A stretch of DNA of 64,000 bases from a virus. The translations under genes and the position numbers were made by a program. This document shows positions 1 through 64,000 of the stretch, one piece after another (position 1 is the stretch's first letter; each line of letters begins with the position of its first letter). Location of the stretch: positions 1 to 64,000 of IMG/VR virus record IMGVR_UViG_3300010354_000066; one strand, 5' to 3'. A model generated the notes under the pieces. It was not told where the DNA came from. It saw nothing but the letters and a program-made list of their open reading frames with translations, and did no database searches.

Positions 1-912
1 CTCTCTCGTACGCTAAAAGAAGCAGCTGAGCCACAACTTCTCGTGACTCCTCTGCTTTCCACTGTTCGCCTCGGTAAGGGGCGTTCTTTGGAGTTCCCAG
101 CAGTCAACGCAATCCAAGCAGCAGAGATTCCAGAAGGACAAGAATATCCAGAGCAAGCACTCGCCTTCGCAAAGCAGGTAGAAGGCAAAGTTTCAAAGAA
201 GGGTGTAAAGTTAGCTTTCACTGAGGAAGTTATCGCTGACTCACTTTGGGACATTGTCGGTCTGCACGTTCGTGCAGCAGGCCGTGCCATGGCTCGCCTA
301 AAGGAGCAAATTGCTCTTAGCCGCTTCAAGGATGCAGCTACTATCGTTTTCGACAACGACAGTGGTTCATATGATGACACAACAGGTTTGGACATTGATG
401 GCGCAGCCAACAAGACAATCACCTGGGATGACATCATTGACATGGCTGCCGTTCTAATGGCTGAAAATCATATTCCAACAGATTTCATTCTTCACCCCCT
501 CATGTGGTCGGTCTTCCTTAAGGATTCGATCTTCCACGCTGGCGGTGCAGCTTCAGCTGTTGGAACTAGCTGGGGTTATCGTCCTCAGTCGGCAGAGGGT
601 GCATTAAACGCAACCGCTCCCATGGGTCTAAACGTACTGGTTTCACCATTCGTTAGCTTCACCGCTAAGAGTGGCGCTACACCAGCCAAGTCAGACCTCT
701 TCTTGATTGATCGTAACGAGGTAGGTACTCTCCTCGTTAAGGATGACATGAGCACAGATCAGTTCGATGATCCTAGCCGTGACCTCCGCTCACTCAAGAT
801 GAAAGAGCGTTACGACATCGTTATGTTGGGTGACGGTGAGGGTATTACAGTCGCTAAGAATGTAAGACTCAGCCGTAACTACGAGGTAATGGTTACCAAC
901 GAAACAGCCTGA
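1..912 (+). CDS. Major capsid protein (HK97 fold), 5' end outside window
   Basis: Forms the icosahedral shell of the phage head. The frame is open from base 1, so the GTG at 43 that could pass for a start is more likely an internal valine: the codons before it (LSRTLKEAAEPQLL) read on smoothly. The visible 303 residues have the layout of HK97-type capsid proteins: a stretch around LGKGRSLEFPAV, a long helix with many charges, the segment DFILHPLMWSVFLKD typical of the P-domain region, and a C-terminal stretch (SLKMKERYDIVMLGDGEGI) leading to the last strand. Arginine is mostly CGT/CGC and codons are richer in G+C than in most downstream genes, as expected for the most abundant virion protein. 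A strong terminator follows 40 nt after the stop. The family call is from sequence character, not from an alignment. Confidence 0.85.
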   Translation, partial: LSRTLKEAAEPQLLVTPLLSTVRLGKGRSLEFPAVNAIQAAEIPEGQEYPEQALAFAKQVEGKVSKKGVKLAFTEEVIADSLWDIVGLHVRAAGRAMARLKEQIALSRFKDAATIVFDNDSGSYDDTTGLDIDGAANKTITWDDIIDMAAVLMAENHIPTDFILHPLMWSVFLKDSIFHAGGAASAVGTSWGYRPQSAEGALNATAPMGLNVLVSPFVSFTAKSGATPAKSDLFLIDRNEVGTLLVKDDMSTDQFDDPSRDLRSLKMKERYDIVMLGDGEGITVAKNVRLSRNYEVMVTNETA

Positions 913-954
913 TAAAACCTTAGGGTTGTTATAGTTACGAATAAGCCCTAAAGC

Positions 955-996
955 TAGGGGACGGTATGAGAAATCTGCCGTCCCCTATGCTTTTAT
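955..996 (+). terminator. Rho-independent terminator after the capsid gene
   Basis: A perfect 10-bp stem (TAGGGGACGG at 955-964 with CCGTCCCCTA at 978-987), a 13-nt loop, then a T-rich tail (TTTTAT). A smaller imperfect hairpin (TTAGGG at 920-925 with CCCTAA at 946-951) stands just upstream. It should end the capsid transcript and lower expression of the fibre genes that follow. Confidence 0.85.
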
Positions 997-1008
997 CTGA
1001 GTAATTTG

Positions 1009-1018
1009 TTACTATTAT
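1009..1018 (+). promoter_or_regulatory. Possible late-promoter -10 element
   Basis: TTACTATTA lies between the capsid terminator and the next gene and resembles TTACTATAA upstream of the sheath gene and of the gene at 60874. The -35 region here is poor, so this is a weak call that rests only on the resemblance and on the position after a terminator. Confidence 0.25.
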
Positions 1019-1046
1019 TTATAGTTTTGATTATGGAGTGTGTTGA

Positions 1047-1820
1047 GTGGCGCTATATTTAATTGATAATGCAACTGTAACTATCAATACAGTAAACATT
1101 AAGTTTGGTAGAACCATAAAAATAGCATCATTAGTTAATGCTAACTTTACTGTACAAACAGATACAGCTACTCCAGTTTCGGTGTCTTCTCCTTTTAGAA
1201 CAATAAATACACTAACTGATTATAATCAAATAAGCAGAACATTAACTCTTTATTGGAACACTGTATTAAGTTCAAATACAGATTATGTTTTAAAGATAAA
1301 TAACTTATTAGACTCATCAGGTTTAACTGTTCCAGAAGAAAGAATAACATTCACTAGCCAGACAAGTTCCGCCACACCCTCAATTCTTCAAGAAACTCAG
1401 GGTACGGTTATTAATGAAGTCTTAATTGAAGATAAGTCTGTTAGGGTAGATATAGAAACTGGATATCAAATATTAGCTAAAAATCCAAATTTCTATATAG
1501 AGTCAACAAATCCTACTAGTGGAGATTTTTATCTTAACAATGATGAAAACAATGGTAGAGTGACAATAACATTCAGTTCACGTCCGGCGTCAAACTTTCT
1601 AACATCTAAATACTTTAAGGCTCAGAGGAAAAAAATCCAAAAGACGCCATCTAGATGGGAAAGTGTTAGTGCGCAAATCTCGCTACACTCTTGGAAACCG
1701 GATGTTTACGTCGACTTTCCATCAACAGATGCAACACCTGTTTATTACACCGAAGATAAAGAATACTTTGAAACAGGATATAAATACAGAGTAATAGTTT
1801 CCGCTGAAGTAGGTATATGA
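1047..1820 (+). CDS. Ig-like structural protein, unknown role
   Basis: A 257-residue protein with GTG start; GGAG lies 9 nt upstream, and no better start is visible. Residues about 20-105 look like a bacterial Ig-like (SbsA-type) domain: alternating strands, then NTDYVLKINNLLDSSG and a closing TFTS, the usual pattern of that fold. The C-terminal half is also mostly beta. It lies directly behind the capsid terminator and overlaps the next gene by 4 nt (ATGA), so the two are probably translated together. A head decoration or head-fibre attachment role is an inference from position. It carries several ATP/SSP tripeptides (TATPV, SATPS, DATPV), a feature that is far stronger in the protein at 42171. 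Confidence 0.55.
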   Translation: MALYLIDNATVTINTVNIKFGRTIKIASLVNANFTVQTDTATPVSVSSPFRTINTLTDYNQISRTLTLYWNTVLSSNTDYVLKINNLLDSSGLTVPEERITFTSQTSSATPSILQETQGTVINEVLIEDKSVRVDIETGYQILAKNPNFYIESTNPTSGDFYLNNDENNGRVTITFSSRPASNFLTSKYFKAQRKKIQKTPSRWESVSAQISLHSWKPDVYVDFPSTDATPVYYTEDKEYFETGYKYRVIVSAEVGI

Positions 1821-2230
1821 TGTCAAATGCTCTCTACGCTAAAGCTAAAGAAGCTCTTCTTGAGGGCCTATTAGATTTAACTGATGACACTCTAAAAATA
1901 TGTTTAGTAAAAAGTACATATACAGTAAATCTATCAGATCACCAATATTTGTCAGACATAGGAAGTTCTAACATTGCTGCGACTAGCACTTCTTTGTTAG
2001 GTAAAACCACTAGTAATGGCATCTTTGATGCGGAGAATATTACCATAGAAGATTATGGTACAAGTGGTTTTAATTATGTAGTCTTATTTAAAGACACTGG
2101 ATTAGCATCTACATCCAGATTAATAGCTTATATAGATACAGCAGATGGTTTACCAGTTTCATCTAGTTCTTCAGCAATATCAATTACTATAAACTGGAGT
2201 AATGCAATTAATAAAATATTTACACTATAG
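1817..2230 (+). CDS. Conserved small phage structural protein
   Basis: A 137-residue protein whose pattern is common in tailed phages, especially those of actinobacteria, usually without an assigned function: an N-terminal helix ending in LLDLTDDTLKICLVKS, a middle with GKTTSNGIFDAENITIED, and a C-terminal YIDTADGLPVSSSSSAISITINW. The likely fold is a small beta-sandwich or beta-roll. ATG codons occur at 1817 and 1820; the first overlaps the previous stop (ATGA), which suggests coupled translation. It lies between an Ig-like protein and fibre-type proteins, so it may belong to the same surface structure. Real gene; function not known. Confidence 0.6.
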   Translation: MMSNALYAKAKEALLEGLLDLTDDTLKICLVKSTYTVNLSDHQYLSDIGSSNIAATSTSLLGKTTSNGIFDAENITIEDYGTSGFNYVVLFKDTGLASTSRLIAYIDTADGLPVSSSSSAISITINWSNAINKIFTL

Positions 2231-2238
2231 GAATATAT

Positions 2239-2577
2239 ATGTCTACACAGTATCCTGCATCCTTGGACAATTTTGTTAATCCAACTGCAACAGATAAGCT
2301 AAATTCTGTCTCAGTTCCACACCATCAACAGCACACCGACTTAAACGACGCTGTTGAGGCAATACAAACGGTTCTCGGTTTATCGCCAGCTGGATCTCAT
2401 TTAACTGTAAAAGATAGAATAATAGCAGTAGAATCAGCAATAGATGATCAATCTGTTTTAAATGGTTTAACAGATGTTACTATAGGTTTAGCTGCTAGTG
2501 GCGATGTTTTACGCTATAACGGCACTGCATGGGTTAATTATAGCGAAGAAAATCTTGTAGATGGAGGAAACTTTTAA
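2239..2577 (+). CDS. Small fibre-associated protein
   Basis: A 112-residue protein. The N-terminal half ([19 protein letters not shown], then [16 protein letters not shown]) is a recurring head of fibre proteins in large phages and is probably a trimerising coiled coil. The end ([14 protein letters not shown]) is a motif that elsewhere occurs within long fibre proteins. It stops 2 nt before the repeat fibre gene at 2580, and the two may act as one fibre made from two chains. No enzyme motif is visible. Confidence 0.55.
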
Positions 2578-2579
2578 AA

Positions 2580-4937
2580 ATGGCTAATACAATTAGAATT
2601 AAAAGAAGGGCGTCTGGTTCATCTGGTGCACCTAGTAGTCTAGAAAACGCAGAACTGGCGTTTAATGAAGTTGATAATACACTTTATTATGGAAAAGGAA
2701 CAGGTGGTGCTGGAGGTACCGCTTCGACCGTTGAAGCTATAGCTGGTTCTGGTGCATTCGCCACTCTTTCTACAGAACAGACAATCAGTGGTAATAAAAC
2801 ATTCTCTGGAACTGTTGCACTTGGTTCAAGCGCAACAGCATCAACACAAACAGCAGGAGATAATAGTACAAAAGTTGCTACTACAGCCTATGTAGATAGT
2901 GCAGTGACTACTGCATCGTATAGCTTTACTTTAGCTGGAGATTCTGGTACATCACAAGAAATTGTAGATGCAGAGACAGTAACAATTTCAGGTGGAACAG
3001 GTCTTTCTTCTGTTGCTAGTAATACAAATACACTAACAATTAACCTGGACAATACCAGTGTTACTGCTGGCTCTTATGGTTCAGCCACAGAAATTCCAAC
3101 TTTTACAGTAGATGCACAGGGGCGCTTAACAGCAGCTGGAACAGCATCTATATCAACCTCATTAACTGTTGGTGCAGATAGTGGTACAGCTGATTCTGTC
3201 GCTTTAGGCACAGATACTCTAACATTTACTGGTGGAACTGGTATCGATACAGCTGTAACAAATAATACGATTACAGTAAATATCGATAGCACTGTAGCCA
3301 CTTTAACTGGTACTCAAACTTTAACAAATAAAACTATAGATGTAGCCACAGGAACTGGAAACGTTTTTCAGATTCAAGGTAACTCTATTACTTCATATGT
3401 TGGTTCTGGCGCTAATGTAGTCCTTTCATCCAGTCCAACCATTACAAACCTTTATACCACTGGTACTGGTATGCACTTCACTGGTTCTACATCTGGAACA
3501 ACCAATGTTATTGCTAGTGCAACCGCATCAGGAATTCTAACATTACCTGCTGCAACTGACACTCTCGTCGGTAAAGCAACAACTGATACATTAACTAATA
3601 AGACAATTAGTGGTTCAAATAACACAATTACAAATATTGGAAATGGTTCACTTACAAATTCATCTATAACAATTGGTACAACTTCAACAGCACTTGGAGC
3701 TACTAGCAACACTTTAGCTGGACTACAACAGCTAGATGTTGATAATATTAGAATAGATGGAAATACAATTTCTGCAACAGATACAAACGGTGGAATTTCA
3801 TTAGATCCAAACGGAACAGGTCACATTTCTGTTAATAGTGCAAGAATAGAAAATCTTGCAAATCCAGAAAATCCACAAGACGCTGCAACAAAAGCTTATG
3901 TAGATTCAGCTACTCAAGGGCTACACATTCACGCCACCGTTAAGGCAGCAACTGGAGCTACTTTAGCTAGCATAACTGGCGGTTCAGTTACATACGATAA
4001 TGGAACCAATGGGGTTGGAGCTACTCTTACTCTAGGCACAGCTTTGACATCTTTAGATAATTATAATCTCCAGAATGGAGATAGAATTCTTGTTAAGAAT
4101 CAAGCAACCGCAGCACATAACGGTATTTATATATGGGCAACAGGCGGAACAGTATTAACAAGAGCTACTGACTTTGATACAGCAACAGAAATTGCTGGTG
4201 GAGACTTTGTTTTTGTTGATAGTGGTGATAACTATGGTAATACTGGCTGGGTTACTGCAGACGAAGTTGGGACTGTTGGAACAGACGCAGTAAACTGGAT
4301 TCAGTTCTCTGGCGCAGGAACATACCTCGCCGGAAGTGGATTAGTATTAGATGGTTCTACATTTAATATTAATTTAGCTTCGAACAGCGGACTACTTATA
4401 ACTTCAGATGAACTACAGGTAAATAGTGCAATCGCCGGAAATGGTTTAACATTTTCAAATGGTGTTATTGCAATTGGTGGTACCTCAGATAGAATAAGCG
4501 TTACATCAGACGCAATAGATATTGCATCAACATACGCTGGACAGTCAAGTATCACGACACTGGGTACAATTACTACTGGTACATGGAATGGTACAACCAT
4601 TGCTATAGCAAATGGTGGAACCGGAGCAACAGATGCATCAACAGCTAGATCAAATCTAGGTTTGGTAATCGGAACAGATGTTCAGGCTTACGATGCAGAG
4701 CTTGCTGCAATAGCAGGTCTTACATCGGCAACTGATAAATTGCCATACTTCACTGGAACTGGAACAGCAGCTCTTGCCACATTTACCTCCTTTGGTCGGT
4801 CACTAGTAGATGACGCTGACGCTTCGACAGCTAGAACAACATTAGGTTTGGGAACAATAGCTACACAAAATTCAAACAATGTGTCTATTACTGGTGGAAG
4901 CATAGATAACGTTACAATAGATGGCGGTTCTTTCTAA
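2580..4937 (+). CDS. Repeat-rich phage fibre protein
   Basis: A 785-residue protein rich in Thr, Ser, Gly, Ala and Asn with almost no Cys. The first 50 residues ([12 protein letters not shown], then [20 protein letters not shown]) form the usual anchor of long fibres in environmental phages. Two TKxAYVD-type segments follow (about residues 98 and 435), internal beta repeats with LTNKTI motifs, a segment on being 'in or out of' strands around [11 protein letters not shown], and a C-terminus with two STARxxLGL repeats and a terminal [17 protein letters not shown]. These are hallmarks of trimeric beta-structured fibres. Because the gene lies in the head module rather than with the baseplate genes, it could be a head or neck fibre. 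Several reverse-strand open frames inside it are products of its repetitive codons. Confidence 0.75.
2925..3300 (+). repeat. Tandem beta-repeat inside the fibre gene
   Basis: Two diverged protein repeats: one begins [14 protein letters not shown] (from 2925) and the second [14 protein letters not shown] (from 3162). Each runs on into TxTxxGGTGxxxxxxNNTxTxN-type text. The DNA copies are diverged, so this is an old protein-level duplication. Confidence 0.6.
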
Positions 4938-4952
4938 TAGAGAGATACTTAG

Positions 4953-5330
4953 ATGATTTATAATGGAGAAATTAATTACAATGAACCTTATTTCCAATAT
5001 AATGGAATAAGGGTAGTAGCTCCAGAATCATTCGGCCCAACAGCTGTACTTAATAATCCTAAAATATTAGGTGTATTATTAATATCTCCAGAAAGCATTA
5101 ATTCTACACTTGTATTTGTAAGTACTCACAATATAGTTTCCTCTACTGGATTAGTTGATATCACTAATTCAACTTCATCAATGAGTTTTAGTACATTAAA
5201 TAATCAAGAGGGTTTTATTGTATTCAATGTCTTGGAAGATGACGCGTTTGCTATATCTCAAGCAGAGACAATTATTTTAAGTGAAAATTCAGCTGGCACT
5301 GTAGACGTTACTATAATACCAACTGCTTAA
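4953..5330 (+). CDS. Small structural protein, unknown
   Basis: A 125-residue protein beginning MIYNGEINYNEPYFQYNG, an opening seen in small virion proteins beside fibre genes in actinobacterial phages. The rest is strand-forming (KILGVLLISPESINSTLVFVS and onward) and looks like a beta-sandwich with no charged active site. It is 15 nt downstream of the repeat fibre gene and 15 nt upstream of the neck gene. It may be a fibre adaptor or decoration protein; this is a guess from neighbours. Confidence 0.45.
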   Translation: MIYNGEINYNEPYFQYNGIRVVAPESFGPTAVLNNPKILGVLLISPESINSTLVFVSTHNIVSSTGLVDITNSTSSMSFSTLNNQEGFIVFNVLEDDAFAISQAETIILSENSAGTVDVTIIPTA

Positions 5331-5344
5331 GATAGAGGTTAAAT

Positions 5345-6232
5345 ATGTCTACAGAAAAAATATTGGTTAATGATACAGTAAGAATTCGGGTTAAGTTTGT
5401 AGATACAGATCCCACAACTGGCGAACAAGTTGATATATATCCAGCCGCTGTAAATGTTAAGATATATGACTCTGACAATAACCAGCTCATATCTGAAAGC
5501 GCGGAAGAATCAACACCATCTGTATGGTACTATGATTATACGCCAACATCAGCTGATACATACAGTGTCAAATTTACTGGAACATTAGATTCTGGAAATA
5601 ATGTAATAGTTCAGCAAAAATTATATGTTTCTTCTTTAGAAGAAGAATTTAAGCCAACAGTTATATTAAAAACAGAAGAAATTATAGCTTTTGCGCCTGA
5701 CGTTGATCCACTATACCTTGATCCAGAGTCGCTCATTCCTTATTTTCCAGACGCCTCCCTGCTTGAAATAGGAGAGATAATACACAATTATTCTAATGAA
5801 GTTAAGGCTTTATATAATCTGTTAGATGAAGAAGATGGCAGTAACCTATCTTTTACAGTTTTAGAATACATCAAAGCTGCTACTGCATGTGAATTAAGTA
5901 GAACATATGGATTTGGTGGAGATGACGAAGTATCGGTAAGATTGGGTGATCTATCGATCATGAATAGATCAATACCAAGAAATAAGGTAACAAGAGACAA
6001 TGCCACAACCTGGTGTCAAATAGCGGCGTCATTGAGAAAAGAAATATTAGCAGGTAAGGTCGGTCCAAAAGGCTTTCAACCTAAGAGTCTTCCAGGACTG
6101 TCTATCTATGATAGCAAGCTAAATGATAAAATTGTTTATCCTTCCGGGAGAGAACTTTACGATCCCAATGGAACAACAACATCACTAAATGATGACCCGA
6201 TGCCTAAGAGAGGGTTCAAGAAGTATGATTGA
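5345..6232 (+). CDS. Neck/connector protein with N-terminal Ig-like domain
   Basis: A 295-residue protein in two parts. Residues 1-105 look like an Ig-like beta-sandwich (NDTVRIRVKFVDTD, then VWYYDYTPTSADTYSVKFTG) similar in pattern to the N-terminus of the sheath-like protein at 6598. Residues about 125-240 are helical (LLEIGEIIHNYSNEVKALYN, then FTVLEYIKAATACELSRTYG and ITSL-type helices with ATTWCQIAASLRKEIL), the build of adaptor proteins that dock under the portal. The C-terminus is Pro/Asp-rich and probably flexible. It overlaps the next gene by 8 nt. The connector role is inferred from fold pattern and from its place between head and tail genes. Confidence 0.5.
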   Translation: MSTEKILVNDTVRIRVKFVDTDPTTGEQVDIYPAAVNVKIYDSDNNQLISESAEESTPSVWYYDYTPTSADTYSVKFTGTLDSGNNVIVQQKLYVSSLEEEFKPTVILKTEEIIAFAPDVDPLYLDPESLIPYFPDASLLEIGEIIHNYSNEVKALYNLLDEEDGSNLSFTVLEYIKAATACELSRTYGFGGDDEVSVRLGDLSIMNRSIPRNKVTRDNATTWCQIAASLRKEILAGKVGPKGFQPKSLPGLSIYDSKLNDKIVYPSGRELYDPNGTTTSLNDDPMPKRGFKKYD

Positions 6233-6596
6233 TATTAGAAGATCATTTAAGAAAATACTTCGTGAATGGGGTCATGACGTTTATGTTCAAAGAATATTGG
6301 CTAATGGCAACCACGCTAATCAATTTGAAAGAGTGACCACCAGACAGGTAGGTCAATCAGGAACATCAAACGCCAACGCTTCTCAAGAATTTCCAGAAGG
6401 TCTTTACACTAATTATGACGCCGTTTATTATTTTGAGGATCACATATATCCCAAAGAAGGAGATAGAATATACGAAAACTTCTCCTTAAAAGCATCTAAG
6501 AATTACACCTTATTTAGAATAGACGCAGTTACAGCAGTAAGGGGTCGTCAGGGGAAAATTAATTATTGGGTAGTTGGCGCTACAAGAGAGAAGTAA
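6225..6596 (+). CDS. Head-closure/neck protein
   Basis: I place the start at the ATG at 6225 (MIDIRRSFKKILREWGHDVY), giving 123 residues. It overlaps the stop of the upstream neck gene by 8 nt, which fits coupled translation; an upstream in-frame ATG at 6189 would add residues that overlap the neck gene further. An N-terminal amphipathic helix is followed by a beta-rich body (AVYYFEDHIYPKEGDRIYEN, then YTLFRIDAVTAVRG, NYWVVGATRE). This matches small head-completion or stopper proteins, which are beta-barrels of about 100-130 residues. No catalytic motif is visible; the assignment leans on size, fold pattern and location. Confidence 0.45.
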   Translation: MIDIRRSFKKILREWGHDVYVQRILANGNHANQFERVTTRQVGQSGTSNANASQEFPEGLYTNYDAVYYFEDHIYPKEGDRIYENFSLKASKNYTLFRIDAVTAVRGRQGKINYWVVGATREK

Positions 6597-6597
6597 T

Positions 6598-8193
6598 ATG
6601 TTAGTTTTAACTAAGGGACAATCCGCTCAGTTCAAATTCATATTTACAGATTATGATGGAAGTATATACGATCCAGCAGGATTAGCTACCCCAGTAGATG
6701 TAGTAGTATATGTTTTGAGAGGTGAGTCCGCAGGTGGCGCACTAATAGATGGGCCATACTCTCTTTTGAATCAGGATCCAGAAGAAACTGGAAATAGAAT
6801 AGAACGAATTTCTGCTGGAGAATATACTTTTCATTACACAGTTCCTCAAAGTTTATTTGAATATAAATATTCAGTAATAGCAAGAACATCTTCTGAGGTA
6901 CAAACAATTAATGTAGCCTCACCTTTTCAGGTAAAAGCTGGAACATCTTCACTATCTCCAACTTCAGTTGTTGCTCCTAAATCTGGTATTATAAATTATA
7001 ATCCAACATATGAGCAATTAAATAGATCTAATACAAATACGATACTTTTAGTAGGCCACGCAGATGGAATAGAATTAAATTTTCCAGTAAAAATAAATTC
7101 CATTCAGCACGCAATTGATCTGTTAAATGGAAATATTAATAGCCCATTATTAAGAGGTGTATTAGACGCATACTCTTGTGGAGCTAGAGACATTATGATA
7201 TGCGCTGCTGCGCCAATGATAGAGTATGTAGATAAATACGATAATCGATTAATAGAAACAACTTTATTTAGTTTAAATGATGCAACCCCCAGTTCTCAAA
7301 ACTTTTACGAGAGATATTATGATCGGTTAGCAGAAACCTATGAATCTATTATCAATTTAGATTTTATAGACATAATAGTTCCACTAGAAACGTCTATTAT
7401 AAATACTGGAGATGTTGATTTCATTATACAGTTAGCAGATTATCTAGATAATTTTCATAATACAACAGGAAATGTTCAGATGGGAATTATTGGCTCTCGT
7501 TCAAACGGAATAAAATCATCAGATATAGATCTTTTAAAAGAAGATTATATTTTTACAGATAAACTCACTCAGTACGCTTACGGTACTCAAATAATTTCTG
7601 ATAAAGGAAGATATGTTATTCCAGTTTATGGAGAACTTGTTTTTCAGCATCCTCAACTTAAGGTTAGTTATACCTCAACTGCTGCTACCGCTGTTGCTGG
7701 AATGTTAGCATCGGCAAGCTTAAATAAGTCTTTAATAAGAACAAGAATTCCCGGAGCAATGTCTTTATATGGAGCTGATTTAACTTTCTCAGAGTATGAG
7801 CAATTAGAACAGCTTGGTATCAATACTCTATACAGAGGAAAGAAGACAAGAAGAGCAGTTCCATTTGAAGTATATTTAACCAATGAATACACAATGGCTA
7901 GTCCAGATTCTGTTTTTTCAAAAACTGCGCAGATGAGATTAGTTTCTTTAGTCGTTAGTGAAGTAAAAGGTATATGTTTGTCAAATTTTGACATGATTAA
8001 TTATGACAGAATAATTTCTGACACTAAACTATTCTTATTGAGTTTAAAGAATAAAAATATAATTATAGATTTTTCACTTGGAATAGACACTAGTGAAATA
8101 AATTCAGGAAAATTAATATTTGAAATTGAACTAATTTCTTCTCTTGGATTAAAGAGGGTAAACTTTAGTTTAGCAGCAGGACCCGGAGCATAA
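6598..8193 (+). CDS. Second tail-sheath-like protein with N-terminal Ig-like domain
   Basis: The start chosen is ATG 6598, just after the previous stop and behind AGAGAAG; an in-frame ATG at 6574 would overlap the upstream gene. The product is 531 residues. Residues 1-110 resemble the Ig-like N-terminus of the neck protein at 5345 (GQSAQFKFIFTDYDGSIYDP, then YTFHYTVPQ). From about 140 on it has the pattern of tail-sheath proteins: NTILLVGHADG, then SIQHAIDLLNG, a domain with DIMICAAAP, a long helix and IVPLETSI, then TSTAATAVAGMLASAS, the usual sheath step where residues line up against the tube, and a C-terminal FEIELISSLGLKRVNFSL strand. The main sheath gene is at 9272, so this copy may cap the sheath at the neck or form a collar. 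The role is inferred; the family call is firmer. Confidence 0.65.
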   Translation: MLVLTKGQSAQFKFIFTDYDGSIYDPAGLATPVDVVVYVLRGESAGGALIDGPYSLLNQDPEETGNRIERISAGEYTFHYTVPQSLFEYKYSVIARTSSEVQTINVASPFQVKAGTSSLSPTSVVAPKSGIINYNPTYEQLNRSNTNTILLVGHADGIELNFPVKINSIQHAIDLLNGNINSPLLRGVLDAYSCGARDIMICAAAPMIEYVDKYDNRLIETTLFSLNDATPSSQNFYERYYDRLAETYESIINLDFIDIIVPLETSIINTGDVDFIIQLADYLDNFHNTTGNVQMGIIGSRSNGIKSSDIDLLKEDYIFTDKLTQYAYGTQIISDKGRYVIPVYGELVFQHPQLKVSYTSTAATAVAGMLASASLNKSLIRTRIPGAMSLYGADLTFSEYEQLEQLGINTLYRGKKTRRAVPFEVYLTNEYTMASPDSVFSKTAQMRLVSLVVSEVKGICLSNFDMINYDRIISDTKLFLLSLKNKNIIIDFSLGIDTSEINSGKLIFEIELISSLGLKRVNFSLAAGPGA

Positions 8194-8194
8194 A

Positions 8195-9157
8195 ATGGTT
8201 TATATAAACAGAGGCTTTCCCACTTATCAAACTCACTTCTATGGTGTTCAAAGACAGTTTGGAGTCGAATCATTGCAAGCTCCCGGTTATAGAAGAGTAG
8301 ATGAAGATGGAATTGAAGAAATCTATTCTGGTAATTTAACATACTTAGAATTTATTAGTTTAGTTAAAAAACTATGGGAAGATTCAAATCCATTAATACC
8401 CATTTTGCCAATGTCAATAAATCGTGAGTCAAGCGTTTCTTATCAAGACTCAACAAATGTTTGGCAAGCAAAGACACTAGGAGATGGAGACTTATATTCT
8501 CAGGGTTCAACATCTGGAGTCGGATTTAATTCATCATCAGGTGTGTCAGATATTTCTTCCGCACCAAATGATACCGTTCCAAATATTGGTGAATATCCAG
8601 CAATAATTGGATATCACCTAGAGTTAAGAAAATCTCATACAACAGAACCAAAACCAAGAATGAGACAAAATATTGTTAGTTCAGCTAATAATCATTACAC
8701 AATTTATGGCCAAAGATTTCAAAATGTAATTGGCTTTACTGTAATGGCTAAAGTTGGAACTTTTCAGGGATTTAATGGAGAAACAACAACAAGAGACGAT
8801 CTAGATGCTGCAGTTTTGTGTGATCAGATTATTGAGGCATTTGAAGATTTTATGATTGAGTATACTCCAATATTTAAAGCAGCTGGAGCATCGGAGTTAT
8901 TCTATTCTAGAAGATTGGCTGACTCAGAAATTAATAGAGCTGGAAGTGACATACACAAAAGAACTGTTACATATATGTTAACAACAGAAAAGACGTATGC
9001 AATTAAGAATGAAAGAATAGAGTCGATAGCTGTAGACGCAAGAATGTGGATGGCATATGAACGAGATCTATTAAGAAATCAATTGGCTACACCAAATATT
9101 GAAGGAACAACTGGAAATATAGTTGATCTATTCCAAAATGCAACACCCAATACATAA
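8195..9157 (+). CDS. Probable tail terminator/completion protein
   Basis: A 320-residue protein starting one base after the stop of the sheath-like gene. The central part is poorly ordered (Ser/Gly/Asn-rich, about residues 85-130). Residues about 170-290 carry FTVMAKVG, then DLDAAVLCDQIIEAFEDFMIE, a helix, then SELFYSRRLADSEINRAG and TVTYMLTTEKTYAI: a helix packed on a sheet ending in a pair of strands, the pattern of tail-terminator proteins that cap the tube before head joining. The C-terminus holds two ATPN tripeptides. It is the last gene before a promoter region and the main sheath gene. The terminator role is an inference from pattern and order. Confidence 0.45.
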   Translation: MVYINRGFPTYQTHFYGVQRQFGVESLQAPGYRRVDEDGIEEIYSGNLTYLEFISLVKKLWEDSNPLIPILPMSINRESSVSYQDSTNVWQAKTLGDGDLYSQGSTSGVGFNSSSGVSDISSAPNDTVPNIGEYPAIIGYHLELRKSHTTEPKPRMRQNIVSSANNHYTIYGQRFQNVIGFTVMAKVGTFQGFNGETTTRDDLDAAVLCDQIIEAFEDFMIEYTPIFKAAGASELFYSRRLADSEINRAGSDIHKRTVTYMLTTEKTYAIKNERIESIAVDARMWMAYERDLLRNQLATPNIEGTTGNIVDLFQNATPNT

Positions 9158-9197
9158 AAGCCTATATATTCTGAAGATAGTCAATTTAAGTATGTAG

Positions 9198-9227
9198 TTG
9201 TTTTTATAACTTAGGTGTTACTATAAA
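9198..9227 (+). promoter_or_regulatory. Promoter for the sheath gene
   Basis: TTGTTT at 9198-9203, an 18-nt spacer and TATAAA at 9222-9227 preceded by GTTAC, within the 114-nt gap before the sheath gene. TTACTATAA recurs 60835-60843, upstream of another strongly translated gene, and nearly so at 1009-1017. GGAGG stands at 9255-9259 for the sheath start. The location before one of the most abundant tail proteins makes a late promoter likely. Confidence 0.5.
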
Positions 9228-9271
9228 GAAAGATTCAAATACGTCTTTTAATTTGGAGGATAAAATACAAC

Positions 9272-10507
9272 ATGGCTACACCTGGAGTAAAAACTTTAAT
9301 AAGAGATCGCTTCTATAGCGTCTCACGTCAGGACACACCAGTTGGTCCCAGAATCGTTGCGATTGCCAAGCGTAGTACCGCCAGTGGCACAGGTTCTGTA
9401 GCTGATCTTGATGTCGTTAGAGCCTCTAATGAGGCTGATGTTATCACTGCATTTGGCGATGGCTCAGATGCTCACCGCGCCTACCTAGAACTTATTTTAG
9501 CTGGTGCCGGCAGAGTGTATATTGTTCCGTTGCCAAGCGATACAACATGGACCCATAGTACCGGAACAGTAACAAGTAGCTCATATGGCGGCAGTGTTTT
9601 TGACGCTGCATTCATTGCAGCTGAAGCTGTTATTCCTGATGTTATTATTCCATGGGGAAGAGGCGCTCATCCAGATGAATGGGCAGCTACTCCAAGTTCT
9701 CCAGAATTTGGTTTCTATGCAGATAATAGTGCCACAGTAACTAGCAACTGGGCCTATAAGGTAGCAGCTAAGGTTAAGGACATTTCAGAGAATATTAACC
9801 CATGCGTCGCCGTTATGGGAATCAAGCCCTATACAGGAGCTTCAGAAACAATGACTCCTGGTCAGGTTAACTCACACTTAGCTGTTAGCTCATTGCCAGA
9901 TCGTGACGCCAGTGATCTTCTTAAGGAAGTTGGACCATATGTTACAATCGTAGCATCAGAGGTTAAGCCAGTTAATTATGTATCTGGCACAACAGAATTT
10001 GGATACTCAAATGGTGCAGCTAACTTAGCTGCAACTATGAGTCTAAATCCTTCTTATAGTTCAGTAGTTAATAAGCCTTTGTACAACATAGATTCTGTTC
10101 GCTACGCTCCAACAAGAACTCAGCAGGCAGCTTTAGGAACAAAGGGCGTTAACTCTGTAATTATAAACTTTAACAAGATTCCAGTATTTGGTGAAGGCCT
10201 AACATTCGCTTGGTCAACATCAGATTACACACGTCTCTCAACAAAGAGAATTGTTGACGACGCAACATCAGTTGTAAGACAAGCCTGCCAGAGATTTGTT
10301 GGTGAGCCATCAAACATTCAAACACGCAATGCAATGGAAACAGCAATAACATCTGGCTTGAGAGGAATGCAAATAGTAGGAGCCTTACTTGGTAGTGACT
10401 TTACAGTCTCTTACATACCAAACGAAAATAAGGCGATTGTAGACCTCATTTTAACACCTGCCTTCGAGCTCAAAGAAATCGAAGTCAGAGTAGCCATTAA
10501 TCTATAA
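9272..10507 (+). CDS. Major tail sheath protein
   Basis: This 411-residue protein builds the contractile sheath around the tube. The opening MATPGVKTLIRDRF, the segment TASGTGSVADLDVVRASNEAD, the DFxxxxxxxxG-type central domain with DVIIPWGRGAH, and the end (SGLRGMQIVGALLGSD, then LTPAFELKEIEVRVAINL) match phage sheath proteins, whose C-terminal strands interlock with neighbours. Codons are biased toward CGT/CGC and GCC compared with flanking genes, in keeping with high expression. It has its own likely promoter and strong ribosome site. It lacks the Ig-like N-terminus of the other sheath-like protein and is about 120 residues shorter, so it is probably the true repeated sheath subunit. Confidence 0.85.
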   Translation: MATPGVKTLIRDRFYSVSRQDTPVGPRIVAIAKRSTASGTGSVADLDVVRASNEADVITAFGDGSDAHRAYLELILAGAGRVYIVPLPSDTTWTHSTGTVTSSSYGGSVFDAAFIAAEAVIPDVIIPWGRGAHPDEWAATPSSPEFGFYADNSATVTSNWAYKVAAKVKDISENINPCVAVMGIKPYTGASETMTPGQVNSHLAVSSLPDRDASDLLKEVGPYVTIVASEVKPVNYVSGTTEFGYSNGAANLAATMSLNPSYSSVVNKPLYNIDSVRYAPTRTQQAALGTKGVNSVIINFNKIPVFGEGLTFAWSTSDYTRLSTKRIVDDATSVVRQACQRFVGEPSNIQTRNAMETAITSGLRGMQIVGALLGSDFTVSYIPNENKAIVDLILTPAFELKEIEVRVAINL

Positions 10508-10519
10508 TAATTACCGATT

Positions 10520-10525
10520 AGGAGG
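10520..10525 (+). promoter_or_regulatory. Perfect Shine-Dalgarno AGGAGG for tube 1
   Basis: AGGAGG 9 nt before the ATG at 10535, the strongest ribosome site seen in the window. It agrees with tube 1 being made in large amounts. Confidence 0.8.
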
Positions 10526-10534
10526 GTAACTTAA

Positions 10535-11197
10535 ATGGCAGCCGAAGAATACACATCAGTAAATAAATATCTCAACACCTATACTACATTCTCTGGAGCA
10601 GATATTGTAGCTACATTTGGTGGAGTTGAAATAGGTGCACTTTCTGGAATTACTTTCTCAGTAACAAGAGAAAAGGCACCCATCTACACAATGGGTTCAC
10701 CCAACCCTCGTTCTTTCTCAAGAGGAAAAAGAGGTATTGCTGGATCACTAATATTTACAGTTTTTGATCGTCCAGCACTATACAAGATGTTGGAACAGAA
10801 CTATACCAATGAAAGACCAATGGACTTCTATACAAGAACCAGTAACACACTTCCTGGTGATCCCGGTCACAAGAGAGGTATTGTAGATGTTAATGAGCAG
10901 AAGACTGGTGTAGTAAGAAAGGTTCCTTTCTACGCTGACCAAATTCCCCCATTCGATATTACAGTAACCTTTGCCAATGAGTATGGTCAAGCAGCAGTAA
11001 GATCAATCTATGGTGTAGAACTTCTTAATGAAGGTTCAGGTGCATCGATGGATGACATCGTTATCGAAGAAACAATGACATATGTAGCTCGTGAATTAGG
11101 GCCTATGTATACCATCAGAAACGATAGCATGGTTGATCCCACTAATCTTGTAGGAATAACACCAGAAGGTCTTAATACTACAATTATCAGACCCTGA
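10535..11197 (+). CDS. Major tail tube protein (tube 1)
   Basis: A 220-residue protein directly downstream of the sheath. Key segments are FSGADIVATFGGVEIG, then ITFSVTREKAPIYTMGSP, SFSRGKRGIAGSLIFTVFD, and the C-terminal PPFDITVTFANEYGQAA and MTYVARELG. This is the two-sheet barrel of phage tube proteins: an N-arm, a loop carrying RGxRGIAGxL and a closing strand. It has two close relatives next door (11270 and 12028). Of the three it has the strongest ribosome site and comes before a terminator, so it is the best candidate for the main tube subunit. The terminator at 11218 would make the other two less abundant. Confidence 0.75.
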   Translation: MAAEEYTSVNKYLNTYTTFSGADIVATFGGVEIGALSGITFSVTREKAPIYTMGSPNPRSFSRGKRGIAGSLIFTVFDRPALYKMLEQNYTNERPMDFYTRTSNTLPGDPGHKRGIVDVNEQKTGVVRKVPFYADQIPPFDITVTFANEYGQAAVRSIYGVELLNEGSGASMDDIVIEETMTYVARELGPMYTIRNDSMVDPTNLVGITPEGLNTTIIRP

Positions 11198-11217
11198 TAG
11201 TTTTATCACTCTCTAAC

Positions 11218-11252
11218 AAAGGTGCATGGATGTATATTCCGTGCACCTTTTT
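11218..11252 (+). terminator. Rho-independent terminator between tube 1 and tube 2
   Basis: A 12-bp stem (AAAGGTGCATGG at 11218-11229 with CCGTGCACCTTT at 11239-11250, one G-U pair) with a 9-nt loop and TT at its end; the stem itself supplies more T. It separates the abundant sheath/tube genes from the rest of the tail genes and so can set their ratio by read-through. Confidence 0.85.
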
Positions 11253-11269
11253 AGTTATAGGAGAATAAT

Positions 11270-12031
11270 ATGGTAGGTCCAAAAATATTCAGTTTAACTG
11301 AAAATAAAAAAATAGAAAATCAAAAAAATGATTTATTTGATCCAGATAAATTTTTATCAACAATGTCATTTTCTGGGGCTGACGCAGTCGCAACAATCAT
11401 TGTTCCAGTAATTGGCAAAGATGGAAACATAGATGGATCTGGAGATGTAATTACCTTAGGTGAATTGCAGACAATATCATACTCTATACATAGAGAAAAC
11501 TCGCCAATAAGAACTCTTGGACATGTAAACGTAAAAGGTTTCGTAAAAGGTGGAAGAACAATCGCCGGCAGCCTAATATTCACAGTGTTTAATGAATATG
11601 CGTTCTATAGAATAAAGCAGTTCAAAGAATATCTATCAAGAAAAAAGGGATTCTTTGCTCCTCTTGCAGATATGTTGCCACCCTTTGATATAGTCATTAC
11701 ATTTTTTAATGAGTATGGATTAGGTGCAAAAATGAAACTGTATGGAGTTACTATAGTAGATGAAGGTCAAACTCTATCTATTGATGACTTGATTACAGAG
11801 CAAACATATACATATATGGCAAGAGGAATACAGCCACTCATCAAGATGCCAGATGATGCTCTTGTTTCTAGGGATGATTCTTATACTGATGAAATGAAAG
11901 CCCGAGATCAAATAAGCACCAATGTGTTTGGCGATTTAATTATAGATGAATTAGCTCAGTTAAATGAGGCCGAATACTATAATCAAAAGTATAACAAGGT
12001 GACTAAGACTAAAGAAGTTAAGCCAATATGA
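11270..12031 (+). CDS. Tail tube paralogue 2
   Basis: A 253-residue protein with ATG behind TATAGGAGAA. It repeats the pattern of tube 1 step by step: FSGADAVATIIV, then ISYSIHRENSPIRTLG, GFVKGGRTIAGSLIFTVFN, LPPFDIVITFFNEYG, and TYTYMARGIQPL. It differs by a 20-residue N-terminal extension and a charged C-terminal tail of about 50 residues. A tail needs special rings at its ends, so this copy may be a tube initiator at the baseplate or a terminal ring. It overlaps the next gene by ATGA. The paralogy is clear by eye; the special role is inference. Confidence 0.65.
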   Translation: MVGPKIFSLTENKKIENQKNDLFDPDKFLSTMSFSGADAVATIIVPVIGKDGNIDGSGDVITLGELQTISYSIHRENSPIRTLGHVNVKGFVKGGRTIAGSLIFTVFNEYAFYRIKQFKEYLSRKKGFFAPLADMLPPFDIVITFFNEYGLGAKMKLYGVTIVDEGQTLSIDDLITEQTYTYMARGIQPLIKMPDDALVSRDDSYTDEMKARDQISTNVFGDLIIDELAQLNEAEYYNQKYNKVTKTKEVKPI

Positions 12032-12999
12032 CGATAAGAAATAATGATGGCATAAGAGAATTTGATCCACTCCACGAAAAACTAGATTTAGTATGGGGTG
12101 GTGGAGCAAAGAATGACCTAAGATTTACAAACTATTACGATTATTATTTTAGTGGCGAAGATATTCGTGTATATATTGATGGATTATTTGCTCCAGAATA
12201 TGAATTAGACATCGCAACATTTGGCTTTAATGTCAGACAGGAAAAACAGCCTTTATATGGATTTTGGTCATACAATTATGACGCCATGATGTATGGTTCA
12301 AGAATTATAAATGGAGAAATAACTATCTTCACAAGATATCCTAGAAGAATGACAGAACTTCTAGAAATTGCAGCACAAATGAGAGTAGCTGCTGCCAAAG
12401 ATAAAAATTCTCCAAATAAAATAGCATCAAACTTACGCTCTACATTTGAAAACGAAGAAGACGAAAGATTGATGGATAAATACTGGGCGCGTAGTCAACT
12501 AGATAGAGTCAGTCAGGACCCCTTTGCTAAGAATGTTCAAAATTCAAATAGAAACATCTTTAGCGCCCACCCACCATTTAATTTTGTTATAGTCTATGGA
12601 TTAGAAGAAATTGCCCTTACACCTACAAACGCATTTCAAAATCAGGATGAAAAAAGGACAGATCTAACAGATCAAATGATAATTTCAGATTATAATCAAA
12701 GAACCGTTAAATCAAGTAATTTAACAACTCCCATGAAAATTATTATTCAAGAAGTTAACCTAATGAATATGTCCATGGTTTATACCCCAGGTGGTCAGGC
12801 TTTAGCTGAAACATATCAGTTTATAGCAAGAGATCATTATTTCTCTGAAGTTCCTGATGACTTAATAAAGACAAGTACTACATTTGTAGCATCAAATACC
12901 CCTAATTCTGCAAGGCAGACTCAGTCGCAGGTTCCAGTTAGCTCAACAAGCAATTGGCAAGATTTTCAGCAGCAGAATGGTCAAAATTTAAGTTTCTAG
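12028..12999 (+). CDS. Tail tube paralogue 3 (divergent)
   Basis: A 323-residue protein overlapping tube 2 by 4 nt. It keeps the frame of the tube family in a diverged form: YYFSGEDIRVYIDG, then FGFNVRQEKQPLYGFWSY, MMYGSRIINGEITIFTRYP, PPFNFVIVYG and YQFIARDHYFSEV, each alignable by eye to tube 1. Two insertions (about residues 120-180 and 210-235) and a disordered Gln/Ser-rich C-terminus add length. Such enlarged tube-like proteins often sit where the tube meets the baseplate. It may be one of the ring-forming baseplate/tube initiators; this is inference. The gene ends just before a new promoter. Confidence 0.5.
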   Translation: MTIRNNDGIREFDPLHEKLDLVWGGGAKNDLRFTNYYDYYFSGEDIRVYIDGLFAPEYELDIATFGFNVRQEKQPLYGFWSYNYDAMMYGSRIINGEITIFTRYPRRMTELLEIAAQMRVAAAKDKNSPNKIASNLRSTFENEEDERLMDKYWARSQLDRVSQDPFAKNVQNSNRNIFSAHPPFNFVIVYGLEEIALTPTNAFQNQDEKRTDLTDQMIISDYNQRTVKSSNLTTPMKIIIQEVNLMNMSMVYTPGGQALAETYQFIARDHYFSEVPDDLIKTSTTFVASNTPNSARQTQSQVPVSSTSNWQDFQQQNGQNLSF

Positions 13000-13028
13000 T
13001 TGTATAGAAAAATGTAATGTGATATAAT
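13000..13028 (+). promoter_or_regulatory. Sigma70-type promoter for the chaperone genes
   Basis: TTGTAT (13000-13005), exactly 17 nt, then a perfect TATAAT (13023-13028), in the short gap between tube 3 and the first chaperone. AGGAGA follows before the ATG at 13058. A separate promoter would make chaperones independent of the abundant tube transcript. Confidence 0.65.
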
Positions 13029-13057
13029 AATTTAGTTCTGACAAAGGAGAACATGTT

Positions 13058-13600
13058 ATGGATAATAAAAGAAAAGTTGTAGTTTCTAATATAGACATTG
13101 AATCGAATGAAGATTCTAAAACAGCAACAATTGACCTATCTTTTGAGGACGTTAGTGACTTGAATGACGATATCTCTTTCGTTGAAGAGTCAATGGATTC
13201 TGACGATGAAGCAGATTATAAAGACATTGAAGACGTTCCCGATGATGAAGAAATCTGGGAAAATGGACCAAAGGCTGGCCTGGTCAAAGACTGGAAAAAG
13301 CAATATGGCGACATATATGTAACCTCTATTACATATGATAAGCATGTTGTATGGAGAGTATTAAATAGAGCAGAGTATAAGCAAATTGTCAAAAAGATGG
13401 AACAGTTAGTTCAGGCTGGACAGCTTTCAACTGCTGAGGCAAATCTCTGGAATGAAGAGACAATTGCAGAGCTATGCATGTTGTATCCAAAATTTGATAA
13501 GAATAACTCCACTGGATTTATGGCAGGATTGCCATCGCTAATCGCCCAAGAGGTTTTAGAGGCTTCTGGATTCGTGGCTTTAGAGGTAAGACAGTTATAA
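13058..13600 (+). CDS. Tail assembly chaperone A
   Basis: A 180-residue protein. Residues 1-70 are highly acidic (many Asp, Glu and Ser), probably disordered. Residues 80-175 contain QYGDIYVTSITYDKHVVWRV, then AEYKQIVKKMEQL, ETIAELCMLYP and SLIAQEVLEASGF. The last three line up with chaperone B encoded next, so the two are homologous. Tail-assembly chaperones coat the tape measure protein until the tube has formed, and their genes usually stand just before the tape measure gene, as here. The usual overlapping -1 frameshift pair is replaced by two separate genes. Confidence 0.6.
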   Translation: MDNKRKVVVSNIDIESNEDSKTATIDLSFEDVSDLNDDISFVEESMDSDDEADYKDIEDVPDDEEIWENGPKAGLVKDWKKQYGDIYVTSITYDKHVVWRVLNRAEYKQIVKKMEQLVQAGQLSTAEANLWNEETIAELCMLYPKFDKNNSTGFMAGLPSLIAQEVLEASGFVALEVRQL

Positions 13601-13603
13601 GAA

Positions 13604-14233
13604 ATGATAGATTCAGATTTAGTTTTTGCTTTAAAAAACAAATATGGAAATATCTATAGCGTTGATATCAAAGGGCAGACTCTTATATTTAGAGAGTTGA
13701 CATTTAAAGAATATAATAAAATTCTTTATTTGCAAGAATTAGAAGATTTTTCATCAGCTGATATGGAAGATCTAATATTATCTTTTGCCATAATATACCC
13801 AGAGCAATTTGATACAATGAGAATTCCTCCAGGAGCAGTATCTTCTTTAGCTCAAGAGATATTAGATATATCTGGATTCTTTAGCGTAAAAGTAGCGAAA
13901 GCTACTTTAGAATCAAAAAGATTTGAAGCAACAGAAGTTAAAAATTTAATGAAAGCCTTTGTTCTCGCTACTATAAGTACGTATACTCCTGAAAATTTAG
14001 ATGAAATGACATTTTCTGAATTAGCTGAAAAAGTTGCACTAGCAGAAAAAATCATAGAAATTAAACAAGGAATAAATGGTATAGAGCCAACAAATCTTAC
14101 TTTGCAATTAATAGATCCTGAAGAAGAAGAAGAAAAAGAGAAGATTAGAGCAGCTCGCCACAATATGTCCATTAAAGATGGAGAAGCAAAATATGAAGAC
14201 CCCATTGCTCGTAAGTTGTGGGGTGTAGGTTAG
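13604..14233 (+). CDS. Tail assembly chaperone B (paralogue of A)
   Basis: A 209-residue protein. LKNKYGNIYSVDIKGQTLIFRE, then KEYNKILYLQELE, DLILSFAIIYPEQF and SSLAQEILDISGFFSV correspond step by step to chaperone A. It lacks the acidic N-terminus of A and instead ends with a helical segment, a run of Glu/Lys and a short basic tail (HNMSIKDGEAKYEDPIARKLWG). The gene lies 4 nt after A and 13 nt before the giant gene at 14247. Assignment as chaperone rests on position before the likely tape measure gene and the shared pattern. Confidence 0.55.
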   Translation: MIDSDLVFALKNKYGNIYSVDIKGQTLIFRELTFKEYNKILYLQELEDFSSADMEDLILSFAIIYPEQFDTMRIPPGAVSSLAQEILDISGFFSVKVAKATLESKRFEATEVKNLMKAFVLATISTYTPENLDEMTFSELAEKVALAEKIIEIKQGINGIEPTNLTLQLIDPEEEEEKEKIRAARHNMSIKDGEAKYEDPIARKLWGVG

Positions 14234-14246
14234 ATAGGACAAAACC

Positions 14247-17200
14247 TTGATAAGAGATCCTGGCCCAATTAAAAATTTAGGCTACAGTGTAACCTCAAGG
14301 GATATTCCTAATACTCAGGATGAAGAGCGTGGAGACGCTCCCAATTCTACATTTGTCAGTAGAGCTTTAAATAACCACCCAGTCCTGAGATTCCTGGGAA
14401 CCGCTGCTGCCACAATGGGTAGCATGTTTGTGCTCAGTAAAGTCACCAAACAGGGTGGCTTAAGACTTGCAAAGACTTTACAAGACCAGGCATCAGTAAA
14501 ACCTGATGGACTTTCTTCAAGAGCTCTTCGTAGCTTAACCGAATTCCGAAGAGAGTTAGATGCACTAGAAGGTGTATCAAGAAGTATTGATGGCGTTGAT
14601 CCAAATCAGTTGGATCCGTATAGTCAACTTGTTTTTGAACGTGGCGGAAAATTAACAACCGGAACAATAAAAAACAATCAGTATTTTACAAAAAATGAAT
14701 TAGCTCAGGCAGGTAAAGGTACAGAATATGAACCAGCTGCGATATGGTCTGCAAGAGATTCATTTCAAGCTAGAATGGTTAAATCTGCCAGGAGACTTCC
14801 TTATGAATTGCCAGCGCTTTACGTTGGACAGAAAGCATTAGTAGATCCAATATTTGGTGGTCGTGAAGATAAAGCTAAAGTTAATTGGTATAATCCAGTA
14901 GACGTAGTTACAGACTTTGTTAAAGAATCAAGCACCGCCCTAGTAACAATGATGCTTCCATTTGAGGCAGCTGGTGCAGCTGCTGGTAATGCTCGTCACT
15001 CCATAATGACATTTAGACAGTCAATGGGTGATGTTACCAGGTCAATGGGTGTAAACACATTTAAGACACGAGCAGCACAAAAGTTTGTAGATTTAAGCGA
15101 TGTTCTATCTGAAGTAGGACATGATCTCAGTAAAATAACCAATCAAGCCTTAAAAGTATCAGCGCAAACTTCTGGTGGCATACAAGCAGCTACAAAACAA
15201 TATTATGCAGATAGGCCAAACTTACCTGCTATATTATCAGCAGTAAGAAATACTAGAGCCAGAGAATCTTGGGCAGCTTCGTCTGGACAAAATACCTTAA
15301 AGAGAGCAGCAACTTTTGGTAGAAGATTAGCATTTGGTGATGGAGCAGATGGAAGTTTTGGATATATAGATCTGCTTCCCGGACTAAGGGGCCTGGGATC
15401 TTCTGTTCGTCAGGGTATAAATGAATTTAGAAAAGTCGGTGCAGGCTATGATGTAATTAATAGATCTGTTGAATTTGATGCCATGGTTCGTTCTGGTACA
15501 TCCAGGGGAATAATATCAGATGCCAGTGATTTAACTTCAGTTATCAAAAGAATTCAATCTGGATATGGAAATAGAATGTCCAGATTGGCACAAAAGATAG
15601 AGTCCACTGGTGGTGGTGGAGTAGGATCTGGATCTTTTTATACTTCTGAATTTTTTAGAGGGCAAGAACAATCTGCCTACAAAGAAGTATTGCAAAGAGC
15701 AATATTAAAAAATGCAGGAAGAACAAATGATGAAGCTTTTGAAAAGCTAACCAATAATTTTGTTAATCAGATTCACGTTGAAAGAGGCGTAACTGAAGTC
15801 AGTAGAAAAATTACTATTGGAAAAACAAAAATATTGAAAGAAGGCGATGAAGCTTTTGAAGAAATATTAACAAGATTCTCTGGTACTGCAAACACAAATA
15901 TTCCAGGAGGATTCTTAACTACTGATGCCCTAAGATCATCCATTGATGACGCTACGAGAGTTTTTGAAGGTAGAGAATTTCAAGCCCAATTGAGAAGAAG
16001 GGCCGAAAAAGCTTGGTCAGCTGTGTCAGATCAGGGTTTTCCCGCAGTTGCATCAAAGATACTAAAAACTAAAAAAGCATCTTTTGAAGATTTTAGCGAT
16101 TTAAATAATTTAACCAGCGCTAAAAGAGACTTCTTAATAAAAAGATCAGCTCAAAGAATGGGTGTTCAGCTAAAACATTCTGATGGTAGAGACGTTTCAG
16201 AGGCAGTTTTATCAAATCGATTAGCCGGTCTAGGAATAGATACCTCCAACTTACTTCAGATGAGGTCATTTCTAGTTAGAGAAAAACAAATAAGCTCAGG
16301 CATATTTGCTGGAGGGTATAACATCCTAGGCCTTAGGCCAATGACATTGGACGAAGGATTTGAAAAAGGAATATTCTCCAATTTAACAGATGATAGCCAA
16401 AATATAATTAGAGACATTGGAAAAAGAGTAGCACTTCAAGATCCAACAACAACTTCCGCTAGCGTTTCAGTACTAAGGGATACCTATGTCACTAGGTCCG
16501 GAAATGTATTGGACTTTTCTGGAATAAGACAATCTATAAGTAATGTAGGAAACTTCTTTGCAAGAGATTTAAAAATTCCTATTCTTAACTTTAACCCAGC
16601 GCAAATGTTGGGCAAAGGTTCTTTTGATGAAATGTCTGGTCGAGCACCATTTCAAATTGTTCAAGGAAAAATAACTCAACCATTCTTAAGCGAAGCTGAT
16701 CAAGCATCTGATTTCTATCTATTTTTTAGCGGAGGAAGAACAAAAGGACAAGTTATGGCCTTCAATAGAGAGGCTATGACCGGAGGATATCAAGCACGAC
16801 AACTAGAGGGTTTTTATAGACCATTAAAAAGAGGCAGCCTAGGAATACTTTCAAGACAAGCTAGAAACGCAGCCTCAGAAAAGAATGCAAAGTCTTTAAA
16901 TGAGTTAAATGCTCTTAAATTAGATGAAAATGGCAATCCCATAAATAGATCTAAGTTATTTAAGGCTTTAAGAATTTCTCCACAAAAAGAATTACAGTTT
17001 AGAGAAAAGTTTGATATTGACTTTGAGCAGCCAAATTCTTTACCCGGCTTACTAAAAAGATTTGCCCAAAGAAAAACAGACGTAGATAATCCAGCCTTTT
17101 TTGCAAGAATATTAAAAGGTGAAACCGTAAATGTAAAAGGAAAAAATTATAAATTAGATGTTGGAGCTGAGGCAAGCAGCGCTGTAAGAATAGTTGATGA

Positions 17201-20200
17201 TTCTGGCGCAGAAATGATTTCTGAAGGAGAATTCCTAAGAGCTTTTGAAAGATTTAGAAAATCTACTTTTGGCACAGCTATGCCAAGGAAAGCAATGAAA
17301 TCAATAGAAGATCGTGGAGTTGGGACATTTTATGGTCAAAGAACTTCAGATTTAAATAACGCTCAAGATACCATAGCATTTGCTCAAAGAATACTAGCCA
17401 GAGCTACAGACGACGCTGCACAATTAAGAAGCAGGGGTTTCGACACTGATACCTTCTATATGATGGGTAGTAGAATTAGGAAACTATTAGAAGAAGCAGA
17501 TTTAATGTCTGGTTCACACATCGCTGCTAAAAGTCCAACAATTCTAACAAGAGAAGATCAGTTAAAAGATGAAATATTTAGATACTTAATACAAAGAGAC
17601 GAGCTGCTTGCGCAAGGAGCAGCAGGTGCAACAGGTAGATCTTACGGAAATGCATTTATACAAATTAACCAAGCAATATCGGAAATGTCTGGACAATTAC
17701 CTGCTGGTCAATTGGCAGAAGCACAAGCTGCAGCCTTTTCTACATTACTAAACCTAAGTTCGTTCAGAGCCAATAGAAGCAACCTTAGTAACTTGGCAGT
17801 ACAAAGAGGCTCTGTAAGAGAAGCTGCCTCAATAATAAAAGGGAATGCAGAAAAGGGTATATCTGGTGTCGAAAAACTTTTAGATCCATATGTTAGAGGA
17901 ACAACAGCCAGAATAGGTGAGATTGGAAAGTCCGGTTTATTTAAACAGTTAGTATACCCAAAGCTTAGTACAGCGCCATACTCAATGTCTGATTTCGCTT
18001 CAGACGCCCTAGGATCTACAAGGGGACCTGGCGCAGATGTTTTACTAACACCTACATTTGGTACTGTTTTTGGTAGAGACCCCTTTGCAGCAATAAAGAG
18101 TGTTTTAGGCATAAATACATTTAATAATACACAAGGCTATTCGAGTGCATCAGCAGCCTTTTCTCATGGAGTTGAAAGATTAAATAAATATTTTGGTACA
18201 CTTGGACTGCAGCTTGATGTAAATAAATACTCATCTCCATTAAGTCTATTTGCTTCTGGCATGGTTGGAAAAAGAGTTCTTCCAATATACGCCGCCGGAA
18301 CAGGAATAATGACAGTAGATAGAACTATTGGCGGAATGGTTAATGAAAAAGATGAAAGGGGAGAAAGAGTATACTCTCCATTCTTTATCGGTGGTGCAGC
18401 TAAAGTAGCCGGAAATCTACATGCACTTGGGGCTGGAATAACTCCTGGTGGAATGAATTTTCAAGAGAAAAAAGAACAATTATTTGAAGGTGAAGTAGCT
18501 ATTCGCCAAGGACGTTTCTGGCCATTGGGTAATACGCCATTTATGGGCGGAAAGATTATGTATTATCGTCCGAGCATCTATAGAAAGATAGAAGCTGGGG
18601 CAATGTTTACCTCAGATACATATGGAAGCCCAATAGAAAAAGCTTTATTTTATACTGACATATCTCCACTTAGACCATTTGATCCTTATAGATTTGAAAG
18701 AAAACACTTTGTCGATAGACCATACCCTGTAACTGGAGAATACTTTAGTGGTCCATTTGGACCTCTAGTCCCGGCCCTAAATGCAACAGTTGGAAGAATT
18801 CTAAAACCAGAAACCCTAATGCACGAAAGAGAGTTAGCAGCCGGATTAGCTAATTATGCTCCAGCTGGCCAGTCCGGAGCATATAATGCAGCAGCCTATA
18901 TATCTGGTGGAATGACTCAGGGATCAGTTCCAGGAGGACCACTTGGATCAGGAATGCCAATCCCAGTCGGAGGAGTATCATCTGGTGGAGCTGGCGGAAT
19001 GCAAGCATCTACAAATGCAATGTTAGCAGGACGAGCTGGGGCCTTAAATACGGCTCAAGCAGATACAAGAAATACAATATCAAGTATTAATAACCAATAT
19101 TTGCAGATGGCCTATGGTCCAAGCAAGGTATCTGGCGTAATGCCACAAAGAATAATACCAGCAGGAGCTCCTCTAAGTGTTGGAAATGTTCAGGTTCAGT
19201 CACAGGAGCTAGGCTATAGAACTCAAGAAATGCTAGGTATTTATGGTTTCGGAATAGGTACTTTGCGTGAAAATTTTGGATATGGACAATCAGACTTTGC
19301 TCCACAAAGATCTGTTTTGCAGGCAGCATCTAAAGCTTATGGTACAAGTCGTCAATTTTGGGATCTTAATCTTGGTGGATTGGGAGATATCCCACTTATG
19401 TCTGGTTCTCAAGTAGGGTCTTTAGAATTTTCTGAAGTAACAAGAAGATTCATACCGAAAGAAAGAACAGACGTTAATTACATTAATCCAATAAGAAATC
19501 TTATGGGACAACAATATCCATTCTTGCCAGGACCTGAGTATTTTACAGACTTTACGACCGGTGACCCATTTGCCAAAGTTCAAGAAGGCGAACTAAGACT
19601 ACCCGGAGTTGCGTACGAAAGATTAAATAGACTTAGGTCTGATGAAACTGGTAGATACGGGCTATTGGATCAATATAAAATATTAGGAGATGTTGCTCCT
19701 TACTCTAGGCAGTATAGAGCTTTAGATAAAAAAATTGACACGATGGTTAATGATCCTGCTGATCGTATATATGTTCAAGATCTTAGGGAAAGAACATTGG
19801 CAGCACAGCAGAAACGTCAATTTACAGATTATAAATATAGATATCAATCAGCCCAAGAGGCAGGGTCTCATCCACTGCCGTATGCGCTTGGAAGAGCAGC
19901 CGAATATATAGCTCACAGAGATACCTTTATAAATAGAAAATTTTTAAACAAAACTACTGCTGTTGAGGATTGGGAAAGAAACAATGTTTATGGGGCAACT
20001 TTCCCAGAATGGCAAAGGCCAGTAGAAAGCTTCATAGAACCAATGATCAACAAAGCTGCAAATAGAAATCCATTAGCAGCAGCCTCTGCTTTAGCAGTTA
20101 CGGGAACATTTTTTGGCAAAACTGCAAAAGGAAAGCTAATCTCATCCGCAGTAGGAGCAATTACAGGTTTAGTTGTTTCTTCTTTTAATCAAGCTAAAGA

Positions 20201-20909
20201 AGCAATAACTGGAGAAAAATTTATTCCAGAAACTAGAAAAAAGGAACTAGCACTAGAAGAGTACGCAGACATATTAACATATGTAAAGAATACTAGGTTG
20301 GCAAATATGGCAGAGGCGTCTGGCGACAGAGGCGCAGCTTTCCAATTTAGATCTGCAGCAAAAAGAACAATGTATGGAGCTCCTATAGAAGATATTAATT
20401 CCGGTAAATATGGAACTGATATAGAAAGTTTATCTTTAGCTATTCCAAAAAGAAAAAGAGAACACTTTAAAGCGATGATAAATGCTCCGGTTGAAGAACG
20501 TCAACAAATACTTTCTACAGCTGGAAGACTAGAAAGAAGAATATATCAGGCTGCTTGGGGAATGAATGTAGAACGTAGACCAGACTTAGTGGATTACTTT
20601 AGCAGACACGAACTACCCGCTGAACATTGGGAGGGTTGGCACCCAAATACCAATATGGATCAAGTAAAAATTAAGATGGGTCAATCAATGGGTCTACAAA
20701 TGTCACAAATGGGTTACTATCCACAACAGATACAAGAAGCAAATCTTACAAACCCAAGTTATCCAAAATTTGGACAATCCAATTCTGGGGCTGACATAGC
20801 CTATCAGTTAAGGTCGCTAATGAATGGGATGGGTGTAACAGGAACAGTTACTCCAGTAATGAATCCTTTTGGTTCTCAGCAAATTGATATAAGCGCAGGT
20901 GTTAGATAG
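14247..20909 (+). CDS. Giant virion protein, tape-measure position
   Basis: A 2,220-residue protein. The only fitting start is TTG at 14247, 8 nt behind TAGGA. Its place directly after the chaperones is that of a tape measure protein, which sets tail length. Most of it is predicted helix with Arg, Gln, Ser and Ala. Notable parts: a hydrophobic stretch at about residues 45-65; a compact aromatic segment near residues 1420-1525 (GRFWPLGNTPFMGGKIMYYR, then RPYPVTGEYFSGPFGP and GRILKPETLMH) that I recall as a recurring module of giant proteins in large phages but cannot name; a Gly-rich linker (about 1552-1585); and a hydrophobic pair near 1941-1981. Tape measures usually have such hydrophobic segments. 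It overlaps the next giant gene by 1 nt. Alternatively it is an internal or ejected virion protein. Confidence 0.55.
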   Translation: MIRDPGPIKNLGYSVTSRDIPNTQDEERGDAPNSTFVSRALNNHPVLRFLGTAAATMGSMFVLSKVTKQGGLRLAKTLQDQASVKPDGLSSRALRSLTEFRRELDALEGVSRSIDGVDPNQLDPYSQLVFERGGKLTTGTIKNNQYFTKNELAQAGKGTEYEPAAIWSARDSFQARMVKSARRLPYELPALYVGQKALVDPIFGGREDKAKVNWYNPVDVVTDFVKESSTALVTMMLPFEAAGAAAGNARHSIMTFRQSMGDVTRSMGVNTFKTRAAQKFVDLSDVLSEVGHDLSKITNQALKVSAQTSGGIQAATKQYYADRPNLPAILSAVRNTRARESWAASSGQNTLKRAATFGRRLAFGDGADGSFGYIDLLPGLRGLGSSVRQGINEFRKVGAGYDVINRSVEFDAMVRSGTSRGIISDASDLTSVIKRIQSGYGNRMSRLAQKIESTGGGGVGSGSFYTSEFFRGQEQSAYKEVLQRAILKNAGRTNDEAFEKLTNNFVNQIHVERGVTEVSRKITIGKTKILKEGDEAFEEILTRFSGTANTNIPGGFLTTDALRSSIDDATRVFEGREFQAQLRRRAEKAWSAVSDQGFPAVASKILKTKKASFEDFSDLNNLTSAKRDFLIKRSAQRMGVQLKHSDGRDVSEAVLSNRLAGLGIDTSNLLQMRSFLVREKQISSGIFAGGYNILGLRPMTLDEGFEKGIFSNLTDDSQNIIRDIGKRVALQDPTTTSASVSVLRDTYVTRSGNVLDFSGIRQSISNVGNFFARDLKIPILNFNPAQMLGKGSFDEMSGRAPFQIVQGKITQPFLSEADQASDFYLFFSGGRTKGQVMAFNREAMTGGYQARQLEGFYRPLKRGSLGILSRQARNAASEKNAKSLNELNALKLDENGNPINRSKLFKALRISPQKELQFREKFDIDFEQPNSLPGLLKRFAQRKTDVDNPAFFARILKGETVNVKGKNYKLDVGAEASSAVRIVDDSGAEMISEGEFLRAFERFRKSTFGTAMPRKAMKSIEDRGVGTFYGQRTSDLNNAQDTIAFAQRILARATDDAAQLRSRGFDTDTFYMMGSRIRKLLEEADLMSGSHIAAKSPTILTREDQLKDEIFRYLIQRDELLAQGAAGATGRSYGNAFIQINQAISEMSGQLPAGQLAEAQAAAFSTLLNLSSFRANRSNLSNLAVQRGSVREAASIIKGNAEKGISGVEKLLDPYVRGTTARIGEIGKSGLFKQLVYPKLSTAPYSMSDFASDALGSTRGPGADVLLTPTFGTVFGRDPFAAIKSVLGINTFNNTQGYSSASAAFSHGVERLNKYFGTLGLQLDVNKYSSPLSLFASGMVGKRVLPIYAAGTGIMTVDRTIGGMVNEKDERGERVYSPFFIGGAAKVAGNLHALGAGITPGGMNFQEKKEQLFEGEVAIRQGRFWPLGNTPFMGGKIMYYRPSIYRKIEAGAMFTSDTYGSPIEKALFYTDISPLRPFDPYRFERKHFVDRPYPVTGEYFSGPFGPLVPALNATVGRILKPETLMHERELAAGLANYAPAGQSGAYNAAAYISGGMTQGSVPGGPLGSGMPIPVGGVSSGGAGGMQASTNAMLAGRAGALNTAQADTRNTISSINNQYLQMAYGPSKVSGVMPQRIIPAGAPLSVGNVQVQSQELGYRTQEMLGIYGFGIGTLRENFGYGQSDFAPQRSVLQAASKAYGTSRQFWDLNLGGLGDIPLMSGSQVGSLEFSEVTRRFIPKERTDVNYINPIRNLMGQQYPFLPGPEYFTDFTTGDPFAKVQEGELRLPGVAYERLNRLRSDETGRYGLLDQYKILGDVAPYSRQYRALDKKIDTMVNDPADRIYVQDLRERTLAAQQKRQFTDYKYRYQSAQEAGSHPLPYALGRAAEYIAHRDTFINRKFLNKTTAVEDWERNNVYGATFPEWQRPVESFIEPMINKAANRNPLAAASALAVTGTFFGKTAKGKLISSAVGAITGLVVSSFNQAKEAITGEKFIPETRKKELALEEYADILTYVKNTRLANMAEASGDRGAAFQFRSAAKRTMYGAPIEDINSGKYGTDIESLSLAIPKRKREHFKAMINAPVEERQQILSTAGRLERRIYQAAWGMNVERRPDLVDYFSRHELPAEHWEGWHPNTNMDQVKIKMGQSMGLQMSQMGYYPQQIQEANLTNPSYPKFGQSNSGADIAYQLRSLMNGMGVTGTVTPVMNPFGSQQIDISAGVR

Positions 20910-23900
20910 TGGAACCGATAATAGATGTTACATCTTATTTGAATAACCTGTCAATAGACAGGCAAATGTTGATCGCAAAACAATCGCTATCTAAAACATA
21001 TTTTGGACAAAAAAGATTAATAGAACCAGTTGTTGAAGACGGAAGATTAAAATTTAAGGCAAGTTATTTTAATCCAAAACTATCTGGTATTCCAGGAATA
21101 TCGGCACAACAAGTATTTTCTACAGTAGACGAAGCTGCAACGTATGTTTCTGGTTTTGGAATAACAGAGTTAGCAAATATAAACTTTGCAGACGAACTAA
21201 GCCCATCTACATTTAGGGGTTATGAGCAAGTTCTCGCAGAAATGAATAGCGCGCTAAAAACTAATAATAGATATAAAGGCAAAACACTAAGTGCTCAGAT
21301 AGCAATTCACAAAGCTAGACAAGGAAGTAAATCTATAGGCGACTTCCTAAAAAGCATGACCGACAATGGAACTGGTTTCGTTTTCCCTACAGATGAAGGT
21401 GGAATGGCTCTTAATTTTATATTGGGAGATAAAGTTCTTAGCACATCTGAAGCGATAGAAGTTTTACAAGATACTGGAAGAGGGCTTTTTGAAGAAGAAG
21501 AATTACTTAGGGCTATATCACAAGGTGACAAAGGTCTAAGCAAATTGTTTGCAAAATTGCCAAAACGACTCAAGGGTGTTTTGTCTCCTAGAGATGTATC
21601 TCTTTCTGGATCTTTAATTGATTCATTTTTAGGATTTAATTTCCTAGACCCAACTGGCGCAGCAAACTCTGTTAGTAGAATGACTGCTCTAGCAAACGCT
21701 ACTTTAAATGTTGATAATGTATTCGAAATAATGGCTTATGCTTTTGAAGAAAACGATACTAGACTACTATCTTCTGTTGGCAAGCAAGCTGACGTAATGT
21801 CTTACGTAAGATCAATTAGATCTAAAGATGATGCTCTTTCCGTAATTAAATCACCTTTATCAGAATTAATTGGCGTTGAAAATGAAAAACTAACTGCACA
21901 AGGAAAGGCCTTATTAGATATAGATGATGTTCAAAATAGGTTAAAAACTTTTATAAATGAAATAGCAAATTCTGGCCAAATAGACGCTGCAACCGGTGAA
22001 TATGGAATAGATATAGCAAAGAAAAAATTAAAAGAAAAAGTAAAGTCTAAATTTTTTTCTGAATCTGAAGGTAAAATTATTGAAAACCTTTTTGATGAAA
22101 TAGAAAAAGGATATGACGGTTCTTCTCTAATTAATAAAAACAATATTGATAATGTTAGAGCTCAACTAAGAAAAGAAAAAGCAAGTTTAGCTACAAAATT
22201 TGATGAAGATTCAATAACTAGAAGAATAGAAATAGATAGACAATTAGTTCAACTAAATGAACAAATGTCTCAAATGACTGTTCGTGGTTCAGTAAGAATA
22301 GGCAATAGAGATGTCAACTATAAATCGGCAGCACAAGTTGTTAATTTCTTAGATCGTTTTGATAAGTATGGAATTATAACGAGTATATCTGGACTAAAAA
22401 GAGATACGTCAATTGCAGCAGGTACTGCAATTTTAAACCTTAGCGGTGCAGCAGAATCTACAAGTAGAGTCTATTCTGACCCAATGCTAACAGCCTTTCA
22501 TCAAGCTATTTTTGGTGAACCAGAAGAACTTGCTATGATAGAAAAATATAGAAAAGGAGTTCTTGATGAATTTGAAGCTCTTTTAGCAAGAGGAAGAATT
22601 AATGAAGATCATAATGTCATGAAGGCAATTAGAAAAATTTCCTCACAGGACATAGATGCCTTACCTGAAGAGCAACAATTTAGTAAGATGTTAAACAGAG
22701 ACTGGGCAAAAAGGGTTCTTGAACTTCATCAAAGTGGAGTTTCAATTAGAGATTCAAATGAGTATTTAAACTTATTAAAAGTATATTATGATTCAGAATT
22801 ATTTGTAAGCAGAAAGGGAATGAAACTTCCAGTTCTTCCAGAAGTTTATAGATATGCAATTAACTCAGAAGCTGTTGCAATGGGAGCAACAAAAGGTGGA
22901 AGAATACTTCTAGATAGTGTTCCAGAGGCATTTGATATTGTCGTAGACAAAGATAAAACTATAAATGTTAAGATGGCTAAATTTAGAATATCTAATCATA
23001 ATATTTTATTCCATGAAAATGATATCAGAAGATTCTACCACGCCTTAGGCGGATTCGACCTTGACGATAAGGGGTTGCCAATCTTGGGCACATTTGAATC
23101 AGGTGGCAAAAGAAGATTTGCAGCCGCAATGGCTCGTCAACCGACGGCAGCCGGAGAATTGATAGGCTTAACTAGATTTAGTGATCTTGAAACTTATCAG
23201 GAATTATTTGGCAATAATAAACTATTTATGCGTCAATTAGATGAAATGCTAGTCGGTAGTAGTGATTTAGATTTATCTACTTTAAAAACAGCATTAACTG
23301 GTAAAGATTTTATAGGTGATATGTTTGATATGAATAATATAGAACAAACTGCCATAAGAGTCTGGGATGAACTATATCAAAATAAAGGAAGAAAATTTGA
23401 CGCCGCTTTTCTTCAAAGACTTGGAAGAACGGCATCAGAAAATCTTTCAGCAACTCAGTTAATTGCACGCGGTGCTGAAGACCCAATGCTTATGTCATTA
23501 GGTTTCCAAAGATTAAAGGCAGAAGTGGAGACCATGCAAGTTGCTGATGAGTTATTTAATAAGCTATCTCCACATTTGTCTGCGACTCAAATACAGTCAA
23601 TGAAAGATCTTGCAAAAGCAGGCGATTCCGAAGCACTCTATAAGGCAGTAAGCTCTATAGACTACAAGATACTTAATCAAGTAGTGTCTGAAGATTTCTT
23701 AAAGAGAAGTGTTCAAACTGCAATAGAAAATGAAAATATACTTGGCGTATATGTCAATAGGTCTACTGTTATTGGTCAAGGTTTATATGAATTTGAGCAA
23801 ATGTTTAAAGGAAATAAACTGCCTGCAAATATAGAGGAAATATTAAAACAAAAAAACATAATGCTTGGCCTGCTTCCAGCTGAAACCGCAATTGACATGA

Positions 23901-25582
23901 CTCAAACGTTTACCTCTGGACGTTTAATATTAAAGCATACTTCTGAACTCGCTGCATCTGATCCAAGTATAGCAAAAACAGCTTTAGAAAGAATATATGG
24001 ACAACAAGCTCTTAATTTAGGACAATTTGGAGAAACAACAATGCGCCAGTACGGAAAGTTATTTGGCTTTCTATCTCAATATCAAGGCTTTGATGCAAAG
24101 ATTGATGAAGTTCTATTATCCAGTGGAAAATTGAGTAAATCAGATCTAACAATAATCGCTGAAGGAATTTCTCAAGGAATGGTTGAAGGCGGTGCAAACG
24201 CTGAAGATATTAAGCAGTTTAATGACGCAGTTGCTGGTGGTCACGAAGAAGTTGAGAAGCTACTAAGATCAAGAGGATTTATAGGTGTTGGAAAACTATC
24301 AGAAATGGAAGCAGCAGCAAACATATCAGAAAGATACAGTAGCGCACTATTTAAGCTATATTCGACAAGAAGCGCATCACAAGAACAACTATTAGCAGCA
24401 GATATTACTAGAGAGTCTAGAATAGCTGCAGAAAATATCTTAGATCGCAATAGTCAAATTATTTCCTCTATAAAAGAAATAATGGATCAACAAGGTGATG
24501 CAAACTTAGAAGAAATGGCCAAGTATCGTATGGAAAATTTAAAGTTCCAACTTGGTGACAGACTTCTTGCAGACATGGAAGATGTAAGTAGGACCATGGG
24601 CATAAGTGGCTATGAATTAATTAGCTCTTTGGAATATGTTTCTTCTCAAAGAAAATATCCACTTGGTTTATTAGAAAAACTACCAGATACAACTTTGATT
24701 GGAGATGGTGTTGAAAGGGCACATACTCTACATAGATACTTAGATATGGCGCAAAAAAGAAGAAATTATCAACGAGCAACTTCAAATGTCGCATTAAAAG
24801 ATTTTATTGAATCATTAACTTTTAGTCCAGAACAAAGAGCCGGCATATTAAATACCTCTATGGATTTTGATTTTGTAGATGGATTTTTCTCCTCAAATGG
24901 AGAACAGTATGGCAGGGCTGATGTCATTAAGAGCTTGCTATTAGACAAAGAAGCTGCAGAGGCAACCGCACAAGAGGTTCAAATTAGTAGTGCGATTAGG
25001 GCAAGGGTTGTTTATGAGCAAGCTCAAATAAACGACTCTAAAGCAGCTGCCTTTGTTAATGGATCAAACGCATCAGGAAATGTATTAAGGTCGGCTGATC
25101 AAATCGCTGATGATACACCAGACGTAGTTGCAGATACTCTTCGAGCTCTTTCAGATGAAAGATCTCCGACAAAAAAGGCAAGATTCCAAAGGATTACTAA
25201 AGAATATTTATCGGAACAGTTAGCTAAGCCCACTGTTAGAAATATTGCTATTGGAACAGGACTTGCCGTAGCTGCAAGTTTTATATATCAAGGGTCTAAG
25301 GATAGAACTGCTGAGGATATAAGTGGTCCACCACTACTACCTGGAGGATCTGCATATGAATCAGACTATCCTAGAAAGTTATCAGAAATTGCTGCAATGT
25401 CAGGAAAAAGTTATAATCCAGGTATGAATTATAAAGTTTCCCTCTATGGAAATAGAGATCAGGTAGAAAGTTTTAGACAAGCTGCTTCAGGACTTACTAA
25501 TGGAAATATTAACAGTACTATGTATAATAGAATCCCTGATGTAGCTTCAAATCCGTACCAGGAAATAGCCGGATCTTTTTAG
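20909..25582 (+). CDS. Giant helical virion protein 2, unknown
   Basis: A 1,557-residue protein with GTG start that shares one base with the stop of the first giant (TAGTG), so the two are translationally coupled and probably act together. It is mainly helical and rich in Glu, Lys, Ala and Ser, with a coiled-coil-like block (about residues 365-455) and a hydrophobic segment near 1444-1462. Residues about 710-760 are encoded by a local GC-rich island (about 53% G+C by hand count against 32% just upstream) and contain FDLDDKG and ARQPTAAGELIGL. The latter recalls the RxPT strand of two-barrel RNA polymerases, but the D-x-D-G-D catalytic motif is not present in intact form. It may be a second tape measure or an ejected protein. 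Function unknown. Confidence 0.45.
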   Translation: MEPIIDVTSYLNNLSIDRQMLIAKQSLSKTYFGQKRLIEPVVEDGRLKFKASYFNPKLSGIPGISAQQVFSTVDEAATYVSGFGITELANINFADELSPSTFRGYEQVLAEMNSALKTNNRYKGKTLSAQIAIHKARQGSKSIGDFLKSMTDNGTGFVFPTDEGGMALNFILGDKVLSTSEAIEVLQDTGRGLFEEEELLRAISQGDKGLSKLFAKLPKRLKGVLSPRDVSLSGSLIDSFLGFNFLDPTGAANSVSRMTALANATLNVDNVFEIMAYAFEENDTRLLSSVGKQADVMSYVRSIRSKDDALSVIKSPLSELIGVENEKLTAQGKALLDIDDVQNRLKTFINEIANSGQIDAATGEYGIDIAKKKLKEKVKSKFFSESEGKIIENLFDEIEKGYDGSSLINKNNIDNVRAQLRKEKASLATKFDEDSITRRIEIDRQLVQLNEQMSQMTVRGSVRIGNRDVNYKSAAQVVNFLDRFDKYGIITSISGLKRDTSIAAGTAILNLSGAAESTSRVYSDPMLTAFHQAIFGEPEELAMIEKYRKGVLDEFEALLARGRINEDHNVMKAIRKISSQDIDALPEEQQFSKMLNRDWAKRVLELHQSGVSIRDSNEYLNLLKVYYDSELFVSRKGMKLPVLPEVYRYAINSEAVAMGATKGGRILLDSVPEAFDIVVDKDKTINVKMAKFRISNHNILFHENDIRRFYHALGGFDLDDKGLPILGTFESGGKRRFAAAMARQPTAAGELIGLTRFSDLETYQELFGNNKLFMRQLDEMLVGSSDLDLSTLKTALTGKDFIGDMFDMNNIEQTAIRVWDELYQNKGRKFDAAFLQRLGRTASENLSATQLIARGAEDPMLMSLGFQRLKAEVETMQVADELFNKLSPHLSATQIQSMKDLAKAGDSEALYKAVSSIDYKILNQVVSEDFLKRSVQTAIENENILGVYVNRSTVIGQGLYEFEQMFKGNKLPANIEEILKQKNIMLGLLPAETAIDMTQTFTSGRLILKHTSELAASDPSIAKTALERIYGQQALNLGQFGETTMRQYGKLFGFLSQYQGFDAKIDEVLLSSGKLSKSDLTIIAEGISQGMVEGGANAEDIKQFNDAVAGGHEEVEKLLRSRGFIGVGKLSEMEAAANISERYSSALFKLYSTRSASQEQLLAADITRESRIAAENILDRNSQIISSIKEIMDQQGDANLEEMAKYRMENLKFQLGDRLLADMEDVSRTMGISGYELISSLEYVSSQRKYPLGLLEKLPDTTLIGDGVERAHTLHRYLDMAQKRRNYQRATSNVALKDFIESLTFSPEQRAGILNTSMDFDFVDGFFSSNGEQYGRADVIKSLLLDKEAAEATAQEVQISSAIRARVVYEQAQINDSKAAAFVNGSNASGNVLRSADQIADDTPDVVADTLRALSDERSPTKKARFQRITKEYLSEQLAKPTVRNIAIGTGLAVAASFIYQGSKDRTAEDISGPPLLPGGSAYESDYPRKLSEIAAMSGKSYNPGMNYKVSLYGNRDQVESFRQAASGLTNGNINSTMYNRIPDVASNPYQEIAGSF

Positions 25583-25593
25583 GATAATTAACT

Positions 25594-26040
25594 ATGATTT
25601 TAGGTGTAAAAGATCAAAATAAAGCACTAAGCGCTGCTGGAAAACAGCCTAAAGACACCTCTCATAGAACTCTCACTGCCAATAAGTACGCAGCTAAAAT
25701 ATCATCTTCTAAATCACCGGCAAGAAATGTAGTCTCTGATTCTAGACAAAAGATACAAGCTACAGGTAAGTCTGACAAGCTTAAAGGTTCATTTGAAGGA
25801 ATGGACAACTCATCTTCTACCTATATACAAATGAATGGTACTGGCTATGATAATAAATCTCAACAAAAAGCCAGGTATTCAAAAGATGTCAGCAACAGAG
25901 TAAATGCAAATTTTATTCAAAATTCCTTTAATTTGGAAACAAAATCTAGTATAATTAATAACTACAGTTCTTCAACCATGAAGGATTCTTCCAGCGATAG
26001 ATTAAAAACTATTATTAGAAATAACATGATGTTTAAGTAG
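25594..26040 (+). CDS. Small basic low-complexity protein
   Basis: A 148-residue protein rich in Ser, Lys, Asn and Gln with no hydrophobic core and almost no predicted order; many KSS/SSS stretches and a basic overall charge. ATG is 12 nt after the stop of giant 2, with a weak ribosome site (GGATAATT). No family recognised. Its position between the giant tail proteins and the hub giant suggests a tail-tip assembly or tape-associated role. The codon pattern matches its neighbours, so it is probably a real gene rather than a chance frame. Confidence 0.4.
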   Translation: MILGVKDQNKALSAAGKQPKDTSHRTLTANKYAAKISSSKSPARNVVSDSRQKIQATGKSDKLKGSFEGMDNSSSTYIQMNGTGYDNKSQQKARYSKDVSNRVNANFIQNSFNLETKSSIINNYSSSTMKDSSSDRLKTIIRNNMMFK

Positions 26041-26045
26041 GCTTT

Positions 26046-29000
26046 ATGGCAATAAATTCAATAGCACGACAAGCTCTTACATATATAGCTGAAAGCGACT
26101 TAGACTATACCACCCTAAGCGCCTATCTATCAGATCAGTCCGTTTCTACATCTAGCCTATCTGCGTTCCTTCAGTTTGGCGATAACGTAGATTTATCTAC
26201 TCCAGATATAACCGGTTCACAGTTAATTAATTTAGACTTTAATGATAAATATTCTTTAGCCTTATACAAAAAATCTGTATCGATTTTTATATCTGGAACA
26301 GCAATAAATACGTCTTTAGTATTAGATGAATATCTTAGTGTTATAAGCGCTAGATTTGGGGTTTTGCAAAATCCAGGTCTTTCTACTGAAGCAGATATAA
26401 TAAATCACTTTGTAACAAACTATGCATATACGGATGCGGATGAAAAGGTAACTAAATTTTTAGCATCTAAAATATTGGAAAGAATAACAATATGGTATGA
26501 AACATCTATAGATGTTGGCATTAATGATGAAATGCTAGAGCAGCTTCTTGCATTTGAAGAAAGATTGGTTTCCGAAGAAACAGTAGAAGACGAAAAAAAT
26601 TATGAAGAAGATGAAGCAATTTACCAAGTTCAGAGGTTCTTTAGTTTAATATATTTTGGCGCCAACGACGGAACTGAAGTAGACCCAATGGAAGAATTTT
26701 TCCAAAAGACAAGAAAAGATGAAATTACAGAAAAAAATGTAAGAGCAACTTCGAGGGTTTTTGGCATAGATATTAAAAATCTTTTAAATACTTCAGAAGA
26801 AGAAACTTTAGCTAGAAGTATATATTCCAGGTTAGAATCTACCGGTTTAATCTACTTGGCATCCTATGCCTATGAAATAGGAGAGTTTGCTAAGAAAAGA
26901 CTGCAAAATATAGCAACAGTTAAAAAATCTGCAAATGATTTTATAGATCCATCGGTAGATACTCCATGGTTACAACAACTAAGTCAAGTTGTTTATAGTC
27001 TTCAGCAAGATCCTATTTCATTCTCTATAATAAACCACTATTTCCCATCATTGCTGACGTTTGTTTTTGATGCTATAGCTGTTGTTGGCGACTATTCAAA
27101 TAACGGAAAGGGTGGAGGCCAAGAGGATACTCTTAATAATATGGCAGACGCTATTCTTTCGCTAGAAAAAGCATTTGGTGTTAGTCAATCTGGTAAGCCA
27201 ATATTTACTTTAGCTGGCACAGAAAAGTTTTATACAACTTCAGAAAGAATTAAAAAAGCTTTACAAGATTTTCCATTCAGGGCAAATATACCACCTAGAA
27301 AACCAGATATCTTTCATTTAAGACTAGGAGCTGCAAACTTTTATGTTCCACCAGTTTCTGTTAGTGTTAATTCTGCATTTAAAACTGGATCCCTTACAGG
27401 TGGTGCAATACGTCAAAGAAACACTCCAAAGTTTAATGCTGGATACAAAGAAACCACGGTATCGTTAAGATTATTTTTCCCTAACTATGAAGAAATATGG
27501 GGTCTCTCAATAGACGACGCTTCTAGCTTAGATTTAAATGAAAACTTTACTATAGATTTCAAAAATGGTGGAGACTCAGAAGATAAAATAGATAAGTTCT
27601 TATCCTCACTCAGAGGTTTAGTTGCAGCGTTTAAGTATTCTCCAATTCTACCAATCAAGAATCAGTATATAAACTCTGTGCACGGAATTACAGCTGTTGC
27701 ACTATCCGCTATGTCTATATCAACAATACCAAGTTATCCATTTGCATTAGTAGTTGACTTAGAATTATACAGTTATAATCACAAGCCATTCTTGCCAATG
27801 ATTAAAGATTTTAATCAGGCTATTCACTGGGGTAAATATCGTCAATATATGGGCAAAGCCGCAGGAGAAATGCATAGATATGTTAGTGAGGCGTTTTTAT
27901 TAAAGACATCAGATGATAAAGCTACAAATCAAGCGGATACGTATGAGGTTAGTCCATACGGCGCAATGCCAGTAGATACAACTGATGAAGATGGCATCTT
28001 GGCAGAAAACTTAGAATATGTTAACACTTACGATAATGATGTACTGTCTACAAATATAGTTACTCAATGGAAAGATGGAAGCAATCTAACTTTGTTTGTT
28101 CCAGCAGAGACACAAACAAAAATATTCCTACCAGACAGCACTTCTTTTAGAAGTGAGCAAGAAAAAATATTAAACGAAACTAGTTCTGGTCTTTGGGATA
28201 GAATTCTAGAAAATTTTGGAATTGATCGTACAAGTCTTACACCATTAATAAAAGATATTAATGACATATCTTCTCTTTCGTTAGAATCAACTTATCCATT
28301 ATCCACTAAAAAGTTTGTTCGTCAAGCAATTGACATTATGACAGCAGGCACCAGTACTGACGACTTTAGAGAAAAAGTATATGCGTATAAAGTAGAATCA
28401 TTTATTTCAGAAAATATAACTAGAATAGATTCAGAACAAGCAAGTTGGTTAAGAAATTATCCTGGCGAAAATGCAAGTCCATCTCTTCATTTTAATCAAT
28501 ATCCAACAATTGGTTCTGAATCTTATTATAGAAATAATGAGATTGTTAAAAATCCAGAAGGAGATAACGCAAGTCTTAATTATATTAAGTACTCTATTTA
28601 CAATGAGTCGTCTGCCTCTGGATCAATAGTAGATGAATTGGTTAATCAAGAAGTTCTTCGTCAACAAAAGAGCACTGGTATTACTGAAGTAGATCAAGAT
28701 AAAATTCGTCAACAAATAACTGACGCTTTCCAGGTAAATCTATATGAAAGATTCTTTAAGGATGGATTCGTAAAGAACTTAATGGAAGCAGTTCGGTTAA
28801 GAGAAGGTGATTACCATTTTAACGAATGGGAAGTTCCTATGACTAGAGTTGACCTAAACCCTAAAGAGGCCATTGTTAATGGTGTAAGCGTTACTATGGG
28901 TAACAATTTGGCAAAGCTGCAAGTTCAAATGCAGGACGAACCAACTTATCAATTTATAGGTGGCAAAGATACATATATAAATATTTCTTTAACTGTTTTT

Positions 29001-32000
29001 GGTGAAAAAGAATTAATTAAAATAAAGAATATTTTCGATCATGCAAATGGTTTAGCTAGATTAGAGCACTCTACCGGTGTTATAGGTTTCCTAGGAATTA
29101 AAAATATCATATCAGCTTTAGCTGGAGTTAAGTATGTATTACCTCTTAACTATAGAGTAGATACAATACCCAACTATCCACATGTTTATTCTGTTCAGTT
29201 AAGTTTTGTTGACTTTGATATATTCCAGCAAAAAAGAGAGAAGATATCATCAGACCAACAAACAAAATTAATAGAACATTTTGGAACAAAAAGAAATCCA
29301 TTCTTAAGAATTAAGCAGATGTGGGGATCTTTCAATGCGTATCCAGATCTTCCTTTGTCCATAAAAGACAAGGACGGGGGCGTTGTAGGTAATCTAGATC
29401 CAGACTTCTATTTTAGAAGTTTCTCAATGTTTGATTCTGATATTATTAACAATACAAAAATACAATTAGATCTAACTGAAAAGTTTGAATTTGATAATTC
29501 AGATGACTGGGCATTGGGGACATCTGATAACTTAGAGAGAAAAATACAATCAGTTAGAAATACAATATTAGATTTTATTACAAGATATTCCTATACAAAC
29601 GCTAATAACCAAGATGCCCGAGAGCAAAGGGCACTTACTAATGAGCAGTTAATAAACGAAATGATTGACTATGTTCAGAGTACTGGAATTAGTGTCCACA
29701 ATTTTGTAAGCATATTTCAGGATGTTGTTTCTGCAAATACAGAAGGGCAGTCATCAGTAAGGAAACAAGCCCTGTTGACTGATTTTATCTTTTTATCAGC
29801 CTCTTCAAGTGAAGATTTGCAAATATTTGAAGACGTAAACGGCGCTCCATATTTAGTGGGAAACGTTGGTGTAACAAATACATCTACAGAAGATCTAATA
29901 AAATATATTTTAGCTAATTCTCATTTAGAAAATGAAACCCAAGTTAGCTTTGATCCTGATGAAGTAGAGTTTCATAAAGTAATAACAATAATTCCCGGAA
30001 TGGATCCAGAAGAACAAAATCCAAATGAAATCCCAGCCTTTATGCAGACTGCACTTGGAACTCATTTTGGATATATCAATAAAGAAAATGGAAGATTTTA
30101 TCTAACAATAGATGGATCCAATGTAACTATAGAAAATGATGAGAATAGTTCTAGTGGAACAAAAATAAAGTTACAGTCTAATTTCGTAGAAGATACACAA
30201 ACCCCAGATAGAGGATGCACAAACTCTCTAACAGGAGTAGCTGGAGTTAGTTCACTGAATCAATATCAACAAGCATATAGCGGTGACTTTAACGGCCATA
30301 TGGAGAAAATGTTAAATGATATTCAGTATCGCGACATCTCCGGAAGAATGCTTAGAGCCTTTCCAACTTACATGCTGTGGTTAATAGATGAAGGTGGAAT
30401 GTTTGCAGGTGTTAAATTATTTGATAATTTCTACGGACTACAATCTATTGTTGATTTTTCTGTTGTAAGTTCTGAAGATCTTTTGGGTGACACTCTTATT
30501 TTAAGAATGTCAAATATGTACTCTAAGTTAACAACTCGGCCATCCACAGAAATATTTAATGCAAATAATGACGAATTCAGCAATGATCCTTTGAATCTAA
30601 CCGATGGCATAAGTGCAATACTTGATAGAACATTAAATGTCGCTAGAAATATTATTTCTGGAATGAGAAATAACTATGTTGTTGATATCAACAATATAAG
30701 ACTCAAGCCAGGAGTTAGAGTTCACTTAAGATGTGGATATGGAGCAAATCCAAATTCTTTGCAAACCGTTTTCAATGGAGTGATAACAAATGTTGAGCAG
30801 GGAGAGATTGTAACAATCACTGCTCAATCAGATGCAATTGAGCTAGGCGCTGTAGTTAACTCAACTAATAAAAAGGGAGATACTGGAAAAATAGATGGTG
30901 GAGTAGATACTGGAATGTATCTATCGGAGCCACGAGATCTTATGGTTAGACTTCTTAGCATGGGTGCCAGTAGATTTAAGGAAGCCTATGCAAGAGCAAC
31001 TAACGGAACCGTATTTTCTGAAAATAGATTTGGTATTAGACACTTCGGCACAATGTTGTATGAGCCACTTAATGATATAGAAAGAGCTCGTGCAGATGGA
31101 ATTAGACAAACAGTTGCCGGAGTTTATAATAATCTTTCTGAACTAAATATTGGAGGAGCAGCTAACTCCGCAGCATTTAGAATTTCTAATGTTTTCAGTA
31201 GAGATCCCGTTAGTGGACTATTCGGCAATGGTAGCTTAATGACTAGTATGGGTCAACTAATCTCTAACTATTGCTCTGATGTAGACCTAGAATTATTTAA
31301 GAGAAATATTTATCCAGGAAATGGAACGGGCTTTGCTCAATTCCTTGGAGGAGACCTTGATGATGGTTGGTCTACAGCTTCTTCATTTTCACAGGATTCA
31401 ACTGATAGTCTTAGACTTGCTGGCCAAAGATATATTGAATCCGCTACAGATAGATCTTGGAACCGCTTAATAGTAGAAGCAGAACTTGGTTCAACCGCAT
31501 CTACTCAAACAATAGAAAACTTAGTAGAAGACAATAAGTTAGTTTCCGCTGAAGGTAGAGCTGGATTGGTCGCAGGTGTCCTTAAAGGTGCTGCAACAAT
31601 AGGCCTTGCAGCACTAAATCCAGTAGCTGGCGCAGTAGCTGGTGCAGGACTATTTGGTCTTCTAAGGGGGCGTGGTGGAAACAACTTATTTAGAACTATG
31701 GGAATTATATCGCCCAACGCTGACGATGATTTGCAGGGATTTGATGAGGTATCCTTTAGGGCTCAAACATACATGAGAACTGTTTGGGATTTATTCCAAA
31801 CCTGTGCACGTCTACTTCCAAACTACATAGTTGCAGTTAGACCATTTGAAGATAGATCAACAATTTTCTACGGAAAACCACATTGGCTATATACTTCTGG
31901 TGTAGTTCCAGTAACAACGGGTTTCCCAAGTGACGAAAAAGCGGCTCAGCTAAATCTTCCTGGATATCCAAAGATAGTTCAGCCAAATAATGATATAGAA

Positions 32001-35000
32001 AATATTATTAATCAAGTAAGTTCACAAACCAACTCTTTAGCAGATTATGAGGCCTTTAAGAGATCAACTGAACTTTCAGATGTTATATCTGATTTGGTGC
32101 AAGATCAGGTTAATTCCAGAGGAATATATGCCCCAACTGCATCTGTTAATGGTAGATTGATTAACTTTAATTCTAATTTGGCATCTTCTTATTCGGAAAG
32201 AAATGAGAATGGAGTTTATAACGTAGTTTGTAAATTACCAGTAAATGTTGGAAAAGTTAGAATGGGATTTCACTTACCCGTAGGAGATCCAACTAAAACA
32301 TTTGCAGACAGAGGAAACGACAATGCTCAGGGTCATGCTCAAATAGACAACCTTCCAATAAGATTTAGATACCCATTTTATACTGTTAATGAAAATGTAA
32401 TACTCAATAAGTACTCAACAGAGATTCGAGATGGTGGATTATTAGAAGGTACGTATACAGATCTTCGAGCAGAAGGACAAAGATATCCAGTTTCTCTTAA
32501 GGTAGGCTCAGTTGAAATAGCTAGCGATGATTTAATAGATAGATATGTAGAAGATGGAGATACTGTAAAAACAGGTGTATCGGGAGGGCTGGAGTTTACA
32601 AAGGGCATTCTTGCATTGATGCAAGAGGAAATTAATTTTATAAAAGAAAACTCCATAACGATTATACCATCTTCTGAAATTACCTATGAATTAGATAGAC
32701 CTTTAGGTCTAGCTAGTTTAACAGATCAATTAAATCTTGGTGAACAAAGTTTATTTGGAGAAATAAACATAGTAAGAATGCCACTACCATCAGTATCAAT
32801 ATTTGCTAGTGGTGGAGAAAATGATATTGGAGCGATAACAGTAACAACGATAGACGCTGCTGAAAATGCAGATGATTATTCTTTTGAATATGAATTAAAT
32901 GAGCAGATATCGTATCAAGAATGGGGTTCTCCTAAGGGTCTATTGGAAGAGCAGTTTTATATTGCTATGAAATGGCCATATAAACCAGGTTCTTCTGATA
33001 AATTAATACAAGGAGAATCTCTAGAAAAGTTTAAGGAACAGTATGGTTTTGTAAACCTCTATGGTACTGCGGAAGACTATAAAAATAGAAAAGTTTTAGT
33101 ATTTAGCCCATTAACTCAAAGGGCAGTTGTATGCGCACCAGCATACTTTATGTGGGGTGAAGATTCAGATGAAGACGTTGCTGCTGTGGTCTCTCCCGAT
33201 GCCGCCTGGTACTTAGGCTCACTTGTCTCTAGTTTAGTAGATAAAGTTCCTGATGAATTAAAAAATAATTTACCAAATTGGGCTAGTATCGGATCAACTG
33301 AATCAGAAGACGTTTCTATAAATTTTAAACATTCTGGCGGCGATTCTAGAAATCCACTATATACATTAGAAGAGTCTAGTGGAATTGCAATTCAACCAAG
33401 GCTAGTAGATTGCTTCTTTGCGTTTGTTCCGGATGATGTTCCAGTTGGAGTAGTATCTTCTGAATTAGCGCCAGTAAAGAGATTTTTAGTTGGCGATGAT
33501 AAAGCTGTTAATGAAGAGTATATTATTGGATTTGGAAACTACACGGCAACAAATGGAGAAACTCTAACTGCTCAAAGAAAACAGCTAACAGGTTCAGCTG
33601 ATAGTTTAGAAAGACAATTAGCAGAATCAAGTGGAATATTTGCAGAGTGGTCAGCATCTAATGCAAGTATTTCCGATATTGATTATACATATGGTGGAAA
33701 TGTTCTTAAGAGCGGTGATGACCTGGGATATTTTGAAGCCATATTAGATATTACAAAAATATCTAATGATACAGATGTTTTAAGTAGAAGTACTTTGTAT
33801 GACAGATTAGATGGCGAACTATATACAACTGGAGACGACGATACTGGTTCTGGAAGAGTTGGATTTGCTCCAGTTTATTCCATGATGGATTCTGTTAGTG
33901 TTGAGGCGCGATCATTCTATGATGAAAATTTTGATCCAAACGTATCTGTTATAGCCGGAAACGGCAGAACTCTATCACAGGCTAATGATATATGGGATCA
34001 ATTTAGATTTGGTTACCACACATACGAAAGTGTAAAAAATATATTTGCAAAAACATATGGTTTAGATCCTGACGACACTACAGAGTTCCCTGAAGAATTC
34101 AAGAGAATTTTAGATAAAACTAATTCAAAAATATTTTCTAATTTTTCAGATAATACTGTAGATGTACCTGGATTAGAAAATGTAGGAAATATAGAAAATA
34201 CTGGTGTTGATGAACTAGCAATCTTGTTAGGCGCAGATTTCTTTGCAGACTCTAATAGGCAAGGTACGCAACAAGGAACTTCTCAATTAGAAGCCAGGAA
34301 GCAAACAATAGAATTTATAAGAACAAATTACATTGATGCAACAAGTCAGGGAATAAGCGGAGATGCTGGTGTCATTGAATACTTTAATAATGTTATATCT
34401 AAATCTTTAGATAATATTAGAGTTAACTTTTTTGAAAACCAAATAATAAATAACCTACTGCAGTATTCTATTGAGAATACCGATAATCAGAGTGAGGCAA
34501 TAAAGTTATCGGATCAAATAAAAACACCTAAGCAGTTATTCTTATTAATGGTTGGATTGTTTAGGCAAAAACTTTGGAGCACAGCTTATGGTAGAGCTTG
34601 GTTAGTTCTCAAGCCAGACAGAAAGAAAGGTCCTTTTGGAAACGGTAAGGGCTCAGAAGGCTCTTGGTCATTTAAGCCAGTAGATAAGGTTTTCGAAGCA
34701 TTCATAAGTCCATATTCGCAGTATGCAAAAGGTAGCGAAAAATTCCTACAGCTACTAGTTTCTACCGCTTCAGAGGGTAGCAATTCTTCAACTTGGATAG
34801 GTGGAATAGGTGAAGACGCATCTGACTTCTATCAAAGAAATATAGGACCAATATTTACTGCAATTGGGGATGGTCTTAGTGGACTTCTCGGAATGTTTAA
34901 ATTAAACATGATGCAGATGGGTTACGCTATATCTGAAGTTGGAAACTTTGGAAAACAAGCACATATCTTAAATAAGGTTTTAAATGATTCAATTTATTAT

Positions 35001-37301
35001 TCCTTGGGTAGACCTGGCACTTTATTAAGAGCAGTAGATAATCCATTCACAAGAGAATATGGTGAACCAGTACTAGAAGTACGACAGCCATTTCAGCGAC
35101 TACATTACGTTAGTTCTTTCTCGCATATTATTTCAAATCAAATACAAGAGAATCTAAATAACGTAGCAACTGTAGTTACTGCGGTATCAGATGGAAAGCA
35201 TCCGGTTACAGTCGCTCTTGATAAAGGTGCGCCACCAGAACGTCAAACTGAAATAACTGTTGAAACAGGAATATATTATGACAATATGATTGGTTCTGGA
35301 TTCCTTGGAGTACTGCACCCATTAATGCATCCCCTTGAAACATTTAGAGGAGTGGCAAAAAATGCTCAAGGTACACCAGATGAATTGTCTGCTAGAAGAA
35401 TAGCACTAGCACACCTAAAAGAATCTATTAAAGATATTTATGGTGGCGAACTAATCATCATAGGAAATGCAGATATTAGACCGCATGACCTAGTATATCT
35501 CTCAGACGTCTATGAAAGAATGTATGGACTATTTGAAGTTGAACAGGTTGTTCATCACTTTACTCCGGAAATGGGCTACATAACATCAATTACACCCAAC
35601 GCTTTAGTTACTGTTAATGACCCATCGCGCTGGTTCCTATCTTCATGGTTAAGATCCTGGCTGGGGCTACAAAATATTAGAAATGACACTAGATTCTATA
35701 TAGACAATATTATGGCGTCAAATACTGGAATAAATGTTGGCGGTGATATATCAGTAGACGCCCTATCAGATGCCCTAATGCCACAAATGATGGGTGGAAT
35801 TGAATATACGCATGGATCTACATCTTTAGTTAAAGATATTATGGCTAATCAAACTGCATTAACATTACCACAAAAAGCTCAACAGTTAATTGACGCAAAT
35901 AAGAGTGGTTCAGATACTGGATTTAAGGCAGTTGCTGGTGGATTAATAGTTGGTTCTGGCCTAATAGCAGCTGCAGCAGGCGGAGCAGCCGCAGCAATTG
36001 CACTTCCTATAGTTGGACAGCTAGCTTGGAAGGGCTGGAAATGGATTAGAGATAACGTACTTGATCAGCATGGCTGCTACATACAGTACTTAAATAAGAA
36101 TGGTCAACCAATGGACGCTGGCTTATCATATAATCAAGGTATGGTTGTCGGAAGATATCATTCTAAAGCACTTCTTCCAGGTTTACTTGGAGCCAGAAGC
36201 AAAGTAAAAACTCCAGAAGGAAATATATTCATTAGAAGTGATGATCTATTAAAGAGTCTTGGTTGGCAAGAAGTAGAAATAAAAGATTTAGTTAGACATA
36301 TAGACTATGAAAATGCAATAACACACGCAAGAGTTTTGCAATTAAGCGGTCTTGGTCCAGAAAAAGCAGATCTCCAACCATCACTGTTCAGGGTAATCGT
36401 AAAAGTTACCGAATTTATTGACGGTGACACTTTCTGGGTTCAAGATATAATTTCTGGATCTACATTTAAGGTTAGATTTGATGGAATAAATACTGGAGAA
36501 ACTAATACAATTAGAGTTGGCGGCATTCCAAATGAACCAGGTAATGAAGATAATCAAACGCAGCTTACTTCAATAAGTACTCCTGGTGGAAGGGCAAAAC
36601 TCTATACAGAAGAAAAGCTTAAGAACAGAATATTTGTTCTTAGAACAAAAATAAGTAACTCAGCAACTGATGATGTTATATTTGAACAACAATTTGAACC
36701 TGGTGCAAATGAAAATACAGTGGCAAATTACGCCAAAGACGTCACCGCATCAGAAAGAGTTTTGGGCACAATTTGGTATTACCAGCCTGAATCAGTTGTT
36801 CAACAGGCCGAACAATTTGTTCAGTCTTGTTTTATAAAGAATAAAGGAAAAAATGTAGGCGATCCACAAAGCCTGGATAATTTGATTATTAAAGAATTTT
36901 TTAAACAAATTTATGAAGATTCCCCATTATATATACATAGAAATAGGATATTAGGAGCAATTGACTCATTTAGCCGAGTTGCATATGAAACAGCCCAATA
37001 CCAACCACCTAATTTCTTGAAAGAAAATTCTGAAGAAAATTATGGATATAATGTTAATAATGTTGAATTGGTGTACGACGCGCTAGTTCAGTTCTATATT
37101 TTAGATAAAATTTACCAAAAAACAAGTGAATGGCCTACTATATTCTGGGATGAATATTATGAAGATGGATATCCAGTTACATTAAACTGGGAACTAGTAT
37201 CGAATAATTTAGCTCAAGTATACGCTAAGCAAGTGCAGATAGAGTCTGAGTCTGTTATTTCTGCAGAAGAATCAGCCCTTATGCCAAGGAGAGTGATCTA
37301 G
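26046..37301 (+). CDS. Giant baseplate/hub protein with nuclease-like domain
   Basis: A 3,751-residue protein, the largest in the window. From N to C: a helical region (1-400); two related beta modules (about 417-480, with FNAGYKETTVSLRLFFPNYE, and about 925-990, with FIGGKDTYINISLTVFG); a hub-type beta domain (about 1556-1602, KPGVRVHLRCGYG then FNGVITNVEQGE) like gp27/D-family baseplate hubs; an Ala/Gly-rich hydrophobic stretch (about 1840-1877); long beta and helical parts; a second hub-like piece (about 3140-3186, DIRPHDLVYLSDVYERM then VEQVVHHFTPEMGY); a second hydrophobic stretch (about 3295-3330); and a staphylococcal-nuclease-like domain (about 3449-3580). It overlaps the lysin gene by 1 nt. 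Fusing hub, membrane-like and nuclease parts in one chain suggests a protein at the tail tip acting during DNA entry. The whole-protein role is inferred. Confidence 0.6.
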   Translation: MAINSIARQALTYIAESDLDYTTLSAYLSDQSVSTSSLSAFLQFGDNVDLSTPDITGSQLINLDFNDKYSLALYKKSVSIFISGTAINTSLVLDEYLSVISARFGVLQNPGLSTEADIINHFVTNYAYTDADEKVTKFLASKILERITIWYETSIDVGINDEMLEQLLAFEERLVSEETVEDEKNYEEDEAIYQVQRFFSLIYFGANDGTEVDPMEEFFQKTRKDEITEKNVRATSRVFGIDIKNLLNTSEEETLARSIYSRLESTGLIYLASYAYEIGEFAKKRLQNIATVKKSANDFIDPSVDTPWLQQLSQVVYSLQQDPISFSIINHYFPSLLTFVFDAIAVVGDYSNNGKGGGQEDTLNNMADAILSLEKAFGVSQSGKPIFTLAGTEKFYTTSERIKKALQDFPFRANIPPRKPDIFHLRLGAANFYVPPVSVSVNSAFKTGSLTGGAIRQRNTPKFNAGYKETTVSLRLFFPNYEEIWGLSIDDASSLDLNENFTIDFKNGGDSEDKIDKFLSSLRGLVAAFKYSPILPIKNQYINSVHGITAVALSAMSISTIPSYPFALVVDLELYSYNHKPFLPMIKDFNQAIHWGKYRQYMGKAAGEMHRYVSEAFLLKTSDDKATNQADTYEVSPYGAMPVDTTDEDGILAENLEYVNTYDNDVLSTNIVTQWKDGSNLTLFVPAETQTKIFLPDSTSFRSEQEKILNETSSGLWDRILENFGIDRTSLTPLIKDINDISSLSLESTYPLSTKKFVRQAIDIMTAGTSTDDFREKVYAYKVESFISENITRIDSEQASWLRNYPGENASPSLHFNQYPTIGSESYYRNNEIVKNPEGDNASLNYIKYSIYNESSASGSIVDELVNQEVLRQQKSTGITEVDQDKIRQQITDAFQVNLYERFFKDGFVKNLMEAVRLREGDYHFNEWEVPMTRVDLNPKEAIVNGVSVTMGNNLAKLQVQMQDEPTYQFIGGKDTYINISLTVFGEKELIKIKNIFDHANGLARLEHSTGVIGFLGIKNIISALAGVKYVLPLNYRVDTIPNYPHVYSVQLSFVDFDIFQQKREKISSDQQTKLIEHFGTKRNPFLRIKQMWGSFNAYPDLPLSIKDKDGGVVGNLDPDFYFRSFSMFDSDIINNTKIQLDLTEKFEFDNSDDWALGTSDNLERKIQSVRNTILDFITRYSYTNANNQDAREQRALTNEQLINEMIDYVQSTGISVHNFVSIFQDVVSANTEGQSSVRKQALLTDFIFLSASSSEDLQIFEDVNGAPYLVGNVGVTNTSTEDLIKYILANSHLENETQVSFDPDEVEFHKVITIIPGMDPEEQNPNEIPAFMQTALGTHFGYINKENGRFYLTIDGSNVTIENDENSSSGTKIKLQSNFVEDTQTPDRGCTNSLTGVAGVSSLNQYQQAYSGDFNGHMEKMLNDIQYRDISGRMLRAFPTYMLWLIDEGGMFAGVKLFDNFYGLQSIVDFSVVSSEDLLGDTLILRMSNMYSKLTTRPSTEIFNANNDEFSNDPLNLTDGISAILDRTLNVARNIISGMRNNYVVDINNIRLKPGVRVHLRCGYGANPNSLQTVFNGVITNVEQGEIVTITAQSDAIELGAVVNSTNKKGDTGKIDGGVDTGMYLSEPRDLMVRLLSMGASRFKEAYARATNGTVFSENRFGIRHFGTMLYEPLNDIERARADGIRQTVAGVYNNLSELNIGGAANSAAFRISNVFSRDPVSGLFGNGSLMTSMGQLISNYCSDVDLELFKRNIYPGNGTGFAQFLGGDLDDGWSTASSFSQDSTDSLRLAGQRYIESATDRSWNRLIVEAELGSTASTQTIENLVEDNKLVSAEGRAGLVAGVLKGAATIGLAALNPVAGAVAGAGLFGLLRGRGGNNLFRTMGIISPNADDDLQGFDEVSFRAQTYMRTVWDLFQTCARLLPNYIVAVRPFEDRSTIFYGKPHWLYTSGVVPVTTGFPSDEKAAQLNLPGYPKIVQPNNDIENIINQVSSQTNSLADYEAFKRSTELSDVISDLVQDQVNSRGIYAPTASVNGRLINFNSNLASSYSERNENGVYNVVCKLPVNVGKVRMGFHLPVGDPTKTFADRGNDNAQGHAQIDNLPIRFRYPFYTVNENVILNKYSTEIRDGGLLEGTYTDLRAEGQRYPVSLKVGSVEIASDDLIDRYVEDGDTVKTGVSGGLEFTKGILALMQEEINFIKENSITIIPSSEITYELDRPLGLASLTDQLNLGEQSLFGEINIVRMPLPSVSIFASGGENDIGAITVTTIDAAENADDYSFEYELNEQISYQEWGSPKGLLEEQFYIAMKWPYKPGSSDKLIQGESLEKFKEQYGFVNLYGTAEDYKNRKVLVFSPLTQRAVVCAPAYFMWGEDSDEDVAAVVSPDAAWYLGSLVSSLVDKVPDELKNNLPNWASIGSTESEDVSINFKHSGGDSRNPLYTLEESSGIAIQPRLVDCFFAFVPDDVPVGVVSSELAPVKRFLVGDDKAVNEEYIIGFGNYTATNGETLTAQRKQLTGSADSLERQLAESSGIFAEWSASNASISDIDYTYGGNVLKSGDDLGYFEAILDITKISNDTDVLSRSTLYDRLDGELYTTGDDDTGSGRVGFAPVYSMMDSVSVEARSFYDENFDPNVSVIAGNGRTLSQANDIWDQFRFGYHTYESVKNIFAKTYGLDPDDTTEFPEEFKRILDKTNSKIFSNFSDNTVDVPGLENVGNIENTGVDELAILLGADFFADSNRQGTQQGTSQLEARKQTIEFIRTNYIDATSQGISGDAGVIEYFNNVISKSLDNIRVNFFENQIINNLLQYSIENTDNQSEAIKLSDQIKTPKQLFLLMVGLFRQKLWSTAYGRAWLVLKPDRKKGPFGNGKGSEGSWSFKPVDKVFEAFISPYSQYAKGSEKFLQLLVSTASEGSNSSTWIGGIGEDASDFYQRNIGPIFTAIGDGLSGLLGMFKLNMMQMGYAISEVGNFGKQAHILNKVLNDSIYYSLGRPGTLLRAVDNPFTREYGEPVLEVRQPFQRLHYVSSFSHIISNQIQENLNNVATVVTAVSDGKHPVTVALDKGAPPERQTEITVETGIYYDNMIGSGFLGVLHPLMHPLETFRGVAKNAQGTPDELSARRIALAHLKESIKDIYGGELIIIGNADIRPHDLVYLSDVYERMYGLFEVEQVVHHFTPEMGYITSITPNALVTVNDPSRWFLSSWLRSWLGLQNIRNDTRFYIDNIMASNTGINVGGDISVDALSDALMPQMMGGIEYTHGSTSLVKDIMANQTALTLPQKAQQLIDANKSGSDTGFKAVAGGLIVGSGLIAAAAGGAAAAIALPIVGQLAWKGWKWIRDNVLDQHGCYIQYLNKNGQPMDAGLSYNQGMVVGRYHSKALLPGLLGARSKVKTPEGNIFIRSDDLLKSLGWQEVEIKDLVRHIDYENAITHARVLQLSGLGPEKADLQPSLFRVIVKVTEFIDGDTFWVQDIISGSTFKVRFDGINTGETNTIRVGGIPNEPGNEDNQTQLTSISTPGGRAKLYTEEKLKNRIFVLRTKISNSATDDVIFEQQFEPGANENTVANYAKDVTASERVLGTIWYYQPESVVQQAEQFVQSCFIKNKGKNVGDPQSLDNLIIKEFFKQIYEDSPLYIHRNRILGAIDSFSRVAYETAQYQPPNFLKENSEENYGYNVNNVELVYDALVQFYILDKIYQKTSEWPTIFWDEYYEDGYPVTLNWELVSNNLAQVYAKQVQIESESVISAEESALMPRRVI
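36390..36790 (+). other. Staphylococcal-nuclease-like domain inside the hub giant
   Basis: Residues about 3449-3580. The run FIDGDTFWV matches the SNase DGDT loop (D3459, D3461, T3462); VRFDGINTGE gives Arg 3477 (R35 in Staphylococcus nuclease), Asn 3482 (replacing D40), Thr 3483 (T41) and Glu 3485 (E43, general base); GGRAKLYTEEKLKNRIFVL matches the following helix and strand; and Arg 3571 before VLGTIWY fits R87. Three key catalytic residues and one calcium ligand (D21) are kept; the other (D40) is Asn. Compare residue spacing: R35 to D40 is 5 in both. Real homology is likely; activity with the D40N change needs a test. Confidence 0.75.
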
Positions 37302-39580
37302 TGAGTTTTAATATTAATAATGCAGCTCTATCTGATTCTGTATCTTTTGCAAATACAGTATTTAATGATTATTATCCTGGTGGAAAGTCTCCAGTAAAAA
37401 ATACAAGCGCTTCAAAAGCTGCTCCAGTTTTAGGTAGAACCTTAAGTACCTCAACTATTAGCTCCATGATAAATGGAGATATCTTTAATAGGCATCCAAA
37501 ATACGCAACAAAAGCTTTAAGTATGTCTGTGTCTACTTCACTTAATACACTAATAACTGGTGGAGCATCTGTTGCTAGCGAATCTTTTGATCAACCCGTT
37601 AACAATCCTGAAACACAATATGAAAGTGAAGATAGTATAAAATTAACTGGTGCCGCAGCCTATAATAGAATAATAGCTCAATCTATAGCCGGAAAAAACC
37701 TAGGAGCCTCATTCGTAGATCAGTCCATACAAAATATGCAGCAGATTGAAATTGAAAGAAAACTTGGAGAATCTGCAGCAACTGGCGATAGTGGAAATAA
37801 CTCTAAAAACGGAAATGCAGGTCAGCCAAGTGCAGAAATGCAAAGCGCTGGAAAAAGAAATGTTGCATATATATCAGAATTGTCAGCAGAAGAAAACGCC
37901 TGGTTTCAAGAAAGATTAACACTTCTTAGAAGTAAATATGAGTCAGTTATTTCAGACAACGCTAAAATAGGTGGATTTAGATTTGACATTCCAAATGAAT
38001 GGGCGAATGGACCAATAAGAATAGGTAATGGCGAAGATACATTCTTCCCTGACGCAAAAATTCCTAGTGAAGAAAGATTTTTATCAAGTGATGTAATTTT
38101 AGACTCACCTGGTGGCGGAGCAAACGCATATATATGCCCAGCCTTAATAGAATTTTTGTTACTTATGCATGAAAAAAATATATACATAGGTGGTGGCTTA
38201 GATGCTGGAAGAAGTCCGCAAAGATATTATGACAAAGCTGTTGCAGCAGGAAAAGACAGGACATTTTTAAGCGATCATGTTTTTGGTAGAGCAATAGATA
38301 TTAAGCGGGTTGGAAAAATAAATGGAGAAATAATAGAGCTATCTACTATTCCGCCAAAAGAAACCTATGATAAGGCTGTTCAAATATTAATTGAAGCTTT
38401 GGCTGAGGTTCCCCAATACCTATTGCCAGATCTGGTTGTTGTTAGTAGTGATTTAATTTCTGATTATGGACTTCTTGATTCTGGCCTCGAACCAATGACA
38501 TCTGCTTTAAAGTTAAATAAACCATATCTAGAGTATATTAACTTTATGGGAGATGCTGACCATAGAAATCATATACACCTTAGTTTTAGCGGTATGAGAT
38601 CTGGTAGATATGTTGGCCCTGGAGGAGCAATGGCAATTGCTGGAACGAATACTGGTACAGGAGCATCAGGAGGGACATCTACGTATGGTACTATAAATGT
38701 GGAAATTCCAGGAATAGGCGTTGTTCCATATAATCCAACTCCAGAGAATATAAGAAAAAATTATTATGGTGACTGGGGTGCTGAGCTAACTCGTTTAGAT
38801 GTATTTAATATGTTAAGGACAACAGCTTTCTCCGATGAAGTAGCTGCTATATTTGCTGGAATTATAGTTAGAGAAAGTAATGGCCACCCAACATCATGCA
38901 ATCCAAATGCACTTAGTGGAGACTTTATGTCTTTAGGTATTTTTCAAATAAACATGGGAGTTGGTGGTTATAGAAAAAATAGACAAGGTGAAGTTAGCAC
39001 CAGCGCCTCATCTGGAGCAGCTCATGGAAAAAAAACATATGAATTAACAGATTCTAATGGTAAAGAACTTCTTCAAGGTTGGCAAATTGCAATTAAAAAC
39101 TGGGACACTGTTTTTCCTGGAGAAACAAAACCAACCATAGATAACTACAATAGAGTTATGACAGAAAAATATGAAACACTAAGATTTTATACAGGAAGTT
39201 ACAATGCAACTGTAGAGATCATGAGAGAGTTGGTTGATCATAGATTTTGGATACCGATTAATCAGGCATGGGCTTTATATACATTTAGAACTGGACAGCC
39301 TCCTCAGTTTGGCCTACAGAGATTGGGAACCCAACCTTCTAATGGTTATCAATTTGGGGCATGGGGAGACTATAGGGGGAAGCAACCTTATGGATGGATA
39401 AGCGGTGTACAGTTTGTGCATTGTGTAGAGGTTTATAAAACTATAGGAAAAACAGAAAATGATCTTAAAGAATGGGTCAAAGCCGTTTATCGTGATGACC
39501 CAGCTACATTTGGAGATACAGTTTGGTCTAGGCCATACATTGATCAATGGCTGAATGGTCAATTGTTTACTAATCCGTAA
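37301..39580 (+). CDS. Tail lysin: M15 peptidase plus lytic transglycosylase
   Basis: A 759-residue protein that cuts both the peptide and glycan parts of the cell wall. GTG start shares one base with the hub giant's stop. Residues about 190-430 form an M15/VanY-type peptidase: His 326 and Asp 333 in SDHVFGRAIDI, then H421, H424 and H426 in DHRNHIHLSF, giving the zinc site. Residues about 490-650 look like a lysozyme-type transglycosylase: Glu 525 in VRESNG is the likely catalytic acid, followed by SLGIFQINM, the usual stretch of that family. A Gly/Thr-rich linker (about 445-470) joins them. It is located among baseplate genes, so it should act from the virion on the wall at infection rather than at lysis. 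The N-terminus (1-180) is poorly ordered and probably docks in the tail. Confidence 0.8.
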   Translation: MSFNINNAALSDSVSFANTVFNDYYPGGKSPVKNTSASKAAPVLGRTLSTSTISSMINGDIFNRHPKYATKALSMSVSTSLNTLITGGASVASESFDQPVNNPETQYESEDSIKLTGAAAYNRIIAQSIAGKNLGASFVDQSIQNMQQIEIERKLGESAATGDSGNNSKNGNAGQPSAEMQSAGKRNVAYISELSAEENAWFQERLTLLRSKYESVISDNAKIGGFRFDIPNEWANGPIRIGNGEDTFFPDAKIPSEERFLSSDVILDSPGGGANAYICPALIEFLLLMHEKNIYIGGGLDAGRSPQRYYDKAVAAGKDRTFLSDHVFGRAIDIKRVGKINGEIIELSTIPPKETYDKAVQILIEALAEVPQYLLPDLVVVSSDLISDYGLLDSGLEPMTSALKLNKPYLEYINFMGDADHRNHIHLSFSGMRSGRYVGPGGAMAIAGTNTGTGASGGTSTYGTINVEIPGIGVVPYNPTPENIRKNYYGDWGAELTRLDVFNMLRTTAFSDEVAAIFAGIIVRESNGHPTSCNPNALSGDFMSLGIFQINMGVGGYRKNRQGEVSTSASSGAAHGKKTYELTDSNGKELLQGWQIAIKNWDTVFPGETKPTIDNYNRVMTEKYETLRFYTGSYNATVEIMRELVDHRFWIPINQAWALYTFRTGQPPQFGLQRLGTQPSNGYQFGAWGDYRGKQPYGWISGVQFVHCVEVYKTIGKTENDLKEWVKAVYRDDPATFGDTVWSRPYIDQWLNGQLFTNP

Positions 39581-39594
39581 TTAAGGAGAAGCAT

Positions 39595-39963
39595 ATGCCA
39601 GTAAATTATCCAAAATTTGACAAAAAAATACAAGACCAAATAACAACAACAGAAATGCAGAAGGCTAGAACAAGGCCTGGTGTTATTATGTCTTATGATA
39701 AAATAACAAATACTGCAATAGTAGTTTTAGAAGATCAGTACTCTGACAGTGTAGGAAATGTAATCAAAAATGTTGCGTGCCCTTATACTAGAGGAGTCCA
39801 ATTTGTTTCTCCAGTTCCTGGAGAAAGATGTTTAGTAGGATTTAGAGATAATAATGAGGCAAAACCTTATATTATAAATATCTATCAAGATCTTGGATCT
39901 AACGCTAACTACAATTATAATTATACTCTTAATACTGGAATACCGAAATTTATGGTGTACTGA
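39595..39963 (+). CDS. Baseplate hub/spike OB-fold protein
   Basis: A 122-residue protein behind a strong AAGGAGA site. VIMSYDKITNTAIVVLED, then NVIKNVACPYTRGVQFVSP, GERCLVGFRDNNEAKPYIINIYQD follow the strand order of OB-fold domains in tail spikes and hub proteins (gp5/gpV N-terminal type), which connect the hub to the spike. It overlaps the next gene by 1 nt (TGATG). The following gene looks beta-helical, so the two together would make the spike. Confidence 0.55.
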   Translation: MPVNYPKFDKKIQDQITTTEMQKARTRPGVIMSYDKITNTAIVVLEDQYSDSVGNVIKNVACPYTRGVQFVSPVPGERCLVGFRDNNEAKPYIINIYQDLGSNANYNYNYTLNTGIPKFMVY

Positions 39964-40610
39964 TGACTAAAGACTCTATAGATAGAATAAATTATCAGCA
40001 AAAAACCTACCCAGTTTCTTCTGAAATAAAAAAAAGAAAAGAATTCTCTGACAGAGAAGTGGGATTGACTCATCCAGATTTAAGTAGCTTTATTCGTCTT
40101 ACGGATGACGGAGACATTGAAATATTTGCAGCTCCTGGAATTGGAATAATAATCAGTGCAAAAGGAAAGTCAATATCATTATTTGCAGACTCTATCAAAA
40201 TGTTTACAAAAGAAGACGGATTGAGATGGAATAGTTTTAATTTTAACTACTCTGCCTCTACATATGTGGAGCCTACTTTAGTTAAATTAAATAACAAACT
40301 TATCCATTCATCCCAAAATGGAGTAACACATTATCTTCAAGCTATTATTGAAAATGAACAAGAACAAAGCCAAACTCCCATTACTATTACTGGTGACTAT
40401 AGATTATCTTCAGACAATCAAACAGTTCCTACACAGGATTATATATCCAAATATAGCACTGATGGTTTGACAGAAGAGCAAATAAAACTTATAGAGGCTT
40501 ATAGAACAGACTATTCCCCAGAACATATTCTACGAGTAGTCGATTTAATAAAAACAGGCCTTACTTTTGAGGAGGCACACATCACCGCTTTAAGGGAAAG
40601 TAATGAGTGA
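39963..40610 (+). CDS. Probable central spike or tail-tip protein
   Basis: A 215-residue protein. Residues 50-95 are a run of short strands (FIRLTDDGDIEIFAAPGIG, then SAKGKSISLFADSIKMFTKE), a pattern that fits the beginning of a beta-helix or spike as in gp5-type needles. The C-terminal 45 residues form a three-helix, UBA-like piece (TEEQIKLIEAYRTDYSPEHI, then LIKTGLTFEEAHITALRE). It starts inside the stop of the OB-fold gene and overlaps the gp25-like gene by 8 nt. Spike assignment is from position and strand pattern. Confidence 0.45.
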   Translation: MTKDSIDRINYQQKTYPVSSEIKKRKEFSDREVGLTHPDLSSFIRLTDDGDIEIFAAPGIGIIISAKGKSISLFADSIKMFTKEDGLRWNSFNFNYSASTYVEPTLVKLNNKLIHSSQNGVTHYLQAIIENEQEQSQTPITITGDYRLSSDNQTVPTQDYISKYSTDGLTEEQIKLIEAYRTDYSPEHILRVVDLIKTGLTFEEAHITALRESNE

Positions 40611-40983
40611 TTTATATTTTACTTTAGATGGAGATATTGTTATATCTGGATTAAAAGATATAGCGTTAGCTCCTTCATCTATGCATGAAGACATTCAGCA
40701 AATATACTTAAGGATGATGACAGAGCCAGGAGATTTTTATATATATCCACAGTTAGGAATAGACTTATCCAGGCTATACGGAATGCCACAGTCTAGAGAA
40801 ACGGCAGAGTTTGGCAAAGCTCTAATTAGAGCTGGGATACAGAGGGAAGGTCTTTTTAAGGGAAGAAATATTCAAATAAAAGCAGTTCCAACAAGTCCAG
40901 ATACAATAAGATTTGATATACACATCATATCCGATATAGATGAACCAATCATGCTATCTGTCAGTCAAAATTTAGGAGATTAA
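40603..40983 (+). CDS. gp25-like baseplate wedge protein
   Basis: A 126-residue protein of the T4 gp25 / P2 W family, which starts sheath polymerisation on the baseplate. The segments DIQQIYLRMMTEPGDFYIYP, then GIDLSRLYG, RETAEFGKALIRAGI and RFDIHIISDIDEPIML follow the family order, and EPG(D) at about residue 41 corresponds to the EPR loop typical of gp25. Length is usual for the family. It precedes the J-like gene, as in most contractile tails. Confidence 0.8.
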   Translation: MSDLYFTLDGDIVISGLKDIALAPSSMHEDIQQIYLRMMTEPGDFYIYPQLGIDLSRLYGMPQSRETAEFGKALIRAGIQREGLFKGRNIQIKAVPTSPDTIRFDIHIISDIDEPIMLSVSQNLGD

Positions 40984-40984
40984 A

Positions 40985-42154
40985 ATGACTGTATACGGTA
41001 TTAAAAATAAGTCTGATATTTTAGTAAATGTACTAAACTCACTCCAGAAAGACGCAGGAATTACTGCGATATATCCAGGGTCGATAGCTAGGGCGTTTGC
41101 TGAGGCGTTTACTTCTGAAATATCTGACCTTTATGAGTCTCTTAGATTTAATATTAATCAAAATAACTTACTGACAGCTTCTGGAAAAAATTTAGACCTT
41201 ATTGGCGATCTTTATGGGATACAAAGAAAAACTATAACAGATTATTCCGCAGAAGATAGACAGTCTTTCAATATAGAATTTTTTATAAATAAAGCTCACA
41301 GCTCTGATGTACTAATTCCTAGCGGAACACTTGTTTACAATGATGTTAGCAACTTTGTTACAAAACAGTATTCATTTAAGCTAGTTGGAGACGTCACTAT
41401 CGCCAGGGGAAATCTAAAAGCTTATGGTAGAGTAGAGCCAAATTTCACTGACAATGCCTACGTTGCACCAGTTAATTCGCTAACTAAACATAGCTTTTTT
41501 TCTCCAGCTGGAGTAATACTGTTTTGTAATAATCCAAAAGAAGTTTATTCAAATGTAAATTCAGAGTCAGATTCTAATTATAGAAGAAGAATAGTAGCAT
41601 CTATAAAGTCTAAGGCTGTTGGAACAGTTGAGTCCGTACGCTTCGCAGCCTTGTCTGTTAGAGGTGTTAGGGATGTAAAAATTAGAGAAGGATCTTATGG
41701 GGTTGGTTCTTGTGACATTATTGTTGTTCCTGAAAATTCTTCAGCCTTATCAAATTTACCTCAAAACATCATACTTGCAACTTCACAAGTAAAACCAGTT
41801 GGTGTTAAATTTAATGTAAGAATAGCCGAAAAAGTTGGGATAGGATTGTCTTATACAATAAGAATTCCTATGGGAGTAAACGAAACATTGGCAGCTGGTA
41901 TACGAAATCAATCTGTGCTATTCGTTAAAAGGTATTTAAATTCTCTATCTGTTGGAGAAACTCTCTCCGTTGGTGAGTTAGAGCGTCAAATAAAGACAGC
42001 TTCCGACTACATTAGGGGTGTAGTAATAACTGCAATGACAGCTGATGGAAGAGAAATTCCTTTGACAGATTATACTCCAGATGGTGTTAAAAAATACTTA
42101 GCAGCTGGAACTATAACGGTAAATTCTGTTATAATGGGTACTTCAGTTTATTAA
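40985..42154 (+). CDS. Baseplate J-like wedge protein
   Basis: A 389-residue protein of the baseplate J (gp6-type) family, which links wedges into the baseplate ring. AGITAIYPGSIARAFAEAFTS, then NLLTASGKNLDLIGDLYGI, SGTLVYNDVSNFV, YRRRIVASIKSKAVGTVESVRFAALSVRGVRDV and NVRIAEKVGIGLSYTIRIP follow the family order, including the short GT(V/A)ES(V/L) motif. It begins 1 nt after the stop of the gp25-like gene, behind AGGAG, the typical pair order in contractile tails. Confidence 0.8.
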   Translation: MTVYGIKNKSDILVNVLNSLQKDAGITAIYPGSIARAFAEAFTSEISDLYESLRFNINQNNLLTASGKNLDLIGDLYGIQRKTITDYSAEDRQSFNIEFFINKAHSSDVLIPSGTLVYNDVSNFVTKQYSFKLVGDVTIARGNLKAYGRVEPNFTDNAYVAPVNSLTKHSFFSPAGVILFCNNPKEVYSNVNSESDSNYRRRIVASIKSKAVGTVESVRFAALSVRGVRDVKIREGSYGVGSCDIIVVPENSSALSNLPQNIILATSQVKPVGVKFNVRIAEKVGIGLSYTIRIPMGVNETLAAGIRNQSVLFVKRYLNSLSVGETLSVGELERQIKTASDYIRGVVITAMTADGREIPLTDYTPDGVKKYLAAGTITVNSVIMGTSVY

Positions 42155-42170
42155 AAATTAAGGTTAATTG

Positions 42171-45100
42171 ATGAAACAATATTTGTTACTTCTGAGAAGT
42201 TCAGATTTTAATAAGTCCAGTAATGTCTGGACCAGTAATCCAATTAACCTGTACCATAATACAGCTTATACCAACTATTCATACACTCGGTCTAGATATG
42301 GCTTAAACCTTATTGGTGACAATATTTATACCGGAATAGAGTTAACCTCCCCCTCTTTCTCGGAAGACCACGCAACACCATTAGTCCAGAACTCTGTTTA
42401 TATGACAGATGCTGGAGAAGTTATATATGATGCTGCAACCCCTGACTTACTCAGGTTCGTAGATACAAGTTCTAGAATAGATATCTTAGCCTATAAGCAT
42501 ACATTTACCAATGTTGCCGGAGACGAAGTCCCAACTTTTAATATTCAAATTTATGAATCAGACGAAGAAAATGGTCCATGGCTTCAGTCTAAAGTTTCCT
42601 TTGATTCTAATGCAATATTTATTAGAAACTCCAAGCCTTGGATTAAAATTGAGTTAGAAATATTTACAGAAACTGGAAATACATCTGACTTAGGTTTGCT
42701 ATTTTATTTAGAGATTGGCATTCACGATATTACGTCTCCTGTAGTATCTCAAAATACTAAAAATATATTAAGAAGATTCCCTACATGGACTTCGCTTTTT
42801 GAAGACTCAGAAGAAGATGCTACACCGAGTACAGCTACTCCAAATTCTTCTGGAGGAAAGTTCCTTTCAGCACTTTTGCAAGATTCTATAGATCAATTTG
42901 TAACTAAAATAGATTTACAAAATATAAATAATTATATAGCAAGCGCGAATGAGGAAATATTAACCTGGGTTTATGTTTCGTATAATATTCCTGTCAATGT
43001 AATTGGTGTAGTTGGAGATGGCGTAAAGCTATCTGCAGTTCATGATCTTGGTTATTTTTACAACTTAAAACCAACAGATCATGCGTATTTCTATAATCCT
43101 ATAGATAAGCAAATTTTAACCATTAGACAATATGATTCTTTATTGGTTAATGGAATTGCGTTTGATCAATATCCAACAAATGTTTTTAATATTTTTGATG
43201 AGTTTGGAGTCAGAGTCGGTCTACCAAGATTATTCCTTGAAGATAATTCGAGATATAAAAAGAGAATATTAGACGTTTACAGAAATTTACCTGGAGTATA
43301 CAAAGAAGCACTTCAAAGAACCTTAAGACGAGAACTGGACATATGGAAAGCGTATGGAGCTACTCCAGACTCTGACTACGCAGGTGCAACTCCAGAAATT
43401 ATTGAAATTTCAGATATGGAAGTATCAACTCCATATTTTAGTGATTCTGGAATACCTCTTCAAAAATTTAAAGACATAGTATTAGACATAAATAAAAGAT
43501 ATCCCACAAATATTGGATACGTAAGATGGGAAGAGGGAATCTGGGACTACGCTGGAATGGAAAATGAAGGCGTATCTAGAATATCTGCAATATATGATGC
43601 GGCATCTTCTCCATTAACAGATCTATATCAACCTGGTATTGGAGATTTCTCTGATGCAAGACTTATAGTTGAGTCAGTAGAAAAATCTACCATATCTTTT
43701 GACGGCTATGCTGAGATATCCGGTGTATACAGAAGCGCTGACAAAACTTATTATAATCCAATTAAGTTAGATTTTTCTTGGTATCTATCTTACTTGCAAA
43801 CAGCAAGTAGTTATTCAGCAGAAAGTATAGATGGTGGAGTTGGGCTTACCTATGAGATAACAACCAAAGCGCATGCAAATTACGCCACTCCATCGACATT
43901 CTATGCAAATCTTAACTATTTGAATAGAGAAGATTTTTATGTTTACAATAGATATGGACAGGATCATGTATCAAGTCCAGAATTTAATCTTATTAAGATA
44001 TTCACGCAAGAAGGTAATACTTTAAATGATATTGAGTTTAGAGATAAAACATACAATGAAGTATACAACAACCCATCATCCCCTAATTTCTCTTCTATAT
44101 CTATAGAAGATGTATCTCAAGTTAAGATAGTATTTTCTAATGGTGGTTGGGATTATCTAACTCAAGATTATGATACAACTATTGACATTGGCGATTATTG
44201 GGGGGGATTTAATCTATCCACTCCAAACTACTATGTAAATCCTTCTGCTGGAACAGAAACATCTATAGCATCTCCAAATATAACTGCAGATAATGTTAAT
44301 CTTAGAATAGGATCTACCGTATATAATGATGATGTCTTTATTCAAGACACTAACCAAATATCTTCTTATGTGTACTTGAACGAAGGAAATAGTAGGTTTG
44401 AGCAGAGTTTAACAACACCAATTATATATGTAGATGATCTAGTTGATCTAATTATATATCCACCTAACGCTACTCCAGAGTATTTGTATATTAATTCTGC
44501 TGCACCAGTAGGGTTGGCTTACTTTGGCACAGACAATATAATTAACAACACTGCTGGTGGTGCTGTTGTTGATTTTGTAGACAATAATAGATATCTTGTT
44601 CCATCTTCGCCAAATATATTATACTCATTTTATGATGAAAGTGGAGTTCAGCTAACCACTCCGCAGTATTTTGATTCTGCAACAATTAACTTCTCATCTA
44701 CTCCAAGTTATATTAAATTTGAGTCGGCATCTGGAAATTATTATCCTCTATATAGAGAGGAATATTTTTCTTTTTCAGCGCAAACAACACCTCAGTTGTT
44801 CAGTGGATTTATAGATTCTTTAGATAATGTTTATGAAAATGAGGAACAATATTTAGTTTCTTATTTCAACTCAGACACATTTTTAAAGACTATTAATTTA
44901 GATTCAAATAGTTTTAATTTGAACTTGGAATATATATATGATATTAAAGACATTAACTTTCTTTCTGATACAAATGACATTATTGTATACGTAGAAAATA
45001 AGGATCAACTAGTTGAAAACATAAACAACGCTGTAGAAAACTCTGATTCAATAGAAGTCTCTTTGCATGCTAAAAAAGACACAGCTGCACTAATGGCCAA

Positions 45101-46736
45101 GAGAAGAGCAATTCACACTGGCCATCTGTTCTTAAATGAAGATGAATATTACGTTTATTCAGAACCAGTTACAGAGACATTTAATGGTCAATTCTTCTCT
45201 ATAAAGTTGAATTCTACGCCTACCAACGGATCTCCAATTATTGTCAATGTTCATGAAACACAGTATAGAAATATAGTTTTTGAAGATAGCGCAACACCTG
45301 GCAATTTATCCTTTGTAAATACAGAGTCTGTTTATGGGAATTTTGGCAACTCGCTATACTTAGCCTATGAAGATGTATTTAATATTACGGTTGCAGATAA
45401 ATATACTGGCGAAATATTATTCTCAGATTTATCAACCACAACAAACAAGCTAGAGTGCTTCGATCAGTCAACTCCATCAATTATTGGAAGAGAATATGAA
45501 GTAACTTATACAGTTAATCAGGCATGGAGTATAGATAATCGTGTTTACGATTCTGTAAACGATGAATATAATACATATATTTACTTTAGTACAACACCTA
45601 ACTATGAAGAAATATATTCAATTACATATGAATCAGCAATTAATGACAATACTCAGACAATAGATTTAGATGTAAGCCCAGATGTTAACCCCATTGATGA
45701 GGGATATGTTTATGTATCATTAAGTGAATATGATTTCTCTCATACAGAAACATACCTATCTCCAGGGTATATCTCCGACGCATACTCTGACATAATGCAC
45801 CTCTCCATAGTTTCTTATGATGAAAATGATAACATAAAGCCTGGTCAAACTTTTGAAATTTCAGGTAACCTAATATTAGCTACACCAAATTATGTAACAA
45901 CGAATGATAATGGATTAGCAAAAACACTCATAAGATATACAGGTCCTCAGCCAGCCGAGGTAACTTCTTCAACAATTACCATTACTGGTATAGGATCGGC
46001 TACACCAAATGGTGGATCTAATAGCCAGACAGGATCTTACGTTGAAAGTATACCCTTTAATATTAGAAGAACTGAACCAAATAGAGTTTGGATAAAAGCA
46101 GCTCCCACAGATTTTATAATAAATGCCGACGGAGTTAGCTCAATAGGAATATCTGGAAAAATATTGTGGAAAAATGATTCATTTAACCACGAAGTTCAGA
46201 TAGCTTGGAATAAGGCAAGAACCCTAAAGGACCTTTTTGCTGCAACACCAGATTATTTAATTACCTCACAGGCTGATGGTAGTTTTGAAATAGATACTGC
46301 AATGACTTCACAGGAAGTTGGCGCTCCAGGATATTGGTTTGCTAGAGTTAATATAGTTAATGATGAAATTGTTCGAAATCTTTTAGAAGAAGATGGGGAA
46401 ACTGTTGATTCAACAGACGTTACTATAGCTGGAGATGTTATATATTGGTATGAATCCTATGACCCAATTCAATATAGCAATGAATCGGATATCCCGCTTC
46501 CAAACATATATACAGTAAACAAGCAAGACAATTCAGAGCTAATAGCAACTCCTAATTTTGTTTACAACCACACTAATCCATCGGTACTATATTCATTAGA
46601 TACAACACCAAACTGGCAACCCCCAGTATGGACTATGTTAAATAAATATACACAGTATCAGATGGGAATAATGGGAACAACTCCAAATATAGTCGTTGAC
46701 TACTCGCTATTGCATCCGGATCATGAGGAATACTGA
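42171..46736 (+). CDS. Large baseplate/tail protein with many TP motifs
   Basis: A 1,521-residue protein, ATG at 42171 (7 nt after AAGG); an in-frame TTG one codon earlier is less likely. It follows the J-like protein, where the I/gp7-type wedge protein is expected. Residues about 355-405 (YKKRILDVYRNLPGVYKEAL, then RTLRRELDIWKAYG) resemble the helical core of such proteins; much of the rest is beta. An Ig-like domain near residues 1205-1305 has KPGQTFEISGNLI and TNDNGLAKTLI. It is unusual in holding about 31 (A/S/T)(T/S)P tripeptides, often followed by N/D/S/E and then an aromatic or aliphatic residue. The gene overlaps the next by 1 nt. Wedge role is inferred from order. Confidence 0.55.
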   Translation: MKQYLLLLRSSDFNKSSNVWTSNPINLYHNTAYTNYSYTRSRYGLNLIGDNIYTGIELTSPSFSEDHATPLVQNSVYMTDAGEVIYDAATPDLLRFVDTSSRIDILAYKHTFTNVAGDEVPTFNIQIYESDEENGPWLQSKVSFDSNAIFIRNSKPWIKIELEIFTETGNTSDLGLLFYLEIGIHDITSPVVSQNTKNILRRFPTWTSLFEDSEEDATPSTATPNSSGGKFLSALLQDSIDQFVTKIDLQNINNYIASANEEILTWVYVSYNIPVNVIGVVGDGVKLSAVHDLGYFYNLKPTDHAYFYNPIDKQILTIRQYDSLLVNGIAFDQYPTNVFNIFDEFGVRVGLPRLFLEDNSRYKKRILDVYRNLPGVYKEALQRTLRRELDIWKAYGATPDSDYAGATPEIIEISDMEVSTPYFSDSGIPLQKFKDIVLDINKRYPTNIGYVRWEEGIWDYAGMENEGVSRISAIYDAASSPLTDLYQPGIGDFSDARLIVESVEKSTISFDGYAEISGVYRSADKTYYNPIKLDFSWYLSYLQTASSYSAESIDGGVGLTYEITTKAHANYATPSTFYANLNYLNREDFYVYNRYGQDHVSSPEFNLIKIFTQEGNTLNDIEFRDKTYNEVYNNPSSPNFSSISIEDVSQVKIVFSNGGWDYLTQDYDTTIDIGDYWGGFNLSTPNYYVNPSAGTETSIASPNITADNVNLRIGSTVYNDDVFIQDTNQISSYVYLNEGNSRFEQSLTTPIIYVDDLVDLIIYPPNATPEYLYINSAAPVGLAYFGTDNIINNTAGGAVVDFVDNNRYLVPSSPNILYSFYDESGVQLTTPQYFDSATINFSSTPSYIKFESASGNYYPLYREEYFSFSAQTTPQLFSGFIDSLDNVYENEEQYLVSYFNSDTFLKTINLDSNSFNLNLEYIYDIKDINFLSDTNDIIVYVENKDQLVENINNAVENSDSIEVSLHAKKDTAALMAKRRAIHTGHLFLNEDEYYVYSEPVTETFNGQFFSIKLNSTPTNGSPIIVNVHETQYRNIVFEDSATPGNLSFVNTESVYGNFGNSLYLAYEDVFNITVADKYTGEILFSDLSTTTNKLECFDQSTPSIIGREYEVTYTVNQAWSIDNRVYDSVNDEYNTYIYFSTTPNYEEIYSITYESAINDNTQTIDLDVSPDVNPIDEGYVYVSLSEYDFSHTETYLSPGYISDAYSDIMHLSIVSYDENDNIKPGQTFEISGNLILATPNYVTTNDNGLAKTLIRYTGPQPAEVTSSTITITGIGSATPNGGSNSQTGSYVESIPFNIRRTEPNRVWIKAAPTDFIINADGVSSIGISGKILWKNDSFNHEVQIAWNKARTLKDLFAATPDYLITSQADGSFEIDTAMTSQEVGAPGYWFARVNIVNDEIVRNLLEEDGETVDSTDVTIAGDVIYWYESYDPIQYSNESDIPLPNIYTVNKQDNSELIATPNFVYNHTNPSVLYSLDTTPNWQPPVWTMLNKYTQYQMGIMGTTPNIVVDYSLLHPDHEEY
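42351..46690 (+). repeat. Dispersed (A/S/T)(T/S)P motif cluster in the wedge protein
   Basis: About 31 tripeptides of type ATP, STP, TTP, SSP, TSP or ASP within 1,521 residues, roughly one in 49, not in phase or equally spaced. Examples: HATPL, DATPS, TATPN, GATPD, LSTPNY, NATPEY, SSTPSY, TTPNY, LATPNY, AATPDY, IATPNF. The codons vary (ACA/ACT/ACC/ACG, CCA/CCT/CCG), so it is a protein-level pattern and not a recent DNA repeat. The hub giant, more than twice as long, has about 3. Confidence 0.7.
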
Positions 46737-49700
46737 TGAAAAAATTTACCAACATTACTACAAACGAAAATGAAAAAGCAATCAAAATAGGAACAAACGT
46801 TCCTGCAGACGCAGCAGTTTTATCTTGGTATACATCAGAATCAATTTCTCCAAAAAATAACATAGTTACAGTAAATGTTTCAGAAACAATTCTAGAAAAT
46901 AAAATAAAAGAATCCTATGATGCAGAACTAATGTACGCAGATGAGTTGGGAATCTTAAGAAGAATGAACGGATCATCAGTATTATCAACTGATGACATTA
47001 CGATAAGTAATCTATTCCTACACAGGCCAACAGTATCTGAAACACTGAATCCTACCGAAATAAACGCTAACGATTTTGGTCACTATGTTTATATAAGTAG
47101 ATACTTTACTGCCGCTCCTGCAATTTTTAATTTTACATCTTACAACAATCTTCCTGACCAAGATCAAATATATAATCTTGGCATAAAGGTTTTAGATGAA
47201 TTTGGAAAAGATTATATTGATCTAAATACAAATAGAAAAAAATATAAGATTCTATTAGAACCATATAAAACTAGTGCAAACGTTAACCTAGAGGAAATAC
47301 CATACAGAGTTATAGTTGTACTGGATAGTTCCTATCCTTTAAACCTTAAGTTAATGTACAATAAAGTTGAATCTGATGAAAACGGAAAATTTAGCAATCA
47401 ACAGTTAAGATATACAGAAACTATAAATGCTGTTAAATACTTTAATAATATTCCAGAAGAGTCTTTTGTTATAGATCCTAATTATTATGGATCTAGGAAT
47501 TTTTCAATTAAAAAGATTGACGAAAATTATTCCAGTGTAAACACAGGTCATGTTTCTATAACAAACGGATATCAAGCTCTTGTACCAAGCAAGGCAATTA
47601 AAGACTATAGAAATTATGAAGTTTTCAATTGGAGAATAATAGGAAAAATAAGAAGAAATATTAATCTACAAGACATAGATTATGAAATAGATTCTAATCC
47701 AGATTCTCCAGTTAGAATAAGAACTGTCAAAGCTGGAATTCTTTATTCAGGCTCAACAAATCAAAATATTAATCCATACGTTTTGTATAGATTAGAAAAT
47801 TCTCCATTTAATTTAACTAAGCTTGTATTTGAAAATCCACTTACGACATTAACAGACAAATCTTTAGCTAATTATTGGAAAGTAAATATAGACTCAGTTA
47901 CTTCAGCCCAGTTAAGTCAATTCGATGTGCTTCTCTGGTCTCCTGACTCTACAATAACTTCTAGTCAAGCTAGTCTTATAAATAACTTTGTTGCCAATAA
48001 TTTTGGAACACTTATCCTAGACCTGTCCTTCTGCCCTAATGCATCTAATGTAAACTCCGGAGGACAACTAAATATGACATCTTCTGTAGTAGCCAATAAT
48101 GTTGACATGATAGATACCAGTATCTGTATTGATGCAACAAAAAATGGTGGATGGACTATAAATGATACAATATTTGAAAAAAATTATTATAGCGTTATAG
48201 GCTCTAGTAAAATAAATGGAGTTTCACCCAAAAGCTATAAGTACTTTGCTAATGCAGTAAGTTCAAATACATTTGTTAAAGCTGGACCTAGTTCTTCTGA
48301 TCTTAAGTCAATTGGCGTTCTATTATCATATCCGCGTCAAAATGATAGCCTTACAAAAGGAAATATATTAGCCACAACATTTGGGCTAATGTCATACTGT
48401 AACAGTATTTACGATATTGCAAATCCAGACAAAGTATTAAATATTAATAATGGAACATCACATTTTGGTACAATTAATAGTAGTACAACTCTATTTTCTT
48501 CTGTTATAGAAGGGCCATTCAAGTTATTGTTCAACTCCATCTCATACGCTATGTACTGCAAAGCTCTGTCGATGAGACAAACAAGTTTGGCTTCTTCAAT
48601 AATTAATTTTATTACAGATTGGTCTTCCTCTTGGGTTATGTATTCCCCAGCACTTGAAGACAGTGAAAAGCCGGATTTTGATCTTATATCAATAAACTCT
48701 AGTACGTCTCTTTATGCAAGGAATTTAACGAAAAATTCAGCATCTACTAATACAAGCATATTTGACTACTTTAAATCACAGCTTACATTAAAGATGTCGC
48801 AATTCCAAAGGTCAATAATAGAAGAATTATCTGTAGACGACATTGAATTCTATGTTGAAATTACTAATCCAGATGTAACAATTAAAGATTCTACAAAAGT
48901 AGCTGATCCAAATTCTGCTTCTGTAGATATTCCTTCTTCTTATACGTTATATAAGATAAATACTTCAAGTTCTTCAAATCCAGCCACAAGACCACTATAT
49001 GCATACACGCAAAAATATAGTAGATCGTTGTCAAGAATACTAGGTTTGGGCCCACATATATTGCTCGAAAGGCCAGTTAATAGTAGTTCATCAAGATCTT
49101 TAACAAACTTATTAAGTCCATCTTTAGGGTTTAATTCATATCCATTTAGACTAAAGTCTCTATATACCATGTATGAAGGAAGTGATATTCCTTACAGCTT
49201 TAACTTCAATTTTACAGGAAAAGCAAACTACACTGTCAACGCCACATACAAGGGTAAAAAAGAAATAGATATTCCTGTTGGACCAAAACCAGCTACACTT
49301 CCCGCAGAAAATGTAAAGTCTGGAATCGATGACTATCAAACCAGTAGATCAACTAACGTAGCAGATGCCTCAAACATATTCCCTTACACAGGCGATATAG
49401 ATATACATGGAGATCCTAGAATTTGGGTTCAAGGTTCGCCAACACATGAATATGTAAAATATATACAGTATACTTTAGCAGCAGCTGGTAAATATAAAGG
49501 GGCTATAGATGGATCATATGGGCCAGTTACTGCTCAGGCTGTATACAATTTCCAAGTAGCTAATAATCAAAGATTTAAAGATTACAAAGTTGATAGTGAG
49601 ACTAAATGGTATTTAGCTCTTGTGTGGTTAATAAAAAGAGCTTTTGAGGGACAAAAAGCTTTAGATGATTGGAAAGCATTTGCTACTCCAGACATAAGAA

Positions 49701-52207
49701 AATATATATCTAAAGTTGAAACAATGTCTTTAGCGCCAGATGTTAACTCCGGAAGACCATACAGAAAAATAACTTTCACAGGAACAGTTGGACCTAAACT
49801 CGGAGCAGACATCTTGTTTATGCAAGTTCCAAGTTCAATGATAAATGTTACTGGAATAACGATTACCCCTGATCAACAAGATGCTAGATGGAGAAACTTC
49901 AAAGCAGTTTCAGTTGGCTGGGGTCCAACATTTGAAACAAATATATTTAAATATTCTAAACTTGAAGCGCTTAACCTATCGGCTGCCTCAGGAGATATAA
50001 ATATACCAATAAATAATCTAGAAGCAAATAGCTGTAGATATATAATTGTAGGAATAGAGGGTTTGGCAATTTCTCCTGGCTTTGGTCAAGGTGAAGGTTT
50101 CGGAATTTCTGGAATTAAAATTAATGGAACAGTTGATGGTGGAACAGAAACTGGATATGAGGATGAAAATACTCCAATATCTGTAGATGTAGAAGTTGTT
50201 TTTAGTACTTCTATATCTGATTTATCTCCAAGCGTTCCAAAGAATTTAAATGTAAGAAACGTTAACGAGCTGTCTAGATTATCTAATTATATTACTTCTT
50301 TATCTTTTGGCAATTCCACAATAGAGATAGATGAAGGTGAATTAGAAATTGGGTCTGATGGTTTTGAAAACTCCAGAATCAAAGTAGAGTCTTTTACAAA
50401 TAGCACTGGATCAGTAACTCTTAGCAACCTTTCCGTATCTAACATACGAACTTCAACTGGGGCAGAAGTTTCTTCAAACGCCGTTTCATACACAAATACT
50501 TCAAATACAATAACATTTGACACATCAGCAACATACTATGGAACATCTTTGGTTAGAACTCAACCAATAGATCTATCAAGTAATTTTAGACTCAAAACAC
50601 TATCTGGTAACATTCTCCCTTCTGGTAAGAATACTATTAATTATGGAGATGGCGTTTTATTATTATGCAATGACGCGGGCGCACCAGTTGGGTTACCAAC
50701 TTACTCGCAGATTAGAGCCGCAATTGATGCGTCGACCTACCAAAATATATCTTCTCAAGAAACAGATCTAAGATATGGTTACTTCTCTGTTTATAACGAA
50801 TTACCAGATGATGGAATTAGATATGGCTTCTATGATGTTTCCGAAAGAAAGTTCTTAGGAAATTATATAAACTATATTGATTTGTATTCAAGGTCAGGGG
50901 AAGCATTCTCTAGGAGTTCAGCAAACATATACATAGCCATATGCGCACTAGATGCTGATGGACAAAGTGGAGATGGTGAATTCTTTGGCTTAAACAATAC
51001 AAATACATTTATTCCATCAAGAGTTCCACTAAAATACCTAGTGCCTGTATATTCTGTTAAATACAAATCAAATACATCTATAAATGTCGGCTCTATTAGT
51101 CAAAACATTTCTAAGTTTGATACTTGGGAGCTTCCAGTTTCTAACGGATCCTTTAATAAGGAAATATATATAGATCCAAATATTAAATGGCACGATTGGA
51201 AGTGGAATTATATGGGACAACGTTTAGTTGGCCAGTATTCTACTTTGGATACACCAAACATAGCTTGGTCAACAGTATTTGGCTATGGATACTATGATGT
51301 TGTTGATGAAAATCCATCAATTATAGATACAAAAACAATTCAAGTTAGAAGAGCTCCAATAGTTGCATGGAATCATCCTACAGATAATCTGAATTCTATA
51401 GTTGGAATAATTAAGCCAGAAATAAAAGTATACATAAGGGAGTCTACATCTAGTTCATGGGTAGAAGTAGATTACTCAATAATAAAAGATATAAATTGTT
51501 ATACTGGATTAATTACTTTTAAAAAGGCTATAGTTCCATCTAGTAGATCGTTGATAAAAGTTAATTATAGTACAGAAAATAATAATCTTTTATTAAGAGA
51601 AGTAAATGGTACTCCTATTCCATTAAATCCGCTTCTTAATCAAGAAACGATTCGTTTTGATAAACCACTTTATATTTATATTCTTCCAAATAACGTATAT
51701 AGATACGCAAACTACAATGAATCGCTTTTAAATGGAATTCCAGTTTCTAGTTTAGCTTATGAAAAAATAGATGATTATTCATATAATAGTGGTATAAACT
51801 TTACATATGATTCTTCCATTTTCGACAGCACATCAATAAACTATAATCCATTTGCTTTAACGATAGCAGTTATCTATGTCACCAATAAGCCAAATTCTAT
51901 AGCAACAAACTTCGTAGACCTAAGAGTTAGAGGTGGCGGATTAAGAGGTGATTTGGATAATTCGGAAATTTTAGATTCTCTAAACAATAACTCGTTGACA
52001 GAGGAATATGATGTACTATCTTATTGGGACGTTTATCCACCACAGGGAAATACTTATAACAGAGGTGGCTACGTGATTATTCAAATTCCACAAGAAGTAA
52101 AAGAAAACTTTGTTGATCCTAAACAAATTTATGATGTTATTCGGAATAACTTAACAGCTGGAGTGGTTTTTGATCTACAAGATCTAGAAGGAAACTCTTG
52201 GAGCTAG
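46736..52207 (+). CDS. Giant baseplate protein with peptidoglycan-binding domain
   Basis: A 1,823-residue protein starting inside the stop of the previous gene (TGATG). Residues about 328-560 have an alternating helix/strand pattern of a glutamine-amidotransferase-like fold (VKAGILYSGSTNQ, SQFDVLLWSPDSTI, NNFGTLILDLSFC), with no obvious catalytic triad. Residues about 895-945 (WVQGSPTHEYVKYIQYTLAA, then YKGAIDGSYGPVTAQAV) are a clear PG_binding_1-type domain. Downstream are more beta domains, one discoidin-like (about 1060-1140). Together this suggests an arm that binds the cell wall while the baseplate contacts the host. The whole is too large to assign to one known wedge protein. Confidence 0.55.
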   Translation: MKKFTNITTNENEKAIKIGTNVPADAAVLSWYTSESISPKNNIVTVNVSETILENKIKESYDAELMYADELGILRRMNGSSVLSTDDITISNLFLHRPTVSETLNPTEINANDFGHYVYISRYFTAAPAIFNFTSYNNLPDQDQIYNLGIKVLDEFGKDYIDLNTNRKKYKILLEPYKTSANVNLEEIPYRVIVVLDSSYPLNLKLMYNKVESDENGKFSNQQLRYTETINAVKYFNNIPEESFVIDPNYYGSRNFSIKKIDENYSSVNTGHVSITNGYQALVPSKAIKDYRNYEVFNWRIIGKIRRNINLQDIDYEIDSNPDSPVRIRTVKAGILYSGSTNQNINPYVLYRLENSPFNLTKLVFENPLTTLTDKSLANYWKVNIDSVTSAQLSQFDVLLWSPDSTITSSQASLINNFVANNFGTLILDLSFCPNASNVNSGGQLNMTSSVVANNVDMIDTSICIDATKNGGWTINDTIFEKNYYSVIGSSKINGVSPKSYKYFANAVSSNTFVKAGPSSSDLKSIGVLLSYPRQNDSLTKGNILATTFGLMSYCNSIYDIANPDKVLNINNGTSHFGTINSSTTLFSSVIEGPFKLLFNSISYAMYCKALSMRQTSLASSIINFITDWSSSWVMYSPALEDSEKPDFDLISINSSTSLYARNLTKNSASTNTSIFDYFKSQLTLKMSQFQRSIIEELSVDDIEFYVEITNPDVTIKDSTKVADPNSASVDIPSSYTLYKINTSSSSNPATRPLYAYTQKYSRSLSRILGLGPHILLERPVNSSSSRSLTNLLSPSLGFNSYPFRLKSLYTMYEGSDIPYSFNFNFTGKANYTVNATYKGKKEIDIPVGPKPATLPAENVKSGIDDYQTSRSTNVADASNIFPYTGDIDIHGDPRIWVQGSPTHEYVKYIQYTLAAAGKYKGAIDGSYGPVTAQAVYNFQVANNQRFKDYKVDSETKWYLALVWLIKRAFEGQKALDDWKAFATPDIRKYISKVETMSLAPDVNSGRPYRKITFTGTVGPKLGADILFMQVPSSMINVTGITITPDQQDARWRNFKAVSVGWGPTFETNIFKYSKLEALNLSAASGDINIPINNLEANSCRYIIVGIEGLAISPGFGQGEGFGISGIKINGTVDGGTETGYEDENTPISVDVEVVFSTSISDLSPSVPKNLNVRNVNELSRLSNYITSLSFGNSTIEIDEGELEIGSDGFENSRIKVESFTNSTGSVTLSNLSVSNIRTSTGAEVSSNAVSYTNTSNTITFDTSATYYGTSLVRTQPIDLSSNFRLKTLSGNILPSGKNTINYGDGVLLLCNDAGAPVGLPTYSQIRAAIDASTYQNISSQETDLRYGYFSVYNELPDDGIRYGFYDVSERKFLGNYINYIDLYSRSGEAFSRSSANIYIAICALDADGQSGDGEFFGLNNTNTFIPSRVPLKYLVPVYSVKYKSNTSINVGSISQNISKFDTWELPVSNGSFNKEIYIDPNIKWHDWKWNYMGQRLVGQYSTLDTPNIAWSTVFGYGYYDVVDENPSIIDTKTIQVRRAPIVAWNHPTDNLNSIVGIIKPEIKVYIRESTSSSWVEVDYSIIKDINCYTGLITFKKAIVPSSRSLIKVNYSTENNNLLLREVNGTPIPLNPLLNQETIRFDKPLYIYILPNNVYRYANYNESLLNGIPVSSLAYEKIDDYSYNSGINFTYDSSIFDSTSINYNPFALTIAVIYVTNKPNSIATNFVDLRVRGGGLRGDLDNSEILDSLNNNSLTEEYDVLSYWDVYPPQGNTYNRGGYVIIQIPQEVKENFVDPKQIYDVIRNNLTAGVVFDLQDLEGNSWS

Positions 52208-52208
52208 T

Positions 52209-54812
52209 ATGATAAACTATTTGCCAGAAACAATTAATCAATACTCGTCTTCAACCAGAACAACAGTCGCTTCACTAATTAGACAAATGAAGGTTGGGAA
52301 ATCTGATTTGTCTACTCTTGTTAATAGAGTTTCTAATACCGTCGTTGACCAAAATTTCTCTGCAGCAAACATTCCAATGTTTTCTGTCCTATCTAAAGAA
52401 ATAATGATCGACTCATTTAGAAATATCTTTTTGAGATTACAAAGTTTTTATTCAGCAGCAAATGCTACAGGTATAGCATTAAGTTCTATGGTGGATGTAT
52501 TTTCTTCTGAAATAGAAAAAGCTGAAAATGATCTTTCCAAACTAGAACTATTTATAGATAATTATGAATTTATTTCAGGAAAAGATGATTTATACAATTC
52601 TAATTATATAGAAAAGTTTGATAGTTTTGTTAATGATTATAAGTTTGATAATTTAATTATTTCCATTCCAGATAGAGACGGAGCTGCTTTTGTGGAAAAT
52701 GGAAATTCTTTCATAGATGGTAAGGCTGGAGTTTTAAAAATTGGTAAAACTCAAGATTCAAAAAATGTAATTAGAAATATAAAATCTATAAAAATAAAAA
52801 ATAATTACAACAATTATATTACGACAAAAACTGATTTTGAAAATCTATTTAATGAGAATTTTTCAGACTCATGGACGATCACAGTAAAGTCGCCAGCAAT
52901 ACTAAATGCGCAACTAGAAGAGTATAAGTCCTTGCTTGGATATGACTATACATTATTGTCGGGAGCAGCAACTTTATCTGAGGTTGAATTTGAAAGACCG
53001 GTATCTATTGATACAATAAGAGTTAATCCTAATTATTCAAATAACTTACAACTGTTACAAGTTGTTGTATATACCGATTCTCCACAACAGTCGAACAATC
53101 TAACTCCATCAGAAAATTATTACAAATTACTTCAAACACCAACACTTATAAATGGTACATTAGATCTTAAATTTGATAAAAGAAATATTAGTAAAGTTAC
53201 TTTTATATTTAACCAGTCTAACTATATTAGAAGTAATAAAACGCCGGTTAGTTCAGAACTAAACGCAAAGGTTTTAGATCTATTTGTCAGATCAATCATT
53301 GATGATAGAAAGACTAGATTCAGTAAATATCAAGATGTAGTATTTTGGTTCTTTAAGAAAAAAAATACAATTTCAGGAATTTCAAAAAATAACTATTCAG
53401 ATACTGACTATTATAGTTATAGATTCCCTCAAGAATTTGATAGTTATTTGTCAAATTTGAGTCAACAAATAAAAGATTTTAATACTTTAGTTATTGAAGA
53501 TAGAAACATCTACACCAATACACCTATATTTATTAACCTAATGAACAACATGTTAGATAGTTTTTCGGGTAAGTTAAATCTATTTAATAATGAAAAATTT
53601 ATAGAAAGACTAAGTTCTGGCAGCGCGCCAAATTCTTTATCAGATCCATCTTTCATAAAATCAAATGGATCTAATAGCATAAGTGGATATAACACACAGT
53701 CTATATCTCCAACTATTGCAAACAGTCAATACACTTCAGTTAGTTCTACTTTAACACAAGAATCTGAAAATAGTTATGAATATTCTTTTTCTTTAAATTC
53801 TATAGAGTTTATAGAAACATTATCGCAAAATACGACAAAGGCAGCTTATGTAAGTAGAAAGATACCTGTTGACGGACAAATATTAGCAGTTAAGGCAAAG
53901 GTTAATAGTGGTTTGAACTCCGTAGATGTTTCAAGAGCTGATAAAGATTTAAAAATATTAGCGTCTTACGAACTATCGGTATCAAACAAATCAGTACCTA
54001 ATCAAGAGCAAGATTGGATTCCCATAACCCCTTATGGTTTGGAGTATGTTGATTCTGAAGTTTTATTCGTTAATTCAAGCAATAATAAAGCTGAAATTAG
54101 GTTCCATGCAATACCAGACTCTATTACCATCTATAAAGATGGAATGTTAGTTACTAGAGGAACTGCAAACTATTCATATAGTCCTCAGTTAAAAACTATT
54201 ACATTATCAAATAATGTATATTCTCCTAATAGTCTATTTGTGGCATCTTATAAGTTAGACTATTCGAATTATACTCCAAATGAAATAGATTTTATTAAAA
54301 GAAATATTTATATAGAATCTATAAAGTCATATACATCTTCCGATGGACCTGGCGAACGATTCATTCAGACTGACAGAAACTCATACATTAAACTAAGCTA
54401 TGCTCCATATATTAATAAACTAGCTGCCTCTCAGGCTGTGTACAACTCAATAGGTGGAACTAGTTTTATCGGTAATTTTTCCGGATACTCTCCAGTAAAA
54501 ATACAACTGTCAGATGGATCTTACGCCGTTAATTTAACCAACTATACCACTGGAAGTCAAAGCGTTAAGTTTTATAACACAAACAATACTCTATTCATAC
54601 ATAATGGTAATGGGATTGTTTTTAATAGAAATATTAACACGCCTTTTAGGGTTTATTATCAGTATACTCCAAATGACTTAAGATTTAGACTTATTTTAAG
54701 AAAGAACTTTTTAGATACAAATGATCCTATATCAATAGATAGTGTTATATTAAAAATGAAAACACTAAACTATGATCCATACTATGATAAAATAAATTCA
54801 TCGATTAGTTAA
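52209..54812 (+). CDS. Tail fibre/baseplate arm protein 1
   Basis: An 867-residue protein. Residues 1-140 are helical and coil-forming (VASLIRQMKVG, then EIEKAENDLSKLELFIDNY), followed by beta domains including a discoidin-like one near 255-340 (EVEFERPVSIDTIRVNP, then LDLKFDKRNISKVTFIFNQS). The second half carries further sheets (VDGQILAVKAKVNSGLN, then SITIYKDGMLVTRG). It has the same plan (helical base, discoidin-like head) as the proteins at 54823, 57021 and 59549. Such modules often bind sugar or other surface groups. Exact role unknown. Confidence 0.45.
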   Translation: MINYLPETINQYSSSTRTTVASLIRQMKVGKSDLSTLVNRVSNTVVDQNFSAANIPMFSVLSKEIMIDSFRNIFLRLQSFYSAANATGIALSSMVDVFSSEIEKAENDLSKLELFIDNYEFISGKDDLYNSNYIEKFDSFVNDYKFDNLIISIPDRDGAAFVENGNSFIDGKAGVLKIGKTQDSKNVIRNIKSIKIKNNYNNYITTKTDFENLFNENFSDSWTITVKSPAILNAQLEEYKSLLGYDYTLLSGAATLSEVEFERPVSIDTIRVNPNYSNNLQLLQVVVYTDSPQQSNNLTPSENYYKLLQTPTLINGTLDLKFDKRNISKVTFIFNQSNYIRSNKTPVSSELNAKVLDLFVRSIIDDRKTRFSKYQDVVFWFFKKKNTISGISKNNYSDTDYYSYRFPQEFDSYLSNLSQQIKDFNTLVIEDRNIYTNTPIFINLMNNMLDSFSGKLNLFNNEKFIERLSSGSAPNSLSDPSFIKSNGSNSISGYNTQSISPTIANSQYTSVSSTLTQESENSYEYSFSLNSIEFIETLSQNTTKAAYVSRKIPVDGQILAVKAKVNSGLNSVDVSRADKDLKILASYELSVSNKSVPNQEQDWIPITPYGLEYVDSEVLFVNSSNNKAEIRFHAIPDSITIYKDGMLVTRGTANYSYSPQLKTITLSNNVYSPNSLFVASYKLDYSNYTPNEIDFIKRNIYIESIKSYTSSDGPGERFIQTDRNSYIKLSYAPYINKLAASQAVYNSIGGTSFIGNFSGYSPVKIQLSDGSYAVNLTNYTTGSQSVKFYNTNNTLFIHNGNGIVFNRNINTPFRVYYQYTPNDLRFRLILRKNFLDTNDPISIDSVILKMKTLNYDPYYDKINSSIS

Positions 54813-54822
54813 AGAGAATATT

Positions 54823-57024
54823 ATGACACAATTATCGCCCAACCTTCTTACATATGAGCAGCTTTTAGTAAAAGTTAATAAGCTTTTACTAATATTAAAT
54901 CAGAGGTCTGGAATAACAAAAGAAGAAATAGCAGAACAATATTCTTCACTTATTACCGATGTAAAAAATAGTTTGGGCTCTACGCTAACAAAATATGACC
55001 CGTTCATAAACGGGGAGCCGCCAGTATCATCAAAGATGAATAACTTCTTTAGAAGCTGCAAAGACGATATATCAATCATAGCTAGACAGTTAGATCTAAT
55101 GAATGCAAAAACGGTTGATGTTTTTAATTTATTCAATAGAGAAATAGAAAATGAAAAAAAGTTTGCAGAAAGAATAGCATCTAAAGCAAAAATATTACAG
55201 ATGTATTCACGTAGTCCGTCTGATGATTTAGTTTATGTAGGTGATTCTTTTGAAAATGATGATCTAATTGATTATACTAAAATAACCAAGGGTTTAAATC
55301 CATTAATAAAAAATGGAATCGCATCACTCCCCGTATCGTCTGCTCAAAAAATGTTAGTAAGTGCTATTTCAATATTGGATTCTAACGGGTTTATAGGAAA
55401 TAGTCATCAGGTTATTAGATCGGTAAACGACGATCAATCTAGTGAATATAAGTTTGTTTTTGAAAATAGCGAAACATTAAATAACCTCAATAGTGTTAGA
55501 GACGCTAATCCTTTAACATATTTTGAGTATGAAGCAATAAACGTTGATAAAACAACAGCTTCTCCGATTCCATCTATTCCGCCAAGGGACAATGAATTTA
55601 AGTATATAAAATCATCAACAAGCAACTCTAGTACCAATGAATCTACATTAGTAGATTGGTCAAGCCACAATATAGATCAGCCGCTAGAAATGAATTTACA
55701 ATTGTCAACAAGAACACCGAGAAAAATAAATAGTATAGATATAACTCCATATTTTGGTTCTTGTAAATTTATAGAAGTAAGCGAAATTAATATATATGAT
55801 AAATCTGGTTCTTCGGAAAATGTTATAGACAATCCCATATTTATAGGATCATCTATAATTCCGATAAATCTTCAGATGGCTAAATATTATTACTACAATA
55901 AGGCTACGATAAGATTTAGGGAGAGAGAAGTACTAAAAGCAGAAATAAAATTTAAGCAATCAGAAAGTTCCGATATACAAATACAGCATATATATTGGAA
56001 ACCAACAGAGGCCAACGCAAACAACCCCTTCGTAGATGCAGAAAGATTTAATCCAGATGCCCTAAGTAGGGATATTTATGAAAGCATTGAATACAATAGA
56101 TACTCTCTTCTTCCAACTTCAGCTAATCCTGTGGAATTTAAAAAGTCTGGAGACATTTTTAAAACAGTAAATGTTTCGATTAAGAAAAAGCCAACTGCAA
56201 GAAACTTTTTTGTTATACAGTTTTCAATAACTCCAGAAGAGGGTCCTGTTGAAAATATATATTTCCAGCAGTGGTTTAGTGAATCTGGTAGAGATGAAAA
56301 TAATGATCCAATAGTTATAAAGACAGCTCTGTTTACTAAAAATATTGTTGTTTCTGATGATGAAATTCAAACAATAAATTATCCAACTGAAGAAAATGCG
56401 CAAGAGGATTATGATTCATTAGTAGCTACATATCTAAACGAGACGCCGTACGTTATAAACCCTATAGAAGGTGTTACTTCTGGTGGAACAGTTACTGCAG
56501 TACAGGTTATCTCACAGACGATTACTCCAGTTGAAAGAGTCAAAACTTATAGAGTACCAGTAAAAACCGAAAAAGAACTATACTCTGCAAAACGGTGGGC
56601 GATAGGCCTTAGAGATGTGGAATTATATTCAGAAGTTTTCCAAGATGAACTAGAAATTGTATCACTACCATTTTTATTTGATCTTCCTGTAGAAGCTGTT
56701 ATGTTAAGCTTGGAATCCTCTTTGGATGAACAGCTACTAAAAGACTGCACTGTTCAGTCTCAAATATCTGTAGATGGTGGATCTAGTTGGATAGATATTT
56801 CTCCTATTCAACTAGACTTTAACAGTACCCCAGAGGTAATTTACTTCAATCAATCAACAGTTAATGAGTTTCAGTTAAGTGGAGCTTTTTATGCAAACGA
56901 CCCAAGAATTCCAAAAGAAGTTAAAAATATAATAGTTAAGATAAAAGTAAGAAAAGCTTCTTCTAAAAATTTTACACCAAATATATACTCATATCAATTA
57001 ATAGCTAAGGTAAAGAGATCATGA
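54823..57024 (+). CDS. Tail fibre/baseplate arm protein 2
   Basis: A 733-residue protein with helical first 125 residues (LLVKVNKLLLILNQRSG, then IIARQLDLMNAKTVDVFNLF), a beta domain near 285-380 (EMNLQLSTRTPRKINSIDIT), and a C-terminal part with AIGLRDVELYSEVF (about residue 595) which recurs as GLRDLFIGAKY and GLSDLDIRYEKF in the next two large proteins. It ends with a strand pair (FTPNIYSYQLIAKVK). The stop overlaps the next ATG (ATGA). Likely a baseplate-peripheral arm, with discoidin-like receptor contact; inferred. Confidence 0.45.
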   Translation: MTQLSPNLLTYEQLLVKVNKLLLILNQRSGITKEEIAEQYSSLITDVKNSLGSTLTKYDPFINGEPPVSSKMNNFFRSCKDDISIIARQLDLMNAKTVDVFNLFNREIENEKKFAERIASKAKILQMYSRSPSDDLVYVGDSFENDDLIDYTKITKGLNPLIKNGIASLPVSSAQKMLVSAISILDSNGFIGNSHQVIRSVNDDQSSEYKFVFENSETLNNLNSVRDANPLTYFEYEAINVDKTTASPIPSIPPRDNEFKYIKSSTSNSSTNESTLVDWSSHNIDQPLEMNLQLSTRTPRKINSIDITPYFGSCKFIEVSEINIYDKSGSSENVIDNPIFIGSSIIPINLQMAKYYYYNKATIRFREREVLKAEIKFKQSESSDIQIQHIYWKPTEANANNPFVDAERFNPDALSRDIYESIEYNRYSLLPTSANPVEFKKSGDIFKTVNVSIKKKPTARNFFVIQFSITPEEGPVENIYFQQWFSESGRDENNDPIVIKTALFTKNIVVSDDEIQTINYPTEENAQEDYDSLVATYLNETPYVINPIEGVTSGGTVTAVQVISQTITPVERVKTYRVPVKTEKELYSAKRWAIGLRDVELYSEVFQDELEIVSLPFLFDLPVEAVMLSLESSLDEQLLKDCTVQSQISVDGGSSWIDISPIQLDFNSTPEVIYFNQSTVNEFQLSGAFYANDPRIPKEVKNIIVKIKVRKASSKNFTPNIYSYQLIAKVKRS

Positions 57025-59165
57025 ATATAGCAACTATACAAAAAAGAAAATTTTTGAACAATATTTATAAGCTATATTATTCTTCTGGATCAAGGCCATC
57101 AGAACAATCTGTTAGATCTATATTTAATTCATATTTTTCTAGATATAAATTTGGACAACCACTTCCAGTAGATTATAACGAAATCAATTTTTCAGAAGTA
57201 GTTGACGCTATGATGCTTAACGAATTAATGATTAATAGTATCTTTAATATGGAAGTTCTATATGATTGTATAAATGAAAACAATTATGAACTTATGTCTA
57301 CAATTACTTCACTTAACAATAAGTTGTCAAACTTAAAGTTAAAAAGAAGAGAACTAGAAGGAAAAGTAGACCAACTACTATTTGCAAATAATAATACTGA
57401 TGGCTTTTTTTATTCATTTGTAGAAAATTTTTCCTCCACAAAAAACATTGACTTAAATCTTACAAGTTCATATATAGACACCCAAATGGGTAACGCATCA
57501 ATACCAAAAATATCATCTGGTGTTTTTGATATGATCAGTTCGTCAATATTAAATATATCTTCAGCAAAATTTTCAGTAGTAGAAAATGGCACAACCGCTG
57601 TTGAGAATAGTCAAATAACTAATTTTGATAACGCTCTTGATGGTTTAACTGACACCTACTGGAGTTATACTCACACCACTTCAAGTCCTTCGATTGTCTC
57701 TATACAAATTAGTATACCAGTCGCATCGAATGCAACTGTATCAAAAATTGAAGGCATCATACTTACTTCATCACCCTGCGGTGTTATCCTAGAGGCAACA
57801 CCGTCAGATATAAATCTTCCAATTCAAACAAAGTTTAAAAATGCTCGCGAAGATTATGATAGATTTTCCTTTGTTTTAAATCCTCTGACATATTCAAGTA
57901 TTAGGCTAACGTTATTTAAAACTTTAGCAGATGAAGTTTCAAATAATTCAAGTAGGCCATACTCGTACTCCTTTGGATTGAGAGATCTATTTATCGGCGC
58001 TAAGTATCACGATAAAAGATCTACAATAGTGTCACAACCAATAACAATACCAACAAAAGATAATAAGTTATTATCAATAGAATCAGTTAGTCTAGAAGTT
58101 GATCATCAAGTTGGATCTGGTTATGAAGTAAACTACTTTGTTGCAGCAGATACACCGGGTGCTTCTGGCATAGAAGGTTTCAACTGGATAGCTATAGATC
58201 CAACAAATGCAAATAATAATGTAAATCCAACAATAGTAAATATTCAATCCACTAATAGAATTTCTAAACTAATATATGATCAAGCAAGTATCGTTGGTGG
58301 CCTAGAATTAATAGATTTGAATACAACATCTCAAAACATAAATGATTTGAATCCAAGTACATCTATTTATTCTGGAAAAACTGTTTATAAGATTTGTAAT
58401 GTTGGAGAAGATGTTATAAATCAACCATTTATTTTAAATGGATTGAATTCATTTAAGAATTATGCAATTGTCAGGTCGTCTAGTATAAATACCGTTGAAA
58501 TATATAAATCACTGAATGTATGGGCGGAATCAGTTTCTGGAGTAACTTCATCTGATGTTCTAGTTTCTTCAACAATAGAAAATCAGTTAGGTTCCATAAG
58601 TCCTGGATTGAATGGTATTTGTTCTGGTTTATTAGATGGAAAAATAATTTGTGATAGAGATATATCAGTTATACACACTGTTTCAAAAAGTAGATCTGAC
58701 TTTAATTTAGGGATCTACTTAAATGAAACTTTGATAGCAGATATTCCATCTGGAACTTTATCTAGAGATATTGAATGGAACTTTAAAACTGGAATTAATT
58801 ATATTAAAATAACTTATGATAAGAATTTTGAAGGTTTAGTATCCTTTAATATTATGTCTGGAAAAAATATATCAGATTATGGAACTTTATTTATTAATTA
58901 TTTTTCATATTTAGATCCATATGAATTTAGACAGCGTGTGTCAGATAATTCTTTTGTATTTACTATAGATAATGTATTTGGATCAAGATATGTTATTTCA
59001 TCCAAGTATCTAGAGGGTAGATCTCAAATAAAGTATTTTAGCGAAATATCAAATCCAATAACAGCTGTAAGGTATAGAGCAGATTTATACAGGGGCAATA
59101 ACCCATTAGTATCTCCATCTATAGACAGTATTAGAGTAAAGTTTAAGCATAACGAAGAAGGTTAG
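57021..59165 (+). CDS. Tail fibre/baseplate arm protein 3
   Basis: A 714-residue protein. Helices and a coiled coil fill residues 1-120 (NNKLSNLKLKRRELEGKVDQ). A discoidin-like domain follows (about 185-335, with DNALDGLTDTYWSYTHTTSS, then SIRLTLFKTLADE, ending in YSFGLRDLFIGAKY), the DxLDGxxxTxW pattern being typical of F5/8-type C folds. The C-terminus (PLVSPSIDSIRVKFKHNE) resembles the ends of the neighbouring arm proteins. Overlaps the previous gene by 4 nt and stands 1 nt before the next. Part of the same paralogue group. Confidence 0.5.
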   Translation: MNIATIQKRKFLNNIYKLYYSSGSRPSEQSVRSIFNSYFSRYKFGQPLPVDYNEINFSEVVDAMMLNELMINSIFNMEVLYDCINENNYELMSTITSLNNKLSNLKLKRRELEGKVDQLLFANNNTDGFFYSFVENFSSTKNIDLNLTSSYIDTQMGNASIPKISSGVFDMISSSILNISSAKFSVVENGTTAVENSQITNFDNALDGLTDTYWSYTHTTSSPSIVSIQISIPVASNATVSKIEGIILTSSPCGVILEATPSDINLPIQTKFKNAREDYDRFSFVLNPLTYSSIRLTLFKTLADEVSNNSSRPYSYSFGLRDLFIGAKYHDKRSTIVSQPITIPTKDNKLLSIESVSLEVDHQVGSGYEVNYFVAADTPGASGIEGFNWIAIDPTNANNNVNPTIVNIQSTNRISKLIYDQASIVGGLELIDLNTTSQNINDLNPSTSIYSGKTVYKICNVGEDVINQPFILNGLNSFKNYAIVRSSSINTVEIYKSLNVWAESVSGVTSSDVLVSSTIENQLGSISPGLNGICSGLLDGKIICDRDISVIHTVSKSRSDFNLGIYLNETLIADIPSGTLSRDIEWNFKTGINYIKITYDKNFEGLVSFNIMSGKNISDYGTLFINYFSYLDPYEFRQRVSDNSFVFTIDNVFGSRYVISSKYLEGRSQIKYFSEISNPITAVRYRADLYRGNNPLVSPSIDSIRVKFKHNEEG

Positions 59166-59166
59166 A

Positions 59167-59559
59167 ATGTCAATAACTTATAGGAAACCGGGTGCTAATC
59201 CGCCCAGAGAACCCTTAATGCAAATAAATAGGCTAAAGTTTAAATCTAATAGAAGTAGCTTATTAGAGAATGTGGAAACAAATGTACTTAAAATAGATTT
59301 TACTAGAATACTAAATGAGTTAAATCAAGTAGATGAATCTATTTTAGATAAATTAAATTATTTTATAGCAAATCTGTCAAATTATACCGAACAAGTTAAG
59401 TTGGAAGATGGAGTGTCTACTGAGATAGATGGAATACAAATATATATAGATGAAGATGGCGCATCACTACAAGACCTACAGATAGATGCCACCGATAAAT
59501 TAAGTGGTAAGTTATCTAGATTATTCAATAAAGTTACCAGATTAGAGAATGGCGAATAA
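59167..59559 (+). CDS. Small coil-forming tail protein
   Basis: A 130-residue protein; opens with a Pro-rich basic stretch (YRKPGANPPREP), then helices (FTRILNELNQVDESILDKLN) and a C-terminal acidic-to-helical end (SGKLSRLFNKVTRLENGE). It is between two arm proteins and its stop overlaps the start of the next gene by 11 nt. It may be a trimerising adaptor linking the arms. No family recognised. Confidence 0.4.
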   Translation: MSITYRKPGANPPREPLMQINRLKFKSNRSSLLENVETNVLKIDFTRILNELNQVDESILDKLNYFIANLSNYTEQVKLEDGVSTEIDGIQIYIDEDGASLQDLQIDATDKLSGKLSRLFNKVTRLENGE

Positions 59560-60814
59560 CATGGCTGATATAATCAGAACTCAAAAAAGAGATTATAAAT
59601 ATAATGGTCCAGTAGATAGCTCAGACTATAATGCTAGGATAGAAGAAAATTATCAAGATTTAGTATACTTGTATAATAAATCAAACATTGTAGACAATAG
59701 ATTAAGTACCGTTTTTGAACGAGTACTTAAAGATCATATTTATTTAACAAACGCCATAAAAGATCTTGGAGATAGAGTCTCGGCATTAGAACAGGCGAGC
59801 GGATATCTTTCCATACATTCATTCTCTCAATTGGACTATTCAAGTTTTATCTCAACAAGTTTTGCTGTAGCTGGCACAGAGCTGTTAAGCTTTGATCCAA
59901 CCTATAATGTAATATCTTTACCCAGGGTATCCAGTGGGTCATTTTCAAAATTAAAGTTTGGACAAGCTGGAATAGGCCAAATAGTTCCAGACTATTTTAA
60001 GGCAACAATAGACCTATCATACCCTGGAGTTGACACTACTGGCGCAGTCGTAGACACAACGCCAATCTACAATGCAATACTAGATGCCTCAGATAAGGTT
60101 TGGAGAAGAAATGTAATCTCTGAAACAAACCCAACTACTGGTGCGCAAATGATGCTGTACATAAAAATACCTGCTGAGTTAGCTGGATCATTGAAAACAA
60201 ACATGATTAAGCTAAATCCATATCCAGCTTTTGGATGCGATATTTATTCAATAGAATACACAACAAAAGCAAATCCTACACTATCTTCTTCGGATACTTG
60301 GATACCACTAAACAAAAATGCGTACTATGATTCAGATACTTCAGCTGTTGGCAAAGTTGCACCTGGTGGTTGGTACACGGCTGGATCTGATACAGTTAGA
60401 AATTCTGGTCCTTTGTATTTTCTATTTCCAGAAACAGATATAACTGCAATAAGAATAAAGTTTAATCAAAGAAATTATATGACAGAACTAGGTAAGTTTA
60501 TTTATACCTATGGTCTTTCAGATTTAGATATAAGATATGAAAAGTTCCTCCCAACAGGAAGAACAATAATTAAGTATACTCCCGCCTCTGGAGATATTAT
60601 AAATGAAATTACAAATGTAACACCAAAGATATATAATGTTCCCCTGAGTCAAATCGATGATGTTTTTAGTTATCGCATAATATACGACGACAGCGGAACA
60701 TACTCTTTGGAAAACCCCGGTGCAAATAACTATGTTTGGATTGAGGTTACTTTAAATATGGCAAATGACAGTACCCCACCAATTTTGTCAGACTTAATTG
60801 TTGAATATAACTAG
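59549..60814 (+). CDS. Tail fibre/baseplate arm protein 4
   Basis: A 421-residue protein, the shortest of the arm group. I use ATG 59549; a second ATG at 59561 is also possible, and neither has an ideal ribosome site. A coiled coil fills residues about 30-85 (ENYQDLVYLYNKSN, then LTNAIKDLGDRVSALEQAS), then a discoidin-like domain (about 190-330) with TNMIKLNPYPAFGCDIYSIEY and YTYGLSDLDIRYEKF. The end (DSTPPILSDLIVEYN) mirrors the other arm proteins. It closes the tail-arm block; a new ribosome site and probable promoter follow. Confidence 0.5.
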   Translation: MANNMADIIRTQKRDYKYNGPVDSSDYNARIEENYQDLVYLYNKSNIVDNRLSTVFERVLKDHIYLTNAIKDLGDRVSALEQASGYLSIHSFSQLDYSSFISTSFAVAGTELLSFDPTYNVISLPRVSSGSFSKLKFGQAGIGQIVPDYFKATIDLSYPGVDTTGAVVDTTPIYNAILDASDKVWRRNVISETNPTTGAQMMLYIKIPAELAGSLKTNMIKLNPYPAFGCDIYSIEYTTKANPTLSSSDTWIPLNKNAYYDSDTSAVGKVAPGGWYTAGSDTVRNSGPLYFLFPETDITAIRIKFNQRNYMTELGKFIYTYGLSDLDIRYEKFLPTGRTIIKYTPASGDIINEITNVTPKIYNVPLSQIDDVFSYRIIYDDSGTYSLENPGANNYVWIEVTLNMANDSTPPILSDLIVEYN

Positions 60815-60844
60815 TTTAAAAATCTTATTTTTAATTACTATAAC
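60812..60844 (+). promoter_or_regulatory. Possible late promoter for the gene at 60874
   Basis: TAGTTT (60812-60817), 17 nt, then TTACTATAAC. The TTACTATAA core equals the one before the sheath gene, where TAGTTG stands about the same distance upstream. The following gene has an AAGGAG site (60861-60866) and high-expression codons. Weak, because the match to known -35 sequences is poor. Confidence 0.3.
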
Positions 60845-60873
60845 CATACAATATTTTTATAAGGAGAAATAAA

Positions 60874-61499
60874 ATGGCCACTTTTTATGTAGGACCTAGA
60901 CCAGTTCTAAAGGGCAGATCAACTGCGGAAATGGTCAATCCATATACCACAATGACTGGAAAGAGCAAGGGCACAGGCACTTACTCATTCTATCCTTTGT
61001 ATAGCACAAGCCATGTTTTGGACGGTGCACCAGACAATCACTATGTACCAGGTACTGGTCAGCATCCTGGTAATCGTTTCTTTCACAGATATTTGTTGGA
61101 TCTACACTATACATTCATCCACTATCGGGAACTTTTGCTGATGGTACAGCAACTTATGAAGGCGCAAGATTCCGTCCACTAGAGTTTAAGGGATTAACAG
61201 GAGCTAAGGCTTTCCCATCAGACTTTGGTCATGCAGATAGAACAAGTGATTATAGTTATAACAATTATATTTTCGACGGTGTTACATCATCAAATGTTTT
61301 TGCAAACACCGGTCATGGTCAAAGAACTGAAGCAGAGGGAGCTCCTAGTTCATTCGGATTCTTCCAGCCAGCTCGTCATAACGGCGTCACCAGTTCAGTT
61401 GTATTCACAGCTGATTATGGTCAAGCTAATGTAACGAGTGAGTATGGTCGTGAAAAAGTCCAAGAATGGTATGGCGTCCCTTCAGCACAAGCTCTCTGA
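60874..61499 (+). CDS. Abundant structural protein, -1 frame change inside
   Basis: The ATG at 60874 has a strong AAGGAG site. The first frame (MATFYVGPRPVLKGRSTAEM, on to HPGNRF) would stop at 61180-61182 after about 30 unlikely residues. The -1 frame, open from 61074, continues as SQIFVGSTLYIHPLSGTF, then FRPLEFKGLTGAKAFPS and QEWYGVPSAQAL, stopping at 61497-61499. Both halves have the same codon style and natural protein text, so it is one gene of about 208 residues, interrupted by a missing base or read by a -1 shift near TTCTTTCA (61078-61085). With one more T the join would read RFFSQIF. The protein has CGT-rich codons like the capsid, suggesting abundance. Family not recognised. Confidence 0.6.
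61074..61182 (+). other. Frame-change interval
   Basis: The -1 frame is closed upstream by TAA at 61071-61073 and the first frame is closed downstream by TAG at 61180-61182, so the switch must lie between. The change in text quality points to 61078-61085 (TTCTTTCA). It is not a classic X_XXY_YYZ slippery heptamer and no strong hairpin or pseudoknot is visible just downstream, so a one-base loss in a T run (mutation or sequencing/assembly error) is as likely as programmed shifting. Confidence 0.6.
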
Positions 61500-61752
61500 T
61501 GCCTTCTCCACTCCCCTAATTCTTGATAAACAAGATAGGAAAAGTGGCACCATTGCCTGGGGTGGGTTGGCATTAGGAATTATAGCATACGATATTTATG
61601 CTATAAAGTCTAAAAAGATTGAAACATTAACTAGATCTTTTTGGAGATTAACAGAAAAACCATTATCAGGAAGTATTTTTACAGGAGTGTGGCTAGGTTT
61701 AACATTTCATCTTCTTATAGAGAAGCTGGTTAGAAAAAGTTTTTCAAAGTAA
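61471..61752 (+). CDS. Small membrane protein, holin-associated
   Basis: Start taken at ATG 61471 (MASLQHKLSDAF), giving 93 residues and a 29-nt overlap with the preceding gene; an ATG at 61438 in the same frame is possible but would overlap 62 nt. Two membrane segments are visible (TIAWGGLALGIIAYDIYAI and SIFTGVWLGLTFHLLIEKL) separated by a short basic loop (KSKKIETLTRSFWRL), with a basic C-terminus. In actinobacterial phages a protein of this build commonly lies beside the holin gene, as here; it may help membrane disruption or timing. The role is inferred from family resemblance and position. Confidence 0.55.
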   Translation: MASLQHKLSDAFSTPLILDKQDRKSGTIAWGGLALGIIAYDIYAIKSKKIETLTRSFWRLTEKPLSGSIFTGVWLGLTFHLLIEKLVRKSFSK

Positions 61753-61762
61753 AGGATTATAA

Positions 61763-61963
61763 ATGACAAAATTACACAAAGATATTATCGAAAGAGCAAT
61801 ATGGACAGCAGCTCAGGCGTTTATTGCAGTGTATACTGTAGGTGGTGTTGATGAACTGAAGTCAGCAGCGACTGCAGCAGTAGCAGCAGGCATAAGCGTA
61901 ATAAAGGGTTTTGTGGCTACAAAAGTTGGAAACCCAGAATCTGCAGCTACACTCAAAAGCTAA
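61763..61963 (+). CDS. Holin (r1t-like)
   Basis: A 66-residue protein behind AAAGGA. RAIWTAAQAFIAVYTVGG then ATAAVAAGISVIKGFVATK are two hydrophobic segments, and the end KVGNPESAATL is close to the K(V/I)GDPxSAxL tail of r1t-type phage holins. Such proteins pierce the inner membrane at lysis so that the endolysin can reach the wall. It directly follows a small membrane protein. No separate endolysin gene lies next to it in the window. Confidence 0.7.
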   Translation: MTKLHKDIIERAIWTAAQAFIAVYTVGGVDELKSAATAAVAAGISVIKGFVATKVGNPESAATLKS

Positions 61964-61983
61964 CAACATTTTCTTCAAGACCA

Positions 61984-61992
61984 TGCTATAAT
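61984..61992 (+). promoter_or_regulatory. Extended -10 promoter
   Basis: TGC followed by a perfect TATAAT (61987-61992), i.e. TGN-TATAAT, just after the holin stop. The -35 region is poor, as is usual for extended -10 promoters. Start would be near 61999; a terminator hairpin begins only about 15 nt later, so a very short RNA would be made unless the hairpin is read through toward 62108. Confidence 0.6.
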
Positions 61993-62013
61993 GGTAGCAT
62001 GAGATCTTAGAAC

Positions 62014-62052
62014 ACAAGTTGCCCCGTCAGAATAGACGGGGTTGCTTGTTTT
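62014..62052 (+). terminator. Rho-independent terminator / possible attenuator
   Basis: CCCCGTC (62022-62028) pairs perfectly with GACGGGG (62035-62041) over a 6-nt loop, extended by ACAAG (62014-62018) with CTTGT (62045-62049) through two wobble pairs and one mismatch, then TTTT. It ends the late genes and, given the promoter right before it, may also act as an attenuator for the 62108 and nrdJ genes. Confidence 0.8.
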
Positions 62053-62107
62053 CTGACACTAGTATACAAGTTTACATAATTTTATCTGAACTTATAAGGG
62101 ATTTACA

Positions 62108-62830
62108 ATGTCTATACAGCAAGCAAAAGAAGTGGTAGATACAAACAATCTATCAATCGCAGTTGCTGAAAAGTATCTAAAGTTATATGTAGCAAATATA
62201 GATTGGTCAGAACACATAGCATCATTGTGGAAGAATTCTACAAATAAATTCAAAAACGAACAAGATGCAAAAAACTATGTTAAGAGAGCTATCGCTTGCG
62301 CAACCCTACTACCATTTGTAGAAAAAACACCAATACCAGAACAGCCAAAAAATTTACTATTCTGGTGTACTGGATGGAAGCAATTCGATCAGCACGACTG
62401 GTTTTCTATGTATGTAGATGTTTTAAAGGAAGATATAAAAATTTCCGAAAATAGAAGTAGCGTTATATCAATTGGCGTAATAGATCCAATAGACATATCA
62501 CCTATTACTAGACAAGCTTTTAACTGGATCTATGGAAAAGCAGAAGATCTAGAAGATTTAGAAAATGTTGATATACCAGATTTAAAAACAAAATTTGCAA
62601 ACTTAGTTAAAGCATATGGCGGAGCAGTTATATGTAACGTATTTATTAATCACAAACTTTATGTAGATAAAGTGTTTAATTGGAGAAGTGGCTATTTCTT
62701 TGAGAAGCAGATACATAAGGTATATAATATAGATCAAATAGTTAAGATTAAGTCAGCAGAATTATTAAAAACAAACAAAAAATATATCAGTAATTTAGGA
62801 GAAAAAAATGCAAAGCAATATTCTTTCTGA
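62108..62830 (+). CDS. Unknown protein upstream of ribonucleotide reductase
   Basis: A 240-residue protein with an AAGGGA ribosome site. It looks helical at the start (VVDTNNLSIAVAEKYLKLYV, then ASLWKNSTNKFKNEQDAKNY), has a Trp-rich middle (LLFWCTGWKQFDQHDWFSMY), and ends lysine-rich. I recognise no family and see no known catalytic pattern. Its stop overlaps the nrdJ start by 23 nt, so the two are almost certainly co-translated, and it may take part in nucleotide metabolism or in regulating it. It is the first gene after the late-gene terminator. Confidence 0.5.
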   Translation: MSIQQAKEVVDTNNLSIAVAEKYLKLYVANIDWSEHIASLWKNSTNKFKNEQDAKNYVKRAIACATLLPFVEKTPIPEQPKNLLFWCTGWKQFDQHDWFSMYVDVLKEDIKISENRSSVISIGVIDPIDISPITRQAFNWIYGKAEDLEDLENVDIPDLKTKFANLVKAYGGAVICNVFINHKLYVDKVFNWRSGYFFEKQIHKVYNIDQIVKIKSAELLKTNKKYISNLGEKNAKQYSF

Positions 62831-64000
62831 GGAGTTTGTAAATTCCTACGCAGATAAAATCGCACCATGGGGCTTTAATGGATTGGGAGAAATAGTCTAT
62901 AGAAGAACATATTCTAGAGATATAGAGTCTCTTGGCAGAAAAGAATATTGGCATGAAACAATAGCACGCTGCATAAACGGAGCCCAGGCAATAGGTGCTG
63001 GGTACACTAAGGATGAAGCCGAAAGATTGTTTGATTACATCTTTAATCTAAAGGGCATTTTTGCTGGACGCTGCTTGTGGCAGTTAGGCACTCCGTTAGT
63101 TGAGAAGATGAGTGGGGTTTCGTTAGTAAATTGTTGGATGACAACTATATCTAAGGTAGAAGACTTTCAGTTCTTAATGGACCACTTAATGGTTGGTGGT
63201 GGAGTAGGCTTTACTGTTGAAAGAGCAAACGTGCATGATTTTCCAAAAGTTAAACAAGTAGATAAAATTGAACATATCAAATCAAATGACGCAGACTTTA
63301 TTGTTCCCGATTCTAGAAAAGGCTGGTCATCTCTAATTGGCAGAGTGCTGGATAGCTATTTCTTTACAGGTGAATCATTTAGTTATAGCACAGTTTTAAT
63401 TAGAGGATACGGTGCTCCACTAAAGACATTTGGCGGAACAGCATCCGGACCAGAGGTATTAATTGAGGGCATAAAGAATATATGCGACATACTAGATTCA
63501 AGAATTGGTAAAAAGATTAGATCTATTGACGCGCTTGACATAGCTAATATTATTGGAAAGATTGTAGTTGCAGGGTCAGCTAGAAGATCAGCACAAATAG
63601 CTATAGGTGATCCTGATGACTTTCTTTTCTTAAGAGCAAAGAATTGGGGTAAGGGCGATATTCCAGCATGGCGCGCCAACTCAAATAATTCAATATATGC
63701 GGACTCCTATGAAGAAATTATTGATGAGTTCTGGAAGGGCTACGATGGATCAGGAGAGCCTTATGGTCTTATTAATAGAAATCTCATTCGCAAGAATGGT
63801 CGCTTAGGAGAAAAGGCAAACGATAGCAAGGTTATTGGAACAAATCCTTGTGGAGAAATTGGATTAGAGGATGGCGAACCATGCAATCTAGCGGAGATAT
63901 TCCTTCCTAATATATCTTCAAAAGAAGAATTATTAGATCTTAGCAAGCTTTTGTACAAGACTCAAAAGGCTATAACAACCCTATCTTATCCGTATAAAAA
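62808..64000 (+). CDS. nrdJ: Class II (B12-dependent) ribonucleotide reductase, 3' end outside window
   Basis: Converts ribonucleotides to deoxyribonucleotides with adenosylcobalamin as radical source, feeding phage DNA synthesis. ATG 62808 follows TAGGAGA; the frame stays open to the window end (397 residues seen). Key sites match the monomeric RTPR type (Lactobacillus leichmannii): Cys 109 in VNCWM (redox pair), then TNPCGEIGLEDGEPCN, where Cys 348 is the thiyl-radical cysteine, Glu 350 the catalytic acid, Asn 346 the substrate Asn and Cys 359 the second redox cysteine, with the C348-C359 spacing of 11 equal to C408-C419 of the enzyme. GGGVGFTVERANVH and the SGSARRSAQIAI-like stretch (VAGSARRSAQIA) also fit. 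The upstream gene overlaps it by 23 nt. Confidence 0.9.
   Translation, partial: MQSNILSEEFVNSYADKIAPWGFNGLGEIVYRRTYSRDIESLGRKEYWHETIARCINGAQAIGAGYTKDEAERLFDYIFNLKGIFAGRCLWQLGTPLVEKMSGVSLVNCWMTTISKVEDFQFLMDHLMVGGGVGFTVERANVHDFPKVKQVDKIEHIKSNDADFIVPDSRKGWSSLIGRVLDSYFFTGESFSYSTVLIRGYGAPLKTFGGTASGPEVLIEGIKNICDILDSRIGKKIRSIDALDIANIIGKIVVAGSARRSAQIAIGDPDDFLFLRAKNWGKGDIPAWRANSNNSIYADSYEEIIDEFWKGYDGSGEPYGLINRNLIRKNGRLGEKANDSKVIGTNPCGEIGLEDGEPCNLAEIFLPNISSKEELLDLSKLLYKTQKAITTLSYPYK

Follow-up and report, generated by a model that had tools for sequence, protein, structure and literature searches.

A staphylococcal-nuclease-type domain at the C-terminus of a giant phage tail hub protein: catalytic residues kept in most relatives and lost in one clade

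The C-terminus of a giant phage tail hub protein was confirmed, on the evidence of profile-profile comparison and of a predicted model, as a real staphylococcal-nuclease (SNase)-type domain. The protein is encoded in the window, the whole stretch of 64,000 nucleotides of viral DNA that was analyzed (positions 1 to 64,000 of IMG/VR record IMGVR_UViG_3300010354_000066), and the domain occupies about residues 3446-3735 of 3751. A tentative reading, which we put somewhat short of an even chance from sequence and model, is that the domain may be an active, Ca2+-dependent phosphodiesterase used during entry, outside the cytoplasm and probably on nucleic acid.

Hub protein and fold of its C-terminus

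ORF 26046-37301 on the plus strand encodes 3,751 residues ending in the SNase fold, and the original prediction of a baseplate/hub protein of this size was exact in ORF, length and numbering. Judged by sequence comparison, the product is a contractile-tail hub. In the hubs fetched from IMG/VR, the hub core (residues 2999-3197) shares 71-100% of its residues with the window; in ME3, KLEB27-3 and MTATph1 the figure is 27-30%. This homologous core within a contractile-tail gene cluster places the protein in the lineage of those three phages and 0305phi8-36. Features are collected in Table 1.

Table 1. Features of the hub gene and its surroundings in the window
Feature	Position	Strand	Basis
Tail sheath (context: contractile tail)	9272..10507	+	same cluster as hub
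Giant tail hub / baseplate protein, 3751 aa	26046..37301 (end includes stop)	+	hub matches
Weaker hydrophobic segment, residues 1839-1873	31560..31664	+	max 19-residue mean 1.72
Hub core, residues 2999-3197	35040..35636	+	sequence comparison
Uncharged Gly/Ala-rich hydrophobic segment, residues 3291-3328	35916..36029	+	max 19-residue mean 2.04
SNase OB-barrel part, residues about 3446-3580	36381..36785	+	AlphaFold2, Foldseek, VIA, hhalign
DGDT loop, residues 3459-3462 (D19-T22; D3461 = D21)	36420..36431	+	alignment
R3477 = R35	36474..36476	+	alignment
N3482 at D40 position	36489..36491	+	alignment
E3485 = E43	36498..36500	+	alignment
R3571 = R87	36756..36758	+	alignment
Fast-evolving, mostly helical insert inside SNase fold, about 3581-3693	36786..37124	+	estimated boundaries
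C-terminal SNase helices (WP..WDEY..G.P..LNWEL), about 3694-3735	37125..37250	+	VIA
Baseplate J / wedge protein (context)	40985..42154	+	same cluster as hub

A search with PF00565 had been proposed as a check, and Pfam gave no such match for either the window hub protein or its C-terminal segment. Among 17 family members a single one matched PF00565, at 17.9 bits and thus under the 21-bit cut-off. The endonuclease family phrog_452 matched all 17 members at E values up to 1 (best 5.4e-7, window 0.04) and was the sole SNase-type match of the cut-out segment in PHROGs (E 0.0099), and PDB sequences searched by hmmsearch with the family profile (17 rows) gave no match at E up to 10. The misses in Pfam, PHROGs and hmmsearch were regarded as false negatives because Foldseek, VIA and hhalign all match SNase, and the SNase identity was upheld by these profile-profile and fold comparisons. 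Alignment by hhalign of 44 active-type hub rows (partial rows L094, L095 and L102 omitted) with ten free-standing phage SNases scored 79.7 (E 1.6e-11). The maximum over 100 column shuffles of the same profile was 19.4 (best E 0.055), the reversed profile scored 16.7, and 9.6-10.1 was obtained with three overlapping stretches from elsewhere in the hub. The AlphaFold2 model of the C-terminus had a mean pLDDT of 70; 10-residue blocks of the OB part ranged from 50 (loops) to 90, with 65 for the block containing N3482 and E3485. SNase came out on top in Foldseek of the model against the PDB (best E 3.9e-4) and first in VIA (1snd, Z 12.5, rmsd 3.4, 114 aligned residues), and the predicted model contains the OB barrel and flanking helices that define the superfamily.

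The range first assigned to the domain, 36390-36790, covers its first part; the fold resumes past an insert of about 113 residues, which separates the OB barrel from the last helices, and ends near 37250. The VIA alignment extends to model residue 336, corresponding to hub residue 3735. Median identity of the insert to the window is 18%, while in the C-terminal helices N3714 was found in 60/60 readable active-type rows and E3716 in 58/60.

Catalytic residues and the degenerate clade

As predicted, the DGDT motif, R3477, E3485 and R3571 aligned in hhalign with the SNase loop, R35, E43 and R87, and N3482 occupied the D40 position. R35, E43, R87 and Ca2+ take part in the chemistry of SNase (PMC8436206). 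Relatives were taken as the best 80 of 174 and the best 80 of 167, with another list giving the best 80 of 105; 79 distinct C-termini were found by means of the hub core, with three isolates left out and identical sequences counted once. The fusion expected in related phages was recovered in these matches, since 76 of the 79 listed carry the SNase domain in frame and three in another open frame; in two of the 76 (L262 and L275) the in-frame portion is limited to the beginning of the domain. D21, R35 and E43 together were retained in 61 of the 76 listed in-frame domains, and R87 in 59/59 readable ones, whereas E43 and R87 have both disappeared from the other 15. Across the OB part of 62 active-type rows, 10 of 135 columns were at least 98% identical, six of them being active-site or DGDT-loop positions (D19, D21, T22, R35, E43 and R87). 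Four of the six positions that we take to be the catalytic or metal set fell among these 10 columns (hypergeometric P 2.2e-4), in a domain whose median identity to the window is 37%, compared to 78% for the hub core. Because the catalytic residues are mostly kept, and are lost together in one branch, the domain probably cuts something during entry.

Of the Ca2+ ligand positions, the window hub has D21 and carries N at D40. The D40 position is N in 47 of the 62 active-type rows, D in 12 and Q, T or A in 3; to judge from sequence, this replacement of a metal ligand counts against the proposed Ca2+-dependent activity. N also stands there in three of ten free-standing phage SNases, including the window virus's own, so that D40N alone does not indicate inactivation.

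The degenerate rows, which were defined by E43 alone, have E in place of T22 in 15/15 cases and K (14) or D (1) in place of R87. D21 and R35 are altered in 2/15 and D19 in 1/15, and the remaining four of the 10 top columns are unaltered. In a tree of an earlier row set drawn from the matches listed (partial rows L094, L095 and L102 omitted), 11 degenerate rows formed one side of a branch with support 100/99; the window protein lies outside this clade. One further partial row, L100, was left out of one row set. Since the clade lacks E43 and R87, an enzyme role is not needed in every relative; since it mostly keeps D21 and R35, the site is not wholly lost. The SNase fold might accordingly serve the hub as a plug, for structure or binding, with a relic active site, a reading that we consider rather improbable. 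It is favored by the C-terminal block of the clade, which is 64-75% identical to the window, and by the persistence of the predicted fold in these 15 of the 76 C-termini listed: the degenerate-clade model gave a VIA Z of 12.1 to 1snd and SNase as top Foldseek match (best E 2.1e-3). However, this model is not independent evidence, as 17 of the 28 rows in its alignment are active-type, and hhalign of the clade alone against free SNases was weak (probability 45, 34 columns). Furthermore, in the other 61 the domain evolves fast, yet its catalytic columns rank with its best conserved. The binding module suggested as one option in the original prediction suits one related clade, to which the window protein does not belong.

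Hubs and nucleases of other phages

A nuclease in the tail tip had been called unexpected, but a SNase domain was published in 2007 for the hub of BtI1, a phage-like element of B. thuringiensis israelensis and homologue of 0305phi8-36 gp147 (PMC2147016), and ME3 and KLEB27-3 provide further cases. The same paper reports a domain equivalence of gp147 to T4 gp27 by HMM, and describes peptidoglycan hydrolases at both ends of the 0305phi8-36 hub and an N-terminal SNase instead in BtI1. BtI1 and the window thus share a 0305phi8-36-lineage hub and a SNase in one protein; going by the published description of BtI1, its SNase is N-terminal and that of the window C-terminal, and the window hub differs in its split fold with insert, its many relatives and its inactive clade. 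The hub of Acinetobacter phage ME3 (phrog_8809, KU935715), whose core is homologous to that of the window (26% identity), also contains a SNase (PF00565, E 4.7e-14, a single Pfam stretch). It lies ahead of the hub core at residues 1126-1241 and precedes an M23 peptidase (1301-1401), in contrast to the C-terminal SNase of the window, and is unmentioned in the ME3 genome announcement (PMC5000817). Bacillus phage KLEB27-3 gp035 (OM634661), 32% identical to the window hub, has a SNase motif set like that of the window (hhalign E 4e-11) near its N-terminus, where Pfam matched 194-282 at 12.9 bits, under the 21-bit cut-off. The nearest viral predicted structure to the C-terminus of the window hub was A0A6J5M9K0 of an uncultured phage (BFVD), which is listed as a baseplate hub protein and has a C-terminus of similar architecture; Foldseek aligned the two over 383 columns at 30% identity (E 6e-23).

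The MTATph1 hub had no Pfam SNase match at E up to 1, and tblastn of the 218-aa segment against GenBank phages gave none at E up to 1. A pattern scan of genome contigs gave 117 matches, none a relative, and no prophage form was seen in it. Phage NCTB and Rhizobium phage RHph_Y65 were rejected as hub cases, the SNases examined being separate small genes, and so was Bacillus phage G, where the phrog_8809 match falls in the tape-measure gene and does not involve the SNase portion of the profile. Besides PMC2147016, no report of a SNase or thermonuclease in a phage tail tip, baseplate or hub was found among the titles and abstract openings of the open-licence papers listed. The kind of fusion is already known; this architecture and this selection pattern appear new.

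The window virus has a second, free-standing SNase, which exceeds the Pfam cut-off; nuclease activity as such is therefore not confined to the hub, which counts against the entry reading. Free-standing phage SNases (PF00565/phrog_452) resemble the hub domain in DGDT, R35, E43, R87 and OB fold, but are genes of their own, of 115-153 aa (8 of 10 read whole), without the long insert. Among the records, which may be incomplete, 23 of the 27 with an active-type hub and 8 of the 11 with a degenerate one carry such a gene; with rates so alike, the idea that it compensates degenerate hubs is not supported.

Site of action and possible substrate

Of two hydrophobic segments originally claimed, residues 3291-3328 proved real and conserved, and residues 1839-1873 were weaker. 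The former lies between hub core and SNase domain. In 54 rows, window included (L081, with short upstream sequence, and partial rows excluded), its counterpart reached a mean of at least 1.39 in all and at least 1.6 in 42, a value that 18 of the 179 stretches taken from the window hub attain. It ended 73-112 residues ahead of the aligned region in 54/54 rows, and its best 19 residues were uncharged in 50. This constant segment and the retained catalytic site would fit a C-terminus that, with the help of the segment, enters the cytoplasm along with the DNA to attack the DNA or RNA of the host. We consider this unlikely: SNase requires Ca2+ at levels unusual for the cytoplasm, the degenerate rows examined have the segment just as the others do, and the virus could make its free-standing SNase inside the cell.

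Hubs of the T4 gp27 type are located at the tail-channel exit. This placement would suit a nuclease that, at ejection, processes the end of the phage genome or trims DNA caught in the channel, a role that we nevertheless regard as highly improbable. SNase has no sequence specificity, the genome would be at risk from an active nuclease always present at the channel, and no sequence feature pointing to a terminus function was seen.

The reading tentatively preferred is that the virion would bear, at its tail tip, a divergent SNase-type Ca2+-dependent phosphodiesterase, putatively active through its complete R/E/R set, which would work in penetration outside the cytoplasm. Its targets would probably be nucleic acid in envelope or matrix, such as extracellular DNA or RNA or debris of lysed neighbors, and low cytosolic Ca2+ would spare the phage's own genome. 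By analogy, such a site of action fits the hub relatives with cell-wall hydrolases at their ends (ME3 M23; 0305phi8-36, PMC2147016). On the other hand, nucleic acid does not vary as a substrate, whereas the domain has diverged much more rapidly than the hub core, a pattern more in keeping with a host-specific target.

Such a target could be an envelope polymer, i.e. teichoic acids or other phospho-glycans, cleaved by the domain as a phosphodiesterase. We know of no SNase-fold enzyme acting on these substrates, which counts against this reading, and we consider it quite improbable. It gains from the rapid divergence of domain and insert beside a slow hub core, from the wall hydrolases just mentioned, and from the precedent of tail-associated GDPD phosphodiesterases, predicted to cleave teichoic acids (PMC10194240). 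More speculatively, and as a long shot, the domain might be a retooled host-envelope depolymerase in which the insert sets host specificity and the inactive clade is a pure binder.

If true, an envelope depolymerase would extend the SNase fold to a novel class of substrates and represent a novel type of enzyme at phage tail tips. The contrast between a conserved majority and a clade without E43 and R87, together with SNase hubs in two isolates, makes it directly testable whether the domain is an enzyme or a binding module, and on which substrate it acts.

The giant hub protein and its C-terminal nuclease fold

The virus record comprises 74,748 bases, of which bases 1-64000 make up the window. 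A contractile-tail cluster with several very long ORFs was found within the window, and the features discussed are collected in the table below. In the PHROGs profile search the giant hub protein matched phrog_20474, which carries an "endolysin" label, at E 1.8e-120, and phrog_8809, whose profile is the hub of Acinetobacter phage ME3, at E 9.2e-15; the match to the tail protein phrog_52 was weak (E 0.036). Matches by tblastn were obtained in Moorella phage MTATph1, Bacillus phage KLEB27-3 (32% identity) and ME3 (26%), where the genes are labelled endolysin, putative baseplate protein and baseplate hub protein. An endolysin-like segment, a candidate for a second entry enzyme, was also observed in a second giant protein of the tail cluster. 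A ribonucleotide reductase gene adjoins the structural cluster and continues past the window end.

Features of the virus record (window coordinates unless stated)
Feature	Coordinates	Remarks
Tail sheath	9272-10507	contractile-tail cluster
Hub	ORF 26046-37301 (+)	3,751 residues encoded
Baseplate J protein	40985-42154	contractile-tail cluster
Endolysin-like segment	49205-49564	residues 824-943 of the 1,823-aa ORF 46736-52207; phrog_1493, E 4.4e-6
Ribonucleotide reductase	62808-63998	phrog_367, E 1.4e-86
Free-standing canonical SNase	67929-68327 of the virus record (1390-1788 of fetched locus L001)	outside the window; 132 aa; PF00565, E 1.7e-14

The original prediction placed a staphylococcal nuclease-type (SNase) domain in the hub, and its positions for the DGDT loop (3459-3462), R3477, N3482, E3485 and R3571 agreed with those found here. 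Pfam gave no SNase match in the hub, and the cut-out hub segment matched phrog_452, "endonuclease", at E 0.0099. Relatives were gathered stepwise from IMG/VR (ten, then 24, then the best 80 of 105, which yielded 77 loci), and these growing sets made a profile of the hub C-terminus feasible. In the first wider alignment, every one of the 17 sequences matched phrog_452 at E 1 or below, the best at 5.4e-7. Alignment by hhalign of 44 active-type rows, that is C-termini keeping E43 (SNase numbering), with ten free-standing phage SNases gave an E-value of 1.6e-11 over 93 columns, and R35, E43 and R87 were paired with hub R3477, E3485 and R3571. The score was 79.7, compared to at most 19.4 across 100 column shuffles. 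An AlphaFold2 model of the hub C-terminus had a pLDDT of 70 overall and 65 for the block holding E3485, and SNase was the top match in a PDB structure search. The best match in a viral structure library was a "Baseplate hub protein" of an uncultured phage (E 6e-23), followed mostly by viral SNase/TNase entries at E 2.3e-3 or above. The predicted domain was right, and understated.

Extent, occurrence and uneven evolution of the domain

SNase residues 7-127 were aligned structurally with model residues 48-336, corresponding to hub 3447-3735. Beyond the OB part, which ends at about 3580, come some 113 residues, mostly helical, and then a conserved block ending LNWEL.. that is taken to occupy the place of the SNase C-terminal helices. 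Among readable active-type rows from the best 80 matches of each of the two hub-core searches described below, N3714 at the N100 position was present in 60 of 60 and E3716 at the E101 position in 58 of 60. The range first assigned to the domain covered the OB part, and the remainder of the split domain, to about 3735, fell outside it. A longer C-terminal part, 423 vs about 350 residues, was observed in a sub-group of fetched loci (L035, 10001-11269; L089; L090; L098; L101), and most of the extra residues of L035 fall within the N-terminal half of the SNase domain, forming a second insertion site.

Relatives were also sought by the hub core and not by the SNase, and the best 80 of 174 and best 80 of 167 matches yielded 79 distinct IMG/VR C-termini. 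Within these best-80 sets the SNase domain followed the hub core in frame in 76 (two with the first part only) and was found in another open frame in the remaining three. Intact hubs are the rule. The hub frame was broken between core and SNase, or within the SNase, in five loci (L213, L231, L220, L262 and L275), with the remainder continuing in another open frame; L262 and L275 are distinct sequences with the break at the identical place inside the SNase. Gene fission, recoding or assembly error may account for the broken frames.

The median identity of active-type rows to the window was 78% for the hub core, 37% for the OB part, 18% for the insert and 67% for the C-terminal block. All 54 rows tested have a hydrophobic stretch whose end lies 73-112 residues ahead of the aligned region; its 19-residue mean reached at least 1.6 in 42 of the 54, and its best 19 residues were uncharged in 50. 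By comparison, 18 of 179 equal-length stretches of the whole window hub reach 1.6. The stretch was also seen in the degenerate rows tested, those without E43, and therefore holds no specific information on catalysis.

Conserved and degenerate active sites

Among the 76 in-frame C-termini from the best-80 matches, D21, R35 and E43 were present in 61, with R87 in all 59 of these that were readable. The remaining 15 had lost both E43 and R87, and loss of either one singly was not observed among readable rows of this set. In the degenerate rows R87 was replaced by K (14 rows) or D (one row), T22 by E and D40 by I. In a 55-row tree from an earlier 58-row set, the 11 degenerate rows of that set were separated from all others by a branch supported at 100/99. 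At least 98% identity was found at 10 of 135 OB columns in 62 active-type rows including the window, and six of these 10 are active-site or DGDT-loop positions. T22, E43 and R87 were replaced in all 15 degenerate rows, D21 and R35 were changed in only two and D19 in one, and the other four conserved columns were unchanged. As E43 served to define the degenerate rows, independent evidence comes from the other positions only. We read this column pattern as pointing to selection for catalysis in most hub lineages and a single loss.

The same virus carries a free-standing SNase, and a search of 38 related records showed a separate SNase gene in 31 (23 of 27 active-type, 8 of 11 degenerate-type). 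The virus's own free-standing SNase has N at the D40 position, as does the hub, so D40N by itself would not be a sign of inactivation. Q, T or A occupies this position in three active-type rows. With R35, E43 and R87 present and D40 changed to N, the hub domain is very probably a working phosphodiesterase, as judged from its residues.

SNase domains in other hubs and a proposed role in penetration

An SNase in a hub is of a kind already known. The ME3 hub contains an SNase at 1126-1241, above the Pfam cut-off, with an M23 peptidase after it (1301-1401). In KLEB27-3, whose host is Bacillus australimaris, the SNase lies in the N-terminal part of the hub (hhalign E 4e-11), with Pfam scores of 12.9 bits for the whole protein and 17.9 as a segment, both below the 21-bit cut-off. 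A 2007 comparison of two phage elements (PMC2147016) describes hydrolases at both ends of gp147, the hub of phage 0305phi8-36, and an N-terminal SNase domain in the hub of the B. thuringiensis israelensis phage-like element BtI1, whose purpose was called not obvious and for which transfer from stand-alone genes was proposed. The position of the SNase varies among hubs (N-terminal, middle, or C-terminal as in the window hub) and may reflect repeated acquisition or a rearrangement. In the literature searched, no description was found of the C-terminal, insert-split form of the SNase, of its occurrence in almost all related hubs examined, or of the predicted inactive clade.

Apart from fold and catalytic residues, what is said here on mechanism is inferred. 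The SNase reaction uses Ca2+, R35, R87 and E43 (PMC8436206). The likeliest substrate of the hub domain would be nucleic acid. The fast divergence of the domain would fit a host-specific phosphodiester polymer just as well, and a precedent for such chemistry comes from tail GDPD enzymes (PMC10194240). Because hub ends of this lineage carry entry hydrolases (gp147; PMC2147016), the domain would most likely act while the phage penetrates the cell, in a Ca2+-containing space outside the cytoplasm.
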